Assembly (NCBI RefSeq): GCF_050624435.1
Contig: NW_027459181.1
Coordinates: 1 to 64,000 of the forward strand
Origin: Tenrec ecaudatus
Lineage: Eukaryota > Chordata > Mammalia > Afrosoricida > Tenrecidae
DNA length: 64,000 nt
Direction of reading: 5' to 3'
The notes below the pieces were generated by a model. It ran no database searches, was not told where the DNA came from, and saw only the letters and a list, made by a program, of their open reading frames with translations. Positions within the stretch are counted from its first letter, which is position 1. Each line of letters starts with the position of its first letter. The position numbers and the translations under genes are program-made. Positions 1 through 64,000 of this stretch are shown piece after piece.

Positions 1-95
1 CTGAAGGGATCATCTGTCGTGGATTCCCTGTGTTTCCAGCTCCTGTCTGTACCAGAGTACATGTTCTGGTCTAATTCTACCTTATAAGTTCAGAG
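1..95 (-). repeat. Fragment of poly-A retrotransposon family (probable L1-type 3' region)
   Basis: Matches the reverse-strand copy at 4,020-4,110 (CTGAAGGGATCATCTG against CTGAAGGGGTCATCTG, then GTTTCCAGCTCCT). Only an internal slice is present and it is cut by the window edge. The class is inferred from complete copies in the inverted-repeat arms, which end in AATAAAAT plus A's. Confidence 0.6.
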
Positions 96-588
96 AGAGA
101 GTTTTATATCAATCAGTATTTGTACATTAAGCAAACGTCCCAGCCCAGTGCAGATCAAATCCATAAGTCTGATATTAGCCCATATGTCTGATACCAATCT
201 ATAAATTCCTTTTCAGACCCATAAAACCTGTGCAGTGATGCTGAATGCAGGATAATCACAGGCCAATGGGTGGAAAGTCTTGTGGATCCAGTGGCATTGT
301 AAGCATCTCAGTGCTGGCAGCGATCTCTCTGAGGCTTCTTTGGCTTCAGAGGTCTGGTCGCATCCATTTGGCTTGCCTTCTGCAATGTCTCCCAAGGAGT
401 CGCAGAGAGAGAAAGAGAGAGAGAGAGGTGTCTTCCACCTCCAAGGAGGAAGTACCAGATTTCTCAGAGTTCTCAGGAGAAGGCTATGCCCACATAAAAA
501 TCTCACTGACTATCTCCAGATTGGCAGCCTACACTCCACGCCTACACTCCTAATCCTTAACTCGACACAAGATTAGGTGACTACCACA
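96..588 (+). repeat. Dispersed repeat family A (LTR-like, unclassified)
   Basis: Shares an ordered series of segments with 8,986-9,432: a run of 'cattaag' near an A-rich start, CCAGTCCAGATCAA-like and CCATAAGTC motifs, and a tail resembling 'gattatgtgactaccacag'. It contains a GA-rich run at 402-428. The family is unnamed here. The ends resemble the TG...CA solo elements at 11,658 and 13,328, so it may be a related LTR-like fossil. Confidence 0.5.
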
Positions 589-1239
589 GGCTCCTAATCC
601 ATAACAAGCCCATTTATTTTTTCCCTGCATACCGACACCAATCCATTACCCAAAGTTTACCCAATGGGTGGAGATCTACTTCTAAAACATGAATATAGAA
701 AAATCGCTTTTGCTTGAAGGCTCTCAAGGAAATGCTCACTGAAAACTCCATCTTATTATCTCACCTCCCCCAAATTAGTCTTCTTCTGGGCTTTCAGTCA
801 CACCAAGATCTCTCCTGCCCCAAGGCCTTTACATGCACTGTCATCTCTTCCAAGCCCTGAAGTGCCAAGTTCACAGTTACAGTTAATCTCCCTGATGCTG
901 AATTTTAAGAACTGTGTGTGTGGGAGGGAAGGGGTTGGGCTGTGTGTTGAACTGCTGGGTTTTGGAGCCATTTGTTATGCAACCTCATTTTGTCAATGAC
1001 TGGTTAATTAATGCAGCATTCATTTGCCCTTCTTCCACTCACAGCACATGGCTTGTATCTTTGGGATCACTCTTCCACCATGCTCCATCTCCATGCTTCT
1101 GCTGGCATTGATCCAATCTGCCAGCTCCAGGCCTGCCTAGTCAGGGCATGACTTTGCTCTGTCCAAAGGGACTGGGTCAGACTCAGTATGTGACTCATGC
1201 TAGGTTAATGATATCTAACCCTAAAAATGCCCCAGAAAC
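589..1239. other. Intergenic, nothing recognised
   Basis: No gene, RNA gene or clear repeat family was recognised. Open frames here are short and have no homology that I can name. Confidence 0.5.
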
Positions 1240-1415
1240 AATTACCCCATTGCCAATGAGTCCATTTTGAATCATAGAAGGCCCCTGTGGGTTTCTCAGA
1301 CTGTAAATATTTATGTGAGCAGAAAGTTCCATCTTTTTCCCTATGAGGTAGCTGGTAGGGTAGCACTGCCAACCTTGCAGTTAGCAATCCAATGCTTACC
1401 TGATAGTACCACCAA
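1240..1415 (-). repeat. AfroSINE (tRNA-derived SINE)
   Basis: Reverse complement of the AfroSINE body: CATTGCCAATGAGTCCATTT (3' end), CCCCTGTGGGTTTCTCAG, and near the head AACCTTGCAGTTAGCAATCC. Strongly diverged. No clear target duplication. Confidence 0.8.
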
Positions 1416-1944
1416 TGATTAGAAAGGAAAAGAGCCTCTCTCTAATAGAATTCCTGAGCTTCTAGATAAAACTACAGCTGTCATCAGGAAGCCTGCGTGA
1501 AACTCAAAAGGAAACAGCACTGAACGGAAAAGGTTCAAACTCTGATGGTATCAACTGAGTGCCAGAACCCAGCTATTCCTGATGCTCTGTCCCCAGACTT
1601 ACAAATTCCATAAACCTACCCATTAATTCCTTCTCCTGTTCCTTCCCTTCTCACACCCCAAGGTACTTTGACTTAGCTTTGAAGGCACTCACAACTTCAC
1701 GGGTTCTGCCTTGCACAGGTGTCTGCTTGCTTCCAGTTCAGTCCTGACATTGTCCCTATCTTTAGCCATGTTAGGCTTGCGTCCTAGAGCTTTCCTTTGC
1801 TTGTCTCCCTATTGCTCTTGTCCTATGAAGTCTGTAGCTTTATCTTTAAGTCTAAGTCCTGCCCTTCCGCTTTCATAGAAATCTGTCTCTGTATCTTGGC
1901 TCGTGGCAGGTTGTGTCCTTCAAAGATGACTGTCCTAATGTTGC
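1416..1944. other. Intergenic, nothing recognised
   Basis: AT/GC mixed sequence with several TCC-rich stretches. I see no coding signal or repeat family I can name. Confidence 0.45.
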
Positions 1945-2345
1945 ACATCGCACATTCTCTTGTTACAAGATGAGTTTGTGTTCATTTTTCCAAAAACAGG
2001 GCCTGCTTTCCCACTTCCTTGCATCTTGGCAGGCCTTTGACTATGGCAGAAGTGTTGCTCTGTGACTTCCACCTGGTCGTATTGGGTTGTTCACCATTGG
2101 GACCCTGTCAGGATATTGCAAGGAAGACCAAGCCAAATGAAAATGTCACATATAGGGTTCTTCTTGAGCTCCAACCAATAGAAGTATCAGTCGTGTGAGG
2201 GAGTGAGTCTTAAGAGAGCTGCAGCCTCTGTCTTTGAGCTACCCCAGCTAATGCTTGATGAAGCCAAAACTAGTGTCCTCACTGAGCTCTGCCCAGATTG
2301 CAGATTTGTGAGCAAAATTGATATTATCATTACTTTAAGATCTTA
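1945..2345 (+). repeat. Possible ancient mammalian MaLR/MLT-like LTR relic
   Basis: The stretch resembles, by memory only, an old mammal-wide LTR pattern (GTGACTTCCACCTGGTCGTA; CTCTGCCCAGATTGCAGATT). Old and fragmentary. It could equally be another ancient family. Confidence 0.3.
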
Positions 2346-2427
2346 ATTGTGGGGATACTTTCTGTTAGCAGCAGATCATCAGAATACTGCCTAATCAGAC
2401 TGCATTGCCAGTTTTACTCTCTCCCTC

Positions 2428-2493
2428 CATATATCTATCTATCTATAGATATAGATATAGATTTAGATATACATTTAGATATAGATATAGATA
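2428..2493. repeat. (TATC)n/(GATATA)n microsatellite
   Basis: TATCTATCTATC followed by imperfect GATATA repeats, forming a locally self-complementary tract. Confidence 0.9.
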
Positions 2494-2514
2494 TCCTCAA
2501 CTCATCTGACAGTT

Positions 2515-2955
2515 GGTTGTACTATAATGCTTTGTGTATTGTTATGATGCTGGAAGCTCAGTTCCCAGAATTTCAAATACCAGCAGGATTGCCCATGGTG
2601 GACAGGTTTCAGTGAAGCTTCTAGACTAAGACAGACAAGGAAGAGGGGCCTGACAGTCCACTTCCACAAATTACTGAAAGAAAACCTTATGGATGACAAG
2701 AGAACACTGACTGACTAATGTGTTTTGGACACACTATCAGTGGACAATTGCTAGAGGAAGACAACATATTTGATGAAATAGAGGGACAGGGAAGATCCTT
2801 GTTGAGGCAGATTGACCTAATCGCTGCAACAATGGACTTCAACATTCAGGAGTGTGTGACAATGGTGCCAGATAAGACAGCACTCCATTCCATTTCATAT
2901 AAGGTCTCCATGGATCACAATAGACTTGATGGCACTCTATATGTTTGTCTTCAGT
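2515..2955 (+). repeat. RTE-derived element with large internal deletion
   Basis: Positions 2,530-2,715 match the RTE 5' region (ATACCAGCAGGATTGCCCAT, TGGTGGACAGGTTTCAG, AGACTAAGACAGAC). From about 2,715 the sequence jumps to the RTE 3' end (TTTTGGACACACTATCAG; final CATGGATCACAATAGACTTG). The whole endonuclease/RT body is missing. This 5'+3' layout resembles the RTE-derived SINE at 18,358-18,778 but lacks a tRNA head. Confidence 0.75.
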
Positions 2956-3667
2956 GACTTCCCATAGGGCTGCTCTGCCTGGCAACCTCTATTCTTCATG
3001 CTTCCAAATGGGGAGCATAACAGGTCCATAGCACTGATATTCCCCTCAATCCCCAGGTAAAGTAAGGAGGCATGAAACTAACTATGTTGTTCTCTTTGCC
3101 TTGTCTCTCTTCCTTTTCCCCTCCTCCAACAGGGCTAGAGGGGGTAAATACTTACCTTGCAGTCTAGAAGAGAATTTCTTCCACACCAAAATCTTGTCCT
3201 TCCTCAAAAGGCACATACATGCCTTTCTCCTTGTTTTGAATTAAAATGGCAGATGGGATGGTAGGAAAGAAAATGAACTAGTCTAACAGAATGGCCAAAC
3301 AGATTTACCTTCCACATAAGAATGCAAATAACTCCTCAATCTTGTTATAGAGTCATGATATGATGAGCTCCATCAAAGCAGAGTAGAACACCACGGAAGT
3401 CAGACCAGAAAGACAATATTGAGTTGATTTTGTATGAGAGATTCTAGTTGCTAATTATACTTTTCATAACAGACAGATGGCAGGTATAGAAGCCCAGACT
3501 TAAAATGTCTTTATCTAATTGCCTGCCTAAATATATATTTGAAATATGGTCTTCAAAGGGAATACTTTCTTTACCTTAAATTCCATTTCTTTTTCCACTC
3601 TTTTATGTAATTTTATTTAAGTATCATTGATGTACAATAAACCGTAGTGTATTTTGCTCTTTGAGGT
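2956..3667. other. Intergenic; possible L1 tail at 3,598-3,650
   Basis: Mostly unrecognised. Positions 3,598-3,650 (TTTTATTTAAGTATCATTGA) look like the reverse complement of an old L1MA-type 3' end, at low confidence. Confidence 0.4.
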
Positions 3668-4555
3668 TTTTAAAAAGAATCATTTTATTGTGGCCTCCTA
3701 CAACTCTTAGTACAATCTATACATAAATCCACTGTGTACATTTCTTTCCATCATCATTCTCAAAACATTTGCTTTCTACTTGAGCCCTTGGTATTAGCTC
3801 CTCATTTCCCCTCCTTCCCACTCCCCCTCCCTCATGGACCCTTGATAATTTATAAATTATTATTCTGTCCTATCTTTCACTGTCCGACATCTACCTTCAC
3901 CCACTTTTTTGTTGTCCCTCCCTCATGGAGGAGGTTATATGTAGATCCTTGTAATCAGATCCCTCTTTCTACCCCACCTTTCCTCCACCCTCCTGTTATT
4001 GCTACTCTCAGCACCAGTCCTGAAGGGGTCATCTGTCCTGGTTTCCCTGTGTTTCCAGTTCCTATATGGACCAGTGTATATTCCCTGGTCTAGCCAGGTT
4101 TGTAAGGTAGAATTGGGATCATGAGAGTGGGCGCGGTAGCATTTAGGAACGAGAGGAAAGTTATATGTTTCATCGTTGCTATACTGCATCCTGACTGGCT
4201 CATCTCCTCCCAGCGACCCTTCTGTAAGGGGTTGTCCAGTTGCCTACAGATAGATCTTGGATCCCCTAACTGTACCCTCCCCCATTCACAATGATATGAT
4301 TCTTTTTGTTCTTTATGCCTGATACCTGATCCCTTCTACATCTTGTGATCACACAGGCTGGTGTGCTTCTTTCATGTGCGCTTTATTGCTTCTGAGTTAG
4401 ATGGCCACTTGTGAACCTTCTAGTCTTTAAAACCCTAGACTATCTTTTGATAGATAGGCTCCATAAGCTTTCTTCACCTCATTTGTTTATACACCCACTT
4501 TTTGTCTTGAGTGATTGTGTCGGGAAGGTGACCATCATGGAATACCAGTTCCTTA
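3668..4555 (-). repeat. Poly-A retrotransposon (probable L1-type 3' region), older copy
   Basis: Reverse-strand copy starting with a degraded tail (TTTTAAAAAGAATCATTTTA). It then follows the same order as 60,623-62,828: TCATCATTCTCAAA, GAGGAGGTTATATGTAGATC, CTGAAGGGGTCATCTG, ACACAGGCTGGTGTGCTTCT, TTAGATGGCCACTTGTGAAC. It is about 10-15% diverged from the arm copies by eye. The 119-residue frame across it is an antisense shadow. Confidence 0.75.
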
Positions 4556-4799
4556 AATTCCATATCTATAGGCTTAAGCCTTACCCACAGGAAGCCTATT
4601 TTTATTTTATCCCTGGAACAAAATCTTGCAATAATTTTCTCTGTTTGGGTAAGTCCATCCTGAATCACTTATCCTTTAACATTTACAAGAATTTATCTGT
4701 AACCAACCCCATTTACATAGTCTCATTCATGCTATTTCCACAATAATTGCTAATAACCCTATTTTTTAGAATCGGAAGAAAGCATCAGCATCAATATCC

Positions 4800-4878
4800 C
4801 ATTGCCACTGAGTTGATTTCAACTCATGGGTACCCTATAGGACAGAATAGTATTGCCTCATAGGTTTCCAAGGCTGAA
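4800..4878 (-). repeat. AfroSINE 3' half, cut by an L1 tail
   Basis: CCATTGCCACTGAGTTGATT, then ACCCTATAGGACAGAATAG and TTTCCAAGGCTGAAA. The SINE stops where the A/T-rich L1 tail begins at 4,879, so the L1 inserted into it or the two abut. Confidence 0.75.
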
Positions 4879-5575
4879 AAAAAATCTCTTTATTGTGAGT
4901 TGGGTGAAGGTTTACAGAATACATCCGTTTTCCATGTGACAGTTCACCCATATTTTGCTTCATGATATTGATTGCAGTCTGCTCAACGTAATATCACTTA
5001 TCGCACTTCCTCCTTGTATTTCCTGTTTCCATTCCCCCTTCTTTCCTGACCCTTCTGAACTTTATCTTTGAATAAATTATATCCTTTTGATTCAAATAGT
5101 TGATTAGTGTTACTTTTTACCTTATAGATCTACCTATTGTTTGGCTGAAGATTGAGCCAAGGGAGTGAGTTCAGTTCCAGATCTGAAGGTGCCTAAGGAC
5201 AACAGTCTTGTAGGTTCCAAGAATCTCTCTCTGAGCAATACCCCTAAATTTTAAAATAAGTTTAAACTTTGTTGCACATATTTCTCCTATTCTATCCCAA
5301 AATTCCAAAGCAAATTCATTATCATTGTGTTGAAGCTGACTCATAGAGACCCTACAAGATAGAATAGAACTTCACCCTTTCATTTTCCAAGGCTTAAATC
5401 TTTACCAGAGCAGACAAACTCATATTTCTCACATGGACCAAATGATAGGTTAGAACCACTTACTTTGTGGTTAGGAGCTCAATGAGGAGTCCACTCTGCC
5501 ATTAGAGCTCGTTAAGAATGCTATCCAGGATTCCCTAATGCTATCCCTCTCAGATCAGTTGGTAGTGGCAATAAA
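4879..5575 (-). repeat. Afrotherian L1 3' UTR
   Basis: Begins with tail plus CTCTTTATTGTGAGTTGGG and AAGGTTTACAGAATACATC, then TTTGGCTGAAGATTGAGCC and CAGATCAGTTGGTAGTGGCA. This is the order of the afrotherian L1 3' UTR as I remember it from elephant. It is interrupted by a SINE at 5,311-5,515. The same family occurs at 48,409-49,795. Confidence 0.65.
5311..5515 (-). repeat. AfroSINE inserted in L1 3' UTR
   Basis: Contains TGAAGCTGACTCATAGAGAC, TTTCCAAGGCTTAAATC and the head GTGGTTAGGAGCTCAATGAG. The L1 3' UTR resumes after it, so the SINE is younger than the L1. Confidence 0.75.
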
Positions 5576-5589
5576 TGTAGATCTTAAAG

Positions 5590-5695
5590 GGGTCAGACTG
5601 CCACATCGTAACTCTTCCTTGGGGAAGATGGTGGGTTTGAACTGCTGATTAATTAGCCCTTAAGTGCTTAATTACTGCCTCACCAGGGTTCTCCT
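5590..5695 (-). repeat. AfroSINE head fragment
   Basis: TGGTGGGTTTGAACTGCTGA (B box region, reverse strand) and CTCACCAGGGTTC (5' end). The 3' half is missing. Confidence 0.65.
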
Positions 5696-6524
5696 TAACA
5701 TCAGAACAGTGGACACTTATTGGTTTATCTTGCTGGTCTCTGTTCCCTAAAAATTGCACTTCATCCACAGGGTTTTCTTCCACAACACACAGCTGCTAGT
5801 GTTTTTGGTTTTTTTCTCCACATGACTTCACCTTCCTGGTCAAAGCTGATTTGTCCAGTGCTAAACACACAATGAAAACATAGCCATATTTGCACACTAC
5901 AAAATTTGAAGTGAGACAGCAAACTATTTGTTGAGTTTTTTGAATGACAGAAGTCTAAAAGGAAGTGTTATGATACAGGACACAGTGAGTTTTGATGTCC
6001 AGGATCTATGCTGGGGACCCGGTTGGCACTCCAAATGACTATTCAAAGTGATGGTATGAATTCTCCTCTTCCATGACCTACACATATAATAGATATAACC
6101 ACTAAGTCCATGATTTGACAAATGTCTTGTGTGATTGAGTTTTGGTTCCCCATAGGATTAGATCCTGAGACAAAGGTTTTAATTAAGCCATTTTTGGGGG
6201 AGATATCAATAAGGAAATGGGAAACAGAAAAGGGAAAGAAGGCAGCCAATGAAAAGTACATTATCAAACAATTTAAAATTGTGAGCAACTGGAGGTTAAT
6301 CTACTGGAGACACTGTAGAAAATCCACTAGTTATTCTGCCCAGAATGGGAGGGAGTGTGGCTATTTGTCCAACAACTCCTATGGGTCATTGGTTAAGGGT
6401 TACTGCAGGAAGCAAGAATTAACTCCACAACCTCCTAAGCCATGAATGCTCAGGTACAGTGGTCTACAGAAACTAGAGAAAGCAGGAAGAGAGATGTGCT
6501 GGCCATTCGGAATTAGGCTAGCAT
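5696..6524. other. Intergenic, nothing recognised
   Basis: No named family or gene. The 107-residue frame at 6,122-6,445 has no motif I recognise and no splice context supporting an exon. Confidence 0.45.
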
Positions 6525-7524
6525 GCCAAGTTGTCAGACATGTCAGGTTCTTGCACTATCATAACTTGTGAGATATACCACTGGTATTTCAAACACAAGC
6601 ATAGTTACCCGTGGTGGAAAATTTTCAGAAAAGCTTACAAGCTAAATAGACTAGAAAGAATAACCTGCCAATCTACATCTGAAAAAAATAGTGGTGTTTG
6701 TGGAGCACATTGATAGCAGTGGAATATTTTTTCATATAGTGCAGGATGATGAACCCCTCAAGTTGGAAGACACTCAAAATATAATTGGGGAAGAGCTGTC
6801 TCCTCAAAGTAGTGTTGACCTTAGTGATATAAAGTTTCCAGGACCTATATTTGTTGATGTGGCAATGACTCAAAATGAGAAGAAACAGCAGTACTGCAAT
6901 AACCACTAACAAGAAGATGGGATGCATGAAATATGGATCTAGAAAAATTGGAAGCCATGAAAAAATGGAACACATAAAGATCAAACACTCTAGGTGTTAT
7001 TGAACTGAAATAGACTGGTATTGGCCATTTTGAATGTCATAATAATATGGTTTACATACCAGAGTAACAAATTTGAAAGGAATGGATGACTTTCATGTTA
7101 AAAAAGAGAATGTTTCAACATCGATTCCAATGTTCACCATTGTTAGGTGTAGGATATATTACACCTACAAGGATGAATAATTAATAAAGTTATTATTCAA
7201 ATTGACACACCAACCACTAATGCTAACAATAAAGCCATTGAGGATTTTTACCAACCTTTTCAGTCTGAAATTGATGAAACATGCAATCAAGATTACTGAT
7301 GACTTGAATGCAAAAATTGGAAACTAAGGAGGAGGATCACTAGTTAGAAAATATGGCCATGGGGATGGAAGCCACATGGGAGATCTCATGACAGAATATT
7401 CCAATAAGGATGGCTTATTGATTGAACATTTATTTTTCAGTGATGTAAACAGTAACCATAGACATGGATCATGTATATTGGATAGAAATACACAGGAATT
7501 AAATCAACTACATCTGTTGAAATA

Positions 7525-7650
7525 AACTACTATATATACTCGAGTATAACCCAAGGCAACTAATTTTACCCCCAAAAGCTGGGGTGCTTTTTCAGCATAA
7601 AAAATGTGCAGAAAAAAACTCGGCTTATACTCAAGTATTTACGGTATAAA
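7525..7650. mobile_element. MITE-like element with inverted ends inside the RTE
   Basis: The left end TACTCGAGTATAACCCAAGG and the reverse complement of the right end TACTTGAGTATAAGCCGAG are imperfect inverted repeats about 100 bases apart. The surrounding RTE is continuous on either side. The class of the parent transposon is unknown to me. Confidence 0.65.
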
Positions 7651-8791
7651 GAAGTTCAATATCATCAGTCACGAGACTGGAGACCAACTGTGGAACAAAC
7701 CATCAATGGCAAATTCAACTCGAATTCAAATAAAATTAAAACAAGTCCCCAAGAGTCAAAGTATGAATTTGAGTATATCTCATCTAAATTAGAGGATATT
7801 TCAAGAAGAAAGTTGACACATTGAAAACAAATCACCTGAGATGATAAGAGTTCTGCAATAATATCAAGAACATCATAAATAAAGAAATTCAAGGATAATT
7901 AAAAAGATAGAAACTAAAGAAAAGACAAAATGGATGTCACGTTGAATGTGGAGTAGCTGAAGCCAATGAAAGAAATGATGAAGTACGAAAAAGAGAGAGA
8001 GAGAAATATAGAAATAATTGATGAAGTAAAGACGCTGAATAAAGAAGCTGAACATAAAATTTCAAAGGGGAATTCAAAAAGATGGAATAGAGAATTATAT
8101 GAAAAGGTGCAAAGACCTGGAATTAGGACAGCAAAAATGAAAAGCATGTGCATTTCACTAGCTGAAAAAATGGAAGAGAAATTCAAAATACAGAATTACA
8201 CAGATAGCATCAAAAGAAGATGAAAGGGATTCACTGACCACATGAAGCCCCGGCTCCACAGCGCTGAGTCCAGAAGACCAAGATAGCATAGGGTTCTCAC
8301 TGCAGATTGCTCTGAGAGTACTCACAGTAGTAGGCCCTGGATCAACTTGGGAAAATGTAGAACTCAAAATAAGAAGACTAACCTTAGGATATGATAGGCA
8401 CTAGTGGAATTCCCATTTGACACCTGACCTCACCTCCATGGCTCAACTTTCAGCCCCCAAATAGGAGACCTATACTGTCAACGATGTACAATTCAGAGCC
8501 CAGCATTTGTCAGGGAGTTACTCAGAAGGCAGGAAGGAATGGGAACCAAAGACCAATGGAAACGGCAAACAATGGGAGGGAATAGGAAAAGTAGTATTGC
8601 ATTGTAGGTATTGCAATCAATATCATAAAACATTGCATGAATTGTAAGGAAAATCAATTTACTCTGTAGATTTTCCCTCACATCACAATCAAAACAGTGT
8701 AAAAAGAAAATAAGTCATATGACCGAGTACACTGGTAGATCTTGCTGAAGACCAATTTCCAGTGTTAAAAGATGTCACTTTGAAGAATAAG

Positions 8792-8985
8792 GCACAGCTG
8801 AGCCCTAGTGGTATAGTGGTTACAAACATAATGCGTCAGAACCAACCCAGTTGGGTTGCTCAACACAAGATCAGCAGTTCTGCTCCCATACAAAGTTCCA
8901 GTATTGGAAACCCACAGGGATATCTCTCCCCTGTCCTATAGAGTTGCTAAGGGTTGGAATCAACTTGATGGCAGTGAACTGGATG
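8792..8985 (+). repeat. AfroSINE inserted in RTE
   Basis: Starts GAGCCCTAGTGGTATAGTGG. The body has GGAAACCCACAGGGA, and the 3' end is GTTGGAATCAACTTGATGGC. It interrupts the RTE 3' region. Confidence 0.85.
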
Positions 8986-9432
8986 TAAGACAGGCTGACT
9001 AGAGACACAAATCAAGTGCCACTCATATATGTGCAATAAATAGTTTTCTATCAAGAAGTCATTATAATATTTCTATTTCAAGGAAATATCCCAGGCCAGT
9101 CCAACTCAAGTCCATAAGTCCAACACTAGCCCATAAGTTCCTTTCCAACTTACGCAGTTACATGCAATGATGCAGAATGCAGGGATGTCAAAGGCCAGTG
9201 ATTGCAATGTCTTGTGGACCCAAGGTCGATGGAAGCATGGCAAGACTCTGGCAGCTCTCAACGTGGGCAGGAAGCAGTCAGGTGAATGCAAAAAGAAGGG
9301 GAGGTTCCCAGGGCCCTCCTTATGAGAAGGCCATGGCCACAAAGAGGCAACATCAGGCTATGGTGTGATTGACAGATTGGATACCAACCTTACACTTTTA
9401 CATATCTTCAAACTGACATAAAATTATATAAC
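8986..9432 (+). repeat. Dispersed repeat family A (LTR-like, unclassified)
   Basis: Begins GACTAGAGACACAAATCAAG and ends near AAATTATATAACTATCATAC. Colinear with 96-588, including the matching segments GTGGACCCAAGGTCGATGG and GAGAAGGCCATGGCCACA. It lies inside the RTE copy. Confidence 0.55.
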
Positions 9433-10170
9433 TATCATACTATGGCATTTTCAATCACCTCATATGTACTTGAAAATGGACAATAATTATGAAAGGTAAA
9501 ATAAAAGTTGATGTCTTTTAATTATGATGCTGGTGAAGAATATTGAATATTCCATGGACTTTCAGAAGAAGGAACAAATCTTTCTTGGCGGAAGTAGAGC
9601 CAGAATGCTTCCTAGACGTGAGAATGGCAAGACTTCATATCACATACTTTGCACATGTTAACAGCTGAGCATAGTGCCTAGAGAAGGATATCATACTTGA
9701 TAAATTGGAGTGGTGAAAAAAAGAAGAAGGTCCTCAATGGGATGAATTGGCATACTGGCTGCAAAAACAGACTCCAACATTAACTGTGAGGAAACAGAAT
9801 GTGGGTGCTATGAGTTAGAGCCAAATTAACTGTGTCTAACAATGACAACTCCCCTCCCCCGCCCCATCTGTCAATTTGCTGCACTGTGGTAGCTTGTGCT
9901 TTGCTGTAATGCTGGGAGTTAGTCCACTAGTACTTCAAATACCAGGCAGGATCACCCACGGTGAACAGATTTCAACACAGCTTCCAGACTAAGAACTGAC
10001 AGGACGACAAAACAATCAGTCCACTTCTGAGGGATTCACCATTGAAAACTTTCTGCATAGCAGTAAAATATTGTCTGATATAATGCCAGAAAATGAGCCC
10101 CTCAGATTGCAAAACAATCAAAATATCACCGAGAAAGAGAGCTTCCTCAAAGTAGAGTCCACCTTAATGA

Positions 10171-10836
10171 TAACTCAAAACCTCACAACAGGAGCTGGAG
10201 ATAACATCATAATAAATGGAGAAAATATTGAGGTTATCAAGGATTTCGTGTTGCTTAGATTCACAACTAATGATCATGGAAACAACAATCAAGAAACCAA
10301 ATAACATATTGCATTAGGCAAATCTACTGCACATAACCACTTTAAAGTACTGAAGATCAAGAATTTCACTTAGGATTAAGTTGCGCCTGGCCCAAGGCAT
10401 GGTATTTTCCGCCACATCTTATGCACGTGAAATTTGAACATTGAATGAGAACGACTGAAGGAGAACTGGTGCATTTGAATTAAGGTACTGACAAAAAATA
10501 CTGAAAGTACCATGGGTGGAGAGAAGAACAAACAAATCTGTCTGAGAAGAAGTGCAGCTAAATGTTCGTGGCAGATAGGATGGCGAGACTTCATCTCCTG
10601 TACTTTGCAGATGTTATCAGGACAGCCCAGTCCCTGGAGGACATCATACACATTACAGTGGAGGGGTTGCAAAAAGAGGAAGACACCCGATCAAATGGAT
10701 CGAGACAATTCCTACAACAATGGGCTCAAACATAACAAAATTTTTGAGTATGGAGCAGGACCAGGCAATGTTTCATTCTGTTGTGTAGGCATTATTATGA
10801 GACAGAACTGACTTGAAGGCATCTAGCAACAAAGTG
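10171..10836 (+). mobile_element. 5'-truncated RTE nested in an RTE
   Basis: At 10,170 the host RTE stops in its 5' region (CCACCTTAATGA). A 3'-end RTE piece then begins (GAGAAAATATTGAGGTTATC) and ends at GCATCTAGCAACAAAGTGTA. The host resumes at CTAAAGCTTTCTGGCACC, the bases that follow CCTTAATGA in the RTE order. So an RTE 3' fragment inserted into another RTE. Confidence 0.75.
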
Positions 10837-11657
10837 TACTAAAGCTTTCTGGCACCTTCATTTGCTGATGGATTATAATTCAAAATGAGAAAAATCATTG
10901 CAACTATTCATTAATAATCAGAACATGAAACGTGAAAAATAAGAATCTAGGAAAATTGGAAATCATAAAACACGGAATCTGACCTATAAAGATCAGTATC
11001 CTAGGCATTGGTGAGTTGAAATAGTCCCTTTGAATCTTAAAATGATAAGAATGACTATGCTGACAATAACAAATTCAAAAGAATGTCTCTTTCATCCTCA
11101 AAAAGAGCATTTCTAGATCTATCTTGAAATGCAATGCTGCCTGTGACAGAATAATATCTATCTTCACACGCAAGGAAGGCCGGTTAATAGAACCATTATT
11201 CAAATTTTCTCACAAACCACTAAAGCCAATGAAGAATTGTACCAACTTCTTTAGTCTGAAATTGATCACACATGTACTGAAAATGCATTAATAATTGCTG
11301 ACAATTGGAATGCACACATGGAAACATAAAGGAAGGAAGAGTAATTAGAAACTATGGCTTTGGGGATCGAAAAGAAGCTGAAGAATGCACGAAAGAATTC
11401 TGCAAGAGCAATAACTGCCTCATTGCAAACATCTTTATTCAACAACAGGAGCGGCATATATACATGTGGAATACACAGGAATGGAACTGATTAAATCTGT
11501 GGGAAGACATGATAGAGAAGCTCAATATCATTGAGACAAAATAAGACCAGGGGCCAACTATGTAACAGACTATCAATTACTAATATGCAAGTTCAAGTCA
11601 TACCTGAAGAAAATTAAAATAAGAACGCAAAAGAGCCCAAATACAGCCTACATTATA

Positions 11658-12137
11658 TCTGTGGTAGGCTGGGGTTTCTAGAGAAACAAACCAGTGATAC
11701 TGATACATGTAGAAGAAGGAAATTTATATCAATAAATAATTTTACATTAAGAAGTCCACACAACAAGAAACCCCAGTCCAACTCCAGCCCATAAATCAGA
11801 TGCAAACTAGAGGCCCTTCCAGACTCATGAAGCTGTTGGAGGAATAGCCCAAGAAACAGGAAAACCACAGGTTGGTGGAGGCAGAGTTGGGAGAATCCAA
11901 AGTCAGCAGGCAGTTGGCAGGCCACAGACAGCTCTTAGGGTCAGCAGGTCTCATGGTGATTGCCATCCCAAGAAGCTAGCCATAGGGTCCAGGGTCTTTT
12001 CATCAGGAAGAAAAAGAGTGAGCCCATTCTCCACAGTCTACTTATAGCTATGAAATAGGTCACACCCCCAAGGAGATTGTGACCTGCACCTTCTGAAGAT
12101 CCTGATCAAGCTAAATTGACACCAAACTTTACTATCA
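11658..12137 (+). mobile_element. LTR-like solo element in RTE
   Basis: Starts TGTGGTAGGCTGGGG, contains GTTTCTAGAGAAACAAACC, and ends TTTACTATCACA. ATATCT occurs on both sides (11,652-11,657 and just after 12,137), fitting a short target duplication. TG...CA ends and a 6-base duplication fit a solo LTR; the family is not identified. A fossil with no coding region. Confidence 0.55.
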
Positions 12138-12244
12138 CAATATCTCACCTGAATTTAGAGCCTATCTCAAGAATGGTTCGGACATATTGAACATTAATGA
12201 TCAGCTACCAGAAGACTTGTGAAATAGCATCAAGGTCATCAATC

Positions 12245-12330
12245 TTTTTTTTTTTTTTGTCATGTGAACTGGGGCTATTTATTTATTTATCATAAATTAT
12301 TTTATTGGGGGCTCCTCAAAAAGATCATTA
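12245..12330 (-). repeat. Short poly-A retrotransposon tail in RTE
   Basis: A T-run followed by AAATTATTTTATTGGGGGCT, the reverse complement of the AATAAAAT-tail family end. The RTE continues on both sides. Confidence 0.6.
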
Positions 12331-13327
12331 ATAATACAGGAGAGAAAGAAAATACTACAGTGGATATCAGAGGAGATTGTGAAACTTGCTCTTGAACCTA
12401 AAGCAGCTAAAGCAAATGGAAGAAATGATGAAATAAAAGAGTTGAACAGAAAAATTTGAAAGTCCAGCTTGAGAAAATAAAGTAAACAATTATATTGTAA
12501 CGTGTAAAGACCTGGAATTAGGAAAGCAAAAGGAATGAGTACAGTCAGCATATCATAAATTGAAAGAACAGAAGAAAAAATCCAAGCCTTGGACTAAAAT
12601 GTTGAAGGATTATTTATCAAACTATTGAATGATGCAGGGAGAATCCAAAGAACATGGAAGGAGTATACAGAGTCTCTGTACCCAAGAATTAGTTGAGGTT
12701 CTACTAGTTCAAAAGGCCAAGAGGAAGTTGAAGCTGCAATGTAAGCATTAGTGCAAAGCAAGGAAGGGATAGGAATGGAAATATTTCAACACGCTCATGC
12801 AGTGATAGTCCATGTCAAGAAATTTGGAAGATAGCTATCTGGCCAACCAACTGGAAGTGATTAATATTTGTGTCCATTCTAAAGAAATATGATGCAACAA
12901 AATCTGCAAATTAATTTAAAATAACATTAATATGACATGCAAGTACAATTTTATTGAAGATAACTTTAAAAGTAGTTATAGCAATATGTCAACAGGAAGC
13001 TGCCAGAAATCCAGGCTGTATTAAAAGAGGGCATGAGGCAAGGTATATCAATGCTGATTTCAGATGGACCTTGGCTGAAAACAGAGGATACAAGGAAAAT
13101 GCTTACTTATGTACTATTGACTATGCAGAGGACTTTACTGTGTATCATAACAAACTTTGGGTAGCATATGAATACATATGAGAACAATTGGAATTCCCGT
13201 ACATTTAATTGTGCTCCTGTGGTACCTGTACACAAACCAACAGGAAGTGGTTCGAATAGAACAAGGGGATAGTGCGTGGTTTAAAATCAGGAGAGTGTGT
13301 GTTGTGGTTATATCCTTTCACCATATG

Positions 13328-13668
13328 TGTTAGACAGGGTTCTCTAGAGAAACAAAACCAGGACATTTATGATTTGATAGATAGATAGAACACGAAGGAA
13401 TATAACAGCTAATTAGTCCACATAGCAGTACAGAGGACTCAGTTTAACTCACTTCCATGCAACAGTAAATATGGCAGTACAGCCAGGCAGCAAACTGCAG
13501 AACTAGGTAAGGCAGCCACACACTGGTCTGATCACCAGAGAGCAACTGAGAGATAGGTGTGGCTTGCTGAGCCATTTATCTCTTTGCCCACGAATCAAAC
13601 TGCGAACTTATTAATCCCACATGTTCTTATTGGCCAGGTTGGCACTATAAACCTACCTATCTATCACA
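13328..13668 (+). mobile_element. LTR-like solo element in RTE RT region
   Basis: Starts TGTTAGACAGGGTTCTCTAG and ends CTATCTATCACA, with RTE sequence (CACCATAT | CTATACTTATTC) on either side. Contains a short GATA run. The related copy at 49,828-50,328 is on the other strand. Family not named; fossil. Confidence 0.6.
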
Positions 13669-14107
13669 CTATACTTATTCAAATAATCTGAGAAGCTGCT
13701 CTGTATGAAGAAGTTGAGGCATCTGAATTGGAGGAAGAATCATTAACAACCTGTGTTATGCAGATGACCCAATCTTGCTGGCTGAAAGTCAATAGGCCTT
13801 GAAGTACTTAATGATAAAGCTCATATAAATTAGTCTTCAACACTAAGAATACAAATGTCTTCTCAACTTAACAAATATAAACCCAAAACATCATTACAAA
13901 TAGAGAAATGTAGCTAAACTCTATTTTACTTGGACCCACAATCAATACTCACAGAAGCAGCAGTCAATAAATCAACGTATTTCATTGGAAAAATCTGTGG
14001 TAAAAGACCTCTTTAAAATGTGAAAGAGCAAATGTTTTACTTTGGGGATTAGCAAGTTATGCCTGCTTTTAGCCTTGATATTTTTAATCACCTTAGATGC
14101 ATGTGAA

Positions 14108-14284
14108 AGGAGTCTTAATTTCAGTGTCTGGTATGGGTTGAATGACTCACAGCAAGGTTGGTGGTTCAACCCACTTGCTGCTCCACAGAAGAAAGAGGAA
14201 GCTATTTGACCCTGTAAAGATTTACAGCCTTGGAAACCCTATATGGTCACTATGAATAACAAAAGACTTGATGGTAATGTTTGG
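14108..14284 (+). repeat. AfroSINE with 12-base target duplication
   Basis: The body has GATTTACAGCCTTGGAAACC and the head GTTGGTGGTTCAACCCAC. TGCATGTGAAAG flanks it on both sides (14,098-14,109 and near 14,290), and the RTE is interrupted exactly there. The A-box end is poorly preserved. Confidence 0.85.
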
Positions 14285-14859
14285 CATATGCATGTGAAAG
14301 ATGGACCATACATAAGGAAGACTGAAGAAATTATGATGCCTTTAAAATATGATGTTGCAAATAATTTTGAATATACCACGAATGCCCAGCAGAACAAAGA
14401 GGTCTGTCCCAGAAGAAGTACAGCCAGAATGTGTTTTAGAAGTGAGGATGGTAAAACTTCATTTCATATACTTTGAACATGGTATCAGGAGAAATTAGTC
14501 CCTAGAAAAGGACAAAATACTTGGTAGAGCATCATCAAAAAACAGGTAAACCCGGAATGAGATGGATCAACACAGTGGCTGTAACAATAGGCTAAAATAT
14601 GACCATTGTGAGGATGTCACAGGACTAGAAAGGCTTTTATTCTATTGTGCATAGGGTCACTATAAGTGGCAGTGCGTGAGTTTTTGTTGATTAACAACAC
14701 TGGGATATGAGCAATGTCCCCATGGCATATGCTAAACTGTCACCATGCTGGACACAGTTGATCTTTGTGGCTTTAGAGGGTAATTATTTGGAGGGTTATG
14801 ATTCCACTGAATTTTTTTCTGTGTATTCAAACTATTCCATCCTAAGATTCCACAGATCT

Positions 14860-15045
14860 ATCCAAACCAAGCTCACTGCCATTGAATCAATGCTAACTCA
14901 TATCGACCCTACAGGACATGGATAAAATTGTACCTGTGAGGTTCTGAGACTGTACCTCTTTACAGAGTAGAGTCCCATCTTTCTCCCGAAGAACAGCCGG
15001 TGATTTCAAAATACCGACCGTGCAATTAGCAGCCCAATGTGTAAC
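14860..15045 (-). repeat. AfroSINE
   Basis: TCACTGCCATTGAATCAATG at the 3' end, ATCGACCCTACAGGACATGG, and the head CAATTAGCAGCCCAATGTG. Confidence 0.85.
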
Positions 15046-15617
15046 CAAGAACTATTCAGGGAAGCTAGAGGGAGAGCATGAAAAGAAATGAATAGTTGAG
15101 GTGGTTGGATGCACATCCATCCCTTTGTTCTACTCTCTATGACTTTTTCTGAGTTCATTCAAAAGGTAAATTAAGACACAAAATAGAATTCTACCCAACC
15201 CTGCTATATGCCTAAACAGTATCCATTTTTCTCATTCTTACTACTAATAGAAGCTCAATTTTGTTTAGGGTGATAATGTACCTACTTAAATCGCTCACTC
15301 CTAGGCTGCCTTGCAGCTATGCATAAACATTTGACCCAGTTTGGGCCAAATATGTGTAGGTGAAAGATACTGAGTAGGACTCCCAAGAAAGTTTTTGTTG
15401 TTGTTTAAGGCAAAACACTTCTCTGGCATAACCCATTTCATTTTTGTCCTTGGCTCTTCTGCTGTCATGCTCCCTAGTCAGAATATTGAAAGATGGGAGA
15501 GTCACATAGGTTACATGAGTTTGGCAGACCAAAAAGCATGCATTCTCCTATATCCAAGATGAGTCCCTGAGCAAATACGCCAGACCTAGGCTACCTATTT
15601 CAAGACTTACTATTGTA
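15046..15617. other. Intergenic, possible ancient relic
   Basis: 15,300-15,420 (GGCTGCCTTGCAGCTATG; GACCCAGTTTGGGCCAAAT) resembles an old mammal-wide repeat from memory. The rest is unrecognised. Confidence 0.3.
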
Positions 15618-15812
15618 TAAGACAAACCCCTGTGTGGTGCAAAGGGTTAACACAATTCACTGCTAAGCCAAAGATGCCTTGGAAGAAAAACCTGGCAATC
15701 TACATTTAAAAATTCAGCCCTTGAAATCTTCATGGAGCACAGTTCTACCCTGAATCATATGGGGTAACTGTAAATCAGAATCAATTCAGTGGCAACTGGT
15801 TTGGTATTTTTG
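15618..15812 (+). repeat. AfroSINE, diverged
   Basis: GCAAAGGGTTAACACAATTC, TGGAAGAAAAACCTGGCAAT, and 3' CAGAATCAATTCAGTGGCAA. The 5' end is weak. Confidence 0.75.
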
Positions 15813-15934
15813 GTGTTAATATAAGAAAAATGAAGCTTTTGTGATTAGACCACTAGAGTCAGTTTGTTTTTTTCCCATGTAGCCAGATACAATTTGGACT
15901 GATAGAGAAATAATTAAAAGAATGTAGAGTTAAG

Positions 15935-16128
15935 TAAGCGTAATGATTATGGAACTAATCATTTAGCAATGGGCTGCTAACCACAAGGTCAGTAGTTCAA
16001 ATGCACCAGTCACTCTGGGGGAGAAAAGTGAAGCTCTCTGCTTCTGTAAAGATTTACAGTCTTGGAAGCCCTATATGGGGTTGCTATAAGTTGTAATCAA
16101 CTTGATAGCATTTTATTTGTTTGAGTTT
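15935..16128 (+). repeat. AfroSINE
   Basis: GGGCTGCTAACCACAAGGTC, GTAAAGATTTACAGTCTTGG, and 3' TTGTAATCAACTTGATAGCA. Confidence 0.85.
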
Positions 16129-16334
16129 GGTGACTAGTACGTAAGCTTTGAGGGGGTAGTAATAGATACTTTGAATACTATTCTTAGCACTATAGGTATT
16201 ATGTCTTTTGCAAATGGGTAAACGAACAAAAGCGATATTCATTTTGTGTTTTCTGTAGTTTGCCTTATTCTTCCAAGAAGATTGCTCAAGTGTTAAGACC
16301 CAGTCTTCTCAGGCATACTTGAATAAAAGAATAA

Positions 16335-16500
16335 CTGATAGACACAGACTTGAACCCTTGCCTGTGTGATCATTGGTGTGTCACTGTTTTTCAATCCATT
16401 TCTCATCTGTGAACTGGGGATTACACACGTAGGCCACAGGGTTCTTTTGGAAATTCAGAGTAATATGTGTGTCTTTGATTGAGTGCCCGTGCATGCCGAG
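16335..16500 (+). repeat. MIR (mammal-wide core SINE)
   Basis: GACTTGAACCCTTGCCTGTG, then TTTCTCATCTGTGAACTGGG and the ACACGTAGGCCACAGGGTTC region. This is the MIR core order, with its usual old divergence. Confidence 0.75.
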
Positions 16501-16926
16501 CTTATTCCTGAGGCCTGGGTGCAGGGAGGCTATTTGAGATCTGATGGCAGGGAGTGGGAATAGGAAAGCGGACGCAAGACTGAGTTAGGGGGAGAAGCAA
16601 TCACAATGGGAACGGGGTGTTGAGGCTTTTAATGTAGGATACAGGGGCTTGATTCCCCCAGGACTTCTGAGCAACATGGGTTCTGTCCTAGAATTGTCTA
16701 CCAGAAACATGGGGCTGGGCTCTTCTTCGCCTGTAGTGGTGTTGAGCATTCCTCCTAGTAAGGTGACCTCTCCTACCTTCCTGGGTTTGGCTTTCCATGC
16801 CTTTGAAAAGGCTTCGAGGCAGAAGGACATGGAGAGCTGCGTGCTGCACAGTTGTGATAAGACACCATTTCAGCAGGAGCCTGCACTTACATAGAGCCTT
16901 TCGCCACTGCTATGATGGATATCAGG
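16501..16926. other. Intergenic, GC-richer, nothing recognised
   Basis: Two 81-residue frames on opposite strands (16,585-16,894) overlap. Neither shows a known motif or splice-flanked exon. Confidence 0.4.
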
Positions 16927-17130
16927 AGGAGCCCTGGAAGTGCAGTGGTTACAAGTTGGTTTGCTAACTTCAAGGTCAGCAGTTCAAAACTACTAGCTCC
17001 AAGGAAAAAAGATGGGGTTTTCTACTCCAATAAAGAGTTGTAGTGTTTGAAACTCGCAGGGGGCAATTGTACACTGCCCCACAGGATCGCTATGAGTCGG
17101 TATTGACTGGAAGGCAGTGAGATGGTGTCG
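16927..17130 (+). repeat. AfroSINE
   Basis: GAGCCCTGGAAGTGCAGTGG, the B-box-like CAGCAGTTCAAAACTACTA, and 3' GATCGCTATGAGTCGGTATT. Confidence 0.88.
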
Positions 17131-17412
17131 GAGATGGGTCAAAGGAATGTAGCATGGCAACCCTAAGAATCTGCTACAGAACCATAAAGTGCCTGGGATA
17201 GATGAGTTTATTGTGCTTGGCCTTTTAAAACCATCAAACGGGCAACAGTTAGAAAGTCAAACATACCAAGTGTCATTGGAGATCCGGGGAAAGGAGAGAA
17301 ACACTGCTAATGATGCAGGTTTGCTGCACAGCAATCTGGCAGAGCTTAGTGAAAGTCCATTGAATGGACCCTAGGACCTAGTGAGCCCCTCCTGGGCGTA
17401 CAACCAAAGAAG

Positions 17413-17600
17413 CGCAGTCACTGAGTTGACTTTCATTCCTCGTGACCCTATCAAACAAAGCTGAATGGTCCCATGATTTTTCAAGGCTTCTATTGGGAAG
17501 TAGACAGCCATGCCTTTATCCCACAGTGTGTGGAAGACGGCTTCAAACTACTGACCTTTGTGTTAGCAGCCAAGCACTTAATATCTCCCCCATCAAAGCT
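17413..17600 (-). repeat. AfroSINE
   Basis: TCACTGAGTTGACTTTCATT, TTTTTCAAGGCTTCTATTGG, and the head GTTAGCAGCCAAGCACTTAA. Confidence 0.8.
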
Positions 17601-17624
17601 CTCTCCTGGATGTATAAAAGCAAA

Positions 17625-17795
17625 CAAAACCCCAGTTGATTCTTCCTCATTAGCAACCCTACAAGGCACAATAGAATTGCTGCTTTAGGTTTACAAAACT
17701 AAATTCTTACGACAGCAGACAGCCTCTCTTTGCTCCATGGAATAGCTGGTGGGTTGGTACTGCTCACCTTGGGGTTAGCAGCCCAACACATATTT
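17625..17795 (-). repeat. AfroSINE, second in a head-to-tail pair
   Basis: CCAGTTGATTCTTCCTCATT, TAGCAACCCTACAAGGCACA, and the head GGGGTTAGCAGCCCAACACA. Same orientation as the neighbour at 17,413, with about 25 bases between. Confidence 0.8.
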
Positions 17796-17884
17796 CCTGG
17801 GTATATAGGCCAAGCTATTTATCCAATTCACAGGGCCCTTGGGACATTTTTACAAGAATGGTCACCACACTGATACCTGCAGTA

Positions 17885-18115
17885 GAGAAGAGTTGGAGCC
17901 GAATTGGATGCCAATCAACAGACAACTGAAGAAGGAAACAAAAGAAAGATGATGATTGCTCATGACCAAGTGGCACGCAGCAGCACATACAATTGATATG
18001 CAGCATGACAATAACTCTTAATGACATTGCAAGGAGTTGAAAAGTTCAAAAACAGAATGAGATTTATATTGCAGTACCATTCATGGAAGCTGAAAGCCCA
18101 TTCACCAAGCAGCAT
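17885..18115 (+). repeat. Possible old L1 ORF2 end/3' UTR relic
   Basis: GGATGCCAATCAACAGACAA, AATGACATTGCAAGGAGTTG and CAGTACCATTCATGGAAGC follow, in order, a well-known mammalian L1 segment. Strongly decayed. Confidence 0.45.
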
Positions 18116-18357
18116 GGTCTAGTGCACATGGCTGTATGCCTATAAGGACACACACACACCAAGCACCCAGCAGGGGGTATTAGTCTGAAGAGGGGAATGG
18201 AAGTGATGTGAATGTGGAAAAGGAGGGACAAAACACAAGCAGGGCCTGACATTGATCAGGGTTCACAGTGTGCTATAAAGTAGGCATGATTAATCACTTC
18301 CCTGTACCAGAAGACTGAGCTAGATTTTTAAAGCAAATCGAGTGCCTGGAACACAAT

Positions 18358-18778
18358 GGTTGTTAGCTGCTGTTGAGTCAGCCTCCATCCCAACTCACTG
18401 TGACAACCAGCTCCCAGTGAGTCCATGGGCAATATTCTCCCTGGTCCTGCACCATCTCTTTGGTTGTGCATCAGATTGTGATTCAAAGGGGTTTTCGTTA
18501 ACTGGTTTTCAGAAGAAGAAAGCCATGCTCTTCTTCATCGCTCATCTTAGTCTGGACACATCACAGAAACAGGTTCAGTCTCAAAGCCGCACCCAACCAA
18601 GCTTCCCCATTTCAGTATCATAGCAACGCAGAATCAGTTCAGTACCTCAGCAATAACCAAGCATCCCCCTGACAAATGAGTGTTGGATGCACATGAGTTT
18701 CATTGTCTTGGACTCAAACCCAGATCTCCCACATGAAAAAGGAGAATTCTACAACTGAACCACCAATTTACCCTCAGA
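18358..18778 (-). repeat. tRNA-Gly-headed, RTE-bodied SINE
   Basis: Read on the minus strand it opens with a tRNA-Gly-like head: TTGGTGGTTCAGTTGTAGAA and the B-box part GGGAGATCTGGGTTTGAGTC. Next comes an RTE 5'-derived body (reverse of TCTTAGTCTGGACACATC), then the RTE 3' end (reverse of GTTGTTAGCTGCTGTTGAGT). The layout is a tRNA promoter plus RTE 5' and 3' sequence, so mobility probably depended on RTE enzymes. Diverged, single copy in this window. Confidence 0.75.
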
Positions 18779-19164
18779 ATATAATATGTATCCAGTAAAT
18801 GGTTATTAAGAATGTGGCTGCCAGGAAAATCCAGCAATTTCCTGCCAAGGCTTAACACTAATATCTTCCCCCACACACTAGAAGGCTGCAGAGGAATGAC
18901 TTTCTCCATGCCAGCCCTGGTATCTAGACAAGGGACCCTAACACTGAGCCACTGAGCCCCAGCAGGCTGGGGAGCAATGTCAAATTGGATGAGGGACAAT
19001 CCTGGTTGAGTTAGTTTCCCTAAGCTCGCAGGGCAGTTTAGCATGTCCACAGCTGTGTTCAGAATAGCCATGCGATTACCACCGAGAGAAATTCTACATG
19101 CTTTCACACCCCATGCTAGTCGTTGCAGCCATCGTTGAGTACAGTTCATGCTCATCACTATCTA

Positions 19165-19348
19165 GAACTCACGGTGACGCTGTGGGTGAGCCATTGGGCA
19201 GGTAACCTCAAGGTTGGCAGTTCAAAGGCACCAGTTGTTCACTGAGAAGAAGGTGAGATGATCTGCTCCTGTAAAGATTTAGCCTGAGGAATTTTATATA
19301 GGGTCACAGTGAGTCAGGATCAACTCAATGGTGTTGGTTTGGTTTATT
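19165..19348 (+). repeat. AfroSINE
   Basis: AACCTCAAGGTTGGCAGTTC, CTCCTGTAAAGATTTAGCC, and 3' GTGAGTCAGGATCAACTCAA. Confidence 0.82.
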
Positions 19349-19589
19349 AGACCCACTATCAGATCATATTTAATGTTTTTATTAACATGTATATTTGCCA
19401 CAAATCCAATGTCTTTTATTTTTATCACTGCATTTCAATACAATTTGTGCCTTTGTGATTCTGTATTTCATTGGAGGTATTTGGAAATATTATTCTGGGG
19501 AGTGGGCAGGTGTTCCATAGCCTTTCCTAAATGCCAAAAGGATCCATGGGGTTGCAATGGTTAAGACCCTCTAATAGAGTTTATCAAAG

Positions 19590-19945
19590 AGCCCTGGAGG
19601 CACAATGGTTAAGTGCTCAGCTGCTATCCAAAAGGTTGAAGGTTTGAACCCACCAGTGGCTCTGTTCTTGGAAGAAAAACCAGGCAACTCATTCTTGTAT
19701 AGATTACAGCATAGAAAAGACTAGAGCAGTGGTTCTCAAACTTCCTAATGCCACAACCCTTTCATACAGTTCCTCATGTTGTGGTGACCTCCACAACCAT
19801 AAAAATATTCTCATTGCTACTTCATAACTGTAATTTTGTTACAGTCACCCTGTGCAAGGGTCCCACAGGTGGAGAACCATTGGTCTAGAGAGCTCTGCAC
19901 TGATGCATTGAGTCACTATGAGTTGGACTGGACTAGAAGGTTCCT
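19590..19945 (+). repeat. AfroSINE split by a hAT element
   Basis: The 5' part 19,590-19,736 (GAGCCCTGGAGGCACAATGG) and the 3' part 19,885-19,945 (GTCACTATGAGTTGGACTGG) are separated by the hAT relic at 19,737-19,884. Confidence 0.85.
19737..19884. mobile_element. hAT (Charlie-type) non-autonomous element in a SINE
   Basis: Ends CAGTGGTTCTCAAAC and (reverse complement) CAATGGTTCTCCACC form inverted repeats. The flanks GACTAGAG and GTCTAGAG match at 7 of 8 bases, fitting the 8-base hAT target duplication. It was active after the SINE. Confidence 0.85.
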
Positions 19946-20554
19946 AAAAAAAACACCAACAATCCTTTTTTACCATGACCTTGTTAACTCAAAAAGATTA
20001 ATAAGCAAATTCACAAATGAGGACATCCAGTTGCCCCTCCAAACTGGACAAGCATGAGTTAAATGGTGACCTTGACCCCACGGTGTCTTCCAGTTGGTGC
20101 CATGCTGCCTTTATTCCCTCTGCCTCTCAGTTCTGTGGAGAAGAAGGGGAAAGGGAGGGAAAGAAAAAGAAAGAAATGAAAAGATAATTTTCCCAGCTTC
20201 TTCACATCACTGAATTGAACTTTACTTTTAATAAAAGTATTATGAAATGGAAATGGTGCTTTCACTATTTTGCTTTTAGGTGATATTCAGAGACATGGTG
20301 CTGGTAATTATTTGAGCCGGGGAGGTTAATGTGCGGACTTTCTGAATATGGTTGAGCCAGCATGCCCCCTTCCAGGCCTAGCATTTCCCTGGACTATGAG
20401 AAGTTATAGACAGTCTACCCTCTTCTTCCTCTGACTTCGCTGCAAACCATGGACACACTGGTTCTGACTTGACCTGGCTCCAGTACAGAAAAAAATATCC
20501 TCCTTGCATAATTGTAGTGCTTGCATTGGAAGGCACCCAGAGACAAATCTCTCA

Positions 20555-20680
20555 TCTGGTGGCATAATGGGTTATGTGTTGGGCTATTAACTGCAAGGTC
20601 AGCAGTTGGAATTCACCAGTCGCTCCTTTGGAGAAAGATGAGGCTTTCTTCTCCCATAAAGAGTTATAGCCTTAGATGAG
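20555..20680 (+). repeat. AfroSINE 5' two-thirds (left arm)
   Basis: GGTGGCATAATGGGTTATGT, CTGCAAGGTCAGCAGTTGGA, and CATAAAGAGTTATAGCCTTA. The 3' end is missing. Mirror at 63,407-63,535. Confidence 0.82.
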
Positions 20681-21009
20681 TATAAAAACTCAAAATGCAT
20701 TGGCAGAGATTCCACAGAGAATAAGCCTCCATTAAATCCCCTGGGACCATTCACCAGGGATGGGATTAAACCCTGCTCACCGTCAGTACATCAGAAAGTG
20801 TATTGTTGCAGATATGATTAGGTTAAACATTAACATCTTATCATTTGTCTTTACTCTTAACACGTTTTCATTTGTTCTTTTTTTAATATTCTGCTTTCCT
20901 TTTTATTGAAAAAAGTAACTAATGTCACTAAACAAGTAGAGAATTTGTTAAATGAGAATCTAATCGGTTATGTAAACTTTCATTGTAAACATAACACAAT
21001 TTTATTTTT

Positions 21010-21105
21010 ACAAAGAGTTATAGCCTTGGAAACCCAGGAGGCCGGAGTATTTTCTCTCGATAGGATTGTTATGCACCCAATGGCAATGAGTATTGTTGGA
21101 TTTTG
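21010..21105 (+). repeat. AfroSINE 3' fragment (left arm)
   Basis: AAGAGTTATAGCCTTGGAAA through GCACCCAATGGCAATGAGTA. The head is missing. Mirror at 62,986-63,076. Confidence 0.7.
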
Positions 21106-22031
21106 TTTCTTTATTGTTTTCTGTAGCTATGGTGGGGTATAGGGGTTATGTGTTGTGCTGCTAAACGCAATGTCTGAAATGGCAAATTTGAAATCCCCAG
21201 CCACTCCAAGGGAGAAAGATGAGGCTTTCTACTCCCCTAAAGAGTTCTAGTCTCAGAGCAGCCAGTCGACAAAGAGAACAACATGGCTGGCCCCACTATG
21301 AGACATGATGCCCCTCAGTGACCAAGGGTGATACAGGGGACAGCACTGGAGACACAGTGTGCGAATTGCACCTAACCTGATTCCACCACACCGAGGCAAA
21401 GTGTGGTGGAGTGCAGTGGAACAGCAAGGGAATGGAGTGGCAAGGTCCCCAGGGAATGCTGAAAGTGGAGTTTGGGGCCAGGTTGTGGTGCCTCAACAGA
21501 CTGGATTGGAAAACACTCCTAAGGTCCAACAAATGATCCTTGAACTAACTATAAGCTCTTCTTTCTTGATGTGTTTTGTTTTGTTCTTTGTCAGTGGTTT
21601 GTTTTCGTTGTTTTGTTGTCTGGTTGTATACTGTTGCTCTGTTTTCCTCTGTCTTGTTTTCGTGCATGTTAGTGTCTCCACAGGTCTGTCTAAATAAGAC
21701 AGGCTGGATGAACTATCTGGAGGAAAACAACAGGACCAACAGTTCCGGGGGCAATTGGGATAGGGGGAGGTGCGGGGTGGGGGGTAAGGAAGTGGTGTTA
21801 ACAAACACAGGGACAAGGGAACAATATGGGACTCAAAATGGTAGTAAGGGGGAAGCGGCAGGCCTGGTAGGGAATGATCAAGGGTAAGATTACGTAAAGA
21901 AGAGGTATAGCTGTAACCCAGGTTGGGACGGAGCATGGTAGTGGGACAGGAGGAAAGTCAAGGGAGATGGAGGAGAGAGCTAGGAGTCAAAGTGCATTTA
22001 TAGAGGTCTAGACAAAGACATGTACATGCAA

Positions 22032-22032
<1 letters not shown>

Positions 22033-22070
<38 letters not shown>

Positions 22071-22072
22071 TA
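22033..22072. repeat. (TA)n microsatellite (left arm)
   Basis: Pure and near-pure TA run inside the poly-A retrotransposon. Mirror at 62,004-62,052. Confidence 0.9.
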
Positions 22073-22680
22073 TGTATGGGGAAATAGATCTCTGTGTCTA
22101 TATTTATAGGTTTAATATTAAGGTGGTGGCAGGACCTTGGGCCTTAACTCAAGCACTCCCTCAATGCATGAATACTTTCTTTTATTAAATTGGCACTCTA
22201 CAGTGCTCATCCTCCCGACACAACTGCTGAAGCCAAAGCTGGTGAACAAGTAAATGTGGTGAAGAAAGCTGATGGTGCCCGGCTTTCAAAAGAGATAGTG
22301 TCTGGGGTCTTAAAGACTTGAAGATAAACAAGCGGCCATCTAGCTCAGAAGCAACAAAGCCCACATGGAAGAGCACACCAACCTGTGTGATCACGAGGTC
22401 CCGAAGGGATCAGTTATCAGGCATCAAAAAACAAAAAAGTCACAGTATTGGCTGCACACCTCCATGATACGATTGGCGAAGACAAATGGGTGCATAAGCA
22501 AATGTGGCGAAGAAAGCTGATGGTGCCTGGCTATCAAAAGAGATAGTGTCTGGGGTCTTAAAGGCTTGAAGGTGAACAAGCGGCCATCTAGCTCAGAAGC
22601 AAAAAAGCCCACATGGAAGAAGCACACCAGCCTGTGCGATCACATGGTGCCAAAGGGACCAGGTATAAGGTATTATGCAA

Positions 22681-22770
22681 AAAATATATACATACCATAT
22701 ATATGGTATATATATGTATTTATATATATGTATATATGTGGAGATATATATATATATATATATATATAAA
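22681..22770. repeat. (TA)n-rich microsatellite (left arm)
   Basis: Interrupted ATATAT/GTATAT runs. The mirror at 61,283-61,397 carries a longer pure AT run, a length difference between the arms. Confidence 0.9.
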
Positions 22771-23512
22771 ATAGTGAATGAAGGGGGAAGTGCAGAGTGG
22801 AGACCCAAAGCCCATTTGCTGGCCACTGGAGATCCCCTCACAAAGGGGTTTAGGAGAGGAGATGGGTCAGTCAGGGTGCGATGTAGTACTGATGAAAAAC
22901 ACAGCTTTTCCCTAGATCCTGGATGCTTCCTCCCCACAACTACCATGATCCGTATTCTACCTTGCAGGACTGGATAGGGCAGAGGTTGTACACTGGTACG
23001 TATAGGAGCTGAAGGCATAGGGAATCCAGGGTGGATGATACCTTCAGGACCAGGAGTGTGAGGGGTGATACTGGGAGAGTAGAGGGTGAGTGGGTTGGAA
23101 ACGGGGAACAGATTACAAGGATCCACATGTAACCTCCTCCCTGGGAGACAGATGGCAGAGAAGGGGGGGAGGGAGACTCCGGATAGGGCAAGATATGACA
23201 AAATAACAATCTGTAGATTATCAAGGGCTCATGATGGAGTGGGGAGCGGGGAGGGAGGTTAAAAAAAAAGAGCACCTGATGCAAAGGGCTTAAGTGGAGA
23301 GCAAATGCTTTGAGAGTGATTAGGGCAAAGAATGTACGGATATGCTTTATACAATTGATGTATGTATATGTATGGATTGTAATAAGAGTTGTATGAGCCC
23401 CTAATAAAATGTTTAAAAAAAAAAGAGTTCCAGTCTCAGAAACTCACAGGTGCAGTTCTACCCCAAACTGTAGAGTTGCCATGAGTCGGCATCAACTGGA
23501 TGGCAGGAAGGA

Positions 23513-24102
23513 CACATAACGATTCAGACCCGGGCTTAGTTTGGGTTCTCACTGAAGCAGACCCTGGCCAAAGACTTAAAGGCAATGAGCTTATTTAGGA
23601 AACTCTGAGCATGCAGGTAATGATGTGGGGTTGTGAGCCAGTGGAGGGAAGGCCACCGATAACAAATAGATTGTGAATCCAATGACAAACCTGGGAACCT
23701 GCTTCTTAATCACTTAGGAAGTCTCCAGGGGTAGGGTGTAGCACACGCCTCTCAGAGTTTTGCCATCCAAGGAGTAAGGGGCCTGGTCAGGGCTGTTCCC
23801 AGGGGCATATGTTCCTCAGCACATTCAGCCAGCACCAGCAAAGGGACCTTCAGAGCTGGCCCTTGGTGACTGAGGCGAGTACACAGAATCAGGAATTTGG
23901 GAGTGAAGAGAAGGAGCACCGGGAGTGTCTGCTACAGATTGGAGACTGGAAAGTCAACTCGTTGCTCCTCAGGCGGACAGGCGCTCCCCTCTCTGGATCT
24001 CACTTTTAACATCGATACACAAAGGTCGATTCTGTGAGGGTCACAGACTTGGGACTCCCATAGCCAAATGAGGACCTGTGTGGACTCTGGTTGGCCTGCT
24101 TA
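23513..24102. other. Unique sequence of the arm, nothing recognised
   Basis: No gene seen. This stretch differs more between the arms than the outer 2.7 kb: four residues in a 66-residue frame. Confidence 0.5.
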
Positions 24103-24330
24103 TTCACTGCCATCTAGAAGATTCCAACTCACCGTGACCCTGTAAGACCGAGCAGAACTGCCCCTGTGGGTTTCCGAGGTTGAAATTCTATATGGACTAG
24201 AAAGTCTCATCTCTGCACAACCCCCACCCTATCCCCCACCCCCCGCTCCCCAGTGTGACTGGTGGTTTCAAACTACTGACCTTCTAGTTAGCTGCCCAAC
24301 ACATAACCCACGGTGCCACCGGGGCTCTTT
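24103..24330 (-). repeat. AfroSINE (left arm)
   Basis: CACTGCCATCTAGAAGATTC, GGTTTCCGAGGTTGAAATTC, and 5' end GGTGCCACCGGGGCTCTTTG. Contains a C-rich run (24,228-24,252). Mirror at 59,718-59,946. Confidence 0.85.
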
Positions 24331-25387
24331 GGCCTAACTGGCTTCTATCCAATGTTATTGAATCGCCTTTGAAAAAATCAGGAGGTTTTTAAGAAAACAG
24401 GAATTTTGACTATCTCTAGAAAAATCGATCTGGCATCACTGGAACCTAAACTAGAGGATCCACAATTCCACGTGGCTCTGGGAATCTCAACATTTCTTCC
24501 TCCTGCTCAAAGTAAAATGGTTTAAGGGGACCTTTCACAGCTGGTGGGCTGGTCTCCTTTCTAGAAGTTGCCTCTGTAAAGTAAATGCATCTTTCTTCCC
24601 TTTTACCTAGTTGGGGGTGGTGAGGGTAGCGGGAGCCATTGGGTTAAGAAAAAACAGTCGAGGTAGCTTCATTTGCCCTGCCAGGGCTTTAGAGTCCAAG
24701 CCTTTTTTGCTCCACCTGACTGGCCTGCTGTTTCCAGGGCAGCCCCACCATCTGTTCCCAGATGCAGGGAGGGAGCCCACTTTCCTTCATCACACCTGCC
24801 CCAAACTCAGGCCCAGAACTACTTTCTAAACACAGAACAACTTTTGTCTGTGGCCAAATGTGGGACCCCAAATTTCTTCCCTCTTTCCCAATACTCCTTC
24901 AGTGACTTGATGACCTGGGCCAGGCTGAGATGAATTAGCTTGCTCCTCACAGCTGGCTGCTGGGTTCCAGTCAACTCCCAGAGGCCACTGGCTGTGCCCA
25001 TCAGTAGAAGTGGGAGTTGAGAACCCTCAGCTCTTGGCTGAGCAGCTCTGTCAGTCTGTAGCTGTTGACTGTAGCTGCTTCTGACAGCCAGTCTAGCTGG
25101 TGCTTTAAGTCATTTCAGTCGCTCCACCTCAGCTGTGATTAGTCTAGTCTCTGTAGCCTCAGAGGGAGGGGAAAACAAAACACCTCAATTACTTTGAATC
25201 AGAGTGGGTTATGCTCTTTTAAAAGGCAGAAAGTCTGAATTGGAGGATATTTTGGGGGGTCTCTTTTATGCATTTCACATTTACAAAATAAGAACTAACA
25301 GTATTTGTTCCAGTAAGTGGATCAGAACCAACTAAGGGCCCACTCCTCCCACCAGGCCACGTCTCACTAAGAATAGAGGTCCATCAC
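24331..25387. other. Unique sequence of the arm, nothing recognised
   Basis: Short overlapping frames on both strands at 24,611-25,001 are kept in both arms only because the arms are nearly identical. No known domain or exon structure. Confidence 0.45.
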
Positions 25388-26322
25388 TTGTCTGGCATTT
25401 TGTGGTACTGTGGTGACTTTTGTTTTGTGTGATACTGGGAGCTATGTGATTGGCATTTCATATACCAGCAGGGTCACCCAAAGAGCTTCCAGACAAAGAA
25501 CAGACAATGAAGAAGGAATTGGCTGCACGCATGGGAAGAATGAGCCATTGAAAACCCTATGGATAGCAGCAACACTGTCAGTTACTAGACCCCCCATGAA
25601 CAACAGAAGAACATTGTCAGAACGTGTGCCAGAAGATGAGCTCTTCAACTTGGAAAGTACTCAAAATACGGCTGAGGAAGAGGAAGAGCTGACTTTTCAT
25701 AGGCAAGTCTACCATAATGATGCAAATCGAGTATAGCCATCAGGACCTTCATTTGCTGATGGGGCACAGCTCAAAATGAGGAGAAACAGTTCAAATCGTC
25801 ATTAATAATTGAAACTTGGGATGTATGAAATATGAATCTAGGGACATTGGAAGTCATTAAAAATGAAATGGAATACATAAAGATTGATATTGTAAGCATT
25901 AGTTAGCTGAAATGGACTGATATTGACCATTTTGAAACAGAAAATCTTATGGTTTACTCTGCTGGAAATGACACAATCAAGAGAAACAACATTGCATTCA
26001 TCATCAAAAGGACATTTTAAGATCTATTTTAATGTACAATGCTATCTTTGATAGGATGCTATGTAGCCCCCTTCAAAGAGAACCAATCAATACAACTATT
26101 GTTCAAATTTATGCACCAACCACCCAAAGCTGGTGACACAGAAATTGAATAATTCTACCACCATATTCAGTCCCAAATTTGTCAGACTTGCTATCAAAAT
26201 GCTATTGGAATGCAAAAGTTGAAAACAAAGAGGAAGGATCAGTAGTTGAAAAATATGGTCTTGGTGATAGAAACCAAGCTGGAGATCGCATGACAGAGTT
26301 TGCAAGACCAATAAATTGCTGA

Positions 26323-26415
26323 TAGCACATACTATATTTTCCAACTTCTGTTCTTTCCTCTTTGGTTCCTACATTTGCACTCCAATCACCAATAATTACC
26401 AATTTATCTTGATTG
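26323..26415 (-). repeat. Inverted copy of an RTE segment inside the RTE (left arm)
   Basis: TTTCCTCTTTGGTTCCTACA and CACTCCAATCACCAATAATT are the reverse complement of the RTE endonuclease segment whose direct version lies at 26,200-26,265 (AATGCAAAAGTTGAAAACAA). The piece is bracketed by two versions of the same RTE bases (AGAGTTTGCAAGACCAAT; AGAATTTTGCATGATTAAT). Present in both arms. Confidence 0.8.
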
Positions 26416-27474
26416 TATGTTAGAATTTTGCATGATTAATGATTTCTTCAAACATATGATCAACAACAAAAAAAGTGACCATAAATGTGGACTTCTCCAG
26501 ATGGAATACACAGAAATCAAATTGACTACACCTGTGGGAAGAGACAATAAAAGAAGCTCAATATCAGCAACTGAAACCAGTCCAGGGGCTGATTGTGGAA
26601 CAGATCAGCAATTGTTCATATGTGAGCTCAAGTTGAAGTTCAAGAAAATGCAAACAAGTACACGAGAGTCAATATACAACCTTGATAATAACCCACCAAA
26701 TTTTGAGAACATCTCTGAATAAAGCACAGTGTCATTTTTAAAAAAAGGAAATAAAGAAAAGATACAAGTGCTTATCAGAAGAGACTCTGAAACTTACTCT
26801 TAATCAGAGAGTAGCTAAGGCAAATGGAAGAAATGATGAAGTAAAGAGCTAAAAAGAAAATTTCAAAGGACAACTCGAGAATACAAAGTAAAATATTATC
26901 ACAAAATGTGCAAAGGCCTAGAGTTAGAAAACCAAAACAGAATATATTCAGCATATCTTAAACTGAAAGAACTGAAGAAAAATGTCAAGTATCGAGGTGC
27001 AATATTAAAAAATTCTATGGGCAAAATATTGAATAATGAAGGAAACATCTGAGGAAGATGGAAACAATATGGAGTCACTGTATCAAAAAGAATAGACCAA
27101 CATTCAACCATTTCAGGAGGTAATATATGAGCAAGAACCAATGGTCAGGAAAGAAGAAATCCAAGATGCATGGAAAGCACTAGCCCAAAACAAGATGCCA
27201 GGAATTGCTGGGATATCTATTGAAATGTTTCCACAAGCCGATAAAGCACTGGCAGCACTCACTCATCTATGTCAGGAAATTTGGAATACAGCTACTTGGC
27301 TAACGGACTGGAAGAGATCCATATGTGTATACATACCAAAGAAGGGAGACCAACGGAATGGTCAAATTATGTAACCCTATCATTGGCATCACATGTGAGT
27401 CAAATTGTACTGAAGCTAATACAACAACAGTTGCATTGATTCATTGACAGAAAGTTACCATATTCAGCATTCAA

Positions 27475-27680
27475 GAGCCATCGTGGCACAGTGGTTACAG
27501 GTTGGATTGCAAACCCCAAGGTCAGAAGTTCAAAACCACCAGTCACTCCGTGGGAGAAAGGCAAGGTTTTCTACTCCCATAATGAGGTACAGTCTCAGAA
27601 ACTCACAGAGGCAGTTAGTTCTACCCTATACTATAGGGTCAGGATGAGTTGTCATCAACTACAAGGCAGTGAGTTTGGTT
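27475..27680 (+). repeat. AfroSINE inserted in RTE (left arm)
   Basis: GAGCCATCGTGGCACAGTGG, B box CAGAAGTTCAAAACCACCAG, and 3' CAACTACAAGGCAGTGAGTT. Mirror at 56,376-56,582. Confidence 0.9.
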
Positions 27681-28843
27681 TCCCAGAGATTTAAGCCAGA
27701 TTCAGAAGAGGATGTGGAACAAAGGATATCAGATATCAGATGGATCTTGCCTGAAAGCAGTGAATACCCAAAAGATGTTTACTTAAGTTTTATTAACACC
27801 CAAGGTATCTGACTGTGTGGATCATAACAAAACATGGATAGTTTTGAGAAGGGAATTCCAGAACACTTTGTCTTGCTCATGTGAACCTTGTACATGGATT
27901 AAGAAGCAGTAGCACAAATAGAACAAGGGTAGATTGCATGGTTTAAGAATCAAGAAAGATGTGCATCCTGGTTGCACCCACTTATTATACTTTTTCAATC
28001 TGTATGGTGAGCAAATAATCAGAGAAGCCAAATTATATGAAGAAGAGCACAGAATCAGATTTGGAGGAAATATTATTAACAACCTGCTATATGCAGACGA
28101 CACAGTTTGGCTTGCTGACAAGGATGGGGGACTTGAAGCACTTGCTGGTGAAGATCAAGGATTGCAACCTTCAATGTGGGATACAACTCAACACAAAGAA
28201 AACCAAAGTCCTCACAACTGAACCAATAGGTAACATGATGATAAATCGAGAAAAACTTGAAGTTGTCAAGGATTTTGTCTTGTCTGGATCCACAAGCAAT
28301 GCTCCTGGAAGCAGCAGTCAAGAGATGAAAAGATACATTGCACTGGGTAGATCTGCTGCATAAGAGCTCTTTAGAATGTTGAAAAGTTAGGATGTTACTT
28401 TAAGCAGGAAGTGCACCTGATCCAAACCATGGTATTTTCATTGGCCTCATCTGCATGTGAAAAGCTTGCCATTGAGTGAAGAAGACCCAGGTAAACTGTA
28501 TGAATTTGAACCATGGTACTGGCAAAGAATATTGACAGTACCATGGACTGCCAAAAGAACAAACAAAATCTGTCTTGGAAGTACGGCCAGAATTCCCATT
28601 AGAAGTAAGGATGGTGAGACTTTGGACATGTTGTCAGTGGAGACCAGTCCCTGGAGAGGCATCATGCTTAGAAAAATGGAAGGGCTGTGAAAAAAGGGTG
28701 AAGGCCCTTGAAGAGCTGGATTGACACAGTGACTACAACAAGAGGACTGAGCATAGGAACACTTGGGTGGATGGAGGAGGAGCTGTTATTGTTACATTCT
28801 GCTGTGAATAGGTTTGCCATGGACCAGAACCAACTGGATGGCA

Positions 28844-28866
28844 AACTAACAACAACAACAACAACA
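28844..28866. repeat. (ACA)n tail of RTE (left arm)
   Basis: The ACA repeat follows the RTE 3' end. The right arm copy (55,185-55,208) has about two more triplets. Confidence 0.85.
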
Positions 28867-28881
28867 GGAAGAGACATTAAA

Positions 28882-29018
28882 AAGCCAAACTCACTGCCAT
28901 TGAGTTGACCTTGATTCAGAGCAACCCGTGAGTTTCCCGAGAGTGTAACTTTTCACAGGAGGGGAAAGCCTGTTTAACCTACTACTTAGCAGCCCAGCCC
29001 ATCACCAGGGCTCCACAA
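28882..29018 (-). repeat. AfroSINE, internally shortened (left arm)
   Basis: CTCACTGCCATTGAGTTGAC, CTTAGCAGCCCAGCCCATCA, and CACCAGGGCTCCAC. The middle is shorter than in other copies. Mirror at 55,034-55,170. Confidence 0.85.
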
Positions 29019-29612
29019 GGATAGCGAGAAGCACTGTTAGGGCTGGATAGGGCAGAGGCTGTATACTGGTACATATGAGGGCTGGAGGTACAGGGAATCC
29101 AGGGTGGACGATACCTTCAGGACCAAGGGTGTGAGGGGCGATGCTGGGAGAGTGGAGGGTGAGTGGGTTGGAAAAGGGGAACTGATTACAAGGATCCACA
29201 TGTGACCTCTTCCATGGGAGAGGGACAGCAGAGAACCGGGGAAGGGAGACTCCGGATAGGGCAAGATATGACAAAATAACGATGTATAAATTACCAAGGG
29301 CACATGAGGGAGGGGGGAAGGGGTGGGAGGGGGAAAAAAAGAGGACCTGATGCAAAGGGCTTAAGTGGAGAGCAAATGCTTTGAGAATGATTGGGGTAGG
29401 GAATGTATGGATGTGCTTTATACAATTGAAGTGTGAATATGGGTGGATTGTGATAAGAGTTGTATGAGTCCCTATTAAAATGTAAGAAAAGAAAAGAGGA
29501 GAAAAAAAATGATTAGGGCAAAGACTGTACAGATGTGCTTTATACAATTGATGTATGTATATGTATGAACTGTGATAAGAGTTGTATGAGCCCCTAATAA
29601 ATTGTTTAAAAA
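29019..29612 (+). repeat. Two poly-A retrotransposon ends in tandem (left arm)
   Basis: 29,019-29,500 ends CCTATTAAAATGTAAG plus an A-rich run. A second 3' end, 29,510-29,612, ends CCTAATAAATTGTTT plus A's. Both are truncated members of the family at 21,258. The 257-residue antisense frame 29,002-29,775 runs through them. Mirror at 54,434-55,025. Confidence 0.8.
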
Positions 29613-29692
29613 AATGATCCTCAATTCTATCTGAATCCTTGCCAGGGCTGCAAGTTGCCTTAATAAACACGAGCAAAAAAAGTACCTCTGGC

Positions 29693-29920
29693 AGCAGACC
29701 GCTCAGGTTCAAATCCAGGCTCTCTAACTTATTGACTATGTGACCTTGGACCTCTCTGTGCTTCCAAAGACTCACTTTCCAAAAGGGAAGTCATAAGCCA
29801 ACTTTTCTTATTCCTCACTGGGTTGCTTTGAAGATGAAATGAGACATCTGTCTAAAAATGCTTCTGACCATCCCTTGGTTCTCAGAGCTCCACAAATGCT
29901 ATGGATTATTGTTTTAAGAT
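29693..29920 (+). repeat. MIR (left arm)
   Basis: GGTTCAAATCCAGGCTCTCT, GACTATGTGACCTTGGACCT, and GTTGCTTTGAAGATGAAATG are in MIR order. Mirror at 54,139-54,360. Confidence 0.85.
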
Positions 29921-31439
29921 TATGAATGCTTTTTTTCCAAGGGTAGTGCAAAGATTAACATCAGTGCTACTTCTCTCTGACAAAATATAAATCCAAATTT
30001 CTAAATAGCAGGGTCTGAACGGATGCGCTGTTAACAGCATCTTGCTTTTCTCCCATCACTTGTCACAGAAAATCTGATAAGAAATGCTGGGCTAGGGCCT
30101 GCAGCCAAGCCCCTCACTGGCAGAGTGCAGGACCTCAGGTTGTTGGCAGGCCAAGGGGCATCACAATGGCAAGAGGAGACTCCACAAAGGGCCCCTGATT
30201 CCTCCCCCACGCCCCCCTTCCCCACGTTCAGGGTGAAACGTCAAAATACAATTTTTTTTGTCACCTGGTGAAATAATGAGCCCCCATTCCTGTTGCCTTG
30301 GTATCATCAGAGCGCAACAGCCACGTGGGGTAATCGCTGTCTCCGTGTTAATGCTGCTCAGTTCAAACATTTTCACAGGCCCTGGCGAAATGAAACCCGT
30401 GCTTTCTACCTAGGTGGAGTTTGAGGCGATTCAGCCCATTTGCTTCTGCTGAAGAGGCTACCTCAGAAAAACAGGAAATAAAAACATAGAGGGTGCCATT
30501 GACATTAGGTTTCTCGTTTTCTTCCTTTCTTCCCTACCTTCCTTTCTTCTTCTTGCCCTTCTCTTTCTCTTTTCTTCCTTCCCCCCCTTTGCTCACGTCT
30601 TCCTGCCTGCCTTCACCTTCCATCTTCCCTCCCACACTCCTCCATTTCTTCTTCGCTCTTCTCTCCCCACCCCCACCTTTCTCCTTTCCTTCCCTGCCTT
30701 TTCCCCTCAGCCTCCCAGGCTCCCTCCTTCACTCTCTCCCTTTCCTCCTTCCTTTCCCCACCTTGTTTTCATCCAGTGATTTGTACTCCTTTCTTCCTCT
30801 CATCCCACCCCTCCCCATTGCTGGAGAAACATCAGTTCCTTGTGGCGCTGGTTTTTTGGCGCCAGACACTGTTCTTTGGGTGCTCACAAGTCTGCGTCCT
30901 GTGTGCAAACATAAGACAGACATATGATCAGGGTTGGACAGAAGATGGGATTTGACAGGTGTTCTGCACCCGAAATCTCCAGGAGGCAAAGGTAAAGTCA
31001 GGCTCCTGCCTTTAAGGTTATATCTCCCATTGTAACTGCATCCCACAGAGGCTCCTGCCTCCTGGCCACCTGAGGCCTGCTGCCTGCCTTCCTCTAGCTC
31101 CTGGGGAATTGGGGCAGCAGTGGCAAGAACAACAAAAATCCCCAGGAGTTGACAAGAAGGGAGGCTGCCTTGCTCAAGAGACGGCCCCCTCACCCACCTG
31201 CATGTTGTTGAGATGCAGGTTCTCATCCCTGTGGCTGGGCAAGAAACGCCCCCTCGGCCAAACGCAGTGGTTTCAAACAAGGACCATCATCGTGTGGTTG
31301 CTGGGAGGCCACTGGGTCGTGCTTGGAGTCTCCCATGAGTTGGCAGTCACATGGGAGCTGGGGCAGGGGCCTCTGGTGACTCCAGTGCCTACACGTGCAC
31401 TCAGAGGGCTGTCAGCTGAAGCTGGCCGTTAGCTGGGTG
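29921..31439. other. Unique sequence of the arm with a pyrimidine tract
   Basis: No gene assigned. 30,513-30,775 is almost all C and T on the plus strand and could form triplex-like DNA. The 183-residue minus-strand frame (30,729-31,280) has no known domain. Confidence 0.5.
30513..30775. repeat. Polypyrimidine tract (left arm)
   Basis: Imperfect TTCC/CCTT-rich run. Mirror purine tract at 53,275-53,540. More arm-to-arm differences fall here than nearby. Confidence 0.85.
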
Positions 31440-31775
31440 CTTAACTGGGTTGTTGTTTGGAGTGTCTCCACGTGGCCTTTCCAGGTGGCTCAGGCTTCTT
31501 TCAGCATAGTGTCTGGGTGCTGAGAAGTGTCCTGAGAGGTAGCATGTGGAGGCTGGACATTCTGAGGGTGAGCACTCAAGAAGAAGACTTTGAAGGGATT
31601 TTTCAGAAGCTGTGAAGCACTTTGGGGGAGGGAAGGGGGTTGCCCAAACTAGATGTCACAGTGTCATCTTCTCCATAATCTATTGGTCACAGAGGTCATG
31701 AAACATCCCAATTTAAGGGGAAAGGGCATAGACTCTACCTTCCTATAGGTAGCCTGTCAAGGAATTTGGGGGTCA
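31440..31775 (+). repeat. Ancient mammalian dispersed repeat (left arm), class unsure
   Basis: GGCCTTTCCAGGTGGCTCAG, GCATAGTGTCTGGGTGCTGA, ATAATCTATTGGTCACAGAG and GGTAGCCTGTCAAGGAATTT follow, in order, a mammal-wide repeat I remember but cannot name securely. Mirror at 52,275-52,610. Confidence 0.5.
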
Positions 31776-31789
31776 CATACGAAGGCTGG

Positions 31790-31985
31790 GAGACCCTGAG
31801 TGGCACAAATGGTTAAGGACTCAACGTATCAAGTGGTGGGCAGTTGCACCCCTCAGAAGAAATAACTAATGGCCTGCTTCTAGAAGCCCACAGGCTTGAG
31901 AATCCTGTGATGTGTAGTTTCTCCCTGGCACCCACGGGGTCCTCGGGAGCCAGAACCAACATAACAGCAACGGGTTGGGTTTTTG
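31790..31985 (+). repeat. AfroSINE-like, diverged (left arm)
   Basis: GAGTGGCACAAATGGTTAAG head and CAGAACCAACATAACAGCAA at the 3' end; the body is poorly preserved. Mirror at 52,068-52,261. Confidence 0.6.
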
Positions 31986-32696
31986 TTGGTTTTGTTTGGG
32001 CTAATATTAAAACGACTAGTATGAAATTATATATGTATTGTGTTTAACTCTCAGGACTCTGATTATGCTGAAGTTGAACAAAACTGTCTGCCTCTTCTAT
32101 GAACGCCAGCCGATGGAGGCAAAGGGTGAGGGTCTAGAGGAAGAATGAATGTCACATTCCCATCCTTATGTTTCAGTTGTCCTTAAAGGGCACAGGGGAC
32201 AAACCAGATGTCTTTGATATGATTTTAGCCTAATGATGTGCTAGTATGATGATGAGCAGCCTGAAAAGTGGTTTTAACTAATGTGATCCAATATTTGAAA
32301 AGTTGACGATTTCACATCGAATTTTATATTCTCAGCATCTCAGTTACAAACAGAAAATCAGGCCTTAAAATCCTTGCATTTACCCAAGGCAACAACCGTC
32401 TGGAGCTAGAATTTGAATGTCCCCCGTGGATGAGCTGCCACGTGCCTGTTAACCACAGTCCCTTTCCATCCCTATTGCCCCCAACACAGAGGTTGGCTAC
32501 AAGTATCCTTTATCTATATGGCTAAATAGGTTAGTTGGTTTGGATTGGGTTGCTATTTTTTCCTGTTTTGTTTTTGTTTACTTTTGATTTTTTGGGGGGC
32601 TAGGAAATGGTGTGTATTTTGGTACCATGTCTTCCAAAGTGAGAAAATAAAACCCAGTAAGCCTAGAAGGTCAAACAGTTTAGATTAATGATGAAA
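31986..32696. other. Unique sequence of the arm, nothing recognised
   Basis: No gene or named repeat seen. Confidence 0.45.
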
Positions 32697-32905
32697 GGTG
32701 GAGCCTTGTTGGTGAAGTAGATTATGAGTTGGACTTCTAACTGCAAGATCAGAAGTTCGAAACTCCCCTCCCCACCCCCACTCCCCAAGAGAAAGATGAG
32801 ATTTTCTACTCCTGTAAAGATTTACAGCCTTGGAAACCCACAGGGGCAGTTCTATACTCTGTCCAAAGGGTTGCTATATGTCAGAATTGATTCCAGGGTA
32901 GTGAG
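32697..32905 (+). repeat. AfroSINE (left arm)
   Basis: GGAGCCTTGTTGGTGAAGTA, GATTTACAGCCTTGGAAACC, and 3' CAGAATTGATTCCAGGGTAG. Mirror at 51,135-51,349. Confidence 0.88.
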
Positions 32906-33706
32906 GTTTTTTTGATTGATATAAATAATTTTTGGTGAGTATTGAAAAAAACAGTCAATATTATTTTAATACACATCAAAGAAGGTCCACATTAATTGTT
33001 CACACAACCTTGCCACCTTCTTTCTTTATTCCCTTGCCTCTCACTCTCCTTTCTTCCTCCCTATGGTCTTTTATCTCATTCTTTTTCTTTCAAGGTTTAG
33101 CCTAGGAGTGGGAAAGTCTGAGTAATTCTTAACCAAAAGACTAAATTGGTTTTATTGTTGGTGTTATTACTTGGGTTAAATTTTTTTCTTTTCTCTTCTT
33201 CTATTGGTTTGTGTCATGTAACCCAGAAAATGGGGAAACATTTGGAACATTTAAACACTAACCTTTCTCAGTAGACTACAATCATTAAAAGCAACAGAGA
33301 TAAATACTCCTATAATAACAATAACATACAAGGATAGCTAGAGAGATAAATAGATAGATAGAAAAACCACAAAATCTGAGCAGTTGTGGGAAGGAGAATG
33401 GGACTAGCCCCATGAATAAATATAGGTTTGCCAGAGAATAGTTCTATATACATATTAGCATATACTACAAATATGTCCATGAATATAATAGTACATCCAG
33501 GAGGCATAGTTATGAAAATGTCTTAGCTATAACAAAACCCCTTGAGGGAGTGTGTCCTAAATATGGGGGATCAGGAACATAGCTCTGAGAGACCTCAAAA
33601 TCAATTCGTACAAACTAGCTCACAAAGACAATGTTCTGTATCCATCAGGGAAGTGACTGGGGTCTTCAAAAGCTAGTGAGTAGCAAACTAAAAGTCGGTT
33701 CTTGGT
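32906..33706. other. Inner end of the left arm, nothing recognised
   Basis: Includes a short GATA run near 33,345. The arm ends at 33,706 exactly where the TG-rich minisatellite begins. Confidence 0.5.
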
Positions 33707-33771
33707 GTATGTGTGTGTGTGTGTGTGTGTGAAAAAAGACACCAAGTAAGACACCCTCCAGAGATTCTACC

Positions 33772-33807
<36 letters not shown>

Positions 33808-34131
33808 TATAAAAAGACACGAAGTCAGAAGCCCTCTAGAGATTCTTCAAGGGTGTGTGTATGTGTGTGTGTTTGTGTAAAAAGGACACAAAGTTCGAAG
33901 CCCTCCATAGATTCTTCAAGGTGTATGTGTGTGTGTGTGTGTGCATGTAAAATCACACGAAGTCAGAAGCCCACTATTGATTCTGCAAGGGTGTGTGTGT
34001 GTATGTGTGTGTTGTGTTTGTAATAATTACACCAAGTTAGAAGCACTCCAGAGATTCTGCAAGAGAGTGTGTGTGTGTATGTTTGTGTGTGTGAAAACGA
34101 TACAAAGTCATAAACCGTCTGGAGATTCTGC

Positions 34132-34172
<41 letters not shown>

Positions 34173-35545
34173 AAAAAGACAAGAAGTCAGAAGCCCTCTA
34201 GAGATTCTGCAAGGGTGAGTGTATTGTGTTAAAAGGACACGAAGTCAGAAGCCCTCTAGGTTTTCTGGAAAGGTATGAGTGTGAGAGTGAGGGAGTGTGT
34301 GTGTGTAATAAGGACATGAAGTCAGAAGCCCTCCAGAGATTCTTCAAGGGTGTGTGTATGTGTAAAAAGGACACAAAGTTCGAAGCCCTTCAGAGATTCT
34401 GCAAGGGTGTATGTGTGTGGGTGTGAGTGTGTGCGTGTAAAAATCAAACGTAATCAGAAACCCACTATCGATTCTGCAAGGGTGTGTGTGTGTGTGTGTG
34501 TGCGTTGTGTTTGTAATAATTACACCAAGTTAGAAGCCCTCCAGGGATTCTGCAAGAGAGAGTGTGTGTATGTGTGTGTGTGTGTGTGAAAATGACACGA
34601 AGTCATAAACCGTCTGGAGATTCTGCAAGGTTGTGTGTGTGTGTGTATGTGTGTATGTGTGTCAAAAGGATACGAAGTCAGAAGCCCTCTAGAGATTCTG
34701 CAAGGGTGAGTGTATTGTGTTAAAAGGACATGAAGTCAGCAGCCCTCTAGGTTTTCTGGAAAGGTATGAGTGTGAGAGTGAGGGAGTGTGTGTGTGTAAT
34801 AAGGACACGAAATAAGAAGCCCTCCAGAGATTCTACAAGTATGTGTGTGTGTGTGTGTGTTTAAAAAGGACACGAAGTCAGAAGTACTGCATAGATTTTG
34901 CAAGAAAGTGGCTTTAGGTTGTGTGTGTGTGTGTGTAAAAAGGACATGAATTCAGAATCCTTATAGAGATTCTACAAGGGTGTATGTGTGCGTGTGTGTG
35001 TGTGTGTAAAAAGAACACCAAGTCAGAAGCACTCTAGAGATCCTGCAAGCGTGTGTGTGTGTGTGTGTGTGTGTAAAGAGGACACGAAGTCAGAAGCACT
35101 CCAGAGATTGTGCAAAGGTGCTTGTGTGTGTGTGTATGCCTGTGTAAAAAGATATGAAGTCAGAAGGCTTCCAAAGATTCTTCAAGGGTGTGAGTGTGTG
35201 TGCGTGTGTGTGTAAAAATGAAAAGAATTCAGAAACCCTCTAGAGATTCTGCAAGGGTGTGTGTGTGTGTGTGTGTGTGTATAAAAAGGACATGAAGTCA
35301 GAAGCCCTCCATGGATACTAAAAGGTTGTGTGTGTGTGTGGTTTTGTTTGTTTAAAAAGGACAGGAATTCAGAAACTCTCTAGAGTTTCTGCAAGGGTGT
35401 GTGTGTGTGTGTGTGTGTGTATCTGTGTAAAAAGGACCCGAAATCAGAAGCCCTCTGGAGATTCTGCAACGGTGTGTATGTGTGTGTGTGTGTGTGTTTA
35501 AAAAGGACAAAAATCAGAAGCCATCCAGAAATTCTGCAAGGATGC

Positions 35546-35597
<52 letters not shown>

Positions 35598-35698
35598 AAA
35601 AAGGACACGAAGTCAGAAGCCCTCCAGAGATTCTGCAAGAGTGTGTGTGTGTAACAAGGACATGACGTCAGAAGCCCTCAAGAGATTCTGCAAAGGTT

Positions 35699-35752
<54 letters not shown>

Positions 35753-35773
35753 GGACCCGAAATCAGAAGCCCT
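33707..35773 (+). repeat. TG-rich minisatellite array 1 with higher-order structure
   Basis: About 29 units of roughly 55-95 bases. Each has a (GT)n run, then a core of the form AAAAAGGACACGAAGTCAGA then AGCCCTCCAGAGATTCTGCA. Variant units recur in order: an 'ACCAAGTTAGAAG' unit, a 'GTCATAAACCGTCTGG' unit, a 'TCTAGGTTTTCTGG' unit and an 'AATAAGG' unit. The series repeats with a period near 491 bases (landmarks 33,951/34,440, 34,094/34,589, 34,171/34,662). The array ends inside a core at AGAAGCCCT. Cysteine/valine-rich frames through it are translations of the GT runs, not proteins. Confidence 0.95.
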
Positions 35774-35837
35774 GTTTGTGAGCCCTGGCTCTGTTCCTTA
35801 GTGGTCCTTATCTCTCAAATTTGGACTCCCAGATACC

Positions 35838-36035
35838 TGAGGGTGTCATGGTTCTGTGTTGGGGTTCTAACGGCAAGGACAGCAGCTAGGCCCCACCAGG
35901 CACTCCAAAGGAGAAAGATGACACTTTCTGGTCCCCTAGATAGTTCGTATCGGAAACCCACAGGGGCGGTTTTGTTGTGTTCTGTGGGGTCACTGTGAGT
36001 CAGAATCGACTCAGTGACAGTGAATGTGGTTGAGT
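35838..36035 (+). repeat. AfroSINE at the left edge of the MAPKBP1 block
   Basis: GGGTTCTAACGGCAAGGACA, GGAAACCCACAGGGGCGG, and 3' GTGAGTCAGAATCGACTCAG. A GAGCCCTGG motif at 35,780 may be its 5' end, displaced by about 50 extra bases. Confidence 0.85.
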
Positions 36036-37435
36036 GTTTGAACACCTTCCTTTCATCCTCTGTGCAGGCAGCTCTGTTTTAGAGGAGTTAGGCCAGTCCC
36101 ATGTATTAGACTCTCCTTCAGAGCAACTGGGCAGGTGTGTGTCTGCGTGTTTCTAAGGTCATCTTGTTTTTCTCATTCAAGGAATGTGGAGAGCAGCGGT
36201 CTTCAAATCGGTTTAAAGAGAGAAAGGGGATAAAAAAGAGAACAAAGAAAAAGAGGGTGAAAAAGGATTGGAGGGGAGGGGCTCTGAGGAGAAGAGGGTG
36301 TTGCTCAGGCTTCTAAGGCTGTCAATCAGCCTGGTAGCCAGCTGTGAGCTTACCTGGTGTACCTTCAAGATCCCAGAATCCCTAGTTGACAGTGGAATTT
36401 GCATTGCGAACTGGCTCATTGAGCCGAGCCGGAGGCCTCTGTCTGCAGCAGAGACCAAGCCCTGTGCGGCACCTCCTGCTCCCATCTGCAAGCAGTGGGG
36501 TCCAGATGCGGGTCCTGCGGTCTGCTTCCTGTTGTAAAAGGCAGGGTTGGGACAAGTAGCCTTCTACTGAGTCTCTCCCCCATCTACCCAGTCGACCCCC
36601 TTACCTGGGGTAGCAGGTTCCAGGCTTGCTGTGGCCAGCTAATAGCAATTAGTAGGCATAGCGCTAATGAAGAGAGGGGACAGCTGGGCAGAGGGCCTAA
36701 ACCTGCTGAGCGCCATGGTCCCTGAGACACGAGAGCTGTTGGCTCCCAGCTCCTTGTCCCTGACTGTTACCTGCCTCCCTCTCTCGAGTTCACTCTTGAA
36801 TTTCAGTCTCCTTCCAATCTCACCCAGCCTTGCTGCCTGACTGGAGAGGGAGACTGGAGGCTGTTAGAATGGCGCTGCTCAGGCTCTTTGGGCTAAAGAG
36901 TCTGACGTGGGCCAGCAACTCCATGAAGTTCCCTCCCTCAGGCAGTTTTCTGCCCCTCCATCCCACTTAGTCTCCCTGCAGGCCTGGCCCTGGGCCCTGA
37001 CCTTCCACTTGCTTCCTCATCCAACATGTGGTGGGCTAGCTCTTGCCAAGTACACACATGGGTGCAGACATGAGAGATCCCACTCTCTCCTGGAAACCAG
37101 GTCTGTAAACAAGGGCACAGCTGAGGCCTGTTCTTACCCAAATCATGTGCATCCTTCTCTCTGCCCTCTGCCCTGGGGTAGGGACAAGAGCTCTGGGAAT
37201 ACCGGCCACCCCATCGCTATGGGGCATGTCCCGATGGTGCTGGTGTACAGAGCACTGGGCAAGCAGGGCTCCCTACAGGACCTTGCGCCATGTGGGGCTA
37301 CAGAAGGGGAGAAAGGCAGAAGAGTGCTGTCAGGAGCCAGCTGCACTCTGGCAACGTGGGGTCCTCTGGGCTGGGCCGCTGAGGTGGGGTGCTAAGTCTG
37401 TGCTCCCCTCTCCCTCTCCCTCTCCCTCTCCCCAG
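36036..37435. other. Probable intron of the MAPKBP1 copy
   Basis: No exon matching the N-terminal MAPKBP1 residues was found here. Overlapping frames in 36,900-37,400 lack MAPKBP1 similarity. Ends with a CTCTCC-rich tract and the acceptor CCCCAG before the first recognised exon. Confidence 0.6.
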
Positions 37436-37498
37436 GTGTGTGGTTGTGCTCTTCAACCCCCAGAAACACAAGCAGCACCACATCCTCAACAGCTCCAG
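37436..37498 (+). pseudogene. MAPKBP1: MAPKBP1 pseudogene exon 1 of 12
   Basis: Encodes CVVVLFNPQKHKQHHILNSS, with acceptor CCCCAG and donor GTAAAT. Phase fits the next exon (AG|G for Arg). Confidence 0.93.
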
Positions 37499-37722
37499 GT
37501 AAATGGGCTCAGGGGCTTTGGGGAGTGCCACCTTTCCCCAGGGACGGCCAGAGGGGTGCCACCTGCTTCTCTGTGGCATTGGGCCCTGTTGGGCCCCAGG
37601 CATGGGAGGGAAGCAGCACAGGGACAGCGGGTTTGCTGCCCTTGTTTTGAGAGGGGACTGTGAGAGGCCAGACCTGGGCCAGGCTGCCAGTGCCCCTCTT
37701 GAGCCTGCCCGATTCCTTTCAG

Positions 37723-37780
37723 GAAAACCATCACTGCCCTTGCCTTCTCTCCTGATGGCAAGTACATGGTCACCGGTGAG
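37723..37780 (+). pseudogene. MAPKBP1: MAPKBP1 pseudogene exon 2 of 12, altered donor
   Basis: Encodes KTITALAFSPDGKYMVTGE. The reading frame requires the exon to end GGTGAG, where a strong donor is expected, but the next bases are ATGAGT. A cryptic GT inside ACCGGTGAG would shift the frame. Confidence 0.9.
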
Positions 37781-38439
37781 ATGAGTGAGGAAGGAAGCTC
37801 AAGCACTGCAGAGGGGGGGGCCTGGCCTTAGCAGAGAGTGACAGCCTGCGGCCCGCATAGGACTGGTGCCAATTTTGACTTTCTCTACTGGTGTCCACTT
37901 TGGGTGTTTGGTCTGCCCTAGAGCAGTGTTCTTAGGCTGTAGCCTGCATCAGAAGTGCCATGGTCACCCCTTAGTACAGACTGCTGGCTCTGGGGTTCTG
38001 CAGGTCTGGGGTGGCTCTCTTCAGTTTGCAATGCTAACAAGTAGTTCCCAGTGAGGCTGAAGCTGCCAATTTGGGAACCACATTTTGGAAAACACCTCCT
38101 TAAAACATTCCTTATCCCTGGAGTCCCCCTGCTGGTCACAGTGTGGAACAGGACTGCCCTCCCATAGACTTGCCCTGTGAGGCTGTGAGAGCAAACCACA
38201 GGAGTGGTGGTTCTTGCCCATCCAAATCACGCCAGGAGCCCGTCCCTGAGTGTCCCTGTTCCCCAACACTGATCACATTCCCTCCGGGGGTGTCCTTGAT
38301 TCATGTGCAGGCGCATTAGGTTAGGTGTCCTTCATTTATGTGCAGGCTCTTGTCCAGTGGCTGGGAGGGCCAGGCCTCCATGGATGGGGAGGGAGCTGGC
38401 TGCCTCTGGCCTTTACTTCGGGGTCTTCGGTCCCTGCAG

Positions 38440-38610
38440 AGTGGACACATGCCTGCTGTGCGGGTATGGGATGTGTCGGAGCGCAGCCAGGTGGCGGAGC
38501 TTCAGGAGCATAAGTATGGCGTGGCATGTGTGGCCTTCTCACCCAGCGCCAAGTACATTGTCTCAGTGGGCTACCAGCATGACATGATCGTCAATGTCTG
38601 GGCCTGGAAG
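38440..38610 (+). pseudogene. MAPKBP1: MAPKBP1 pseudogene exon 3 of 12
   Basis: 57 intact codons from [15 protein letters not shown] to [11 protein letters not shown], with acceptor CTGCAG and donor GTGAGT. WD40 blades. Confidence 0.95.
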
Positions 38611-38875
38611 GTGAGTGGGCTGCTGGCCTCAGGACAGGCGGGGCCGGGATGGGAGCCAAAAAATTGCTGACCGGTGGCCTTAACTTCCGCCTGCTGGCCT
38701 CAGTCCCTTTCTAAAGAACTCTGAGCAGAAAGGAGCAACTGGGTATCTAGGATGCTGAAGAAGGGGCAGAAGGAGAGGTCCAGTTCACAGCTTGTCTAAC
38801 CTCCTTCAGTGTGTAAGTTTCTTTTCCCTCAGCTCCTAGAAGCAGAGCCTTGATTTCCCTTGACTTTCTCTCCAG

Positions 38876-39013
38876 AAAAACATTGTAGTGGCTTCCAACA
38901 AGGTGTCCAGTCGGGTGACAGCAGTATCCTTCTCTGAGGACTGCAGCTACTTTGTCACTGCAGGCAACCGGCACATCAAATTCTGGTACCTCGATGACAG
39001 CAAGACCTCAAAG
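38876..39013 (+). pseudogene. MAPKBP1: MAPKBP1 pseudogene exon 4 of 12
   Basis: 46 intact codons [14 protein letters not shown] to [12 protein letters not shown], with acceptor CTCCAG and donor GTGAGG. Confidence 0.95.
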
Positions 39014-39224
39014 GTGAGGCAGCAAGTAGCCACTAGGGTGGGGTCTGCTCAGATCTGTTCCACCTGCGCCCCCTTCTGCATGCTCAAAAGCCCCTTGGAA
39101 GTCTCAGCTGGGCCAGGTGCTATGTCAATCTGCAAGGGAAGCCTTCTCCCTCTCTCCCCAGGGCCTGCTTTCCAGGGGATAGCCTGCAGGGTGGGTGGGT
39201 GGCACCTGTGGTGGGTCTCCACAG

Positions 39225-39408
39225 GTGAATGCCACTGTGCCCCTGCTGGGCCGCTCTGGGCTGCTGGGGGAACCTGCGGAACAACCTGTTCACTGAAGTA
39301 GCCTGTGTCCGCGGGAAGAAGACTGACAGCACCTTCTGTATCACATCCTCAGGGCAGCTGTGTGAGTTCAGTGACCGGAGACTGTTGGACAAGTGGGTGG
39401 AGCTGAGG
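39225..39408 (+). pseudogene. MAPKBP1: MAPKBP1 pseudogene exon 5 of 12, +1 frameshift
   Basis: [16 protein letters not shown] is followed by an extra C near 39,273, then [16 protein letters not shown] and LLDKWVELR in the shifted frame. Length 184 where 183 is expected. Confidence 0.93.
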
Positions 39409-39583
39409 GTAAGTGAATGCTTTGTCGGCAGGCACCCTCCCGTCTGTCACCTCCGGGCTCCGGGACACCTGAGTCTGCATGCACGCTGGGGGAGGCCCCA
39501 GGCGGAGGAAGGTGTTTGGAAACCTCACTGCTCGCTCGTGCTCTCTGTCTCTGCCTCTTCCTCTGCTTTCCTCTTCTGCTCAG

Positions 39584-39601
39584 CACACAGACAGCATCAC
39601 A
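39584..39601 (+). pseudogene. MAPKBP1: MAPKBP1 pseudogene micro-exon (18 bases)
   Basis: CTCAG acceptor, then six codons HTDSIT, then donor GTAAGT. It keeps phase, and I recall a MAPKBP1 isoform pair differing by six residues at this point (like NTDSFT). Likely an alternative exon in the parent gene. Confidence 0.7.
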
Positions 39602-39897
39602 GTAAGTGTGCTGGCCCTGTCCACTGCCTCTGCTGCCTTTCTCTTGGCCGGCCTTTTCTGGGTGTGTCTTTGCCCAAACCTCAGGTGCCTTATAAGGCTT
39701 GCTGACTCCTTCCCCCTAATTGCACGGGGCTGTGAGCCCTCTGGCCAGCTGCTGTTAGAGGGAGGGGCATTGAGGGGCTCCAGCCAGGGCAGCTGGCCTG
39801 CCTTGCGCTTGTCCTTGCCTCTTGGCTCATGGCTGTTGAGGTGTCAGGTGAAGGAGTGGGCAGACGCCCTTGCTGACTGGGGCTTCTGTGCTCACAG

Positions 39898-40058
39898 ACC
39901 ACAGTGGCCCACTGCATCTCGGTGAGCCAGGACTAAATCTTCTGTGGCTGTGCTGACGGCACCGTGCACCTTTTCAACCCCTCCAACCTGTACTTCCTCA
40001 GCACGCTGCCCCGGCCCCATGCCCTGGGGACAGACATTGCCAGCATCACAGAGGCCAG
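39898..40058 (+). pseudogene. MAPKBP1: MAPKBP1 pseudogene exon 7 of 12, in-frame stop
   Basis: TTVAHCISVSQD, then TAA (39,934-39,936) where Tyr is expected, then [17 protein letters not shown] and [16 protein letters not shown]. Donor GTGAGC. Confidence 0.95.
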
Positions 40059-40843
40059 GTGAGCGGTGTTGGTTGGCCCCTGAGTCCTGTCAAAGCCCCA
40101 CTCTGTGCCAGGCCATCCCTGGCATGCTGCAAGGAGAGGAGGGCACACATAGACCTCTGGGAAGACCCTTGCAGTCAAGCACAGGTGGGTCTTTTAGCAT
40201 TTGTTACTCACTGTGGGCAACCGTGGTAATCTGAGTCTGCAGTGTGGTAATGCATTGTCCTGTAAAGACCACAGCTAGGACAGACGGGCAGTTCCTTAGG
40301 GTTTCTGAGAGAGACTGGAAACCTGACGGAGCAGACCTTTCTCCCTCAGGGTGGTACTGGGTAGCAGCTGCGGTAGGATGGTCTTATTGTAGCCTCGGGC
40401 CATGGGTTGGGTGATTGCAGGAAGTGAAGTTTTGCTCTGGTTTCAGTGCTGTCAGGAAGCGGGGCAGTTCTGCAGTTGGGTATATTAATTTCTCTTTCAG
40501 GCCAGGAGGGGGCTAAATCTGCAATTGGCAGGAAATGATATATGACCATGATTATGGTTTGCACAGTGCCCTTCCTTGTCCTCTGATGTGAGTCTAGAAG
40601 GGCCTGACATCTGCTTGGTTGCATCACGGCCACACACTGTCCCCGCCTGACGTTGGGGGCTATGAAATAGCTTGTGTTCTTTTGGAGAGCCCCATGGCAA
40701 GGAATGCCAGGCCAGCCGCTGCGTTCTTTCTCTAGTGACTGCTGGCCAACCTGCTGCTCCTCCCTTTAGTGCCCCATTTCATTAGCGCTCACTCACCAGT
40801 TTGCCCTGTCTGCCCAGGACACCCCGCTCCCCTCTTTCCTCAG

Positions 40844-41033
40844 TTGCCTTTTTGCTGGAGTGGCCAATGCGAAGTATCGGGACACCATCGCCTTGACCTT
40901 TGATCCTGCAAATCAGTGGCTGTCTTGTGTGTACAATGACCATAGTACTTTTGTCTGGGATGTGAAGGACCCCAAGAAAGTGGGCAAGGTGTATTCAGCT
41001 CTGTATCATTCCTCCTGCGTCTGGAGTGTAGAG
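40844..41033 (+). pseudogene. MAPKBP1: MAPKBP1 pseudogene exon 8 of 12
   Basis: Intact: [56 protein letters not shown]. Donor GTACGT. Confidence 0.95.
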
Positions 41034-41254
41034 GTACGTGGGCCAGGTCTGCTGAGACTGACCGTGTTTCCTGGGCTACCATTAGGAGCTGGGGTTCCTC
41101 AAGTGTGGAATTTGTTTCCTCCAGCACCCTTGCTCCCCCAGCAGTGCCCCTGGGTCCCTTCATATCTGTTAATTGGCTCTGAGGATGCGAGTGGATATTA
41201 GTGCTGACTCATCTCAGACTTTTTTCTGTATGCCCCTGTGCAGTCTTAGCTTGG

Positions 41255-41405
41255 CCTCTTTGGACATGTTCCTGAACTTGACCAAACCTTAGTTTCTGCA
41301 ATTATGAAATGACATACCTGATGCATTTGATTTTTACGAAAAGGAGACAATGTAAGTGGGAGATTTAGAATGCCTAGTACTTACTAGGTGCTTGGTTAAT
41401 GTATA
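41255..41405 (+). repeat. MIR relic in a pseudogene intron
   Basis: TTTCTGCAATTATGAAATGA and GCCTAGTACTTACTAGGTGC are in MIR core/tail order. Diverged. Confidence 0.6.
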
Positions 41406-41568
41406 TTCCTTTACTTGTTAAAGACAAGAGCTAATCATTATGACATGCTTGCTATGGGATAAGCCTGGGGCTAAGTCTTGACCAGCCTTTTCTCTACTCT
41501 CATTCCGTCCCATCTCTGTGGGCAGCCAAGGTCTGACCCGGGTCCCTCTGGTCCTTGTGCTCCTCCAG

Positions 41569-41714
41569 GTCTACCTTGAGGTGAAGGACAGTCAACAGGC
41601 CTGCCTGCCCCCGAGCTCCTTTATCACCTGCTCTTCTGACAGCACCATCGCCTGTGGAATACAGAGAGCTTTGGCGTGCATGGCTCCACCCTGCACCGAA
41701 ACATCCTCAGCCAC
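41569..41714 (+). pseudogene. MAPKBP1: MAPKBP1 pseudogene exon 9 of 12, -1 frameshift
   Basis: [20 protein letters not shown] and CSSDSTI, then a missing C near 41,650, then [20 protein letters not shown] in another frame. Length 146 where 147 is expected. Confidence 0.94.
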
Positions 41715-41891
41715 GTGAGCCTGGTGCCCCCACACCACAGTCTCAGGATCTGGTTCTCCAGACCAGACTGTTCCAGATGTTGTTTGGCCAAACTCTGACA
41801 AGGATGTGCTCTTGGCCCGCATTTCTCTCCCTGACAGGTGTCCTGTGTCAGGCCTTCCTCAACCACCTCTTCTCCTGACCTGTTTCACTAG

Positions 41892-42067
41892 TACCTCATT
41901 AAGATCATCTATATGGATGGGAACATGCTGGCCCTGCTGGACACCGAGCTGCCTGGGGGAGACAAAGCCGATGGGTCCCTGATGGACCCCCATGTGGGCA
42001 TCCGCTCTATGTGCATCAGCCCCAACGGGCAGCATCTAGCATCAGAGGACCCTATGGGCACGCTCAG
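41892..42067 (+). pseudogene. MAPKBP1: MAPKBP1 pseudogene exon 10 of 12
   Basis: Intact: [55 protein letters not shown]. Acceptor ACTAG, donor GTAAGG. Confidence 0.95.
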
Positions 42068-42664
42068 GTAAGGCCATTTGTGGAGTGCAACCCGTTGCCT
42101 CCAGGGGACAGGATGGGGGAACTTTAGGCCCCCAAGGAGAGAGGTTCAGGAGGGTTTAGCTGAAAAGGGTTGGGGACAAAATTTATTATCTTCAAGGGAA
42201 AGATACTAACTTGACAATGAAGAAACGGCAAAACCCACCCTTAGCCAAGTCATTAAGGTTAACTTCCCGTGGCAGCAGCATGAATCTGGTGAGAGGGTAC
42301 ACTGAGAGGCTTCAAAATGTTCCCAGAAAATCTTATGACTCTTAAGAACTCCCAATAAAATGTTGAACAACAACAACCAACGTTGATGGAAAGTTTCTTT
42401 TAGTTCTGTTTTTCCATGCAGCCTCCTCCTAGCATTGTGTCTGGTATTCTTGACCCAAATGTATAAGGAACTTAGGATAGTCATGAGGAAACATCAGGCA
42501 AACTTCATTTGAGGTACACCTGCCAGAGTAACATATCATACTCTCCCAGGTGTCACGGTAGGAAAGACAAGCAAAGACTGAAAGCCGTTCTAGACTGGGA
42601 CAGATGACACCCATGTGCCGTGGGGGCTCCTAGGATCCTGGAGCAGAAGGACATTCATGGGATA

Positions 42665-42715
42665 AACAAACTCATTGGCATTGGGTTGATTCCAACTCAG
42701 AGCAACCCCCGCTGG
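42665..42715 (-). repeat. AfroSINE/RTE 3'-end fragment in a pseudogene intron
   Basis: CTCATTGGCATTGGGTTGAT and TCAGAGCAACCCCC: only the last 50 bases of an element. Confidence 0.6.
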
Positions 42716-42991
42716 TGACATTTAAATAAAGTCTAATAATGTTGTACCAGTGTGACCTCCGTGGTCCTTATCACTGTGTACTGTAGTACATAAAACATTA
42801 ATACGAAGGGAGACCAGGTGAGAGAGTTGAATGTGACATATCTGGACTCATTTTTCTAAGTCTAAAGGTTCAACCCAAAAGGTAAAGTAAAACAGCTCTT
42901 GATGGAGAGGAAAAGGTGGAAGGGGGTGGGTGATGATTCTTTCCCCCGCTGCCTGGCACTGAACGGCCTCTCCTTTCTTCTCATTTTGCAG

Positions 42992-43083
42992 GGTCCATGA
43001 ATTGCAGTCCCTGAGTGAAATGCTGAAGGAGGAGGCCCATGAGTCAGAGATTCTGTGCCTGGAGTACTCGAAGCCAGACACAG
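42992..43083 (+). pseudogene. MAPKBP1: MAPKBP1 pseudogene exon 11 of 12
   Basis: Intact: [20 protein letters not shown] then [10 protein letters not shown]. Acceptor TTGCAG, donor GTACCT. Confidence 0.95.
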
Positions 43084-43357
43084 GTACCTGGCCCTGGCCT
43101 AGAATGGCCTTGAGTGAGCCCCTCCAGTCTGGCCAGAGCCACTGATACTTGTCCTGCCTCTTGACTATGGGGCTGATTGTTCTTTTGGCTACCAAAAGAG
43201 TTAGTGATCCTTCTTGATGTCTCTGAAGGCTTTGGGGAGGACTGCATCTCAACTCTGCCCGACTCCATGGCTCATGTGGCTTAAGGATGTGGGGCTCAGT
43301 TTCTCTGGGTGCTCTTTGCTGGGCACTCATCAGCTGACGGAGTTCATCCCATCCCAG

Positions 43358-43483
43358 GTCTGAAGCTGCTGGCCTCAGCGAGCCGGGACCGGCTGATCCA
43401 TGTGCTAGACGCAGGGCGGGAGTATAGCCTGCAGCAGACGCTGGACGAGCACTCCTCCTCCATCACCGCTGTCAAGTTCGCAG
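43358..43483 (+). pseudogene. MAPKBP1: MAPKBP1 pseudogene exon 12 of 12 (last retained)
   Basis: Intact: [20 protein letters not shown] then [21 protein letters not shown] donor GTGTGG follows, and about 65 bases later the minisatellite begins, so the next exon is absent. Confidence 0.95.
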
Positions 43484-43550
43484 GTGTGGGCAGAGCACTT
43501 AGACACACTCTGCCACCTACCACCCCTGCCACCTGCCTGCCACGCCCAAC

Positions 43551-43852
43551 ACTCCATAGATTCTGAAAGGGTGTGTGTATGTGTGTGTGTGTGTGTGTGT
43601 GTAAAAAAGTCATGAAGACAGAAGTCCTCCAGAGATTCTGCCAGTATGTGTGTGTGTTTGTAAAAAGGACACCAAGTACGAAGCTCTCAAGAGATTCTGC
43701 AAGGATTTATGTGTGTGTGTGTGTGTGTGCGTGCGGGTGTAATAAGGTCATGAAGTAAGAAGCCCTCCAGAGATTCTGCAAGGGTGTGTGTGTGTGTGTG
43801 TGTGTGTTTAAAAAGGACACAAAGTAAGAAGCCATCCAGGAATTCTGCCAGG

Positions 43853-43903
<51 letters not shown>

Positions 43904-44438
43904 TGACAGGAAGTCAGAAGCCCTCCAGAGATTCTGCAAGGGTGTGTGTGTGTGTGTGTGTGTGAATGTGTGTGTGAGTGTAAAAAGGACACGAAATCAG
44001 AAGACCTCCAGAGATTCTCCAAGTGTTTGTGTGTTTGTGTGTGTGTGTGTGTGTGTGTAATAAGGACACGAAGTCAGAAGCCCTCCAGAGATTCTACAAG
44101 TGTATGTGTGTGTGTGTTTAAAAAAGGACACGAAGTCAGAAGGACTGTAGAGATTTTGTAAGAGAATGAGTTTTTCGTTGTGTGTGTGTGTGTGTGTAAT
44201 AAGGACACGAAATCAGAAGCCCTCTAGAAATTCTTCAAGGGTGTGTGTATGTGTGTGTGTTTGTGTAAAAAGGACACAAAGTCAGAAGCCCTTCAGAGAT
44301 TCTGCAAGGGTGTATGTGTGTGTGTGTGTGTGTATAAAGGACACAAAGTCAGAAGCCCTTCAGAGATTCTGCAAGAGTGTGTGTGTGTGTGTGTTTGTGT
44401 GAAAACGACACGAAGTCATAAAACGTCTGGAGATTCTG

Positions 44439-44478
<40 letters not shown>

Positions 44479-44759
44479 TGTGTGTCAAAAGGACAGGATG
44501 TCAAAATCCCTCTAGAGATTCTGCAAGGGTGAGTGTTGTGTTAAAAGGACACGAAGTCAGAAGCCCTCTAGGTTTTCTGAAAAGGTATGAGTGTGAGAGT
44601 GAGGGAGTGTGTGTGTGTGTAATAAGGACACGAAATCGGAAGCAATCCAGAGATTCTACAAGTGAATGTGTGTTTGTGCGTGTGTGTGTGTGTGTGTTTT
44701 TAAAAAAGGACACGAAGTCAGAAGGACTGCAGAGATTTTGTAAGAGAATGAGTTTGGGT

Positions 44760-44798
<39 letters not shown>

Positions 44799-44982
44799 AG
44801 GACACGAAATCAGAAGCCCTCTAGAGATTCTTCAAGGGTGTGTGTATGTGTGTGTAAAAAGGACACAGTCAGAAGCCCTTCAGAGATTCTGCAAGGATGT
44901 ATGTGTGTTTGTGTGTGTGTGTGTGTGTAAAAAGGACACAAAATCAGAAGCCCTCCAAGGATTCTGCAAGGGTGTATGTGTG

Positions 44983-45026
<44 letters not shown>

Positions 45027-45128
45027 TCACACGAAGTCAGAAGCCCACTATTGATTCTGCAAGGGTATGTACGTGTGTGTTGTGTTTGTAATAAGTACAC
45101 CAAGTTAGAAGCCCTCCAGAGATCCTGC

Positions 45129-45175
<47 letters not shown>

Positions 45176-45417
45176 GGACACGAAGTCAGAAGCACTCCAG
45201 AGATTCTGCAAAGGTGCTTGTTGTGTGTATGTGTGTGTAAAAAGTTATGAAGTCAGAAGGCCTCCAGCGATTCTTCAAGGGTGTGTGTGTGTGTGTGTGC
45301 GTGCGTGTGTTTGTGTAAAAAGGACACAAAGTCAGAAGCCCTCTAGAGATTCTGCAATGGTGAGTCTGATTTTTTAAAAGGACATGAAGTTAGAAGTCAT
45401 CCAGAGATTCGGCAAGG

Positions 45418-45475
<58 letters not shown>

Positions 45476-45604
45476 AAAAAGGAAAAAAGTCAGAAGCCAT
45501 CCAGAAATTCGGCAAGGATGCATCTATGTGTGTATGTGTGTAAAAAGGACAGGAAGTCAGAAGCCCTCTAGGAATTCTACAAAGGTATGAGTATCAGTGT
45601 GAGG
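43551..45604 (+). repeat. TG-rich minisatellite array 2, colinear with array 1
   Basis: About 27 units of the same kind and orientation as 33,707-35,773. It begins inside a core (ACTCCATAGATTCTGAAAGG). Variant order matches array 1: 'CATAAAACGTCTGG' at 44,415, 'TCTAGGTTTTCTGA' at 44,567, 'GGACTGCAGAGATTTTG' at 44,722, 'GAAGCCCACTATTGATTC' at 45,040, 'GCATCTATGTGTG' at 45,519. Array 1 counterparts lie about 9.8-10.1 kb upstream. A unit pair also recurs within it at 44,058 and 44,620. Confidence 0.95.
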
Positions 45605-46257
45605 ACCAGGCGGTGCCTTCAATCTCTTATGTGTACTTTTGCTATGAGTCAGGAGCTCACTCAATGGTATCTAACAAGTTATTGTGAGATGACATAAGAG
45701 GACTTCGTGGAGGCCCTTCCAAGAGAGGGTTGGAAGATAGCATAGTAAGAGGCCTGGTCAGGAATGTGCTCATTGTGCTCATTGTTTCCATCCCCTTCTC
45801 CCAGAAGCCAATGCTCTAGGGAGGAAAGGCAGGCCCAGAGACAGGGAAGGGCTAGGGAAGAGGGAGCGATAGGAGAGCAATAGAAAAGACAGGTTACTCT
45901 CCCTCATTCCCAGTATAGCTCCTCAAAACTCAGGTAAAGCCTCTGATTCTGAGGCTGAGGCTTATAATAGGATCAGACTGAACATTTAATCCCTCAAGCT
46001 GCCTGGAAAGTGTGGGAGCTGATTAAGATGGCAAGAGATGAAGAAGGAAGGAATCTACTGGTTACAGATGTGAAAGCACCTGTTAGTGAAGCCTTCTCAG
46101 TTTCTTATTGCCTTATCAATGTCATCAGTCCACTAAATGTACTCACTTTCCAAACGCCTATTAACCAATTGTACATACCTTGAGTTCTTTCTAGGAGGCA
46201 ATGTTAATATTCTCATTTCCGAGTTGAGGCCACAGAAGTTTGGACAATTTCTGGATG
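45605..46257. other. Unique spacer sequence, nothing recognised
   Basis: No further MAPKBP1 exon found. No named repeat. Confidence 0.5.
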
Positions 46258-46345
46258 TTGTTGTTGCTGGCAGGTGCTCATCAAGTTGGTTCCAACTCAT
46301 AGCAACCCCCGTGCATACCGGAAGGGAGCATGGCCCCGTCCTGTG
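46258..46345 (-). repeat. RTE/SINE 3'-end fragment
   Basis: GTTGTTGCTGGCAGGTGCTC, TTGGTTCCAACTCATAGCAA: reverse complement of the RTE 3' terminus. Confidence 0.7.
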
Positions 46346-46939
46346 TCCCCTTCTCTGGAGGGCACTTGCCTCAAATCTTTAAATTCAAAGCTTCATGTTT
46401 TGTCAAATGAAATCATTTCTTCAGTCAATCTCAGAAATCTTTATGTAAAAACGTTGGAAACGCCTTTCACTCAATGTCTAGGGAGGCTGAGTAAGGTGGG
46501 AGGGGCTCCAGGACAGATGGTGGGAATCACTCCTGCAGGTGGGTGGTAGGATGGCGAGGCCAGTCTGACTTGCCTCCCTGGTGACTGACCTCAACCAGCA
46601 ATGGGCAGCTGGACACATGGCATGGAGTGACCTCTGGTCTTCGTGGCGGTGGATGCCAGTAGACCGTCAGGTATGGGAGACCCATGAGAAAATAGGTTAC
46701 TTTTCTCTTTCTCTCCAAGTTTCTCTGTGATCTCTCTATGCTGCCTGAACCCGCATGCATACTGACAAAGGCAGACATGTGCACACACATGGCAAAGTAA
46801 ATAGAGACGCCCACATTCACAGACGTATCCATCCACGTGCAAATAGGCACATATTTGCACATGCATGCCAAAGCAGACACAGACATCCATGAATGCACAT
46901 GTATTCGTGCAAGCTGATTTTCATGGGGAAAAAAAGATC
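46346..46939. other. Unique spacer sequence, nothing recognised
   Basis: A CA-rich, ACACAC-like stretch near 46,760-46,900. The cysteine-rich 99- and 123-residue minus-strand frames come from it and are not supported as genes. Confidence 0.45.
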
Positions 46940-47120
46940 AGCTCTATCACTATCAAGTCCACTCCAACTGAAAGCAACTGTAGAGCACAGAGGAGAACTG
47001 CCCCATTGGGTTTCCAAAGCTGTCATCTTGTCAGACACAGTCAGCCACCACTTTCTCCTGCAGAGCAGCTGGGGTTTTCCAACTGCCGGCCTTTCACTTA
47101 GCAGCCGAGCACTTGCTGGT
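46940..47120 (-). repeat. AfroSINE
   Basis: TATCAAGTCCACTCCAACTG, ATTGGGTTTCCAAAGCTGTC, and the head TTAGCAGCCGAGCACTTGC. Confidence 0.82.
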
Positions 47121-47684
47121 TTTCATAGGAGTCTGGAAATCAGTTTCATTGCCTGCTAGTCACACCTCCTCTGTGAGTTAGCACAGCCTGGTAAGCTTGG
47201 AAGGAGAAAAATCTTCCTTCCAGAGGTAGTTGAGTGGTTTTCCCCTGAGGAAATGGTTCAGAAGAAGATTTCCTTCAAGAAATCAGAACACTCTTGAAGA
47301 GAAATTTCCTGCCAAAACATTTGTTTGCTTGACAACGAGACAAATGAAGCATCCCTCTGACTTCCCCCTTGGGTCCTCTTTCTCATCATGACTGCTCTGC
47401 TCAGCTACAAGGCTCCAGGTCCTGGGAGCAAGGGTGACCTTCTATTTGGAACCTAACAGGGCTCCACTGTGAGTCAGGGAAAGACCTGGAAACTTGAGCA
47501 TCCTTAAACGGGGCCTGCATAGCAATATCATCTGTCATCAGGCTCATCGTTTCTCTCATTTTTTGTAAGATCATTGAGCCCTTGGAGCCCTGAGAAGTTC
47601 TCTCAGCGGAAGCCATCCTCCTCCCATGAATCCAAGAGGGACTGCTTAAAGATTGTTTTCTTCTACTTACAGGAATACCAGCAA
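47121..47684. other. Unique spacer sequence, nothing recognised
   Basis: No gene or repeat recognised. Confidence 0.45.
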
Positions 47685-47865
47685 CCAATTTCCATTGAGT
47701 CAACTCGGACTCATATAGAGCCCAAGTGTGTTAGAGAAGTCCGGTCCCTAGAATTTTCCATGGCTGAGGTGGGTTTTTTTCCAGAAGCATATCACCAGGC
47801 CCTTCTTGGAAGGCACCTCTGGGTGAATTCAAACCTTTAACCCATAGTTCGCAGCCTAGCTCATG
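47685..47865 (-). repeat. AfroSINE
   Basis: TTTCCATTGAGTCAACTCGG, GAATTTTCCATGGCTGAGGT, and the head CGCAGCCTAGCTC. Confidence 0.8.
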
Positions 47866-48408
47866 AACAACACCATCCAAGGACGGTACAGTTCCTTGCA
47901 AATGGTCACCTGCAGTAGATGAACCAAGGTCAAGTAACTGCCTGAGAAACATCAACCAGAGGAAAGCAGAGTGAACCCCAGGGTTCTTGGGAAGAGGGCC
48001 AGAGAGAGAAAAAGGAGAAAACAGCTTTCTTGGGACATCAGAAAGGAAAGGACTCCACTTAGTGGATGCCATAGAACAATCCCAAGCCAAGCATGGGTGA
48101 GAAACAGACCCCACCCAAACCCAGCGGGCTGGATTCTGTCGCCAAGTGTTGAACACCAGACATGGATATGACAGAGCCGCTAGTCGTCCATGGAAAGAAA
48201 CTGTTTGCCCATTGTCTGGTAGTTTTGCAGCATTTGAACAACCAGGCCTCTGCTGCCTCTTCTGGCCTGAAATATAATTGCAGCCATAACCGCCCAGCGT
48301 TTCAATGGGTAGAACTCCCTGGGGAGGGCTAACTACCCAAATCATTTGGGAGATCATTTTAGAATTGTCCAGGAGATCTTTGGCTGTGTCTATTATATGA
48401 ACTATGGT
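47866..48408. other. Unique spacer sequence, nothing recognised
   Basis: A 208-residue minus-strand frame (47,731-48,357) overlaps a SINE. It has no motif that I recognise and is likely chance. Confidence 0.5.
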
Positions 48409-49795
48409 GTCTTTTTTTAAAAAAAAAAAGAAACTTTTTATTGTAAGGTGGGTTAAGATTTACAGAGAAAATCAGCTTTGCACATAACAATTTATACTCG
48501 TTTTTTTATGTGACATTGATGACAATCTCCTGCAATGTAATATCACTCATGCCATTGAAACTCTGCTTCCTGTTTTCATTCACCCTTCTCCCCTAACCTT
48601 GCCTGCCTTTTGAATTTGGCCTTGGGCAAATACTGCCTATTAGCTTTTGAATGGTTGATGGTTCTGAGGAATGTGTGCTCCTCAGTGCTATGATTCATTT
48701 TGGTGTAGTTGTTCTTATCAGGTGCCATTGAGCCAGTTGCAACCCACATTGACCCTATGCCAAACAGAAAGAATCACTACCTAGCCCTGAATTATTCTCC
48801 TAATTGTTCCCAAGCTTGAGCCCCTTGTTTCAGTCACTGTCAATCCATCTCCTTAAGGGGCTTCCTCTCTTTCACTGTCCCTCTACTTCACCTGGCATGA
48901 TGTCCTTCTCCAGGGACTAGTCTCTCTTAATAACATGACCAAAGTATGTGAGAGGAAGTCTCACCATCCTTGCCTTTAAGGAGCCCTCTGACCATACTTC
49001 TTCTAAGACAGATCTGTTTGTTCCCTTGGCAGTCCATGTTACTTTCAATATTCTTCACCAGCACCACAATTCAAACATATCAATTCTTCTTCAGCCTTCC
49101 TTATTCAATGTCTGACTGTCACATACTTATGAGGCAATTTAAATTACTATGGCTTGGGTAAGGTGCACCTTAGTCCTCAAAGTAACATCCTTGCTTTTTA
49201 GCACTCTACAGACGTATTGTGCACCAAATGTATACATATGCAATGCGTCATTTGATCTCATGATTGCAGCTTCCAAGAGCATTGATTATAGACTTCATCA
49301 AGACAAAAATCCATGACAACGTCAACAAATAACAACAAATAAAAAAACAACAAACTTCTCCATTTATCATGGTACCTATTGATCAAGTTGTGAGGATGTG
49401 TGTCTTCTTGACATTGAGTTGTAATCCATACTGAGGGCTGCAACCTTTGATTCTCATAAGGTTCACTTTATAAACCTGTCTATTTTTCAGGGGGTGGAAT
49501 TCAGTTCCAGACCTGAAGGGTGATGAAGGACCATAGTAGTGGGGATCTCTCTAGTCTATCTAACCAATAAACCTCATCTTTTATCATTATTATTATTACT
49601 ATTGGTAGTAGTAGTATGACTTTCAGTTTTCTGACACATTACTCCCCACTCTATCTAGGATCATGTACCATGATCCCTTTCAGAGCAGCTGTTTGTGATA
49701 GGCAGGCACCATTTAGTTCTTCTGACCTTAGCATCATAGAGGCTGAGGTACGCATAGTCCATTACTGATTTGGACTAATTGTTGCCAGGCATCTT
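48409..49795 (-). repeat. Afrotherian L1 3' UTR split by an RTE fragment
   Basis: A tail (T-run, A-run) then CTTTTTATTGTAAGGTGGG and TAAGATTTACAGAGAAAATC, to 48,703. It resumes at 49,461 (ATAAACCTGTCTATTTTTCA) and ends near AGGCACCATTTAGTTCTTCT. Same family as 4,879-5,575. Confidence 0.65.
48704..49460 (-). mobile_element. RTE 3' fragment inside L1 3' UTR
   Basis: Reverse-strand RTE 3' end: GTTGTTCTTATCAGGTGCCA, GATGTCCTTCTCCAGGGACT, TTTGTTCCCTTGGCAGTCCA, and up to TTGAGTTGTAATCCATACTG. 5'-truncated within the RT C-terminal region. Diverged, no open frame of RTE protein. Confidence 0.82.
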
Positions 49796-49827
49796 GATTT
49801 TATTCACTGTTATTTGCTCCAGACAGG

Positions 49828-50328
49828 GTCCAATAGTTTATAGTGCCAGCCTAGCCGATAAACACAAGTAGGATTAATCGAAGGGCAGAGGGATAGATGG
49901 TTTCGTGAGCCTCGCCTTGCTTGTTCTGTGCCTCAATTTAAAGGGGTACACTACCTGTGGGATGCCTAGCTTGTGGACTGTGTCGCTGTAAGTTGAGGTC
50001 CATTTAATCCCACAGGATTGGTATGTTCATCTCTGGAGCTGGGGACCGACAGTTGGTGACAGTTGGTGACTTGCCTTGCTGTTTGCTGCCTGGGTATATA
50101 TAGCCCAGCTCTCTCTGCAGAAAGGGACTGGCAACTGGCGGCTCTCAAGCCTTAAAGGACTGCTAGTGTCTCACTGTTTTATAATTTCACTGTTAGTTTC
50201 TTGTGTTATCTATCTGTATATAATTTAGTGGTTCATTTCTTGTATTGTATATCTAGCTTTATAAATATATTTATATATAATTACTAGCAATATGGTTTTG
50301 TCTCTCTAGAGAACCCTGTCCAACACAT
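49828..50328 (-). mobile_element. LTR-like solo element next to the right arm
   Basis: Read on the minus strand it starts TGTTGGACAGGGTTCTCTAG, as in 13,328, and ends near a GGCTGGCACTATAAACT-like tail. The far boundary is approximate. A fossil with no coding region. Its start lies only about 9 bases from the inner edge of the right arm. Confidence 0.55.
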
Positions 50329-51134
50329 AGGGTGAGACCAAGAACCGACTTTTAGTTTGCTACTCACTAGCTTTTGAAGACCCCAGTCACTTCCCTGATG
50401 GATACAGAACATTGTCTTTGTGAGCTAGTTTGTTCCAATTGATCTTGAGGTCTCTCAGAGCTATGTTCCTGATCCCCCATATTTAGGACACGCTCCCTCA
50501 AGGGGTTTTGTTATACCTAAGACATTTTCATAACTATGCCTCCTGGATGTACTATTATATTCATGGACATATTTGTAGTATATGCTAATATGTATATAGA
50601 ACTATTCTCTGGCAAACCTATATTTATTCATGGGTCTAGTCCCATTCTCCTTCCCACAACTGCTCAGATTTTGTGGTTTTTCTATCTATCTATTTATCTC
50701 TCTAGCTATCCTTGTATGTTATTTTTATTATTGGAGTATTTATCTCTGTTGCCTTTAATGCTTGTAGTCTACTGAGAAAGGATAGTGTTTTGATGTTCCA
50801 AATGTTTCCTCATTTTCTGGGTTACATGACACAAACCAATAGAAGAAGAGAAAAGAAAAAAATTTAACCCAAGTAATAACACCAACAATAAAACCAATTT
50901 AGTCTTTTGGTTAAGAATTACTCAGACTTCCCCACTCCTAGGCTAACCCTTGAAAGAAAAAGAATGAGATAAAAGACCATAGGGAGGAAGAAAGGAGAGT
51001 GAGAGGCAAGGGAATAAAGAAAGAAGGTGGCAGGGTTGTGTGAACAATTAATGTGGACCTTCTTTGATGTGTATTAAAAATAATATTGACTGGTTTTTTT
51101 CAATACTCACCAAAAATTATTTATATCAATCAAG

Positions 51135-51349
51135 AAAACCTCACTACTCTGGAATCAATTATGACATATAGCAACCCTTTGGACAGAGTATAGAACTGCC
51201 CCTGTGGGTTTCCAAGGCTGTAAATCTTTACAGGAGTAGAAAATCTCATCTTTCTCTTAGAGAGTGGGGGTGGGGTGGGGGGAGTTTCGAACTTCTGATC
51301 TTGCAGTTAGAAGTCCAACTCATAATCTATTTCACCAACAGGGCTCCTC
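51135..51349 (-). repeat. AfroSINE (right arm)
   Basis: Mirror of 32,697-32,905: GGAATCAATTATGACATATA, GTTTCCAAGGCTGTAAATC, AACAGGGCTCC. Confidence 0.88.
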
Positions 51350-51464
51350 CTTTCATCATTAATCTAGACTGTTTGACCTTCTTGGCTTACTGGGTTTTAT
51401 TTTCTCGCTTTGGAAGACATGGTACCAAAATACACACCATTTCCTAGCCCCCCAAAAAATCAAA

Positions 51465-51486
51465 AGTAAGCAAAAAAAAAAAAAAA
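51465..51486. repeat. A-run longer than its left-arm partner (right arm)
   Basis: AAAATCAAAAGTAAGC is followed by an A-run. The left arm at 32,555-32,590 has shorter T runs split by G. Confidence 0.6.
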
Positions 51487-52067
51487 GGAAAAACTAGCAA
51501 CCCAATCCAAACCAACTAACCTATTTAGCCATATAGATAAAGGATACTAGTAGCCAACCTCTGTGTTGGGGGCAATAGGGATGGATGGGGACTGTGGTTA
51601 ACAGGCACGTGTCAGCTCATCCATAGGGGACATTCAAATTCTAGCTCCAGACTGTTGTTGCCTTGGGGAAATGCAAGGATTTTAAGGCCTGATTTTCTGT
51701 TTGTAACTGAGATGCTGAGAATATAAAATTCGATGTGAAATCGTCAACTTTTCAAATATTGGATCACATTAGTTAAAACCACTTTTCAGGCTGCTCATCA
51801 TCATACTAGCACATCATTAGGCTAAAATCATATCAAAGACATCTGGTTTGTCCCCTGTGCCCTTTAAGGACAACTGAAACATAAGGACGGGAATGTGACA
51901 TTCATTGTTCCTCTAGACCCTCACCCTTTGCCTCCATCGGCTGGCATTCATAGAAGAGGCAGACGGTTTTGTTCAACTTCAGCATAATCAGAGTCCTGAG
52001 AGTTAAACACAATAAATATATAATTTCATACTAGTCGTTTTAATATTAGCCCAAACAAAACCAACAA

Positions 52068-52261
52068 AAACCCAACCCGTTGCTGTTATGTTGGTTCTGG
52101 CTCCCGAGGACCCCCTAGGTGCCAGGGAGAAACTACACATCACAGGATTCTCAAGCCTGTGGGCTTCTAGAAGCAGGCCATTATTTATTTCTTCTGAGGG
52201 GTGCAACTGCCCACCACTTGATACGTTGAGTCCTTAACCATTTGTGCCACCCAGGGTCTCC
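52068..52261 (-). repeat. AfroSINE-like (right arm)
   Basis: Mirror of 31,790-31,985; CCTTAACCATTTGTGCCACC marks the head. Confidence 0.6.
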
Positions 52262-52274
52262 CAGTCTTCGTATG

Positions 52275-52610
52275 TGACCCCCAAATTCCTTGACAGGCAA
52301 CCTATAGGAAGGTAGAGTCTATGCCCTTTCCCCTTAAATTGGGATGTTTCATGACCTCTGTGACCAATAGATTATGGAGAAGATGACACTGTGACATCTA
52401 GTTTGGGCAACCCCCTTCCCTCCACCAAAGTGCTTCACAGCTTCTGAAAAATCCCTTCAAAGTCTTCTTCTTGAGTGCTCACCCTCAGAATGTCCAGCCT
52501 CCACGTGCTACCTCTCAGGACACTTCTCTGCACCCGGACACTATGCTGAAAGAAGCCTGAGCCACCTGGAAAGGCCACGTGGAGACACTCCAACCAACAA
52601 CCCAGCTAAG
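52275..52610 (-). repeat. Ancient mammalian dispersed repeat (right arm)
   Basis: Mirror of 31,440-31,775. Class unsure. Confidence 0.5.
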
Positions 52611-53274
52611 CACACAGCTAACGGCCAGCTTCAGCTGCCAGCCCTCTGAGTGCACGTGTACGCACTGGAGTCACCAGAGGCCCCTGCCCCAGTTCCCATG
52701 TGACTGCCAACTCATGGGAGACTCCAAGCACGACCCAGTGGCCTCCCAGCAACCACACGATGATGGTCCTTGTTTGAAGCCACTGCGTTTGGCCGAGGGG
52801 GCGTTTCTTGCCCAGCCACAGGGATGAGAACCTGCATCTCAACAACATGCAGGTGGGTGAGGGGGCCGTCTCTTGAGCAAGGCAGCCTCCCTTCTTGTCA
52901 ACTCCTGGGGATTTTTGTTGTTCTTGCCACTGCTGCCCCAATTCCCCAGGAGCTAGAGGAAGGCAGGCAGCAGGCCTCAGGTGGCCAGGAGGCAGGAGCC
53001 TCTGTGGGATGCAGTTACAATGGGAGATATAACCTTAAAGGCAGGAGCCTGACTTTACCTTTGCCTCCTAGAGATTTCGGGTGCAGAACACCTGTCAAAT
53101 CCCATCTTCTGTCCAACCCTGATCATATGTCTGTCTTATGTTTGCACACAGGACGCAGACTTGTGAGCACACAAAGAACAGTGTCTGGCGCCAAAAAACC
53201 AGCGCCACAAGGAACTGATGTTTCTCCAGCAATGGGGAGGGGTGGGATGAGAGGAAGAAAGCAGTACAAATCAC

Positions 53275-53540
53275 TGGATGAAAACAAGGTGGGGAAAGGA
53301 AGGAGGAAAGGGAGAGAGTGAAGGAGGGGGACTGGGAGGCTGAAGGGAAAAGGCAGGGAAGGAAAGGAGAAAGGTGGGGGTGGGGAGAGAAGAGCGAAGA
53401 AGAAATGGAGGAGTGTGGGAGGGAAGATGGACGGTGAAGGCAGCCAGGAAGACGTGAGCAAAGGGAGGGAAAGAAGAAAAGAGAAAGAGAAGGGCAAGAA
53501 GAAGAAAGGAAGGTAGGGAAGAAAGGAAGAAAACGAGAAA
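53275..53540. repeat. Polypurine tract (right arm)
   Basis: Mirror of 30,513-30,775. About seven residue differences between the 144-residue frames of the two arms, denser than elsewhere. Confidence 0.85.
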
Positions 53541-54138
53541 CCTAATGTCAATGGCACCCTCTATGTTTTTATTTCCTGTTTTTCTGAGGTAGCCTCTTCA
53601 GCAGAAGCAAATGGGCTGAATCGCCTCAAACTCCACCTAGGTAGAAAGCACGGGTTTCATTTCGCCAGGGCCTGTGAAAATGTTTGAACTGAGCAGCATT
53701 AACACGGAGACAGCGATTACCCCACGTGGCTGTTGCGCTCTGATGATACCAAGGCAACGGGAATGGGGCTCATTATTTCACCAGGTGACAAAAAAAATTG
53801 TATTTTGACGTTTCACCCTGAACGTGGGGAAGGGGGGCGTGGGGGAGGAATCAGGGGCCCTTTGTGGAGTCTCCTCTTGCCATTGTGATGCCCCTTGACC
53901 TGCCAACAACCTGAGGTCCTGCACTCTGCCAGTGAGGGGCTTGGCTGCAGGCCCTAGCCCAGCATTTCTTATCAGATTTACTGTGACAAGTGATGGGAGA
54001 AAAAGCAAGATGCTGTTAACAGCGCATCCGTTCAGACCCTGCTATTTAGAAATTTGGATTTATATTTTGTCAGAGAGAAGTAGCACTGATGTTAATCTTT
54101 GCACTACCCTTGGAAAAAAAGCATTCATAATCTTAAAA

Positions 54139-54360
54139 CAATAATCCATAGCATTTGTGGAGCTCTGAGAACCAAGGGATGGTCAGAAGCATTTTTAGAC
54201 AGATGTCTCATTTCATCTTCAAAGCAACCCAGTGAGGAATAAGAAAAGTTGGCTTATGACTTCCCTTTTGGAAAGTGAGTCTTTGGAAGCACAGAGAGGT
54301 CCAAGGTCACATAGTCAATAAGTTAGAGAGCCTGGATTTGAACCTGAGCGGTCTGCTGCC
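54139..54360 (-). repeat. MIR (right arm)
   Basis: Mirror of 29,693-29,920: AGGTCCAAGGTCACATAGTC, GAGCCTGGATTTGAACCTGA. Confidence 0.85.
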
Positions 54361-54433
54361 AGAGGTACTTTTTTTGCTCGTGTTTATTAAGGCAACTTGC
54401 AGCCCTGGCAAAGATTCAGATAGAATTGAGGAT

Positions 54434-55025
54434 CATTTTTTTAAACAATTTATTAGGGGCTCATACAACTCTTATCACAGTTCATACATATACATACATC
54501 AATTGTATAAAGCACATCTGTACAGTCTTTGCCCTAATCATTTTTTTTCTCCTCTTTTCTTTTCTTACATTTTAATAGGGACTCATACAACTCTTATCAC
54601 AATCCACCCATATTCACACTTCAATTGTATAAAGCACATCCATACATTCCCTACCCCAATCATTCTCAAAGCATTTGCTCTCCACTTAAGCCCTTTGCAT
54701 CAGGTCCTCTTTTTTTCCCCCTCCCACCCCTTCCCCCCTCCCTCATGTGCCCTTGGTAATTTATACATCGTTATTTTGTCATATCTTGCCCTATCCAGAG
54801 TCTCCCTTCCCCGGTTCTCTGCTGTCCCTCTCCCATGGAAGAGGTCACATGTGGATCCTTGTAATCAGTTCCCCTTTTCCAACCCACTCACCCTCCACTC
54901 TCCCAGCATCGCCCCTCACACCCTTGGTCCTGAAGGTATCGTCCACCCTGGATTCCCTGTACCTCCAGCCCTCATATGTACCAGTATACAGCCTCTGCCC
55001 TATCCAGCCCTAACAGTGCTTCTCG
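54434..55025 (-). repeat. Two poly-A retrotransposon ends in tandem (right arm)
   Basis: Mirror of 29,019-29,612: AACAATTTATTAGGGGCTCA, then a second end CATTTTAATAGGGACTCATA. The 257-residue frame here differs from its partner at one residue. Confidence 0.8.
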
Positions 55026-55033
55026 CTATCCTT

Positions 55034-55170
55034 GTGGAGCCCTGGTGATGGGCTGGGCTGCTAAGTAGTAGGTTAAACAGGCTTTCCCCTCCTGTGAAAA
55101 GTTACACTCTCGGGAAACTCACGGGTTGCTCTGAATCAAGGTCAACTCAATGGCAGTGAGTTTGGCTTTT
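55034..55170 (+). repeat. AfroSINE, internally shortened (right arm)
   Basis: Mirror of 28,882-29,018: GTGGAGCCCTGGTGATGGGC to CAATGGCAGTGAGTTTGGCT. Confidence 0.85.
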
Positions 55171-56375
55171 TAATGTCTCTCCCTGTTGTTGTTGTTGTTG
55201 TTGTTGTTAGTTTGCCATCCAGTTGGTTCTGGTCCATGGCAAACCTATTCACAGCAGAATGTAACAATAACAGCTCCTCCTCCATCCACCCAAGTGTTCC
55301 TATGCTCAGTCCTCTTGTTGTAGTCACTGTGTCAATCCAGCTCTTCAAGGGCCTTCACCCTTTTTTCACAGCCCTTCCATTTTTCTAAGCATGATGCCTC
55401 TCCAGGGACTGGTCTCCACTGACAACATGTCCAAAGTCTCACCATCCTTACTTCTAATGGGAATTCTGGCCGTACTTCCAAGACAGATTTTGTTTGTTCT
55501 TTTGGCAGTCCATGGTACTGTCAATATTCTTTGCCAGTACCATGGTTCAAATTCATACAGTTTACCTGGGTCTTCTTCACTCAATGGCAAGCTTTTCACA
55601 TGCAGATGAGGCCAATGAAAATACCATGGTTTGGATCAGGTGCACTTCCTGCTTAAAGTAACATCCTAACTTTTCAACATTCTAAAGAGCTCTTATGCAG
55701 CAGATCTACCCAGTGCAATGTATCTTTTCATCTCTTGACTGCTGCTTCCAGGAGCATTGCTTGTGGATCCAGACAAGACAAAATCCTTGACAACTTCAAG
55801 TTTTTCTCGATTTATCATCATGTTACCTATTGGTTCAGTTGTGAGGACTTTGGTTTTCTTTGTGTTGAGTTGTATCCCACATTGAAGGTTGCAATCCTTG
55901 ATCTTCACCAGCAAGTGCTTCAAGTCCCCCATCCTTGTCAGCAAGCCAAACTGTGTCGTCTGCATATAGCAGGTTGTTAATAATATTTCCTCCAAATCTG
56001 ATTCTGTGTTCTTCTTCATATAATTTGGCTTCTCTGATTATTTGCTCACTATACAGATTGAAAAAGTATAATAAGTGGGTGTAACCTGGATGCACACCTT
56101 TCTTGATTCTTAAACCATGCAATCTACCCTTGTTCTAATTTTGCTACTGCTTCTTAATCCATGTACAAGTTTCACATGAGCAAGACAAAGTGTTCTGGAA
56201 TTCCCTTCTCAAAACTATCCATGTTTTGTTATGATCCACACAGTCAGATACCTTGGGTGTTAATGAAACATAAGTAAACATCTTTTGGGTATTCACTGCT
56301 TTCAGGCAAGATCCATCTGATATCTGATATCCTTTGTTCCACATCCTCTTCTGAATCTGGCTTAAATCTCTGGGA

Positions 56376-56582
56376 AACCAAACTCACTGCCTTGTAGTTG
56401 ATGACAACTCATCCTGACCCTATAGTATAGGGTAGAACTAACTGCCCCTGTGAGTTTCTGAGACTGTAACTCATTATGGGAGTAGAAAACCTTGCCTTTC
56501 TCCCACGGAGTGACTGGTGGTTTTGAACTGCTGACCTTGGGGTTTGCAATCCAACCTGTAACCACTGTGCCACGATGGCTCT
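56376..56582 (-). repeat. AfroSINE in RTE (right arm)
   Basis: Mirror of 27,475-27,680: AAACTCACTGCCTTGTAGTT to ACTGTGCCACGATGGCTC. Several differences from the left copy. Confidence 0.9.
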
Positions 56583-57626
56583 TGAATGCTGAATATGGTA
56601 ACTTTCTGTCAATGAATTAATGCAACTGTTGTTGTATTAGCTTCAGTACAATTTGACTCACATGTGATGCCAATGATAGGGTTACATAATTCGACCATTC
56701 CGTTGGTCTCCCTTCTTTGGTATGTATACACATATGGATCTCTTCCAGTCCGTTAGCCAAGTAGCTGTATTCCAAATTTCCTGACATAGATGAGTGAGTG
56801 CTGCCAGTGCTTTATCGGCTTGTGGAAACATTTCAATAGATATCCCAGCAATTCCTGGCATCTTGTTTTGGGCTAGTGCTTTCCATGCATCTTGGATTTC
56901 TTCTTTCCTGACCATTGGTTCTTGCTCATATATTACCTCCTGAAATGGTTGAATGTTGGTCTATTCTTTTTGATACAGTGACTCCATATTGTTTCCATCT
57001 TCCTCAGATGTTTCCTTCAATATTTTTCCCATAGAATTTTTTTAATATTGCATCTCGAGACTTGACATTTTTCTTCAGTTCTTTCAGTTTAAGATATGCT
57101 GAATATGATCTGTTTTGGTTTTCTAACTCTAGGCCTTTGCACATTTTGTGATAATATTTTACTTTGTATTCTCGAGTTGTCCTTTGAAATTTTCTTTTTA
57201 GCTCTTTACTTCATCATTTCTTCCATTTGCCTTAGCTACTCTCTGATTAAGAGTAAGTTTCAGAGTCTCTTCTGACATGCACTTGTATCTTTTCTTTCCT
57301 TTTTTTTTAAAATGACACTGTGCTTTATTCAGAGATGTTCTCAAAATTTGGTGGGTTATTATCAAGGTTGTATATTGACTCTCGTGTACTTGTTTGCATT
57401 TTCTTGAACTTCAACTTGAGCTCACATATGAACAATTGCTGATCTGTTCCACAATCAGCCCCTGGACTGGTTTCAGTTGCTGATATTGAGCTTCTTTTAT
57501 TGTCTCTTCCCACAGGTGTAGTCAATTTGATTTCTGTGTATTCCATCTGGAGAAGTCCACATTTATGGTCACCTTTTTTGTTGTTGATCATATGTTTGAA
57601 GAAATCATTAATCATGCAAAATTCTA

Positions 57627-57728
57627 ACATACAATCAAGATAAATTGGTAATTATTGGTGATTGGAGTGCAAATGTAGGAACCAAAGAGGAAAGAACAGA
57701 AGTTGGAAAACATAGTATATGCTATCAG
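57627..57728 (+). repeat. Inverted RTE segment inside the RTE (right arm)
   Basis: Mirror of 26,323-26,415: AATTATTGGTGATTGGAGTG, AACCAAAGAGGAAAGAACAG. Confidence 0.8.
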
Positions 57729-58662
57729 CAATTTATTGGTCTTGCAAACTCTGTCATGCGATCTCCAGCTTGGTTTCTATCACCAAGACCATATTTTTCA
57801 ACTACTGATCCTTCCTCTTTGTTTTCAACTTTTGCATTCCAATAGCATTTTGATAGCAAGTCTGACAAATTTGGGACTGAATATGGTGGTAGAATTATTC
57901 AATTTCTGTGTCACCAGCTTTGGGTGGTTGGTGCATAAATTTGAACAATAGTTGTATTGATTGGTTCTCCTTGAAGGGGGCTACATAGCATCCTATCAAA
58001 GATAGCATTGTACATTAAAATAGATCTTAAAATGTCCTTTTGATGATGAATGCAATGTTGTTTCTCTTGATTGTGTCATTTCCAGCAGAGTAAACCATAA
58101 GATTTTCTGTTTCAAAATGGTCAATATCAGTCCATTTCAGCTAACTAATGCTTACAATATCAATCTTTATGTATTCCATTTCATTTTTAATGACTTCCAA
58201 TGTCCCTAGATTCATATTTCATACATCCCAAGTTTCAATTATTAATGACGATTTGAACTGTTTCTCCTCATTTTGAGTTGTGCCCCATCAGCAAATGAAG
58301 GTCCTGATAGCTATACTCGATTTGCATCATTATGGTCGACTTGCCTATGAAAAGTCAGCTCTTCCTCTTCCTCAGCCGTATTTTGAATACTTTCCAAGTT
58401 GAAGAGCTCATCTTCTGGCACACGTTCTGACAATGTTCTTCTGTTGTTCATGGGGGGTCTAGTAACTGACAGTGTTGCTGCTATCCATAGGGTTTTCAAT
58501 GGCTCATTCTTCCCATGCGGGCAGCCAATTCCTTCTTCATTGTCTGTTCTTTGTCTGGAAGCTCTTTGGGTGACCCTGCTGGTATATGAAATGCCAATCA
58601 CATAGCTCCCAGTATCACACAAAACAAAAGTCACCACAGTACCACAAAATGCCAGACAAGTG

Positions 58663-59717
58663 ATGGACCTCTATTCTTAGTGAGACGTGGCCTGGTGGGA
58701 GGAGTGGGCCCTTAGTTGGTTCTGATCCACTTACTGGAACAAATACTGTTAGTTCTTATTTTGTAAATGTGAAATGCATAAAAGAGACCCCCCAAAATAT
58801 CCTCCAATTCAGACTTTCTGCCTTTTAAAAGAGGATAACCCACTCTGATTCAAAGTAATTGAGGTGTTTTGTTTTCCCCTCCCTCTGAGGCTACAGAGAC
58901 TAGACTAATCACAGCTGAGGTGGAGCGACTGAAATGACTTAAAGCACCAGCTAGACTGGCTGTCAGAAGCAGCTACAGTCAACAGCTACAGACTGACAGA
59001 GCTGCTCAGCCAAGAGCTGAGGGTTCTCAACTCCCACTTCTACTGATGGGCACAGCCAGTGGCCTCTGGGAGTTGACTGGAACCCAGCAGCCAGCTGTGA
59101 GGAGCAAGCTAATTCATCTCAGCCTGGCCCAGGTCATCAAGTCACTGAAGGAGTATTGGGAAAGAGGGAAGAAATTTGGGGTCCCACATTTGGCCACAGA
59201 AAAAAGTTGTTCTGTGTTTAGACAGTAGTTCTGGGCCTGAGTTTGGGGCAGGTGTGATGAAGGAAAGTCGGCTCCCTCCCTGCATCTGGGAACAGATGGT
59301 GGGGCTGCCCTGGAAACAGCAGGCCAGTCAGGTGGAGCAAAAAAGGCTTGGACTCTAAAGCCCTGGCAGGGCAACTGAAGCTACCTCGACTGTTTTTTCT
59401 TAACCCAATGGCTCCCGCTACCCTCACCACCCCCAACTAGGTAAAAGGGAAGAAAGATGCATTTTCTTTACAGAGGCAACTTTCTAGAAAGGAGACCAGC
59501 CCACCAGCTGTGAAAGGTCCCCTTAAACCATTTTACTTTGAGCAGGAGGAAGAAATGTTGAGATTCCCAGAGCCACGTGGAATTGTGGATCCTCTAGTTT
59601 AGGTTCCAGTGATGCCAGATCGATTTTTCTAGAGAAAGTTAAAATTCCTGTTTTCTTAAAAAGCTCCTGATTTTTTCAAAGGCGATTCAATAACATTGGA
59701 TAGAAGCTAGGTAGGCC
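58663..59717. other. Unique sequence of the arm (right arm), nothing recognised
   Basis: Mirror of 24,331-25,387. No gene recognised. Confidence 0.45.
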
Positions 59718-59946
59718 AAAGAGCCCTGGTGGCACAGTGGGTTATGTGTTGGGCAGCTAACTAGAAGGTCAGTAGTTTGAAACCACCAGTCACACTGGGG
59801 AGCGGGGTGTGGGGGATAGGGTGGGGGTTGTGCAGAGATGAGACTTTCTAGTCCATATAGAATTTCAACCTCAGAAACCCACAGGGGCAATTCTGCTCGG
59901 TCTTACAGGGTCACGGTGAGTTGGAATCTTCTAGATGGCAGTGAAT
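59718..59946 (+). repeat. AfroSINE (right arm)
   Basis: Mirror of 24,103-24,330: AGAGCCCTGGTGGCACAGTG to CTTCTAGATGGCAGTGAATA. Confidence 0.88.
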
Positions 59947-61276
59947 AATCAGGCCAACCAGAGTCCACACAGGTCCTCATTTGGCTATGGGAGTCCACAG
60001 TCTGTGACCCTCACAGAATCGACCTTTGTGTATCGATGTTAAAAGTGAGATCCAGAGAGGGGAGCGCCTGTCCCCTTGAGGAGCAACGAGTTGACTTTCC
60101 AGTCTCCAATCTGTAGCAGACACTCCCGGTGCTCCTTCTCTTTACTCCCAAATTCCTGATTCCGTGTACTCGCCTCAGTCACCAATGGCCAGCTCTGAAG
60201 ATCCCTTTGCTGGTGCTGGCTGAATGTGCTGAGGAACATATGCCAGTGGGAACAGCCCTGACCAGGCCCCTCACTCCTTGGATGGCAAAACTCTGAGAGG
60301 CGTGTGCTACACCCTACCCCTGGAGACTTCCTAAGTGATTAAGAAGCAGGTTCCCAGGTTTGTCATTGGATTCACAATCTATTTGTTATCGGTGGCCTTC
60401 CCTCCACTGGCTCACAACCCCACATCATTACCTGCATGCTCAGAGTTTCCTAAATAAGCTCATTGCCTTTAAGTCTTTGGCCAGGGTCTGCTTCAGTGAG
60501 AACCCAAACTAAGCCCGGGTCTGAATCGTTATGTGTCCTTCCTGCCATCCAGTTGATGCCGACTCATGGCAACTCTACAGTTTGGGGTAGAACTGCACCT
60601 GTGAGTTTCTGAGACTGGAACTCTTTTTTTTTTTAAACATTTTATTAGGGGCTCATACAACTCTTATTACAATCCATACATATACATACATCAATTGTAT
60701 AAAGCATATCCGTACATTCTTTGCCCTAATCACTCTCAAAGCATTTGCTCTCCACTTAAGCCCTTTGCATCAGGTGCTCTTTTTTTTTAACCTCCCTCCC
60801 CGCTCCCCACTCCATCATGAGCCCTTGATAATCTACAGATTGTTATTTTGTCATATCTTGCCCTATCCGGAGTCTCCCTCCCCCCCTTCTCTGCCATCTG
60901 TCTCCCAGGGAGGAGGTTACATGTGGATCCTTGTAATCTGTTCCCCGTTTCCAACCCACTCACCCTCTACTCTCCCAGTATCACCCCTCACACTCCTGGT
61001 CCTGAAGGTATCATCCACCCTGGATTCCCTATGCCTTCAGCTCCTATACGTACCAGTGTACAACCTCTGCCCTATCCAGTCCTGCAAGGTAGAATACGGA
61101 TCATGGTAGTTGTGGGGGGGAAGCATCCAGGATCTAGGGAAAAGCTGTGTTTTTCATCAGTACTACATCGCACCCTGACTGACCCATCTCCTCTCCTAAA
61201 CCCCTTTGTGAGGGGATCTCCAGTGGCCAGCAAATGGGCTTTGGGTCTCCACTCTGCACTTCCCCCTTCATTCACT

Positions 61277-61282
<6 letters not shown>

Positions 61283-61339
<57 letters not shown>

Positions 61340-61397
61340 ACATATATACATATATATATATACATATATATACCATATATATGGTATGTATATATTT
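61283..61397. repeat. (AT)n microsatellite, expanded (right arm)
   Basis: The pure AT run is clearly longer than its partner at 22,681-22,770. The main length difference in the outer part of the arms. Confidence 0.9.
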
Positions 61398-62000
61398 TTT
61401 GCATAATACCTTATACCTGGTCCCTTTGGCACCATGTGATCGCACAGGCTGGTGTGCTTCTTCCATGTGGGCTTTTTTGCTTCTGAGCTAGATGGCCGCT
61501 TGTTCACCTTCAAGCCTTTAAGACCCCAGACACTATCTCTTTTGATAGCCAGGCACCATCAGCTTTCTTCGCCACATTTGCTTATGCACCCATTTGTCTT
61601 CGCCAATCGTATCATGGAGGTGTGCAGCCAATACTGTGATTTTTTTGTTTTTTGATGCCTGATAACTGATCCCTTCGGGACCTCGTGATCACACAGGTTG
61701 GTGTGCTCTTCCATGTGGGCTTTGTTGCTTCTGAGCTAGATGGCCGCTTGTTTATCTTCAAGTCTTTAAGACCCCAGACACTATCTCTTTTGAAAGCCGG
61801 GCACCATCAGCTTTCTTCACCACATTTACTTGTTCACCAGCTTTGGCTTCAGCAGTTGTGTCGGGAGGATGAGCACTGTAGAGTGCCAATTTAATAAAAG
61901 AAAGTATTCATGCATTGAGGGAGTGCTTGAGTTAAGGCCCAAGGTCCTGCCACCACCTTAATATTAAACCTATAAATATAGACACAGAGATCTATTTCCC

Positions 62001-62003
<3 letters not shown>

Positions 62004-62052
<49 letters not shown>
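62004..62052. repeat. (TA)n microsatellite (right arm)
   Basis: Mirror of 22,033-22,072. Confidence 0.9.
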
Positions 62053-62053
<1 letters not shown>

Positions 62054-62985
62054 TTGCATGTACATGTCTTTGTCTAGACCTCTATAAATGCACTTTGACT
62101 CCTAGCTCTCTCCTCCATCTCCCTTGACTTTCCTCCTGTCCCACTACCATGCTCCGTCCCAACCTGGGTTACAGCTATACCTCTTCTTTACGTAATCTTA
62201 CCCTTGATCATTCCCTACCAGGCCTGCCGCTTCCCCCTTACTACCATTTTGAGTCCCATATTGTTCCCTTGTCCCTGTGTTTGTTAACACCACTTCCTTA
62301 CCCCCCACCCCGCACCTCCCCCTATCCCAATTGCCCCCGGAACTGTTGGTCCTGTTGTTTTCCTCCAGATAGTTCATCCAGCCTGTCTTATTTAGACAGA
62401 CCTGTGGAGACACTAACATGCACGAAAACAAGACAGAGGAAAACAGAGCAACAGTATACAACCAGACAACAAAACAACGAAAACAAACCACTGACAAAGA
62501 ACAAAACAAAACACATCAAGAAAGAAGAGCTTATAGTTAGTTCAAGGATCATTTGTTGGACCTTAGGAGTGTTTTCCAATCCAGTCTGTTGAGGCACCAC
62601 AACCTGGCCCCAAACTCCACTTTCAGCATTCCCTGGGGACCTTGCCACTCCATTCCCTTGCTGTTCCACTGCACTCCACCACACTTTGCCTCGGTGTGGT
62701 GGAATCAGGTTAGGTGCAATTCGCACACTGTGTCTCCAGTGCTGTCCCCTGTATCACCCTTGGTCACTGAGGGGCATCATGTCTCATAGTGGGGCCAGCC
62801 ATGTTGTTCTCTTTGTCGACTGGCTGCTCTGAGACTAGAACTCTTTAGGGGAGTAGAAAGCCTCATCTTTCTCCCTTGGAGTGGCTGGGGATTTCAAATT
62901 TGCCATTTCAGACATTGCGTTTAGCAGCACAACACATAACCCCTATACCCCACCATAGCTACAGAAAACAATAAAGAAACAAAAT

Positions 62986-63076
62986 CCAACAATACTCATT
63001 GCCATTGGGTGCATAACAATCCTATCGAGAGAAAATACTCCGGCCTCCTGGGTTTCCAAGGCTATAACTCTTTGTA
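62986..63076 (-). repeat. AfroSINE 3' fragment (right arm)
   Basis: Mirror of 21,010-21,105: TACTCATTGCCATTGGGTGC, GGGTTTCCAAGGCTATAACT. Confidence 0.7.
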
Positions 63077-63406
63077 AAAATAAAATTGTGTTATGTTTAC
63101 AATGAAAGTTTACATAACCGATTAGATTCTCATTTAACAAATTCTCTACTTGTTTAGTGACATTAGTTACTTTTTTCAATAAAAAGGAAAGCAGAATATT
63201 AAAAAAAGAACAAATGAAAACGTGTTAAGAGTAAAGACAAATGATAAGATGTTAATGTTTAACCTAATCATATCTGCAACAATACACTTTCTGATGTACT
63301 GACGGTGAGCAGGGTTTAATCCCATCCCTGGTGAATGGTCCCAGGGGATTTAATGGAGGCTTATTCTCTGTGGAATCTCTGCCAATGCATTTTGAGTTTT
63401 TATACT

Positions 63407-63535
63407 CATCTAAGGCTATAACTCTTTATGGGAGAAGAAAGCCTCATCTTTCTCCAAAGGAGCGACTGGTGAATTCCAACTGCTGACCTTGCAGTTAATA
63501 GCCCAACACATAACCCATTATGCCACCAGATGAGA
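63407..63535 (-). repeat. AfroSINE 5' two-thirds (right arm)
   Basis: Mirror of 20,555-20,680: AAGCCTCATCTTTCTCCAAA, CATTATGCCACCAGATGAGA. Confidence 0.82.
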
Positions 63536-64000
63536 GATTTGTCTCTGGGTGCCTTCCAATGCAAGCACTACAATTATGCAAGGAGGATATTTTTTTCTGT
63601 ACTGGAGCCAGGTCAAGTCAGAACCAGTGTGTCCATGGTTTGCAGCGAAGTCAGAGGAAGAAGAGGGTAGACTGTCTATAACTTCTCATAGTCCAGGGAA
63701 ATGCTAGGCCTGGAAGGGGGCATGCTGGCTCAACCATATTCAGAAAGTCCGCACATTAACCTCCCCGGCTCAAATAATTACCAGCACCATGTCTCTGAAT
63801 ATCACCTAAAAGCAAAATAGTGAAAGCACCATTTCCATTTCATAATACTTTTATTAAAAGTAAAGTTCAATTCAGTGATGTGAAGAAGCTGGGAAAATTA
63901 TCTTTTCATTTCTTTCTTTTTCTTTCCCTCCCTTTCCCCTTCTTCTCCACAGAACTGAGAGGCAGAGGGAATAAAGGCAGCATGGCACCAACTGGAAGAC

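What the first reader, a model, noticed from the sequence alone, without database searches (positions are those of the whole stretch)
35774..43550. MAPKBP1 fragment sits inside a TG-rich minisatellite, breaking single units
Seen: array 1 stops within a unit core (AGAAGCCCT at 35,773) and array 2 starts within a core (ACTCCATAGATTCTG at 43,551); between them is a 7.8-kb genomic piece of MAPKBP1. The two core halves fit together to nearly one unit. Inference: the gene fragment was inserted into the minisatellite, perhaps during repair of a break there.
Basis: partly seen in the sequence, partly recalled or inferred. Interest (0 to 1): 0.8.

Follow-up and report, generated by a model that had tools for sequence, protein, structure and literature searches.

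The report
Gene fragment amplified inside satellite DNA
A broken piece of the gene MAPKBP1, held between two stretches of a satellite repeat that is abundant in this animal's genome, sits in the middle part of a huge DNA palindrome and one of its edges recurs at about 110 places, which gives a base-level clue to how satellite DNA picks up and spreads pieces of genes.

Summary
In detail: a 7.8-kb intron-containing MAPKBP1 pseudogene piece (35,774-43,548) lies between two TG-rich arrays. LEFT edge: not an insertion cut. The apparently intact gene (contig C109) carries one array unit in that intron, ending at the same base (AGAAGCCCT|GTTTGTG), and duplicates on C121, C22 and C139 carry longer arrays ending there. 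RIGHT edge: a real break. The gene runs on past 43,548; the window jumps into a satellite unit, one base shared. The 'minisatellite' belongs to a satellite family with 46,244 core matches (reversed-pattern control 0). The right junction looks like one event: 110 places, 90 of the 100 listed exact. The left border sequence occurs at 372 places. On C1613 the composite lies in the spacer of a palindrome (arms of at least 33.7 kb, 98-99% identical); left arm, junction and flank recur in order on 17 contigs. Best explanation: a satellite/gene hybrid formed by homology at the intronic unit, was end-joined to satellite, then amplified, much like spacer duplications in ape subterminal satellite. No empty site was seen, but few candidates were scored. 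Whether satellite captured gene, or was born from the intronic unit, is open.

The parts
1..33706 (+). Left arm of a giant palindrome; pairs inverted with C1613:50,337-84,170 (the right arm runs beyond the window). The contig starts at base 1, so the arm may be longer.
   Evidence: 31.3 kb at 99.1%, 2.1 kb at 98.0%, 0.4 kb at 98.6%
33706..35773 (+). Array 1: TG-rich satellite units, 28 whole units plus the border unit; its end is the satellite/MAPKBP1-intron border also present in the gene
35747..35773 (+). Border unit start TAAAAAGGACCCGAAATCAGAAGCCCT; C109 has the same with one base different (GGACCAG)
   Evidence: border sequence at 372 places genome-wide
35774..43548 (+). MAPKBP1 pseudogene piece, 12 exons with introns; relative to C109 one extra base in exon e, a stop in exon g, one base fewer in exon i
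43548..43549 (.). Right junction: MAPKBP1 intron joined to a satellite unit core, one base shared
43549..45600 (+). Array 2: half unit plus 27 units of the same satellite, unit order partly colinear with array 1
45600..50337 (+). Right part of the palindrome spacer; its first 641 bases occur elsewhere at 98% and, in the one such place read, without an array beside it
50337..64000 (-). Right palindrome arm (inner part, inverted copy of the left arm)

Best explanation
This is a satellite-bounded duplicon. Shown: an apparently intact MAPKBP1 gene has one satellite-like unit in an intron; duplicates read on C22, C121 and C139 begin at that unit with satellite arrays; in one lineage the right end is joined at 43,548 to the core of a satellite unit, and that junction is found at 110 places; on C1613 the composite lies in the spacer of a palindrome, and on 16 other contigs it lies between the same left arm and right flank (the second arm was read only on C1613). 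Inferred: the left border formed by homologous pairing between a satellite array and the intronic unit (break-induced replication or unequal exchange copying into the gene); the right border by end joining, either into a satellite array after a break or as a tandem-duplication seam; the composite then came to lie in the spacer of an inverted duplication and was amplified with its surroundings. The reading frame is broken, so the piece is best seen as a passenger; a structural role as a spacer in satellite, as proposed for apes, is possible and untested.
For: Same left border in the gene and in three duplicates; a C109 probe from just upstream of the unit gave one full match, C109 itself, and 40 partial matches of about 130-200 bases (40 of 2,497 candidates scored); the gene continues past the right edge in C109, C22 twice, C65 and C121; one shared base at the seam; 110 junction places, control 0; two junction copies (C96, C139) carry the base found in C109 next to the seam and have array 2 ending differently; 18 of 23 listed GTGAGCC-type left borders have a listed junction 7.7-8.3 kb on, 0 of 77 GTGAACC-type (100 of 372 borders and 100 of 110 junctions were listed); C121 is the nearest duplicate compared, 1.22% (1,064 columns) and 1.80% (278), against C109 1.79% and 4.32%; palindrome; arm, junction and flank in order in 17 of 17 pairs.
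Against: Mechanisms are read from end products. Arrays 1 and 2 share unit order: score 41, shuffled maximum 36, 0 of 300; a first version of that test was weaker, 49 against a maximum of 47 in 500. This fits a tandem-duplication seam at least as well as insertion. The same test of array 1 or array 2 against the C121 array did not stand out (34 and 16 of 300 shuffles reached the score), nor against the short C22 array (300 and 269 of 300), so descent of these arrays from C121's rests on a few shared rare units only. No empty site or intermediate was found. The stretch read left of the C65 copy shows no border, and the C96 copy lacks it where expected. In the right-hand 1.1 kb C121 is nearer to C109 (0.94%) than to the window (1.22%). 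That all 372 border places carry long arrays was not tested; four were read.
Confidence: 0.66

Rival explanations
1. Insertion into one array, the reader's idea refined: a break in a satellite unit was repaired by copying 7.8 kb of MAPKBP1, starting by homology at its intronic unit, and the end was joined back to the other side of the same break.
For: The two half cores make almost one unit; in one uninterrupted array (inside L047, C96) the last whole unit type of array 1 is followed directly by the junction unit type (read by eye).
Against: C139, with the C109 base at the junction, has C121-type units at its left border, so the window's adjacency is probably a later contraction; C121 has the same left border with a longer MAPKBP1 piece; no empty site in 17 of 17 scored pairs.
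Confidence: 0.25
2. Tandem duplication of [array + 7.8 kb MAPKBP1]: the right junction is the seam between two copies, and the second copy was later truncated inside its array.
For: Arrays 1 and 2 share unit types in the same order; array 2's last unit resembles C121 unit 16, whose followers 17 and 18 resemble the last two whole units of array 1 (by eye).
Against: None of the three array-2 right ends read (window, C96, C139) leads back into MAPKBP1; the satellite has higher-order repeats, so shared order is weak evidence.
Confidence: 0.3
3. Assembly artefact.
For: Repeats of this kind are hard to assemble; one copy has a run of N in array 2.
Against: Same junction at 110 places; the 100 listed lie on 67 contigs, some chromosome-sized, with different array lengths and flanks.
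Confidence: 0.03

Closest known systems
Spacer duplications in ape subterminal satellite caps (PMC12058530; passages seen)
   Same: A euchromatic sequence, first duplicated interstitially, became joined to satellite and amplified: modal 32- and 34-kb spacers, over 345 and over 477 copies, between satellite tracts. On C1613 the palindrome is followed by at least 170 kb of a 39-bp satellite and the contig holds another junction at 308,292.
   Different: Different source sequence and satellites; here one unit of the flanking satellite lies in the parent intron at the exact edge. Chromosome-end location and methylation not tested.
MAPKBP1 segmental duplications of great apes (PMC12058530, PMC10496407; passages seen)
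   Same: The same gene was duplicated between chromosomes: a gorilla expansion at inversion breakpoints with SPTBN5 and PLA2G4B-JMJD7, and copies on subtelomeric sequence near the human chromosome 2 fusion.
   Different: Independent lineage if this genome is not an ape; whether the neighbours SPTBN5, PLA2G4B and JMJD7 were copied here could not be tested; no satellite unit in the intron is mentioned in the passages seen.
Tandem repeats near duplicons, such as CAGGG repeats (PMC2566985; passages seen)
   Same: A tandem repeat distributed to many pericentromeric regions and present near duplicons.
   Different: Pericentromeric location not testable here; one unit in the parent gene at the exact border.
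Ampliconic palindromes of mammalian sex chromosomes (recalled)
   Same: Long, about 99% identical inverted arms with a spacer.
   Different: Several chromosome-sized contigs; genes were looked for only as open frames; sex linkage not tested.
Minisatellites arising by slippage between short direct repeats (Haber and Louis, recalled, not read)
   Same: The C109 unit has TCAGAAGCC(C)T on both sides, the expected precursor form.
   Different: Direction of descent not shown.

Membership tests
Segmental duplication | At least 1 kb at 90% identity or more, introns kept | tested here: met
   96.1% over 7.9 kb to C109; exons separated by introns
Segmental duplication | Several genomic places | tested here: met
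   110 right junctions, 372 left-border places
Processed (retro)pseudogene | Introns lost | tested here: not met
   Introns present between the 12 exons called
Transposon insertion | Target-site duplication and defined ends | tested here: not met
   Left border also in the gene; right edge shares one base
Satellite DNA | Long tandem arrays at many loci, higher-order repeats | tested here: met
   46,244 core matches; 3,766 junction-type units; on C62 70 listed ones span 184 kb, 32 of 69 spacings 1.4-1.9 kb
Palindromic amplicon | Near-identical inverted arms | tested here: met
   Arms 98.0-99.1% on C1613
Palindromic amplicon | Palindrome itself present in many copies | tested here: inconclusive
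   Left arm, junction and flank in order on 17 contigs; second arm read only on C1613
Palindromic amplicon | Sex-chromosome location | not tested
   Contigs are unnamed
Spacer duplication in subterminal satellite | Amplified duplication flanked by long satellite | tested here: inconclusive
   Satellite of at least 170 kb on one side on C1613; the other side lies beyond the contig start
Spacer duplication in subterminal satellite | Chromosome-end location, hypomethylated spacer | not testable with these tools
   No chromosome map or methylation data

The most novel reading that the evidence does not exclude
The abundant TG-rich satellite was born from the single unit in the MAPKBP1 intron: that unit, flanked by a 10-base direct repeat, expanded in a duplicate, and the satellite then spread over the chromosomes, at hundreds of places with gene DNA still attached at the original border.
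Probability: 0.3. Interest if true: 0.75.

Novelty: new variant of a known kind. Interest (0 to 1): 0.55.

Why it matters
The source of a satellite is usually untraceable, and how satellites pick up and spread gene pieces is mostly inferred. Here one intron holds a single unit with the border sequence found at 372 places, and a second junction marks one later event found at 110. Apes show both MAPKBP1 duplications and, separately, amplified duplications inside satellite, so comparing the MAPKBP1 intron between species could show whether a satellite captured the gene or the gene seeded the satellite, and whether this gene is prone to such events.

Tried and rejected
In-register insertion: array 1's last whole unit type precedes the junction unit in one uninterrupted array (by eye). 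I took this as strong support until the C139 left border showed other units; dropped as evidence.

Circle model (excised ring reopened in its array): predicts that arrays 1 and 2 do not overlap; they share unit types in order, so not favoured, not excluded.

A simple 163-kb tandem unit, guessed from two contigs: not supported; of 20 spacings under 200 kb between listed junctions, 12 are same-strand and 70-78 kb, 2 are opposite-strand in that range, 6 are larger.

Empty site: looked for as a short arm-to-flank distance; none in 17 pairs. Of the 40 scored arm matches 26 are followed by a listed junction, and of the 40 scored flank matches 20 are preceded by one; the others were not read, except one flank on C22. 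The count of loci where the gene runs on past 43,548, and a search for the neighbour gene JMJD7, did not complete. The Pfam scan failed on a stop codon and was not repeated. Species not determined; an afrotherian mammal is guessed from a SINE recalled from memory. In C109 exons a-b are open in one frame and c-l in one frame, but the b/c seam is out of frame with the exon ends I chose, in the window copy as well; I take the ends to be wrong, unproven.
Full report
What is there. Reading the window confirms two TG-rich arrays with a 7.8-kb block between them. Cutting the arrays into units gives 28 whole units plus a border unit in array 1, and a half unit plus 27 units in array 2. The gene name rests on that recall.

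The parent. A search of the window's own genome with recalled MAPKBP1 sequence from beyond the block found exon matches of 65 to 97% on C109, C121, C65, C22 (two places) and C91, besides more distant ones. In C109 none of the 12 exons holds a stop or a length change of the window's kind; relative to it the window has one extra base in exon e, a stop in exon g and one base fewer in exon i. The seam between exons b and c is out of frame with the ends I chose, in both copies, so C109 is called apparently intact. The block aligns to C109 at 96.1% over 7.9 kb with gaps counted, with 3.05% substitutions (236 of 7,745 columns). Of the duplicates compared, C121 is closest to the window: 1.22% of 1,064 columns on the right, 1.80% of 278 on the left; at the right end, however, C121 is nearer still to C109 (0.94%).

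The left edge. C109 carries one unit in the intron: part of a core, a TGG/TG stretch, TAAAAAGGACCAGAAATCAGAAGCCCT, then GTTTGTGAACC. Array 1 ends at that same base. C22, C121 and C139 (one base different at the border) have arrays ending there, of which 0.7, 4.5 and 0.8 kb were read. A C109 probe from just upstream of the unit gave one full match, C109 itself; the other 40 matches are partial, about 130-200 bases (40 of 2,497 candidates scored). The border 25-mer occurs at 372 places with up to 3 mismatches, the gene among them, reversed control 0. So array 1 and the block belong together, and the left edge is no insertion cut.

The right edge. C109, both C22 copies and C65 run on through MAPKBP1 intron where the window leaves it at 43,548; C121 also runs on, with a short deletion before that point. 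In these five 3.1-kb loci the best match to a unit core has 11 mismatches of 27. The window continues inside a satellite unit whose full form, GTCAGAAACACTCCATAGATTCTG, occurs 3,766 times with up to one mismatch, reversed control 0. One base is shared at the seam. The 29-base junction occurs at 110 places with up to 3 mismatches, reversed control 0; 90 of the 100 listed are exact, and the 100 lie on 67 contigs. Listed copies on C96 and C139 carry the base found in C109 next to the seam, and array 2 ends differently there: C96 in unrelated DNA, C139 in degenerate telomere-like repeats followed by sequence also found near the C65 copy (90.8% over 1,181 bases). One event with later truncations fits this.

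The satellite. The core 38-mer occurs 46,244 times with up to 3 mismatches, reversed control 0. It catches only 6 of 29, 8 of 28 and 13 of 54 units in the arrays read here, so units are probably several times more numerous. On C62, 70 listed junction-type units span 184 kb and 32 of the 69 spacings are 1.4-1.9 kb.

The larger unit. Window bases 1-33,706 are an inverted copy of C1613:50,337-84,170: 31.3 kb at 99.1%, 2.1 kb at 98.0%, 0.4 kb at 98.6%. The composite lies in the spacer. Probes from the left arm (40 of 1,217 candidates scored) and right flank (40 of 789) form 17 same-strand pairs, 12.5-14.3 kb apart, on 17 contigs, the window's included; in 17 of 17 a junction lies between. In one of the 98% flank places, on C22, there is no array beside the flank. 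Of 20 spacings under 200 kb between listed junctions, 12 are same-strand and 70-78 kb. From 93.9 kb to at least 264 kb C1613 is a 39-bp satellite, and another junction lies at 308,292.

Two families of border. Of the 100 listed left borders, 77 read GTGAACC as in C109, which is one of them, and none of the 77 has a listed junction nearby; 23 read GTGAGCC and 18 of these have one 7.7-8.3 kb on (272 borders and 10 junctions were not listed).

Copies. Over the 2,051 insert bases of the eight junction loci fetched, mismatches to the window are 0 to 32; one of the eight, L003, is the window itself. Amplification is therefore taken to be younger than the split from C109.

Mechanism. The left border is homologous in kind, the right border is not. 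The simplest history: pairing between a satellite array and the intronic unit copied gene DNA onto an array; later, in one lineage, the gene piece was joined at 43,548 to satellite; the composite came into the spacer of an inverted duplication and was amplified. Arrays 1 and 2 share unit order (0 of 300 shuffles reach the score; a weaker first test), which keeps tandem duplication open beside insertion; against the C121 array the same test did not stand out (34 and 16 of 300). An apparent in-register insertion was dropped. Order and mechanism are inferred.

Prior work. Closest is the ape genome paper PMC12058530 (passages): amplified duplications as spacers within subterminal satellite caps, and a separate gorilla expansion of MAPKBP1 with neighbour genes. 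PMC10496407 (passages) places MAPKBP1 copies on subtelomeric sequence near the human chromosome 2 fusion. PMC2566985 (passages) concerns CAGGG repeats and duplicons. PMC13063843 (passages and one section) was read only for the species question, which it did not settle. Searches whose listings showed no account of the present structure. Subscription papers are not covered.

Noticed in passing
L012-L028 (C1613:93,888-264,000): A 39-bp GC-rich satellite (GAGCCCCAGGCCTGGGGCGCCCCAGCCCTTAGGCTTAGG) runs for at least 170 kb beyond the palindrome, with long open frames on both strands.
   Followed up: partly
L048:2560-4000 and L043: Degenerate telomere-like repeats (CCCTAA / TTAGGG) and a shared duplicated sequence (90.8% over 1,181 bases) lie next to the C139 junction copy and upstream of the C65 MAPKBP1 copy, in opposite orientation relative to MAPKBP1.
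   Followed up: partly
window:1-33706 and 50337-64000: Palindrome arms of at least 33.7 kb, 98-99% identical.
   Followed up: partly
L045 (C22:247282800-247287300): The sequence right of array 2 exists at 98% identity at several places on C22:247-250 Mb and on small contigs, seemingly a separate amplified family.
   Followed up: partly
C1, C71, C102-C119: A second set of MAPKBP1/satellite borders of the GTGAACC type; none of the 77 listed has the window's right junction nearby; what lies to their right was not read.
   Followed up: no
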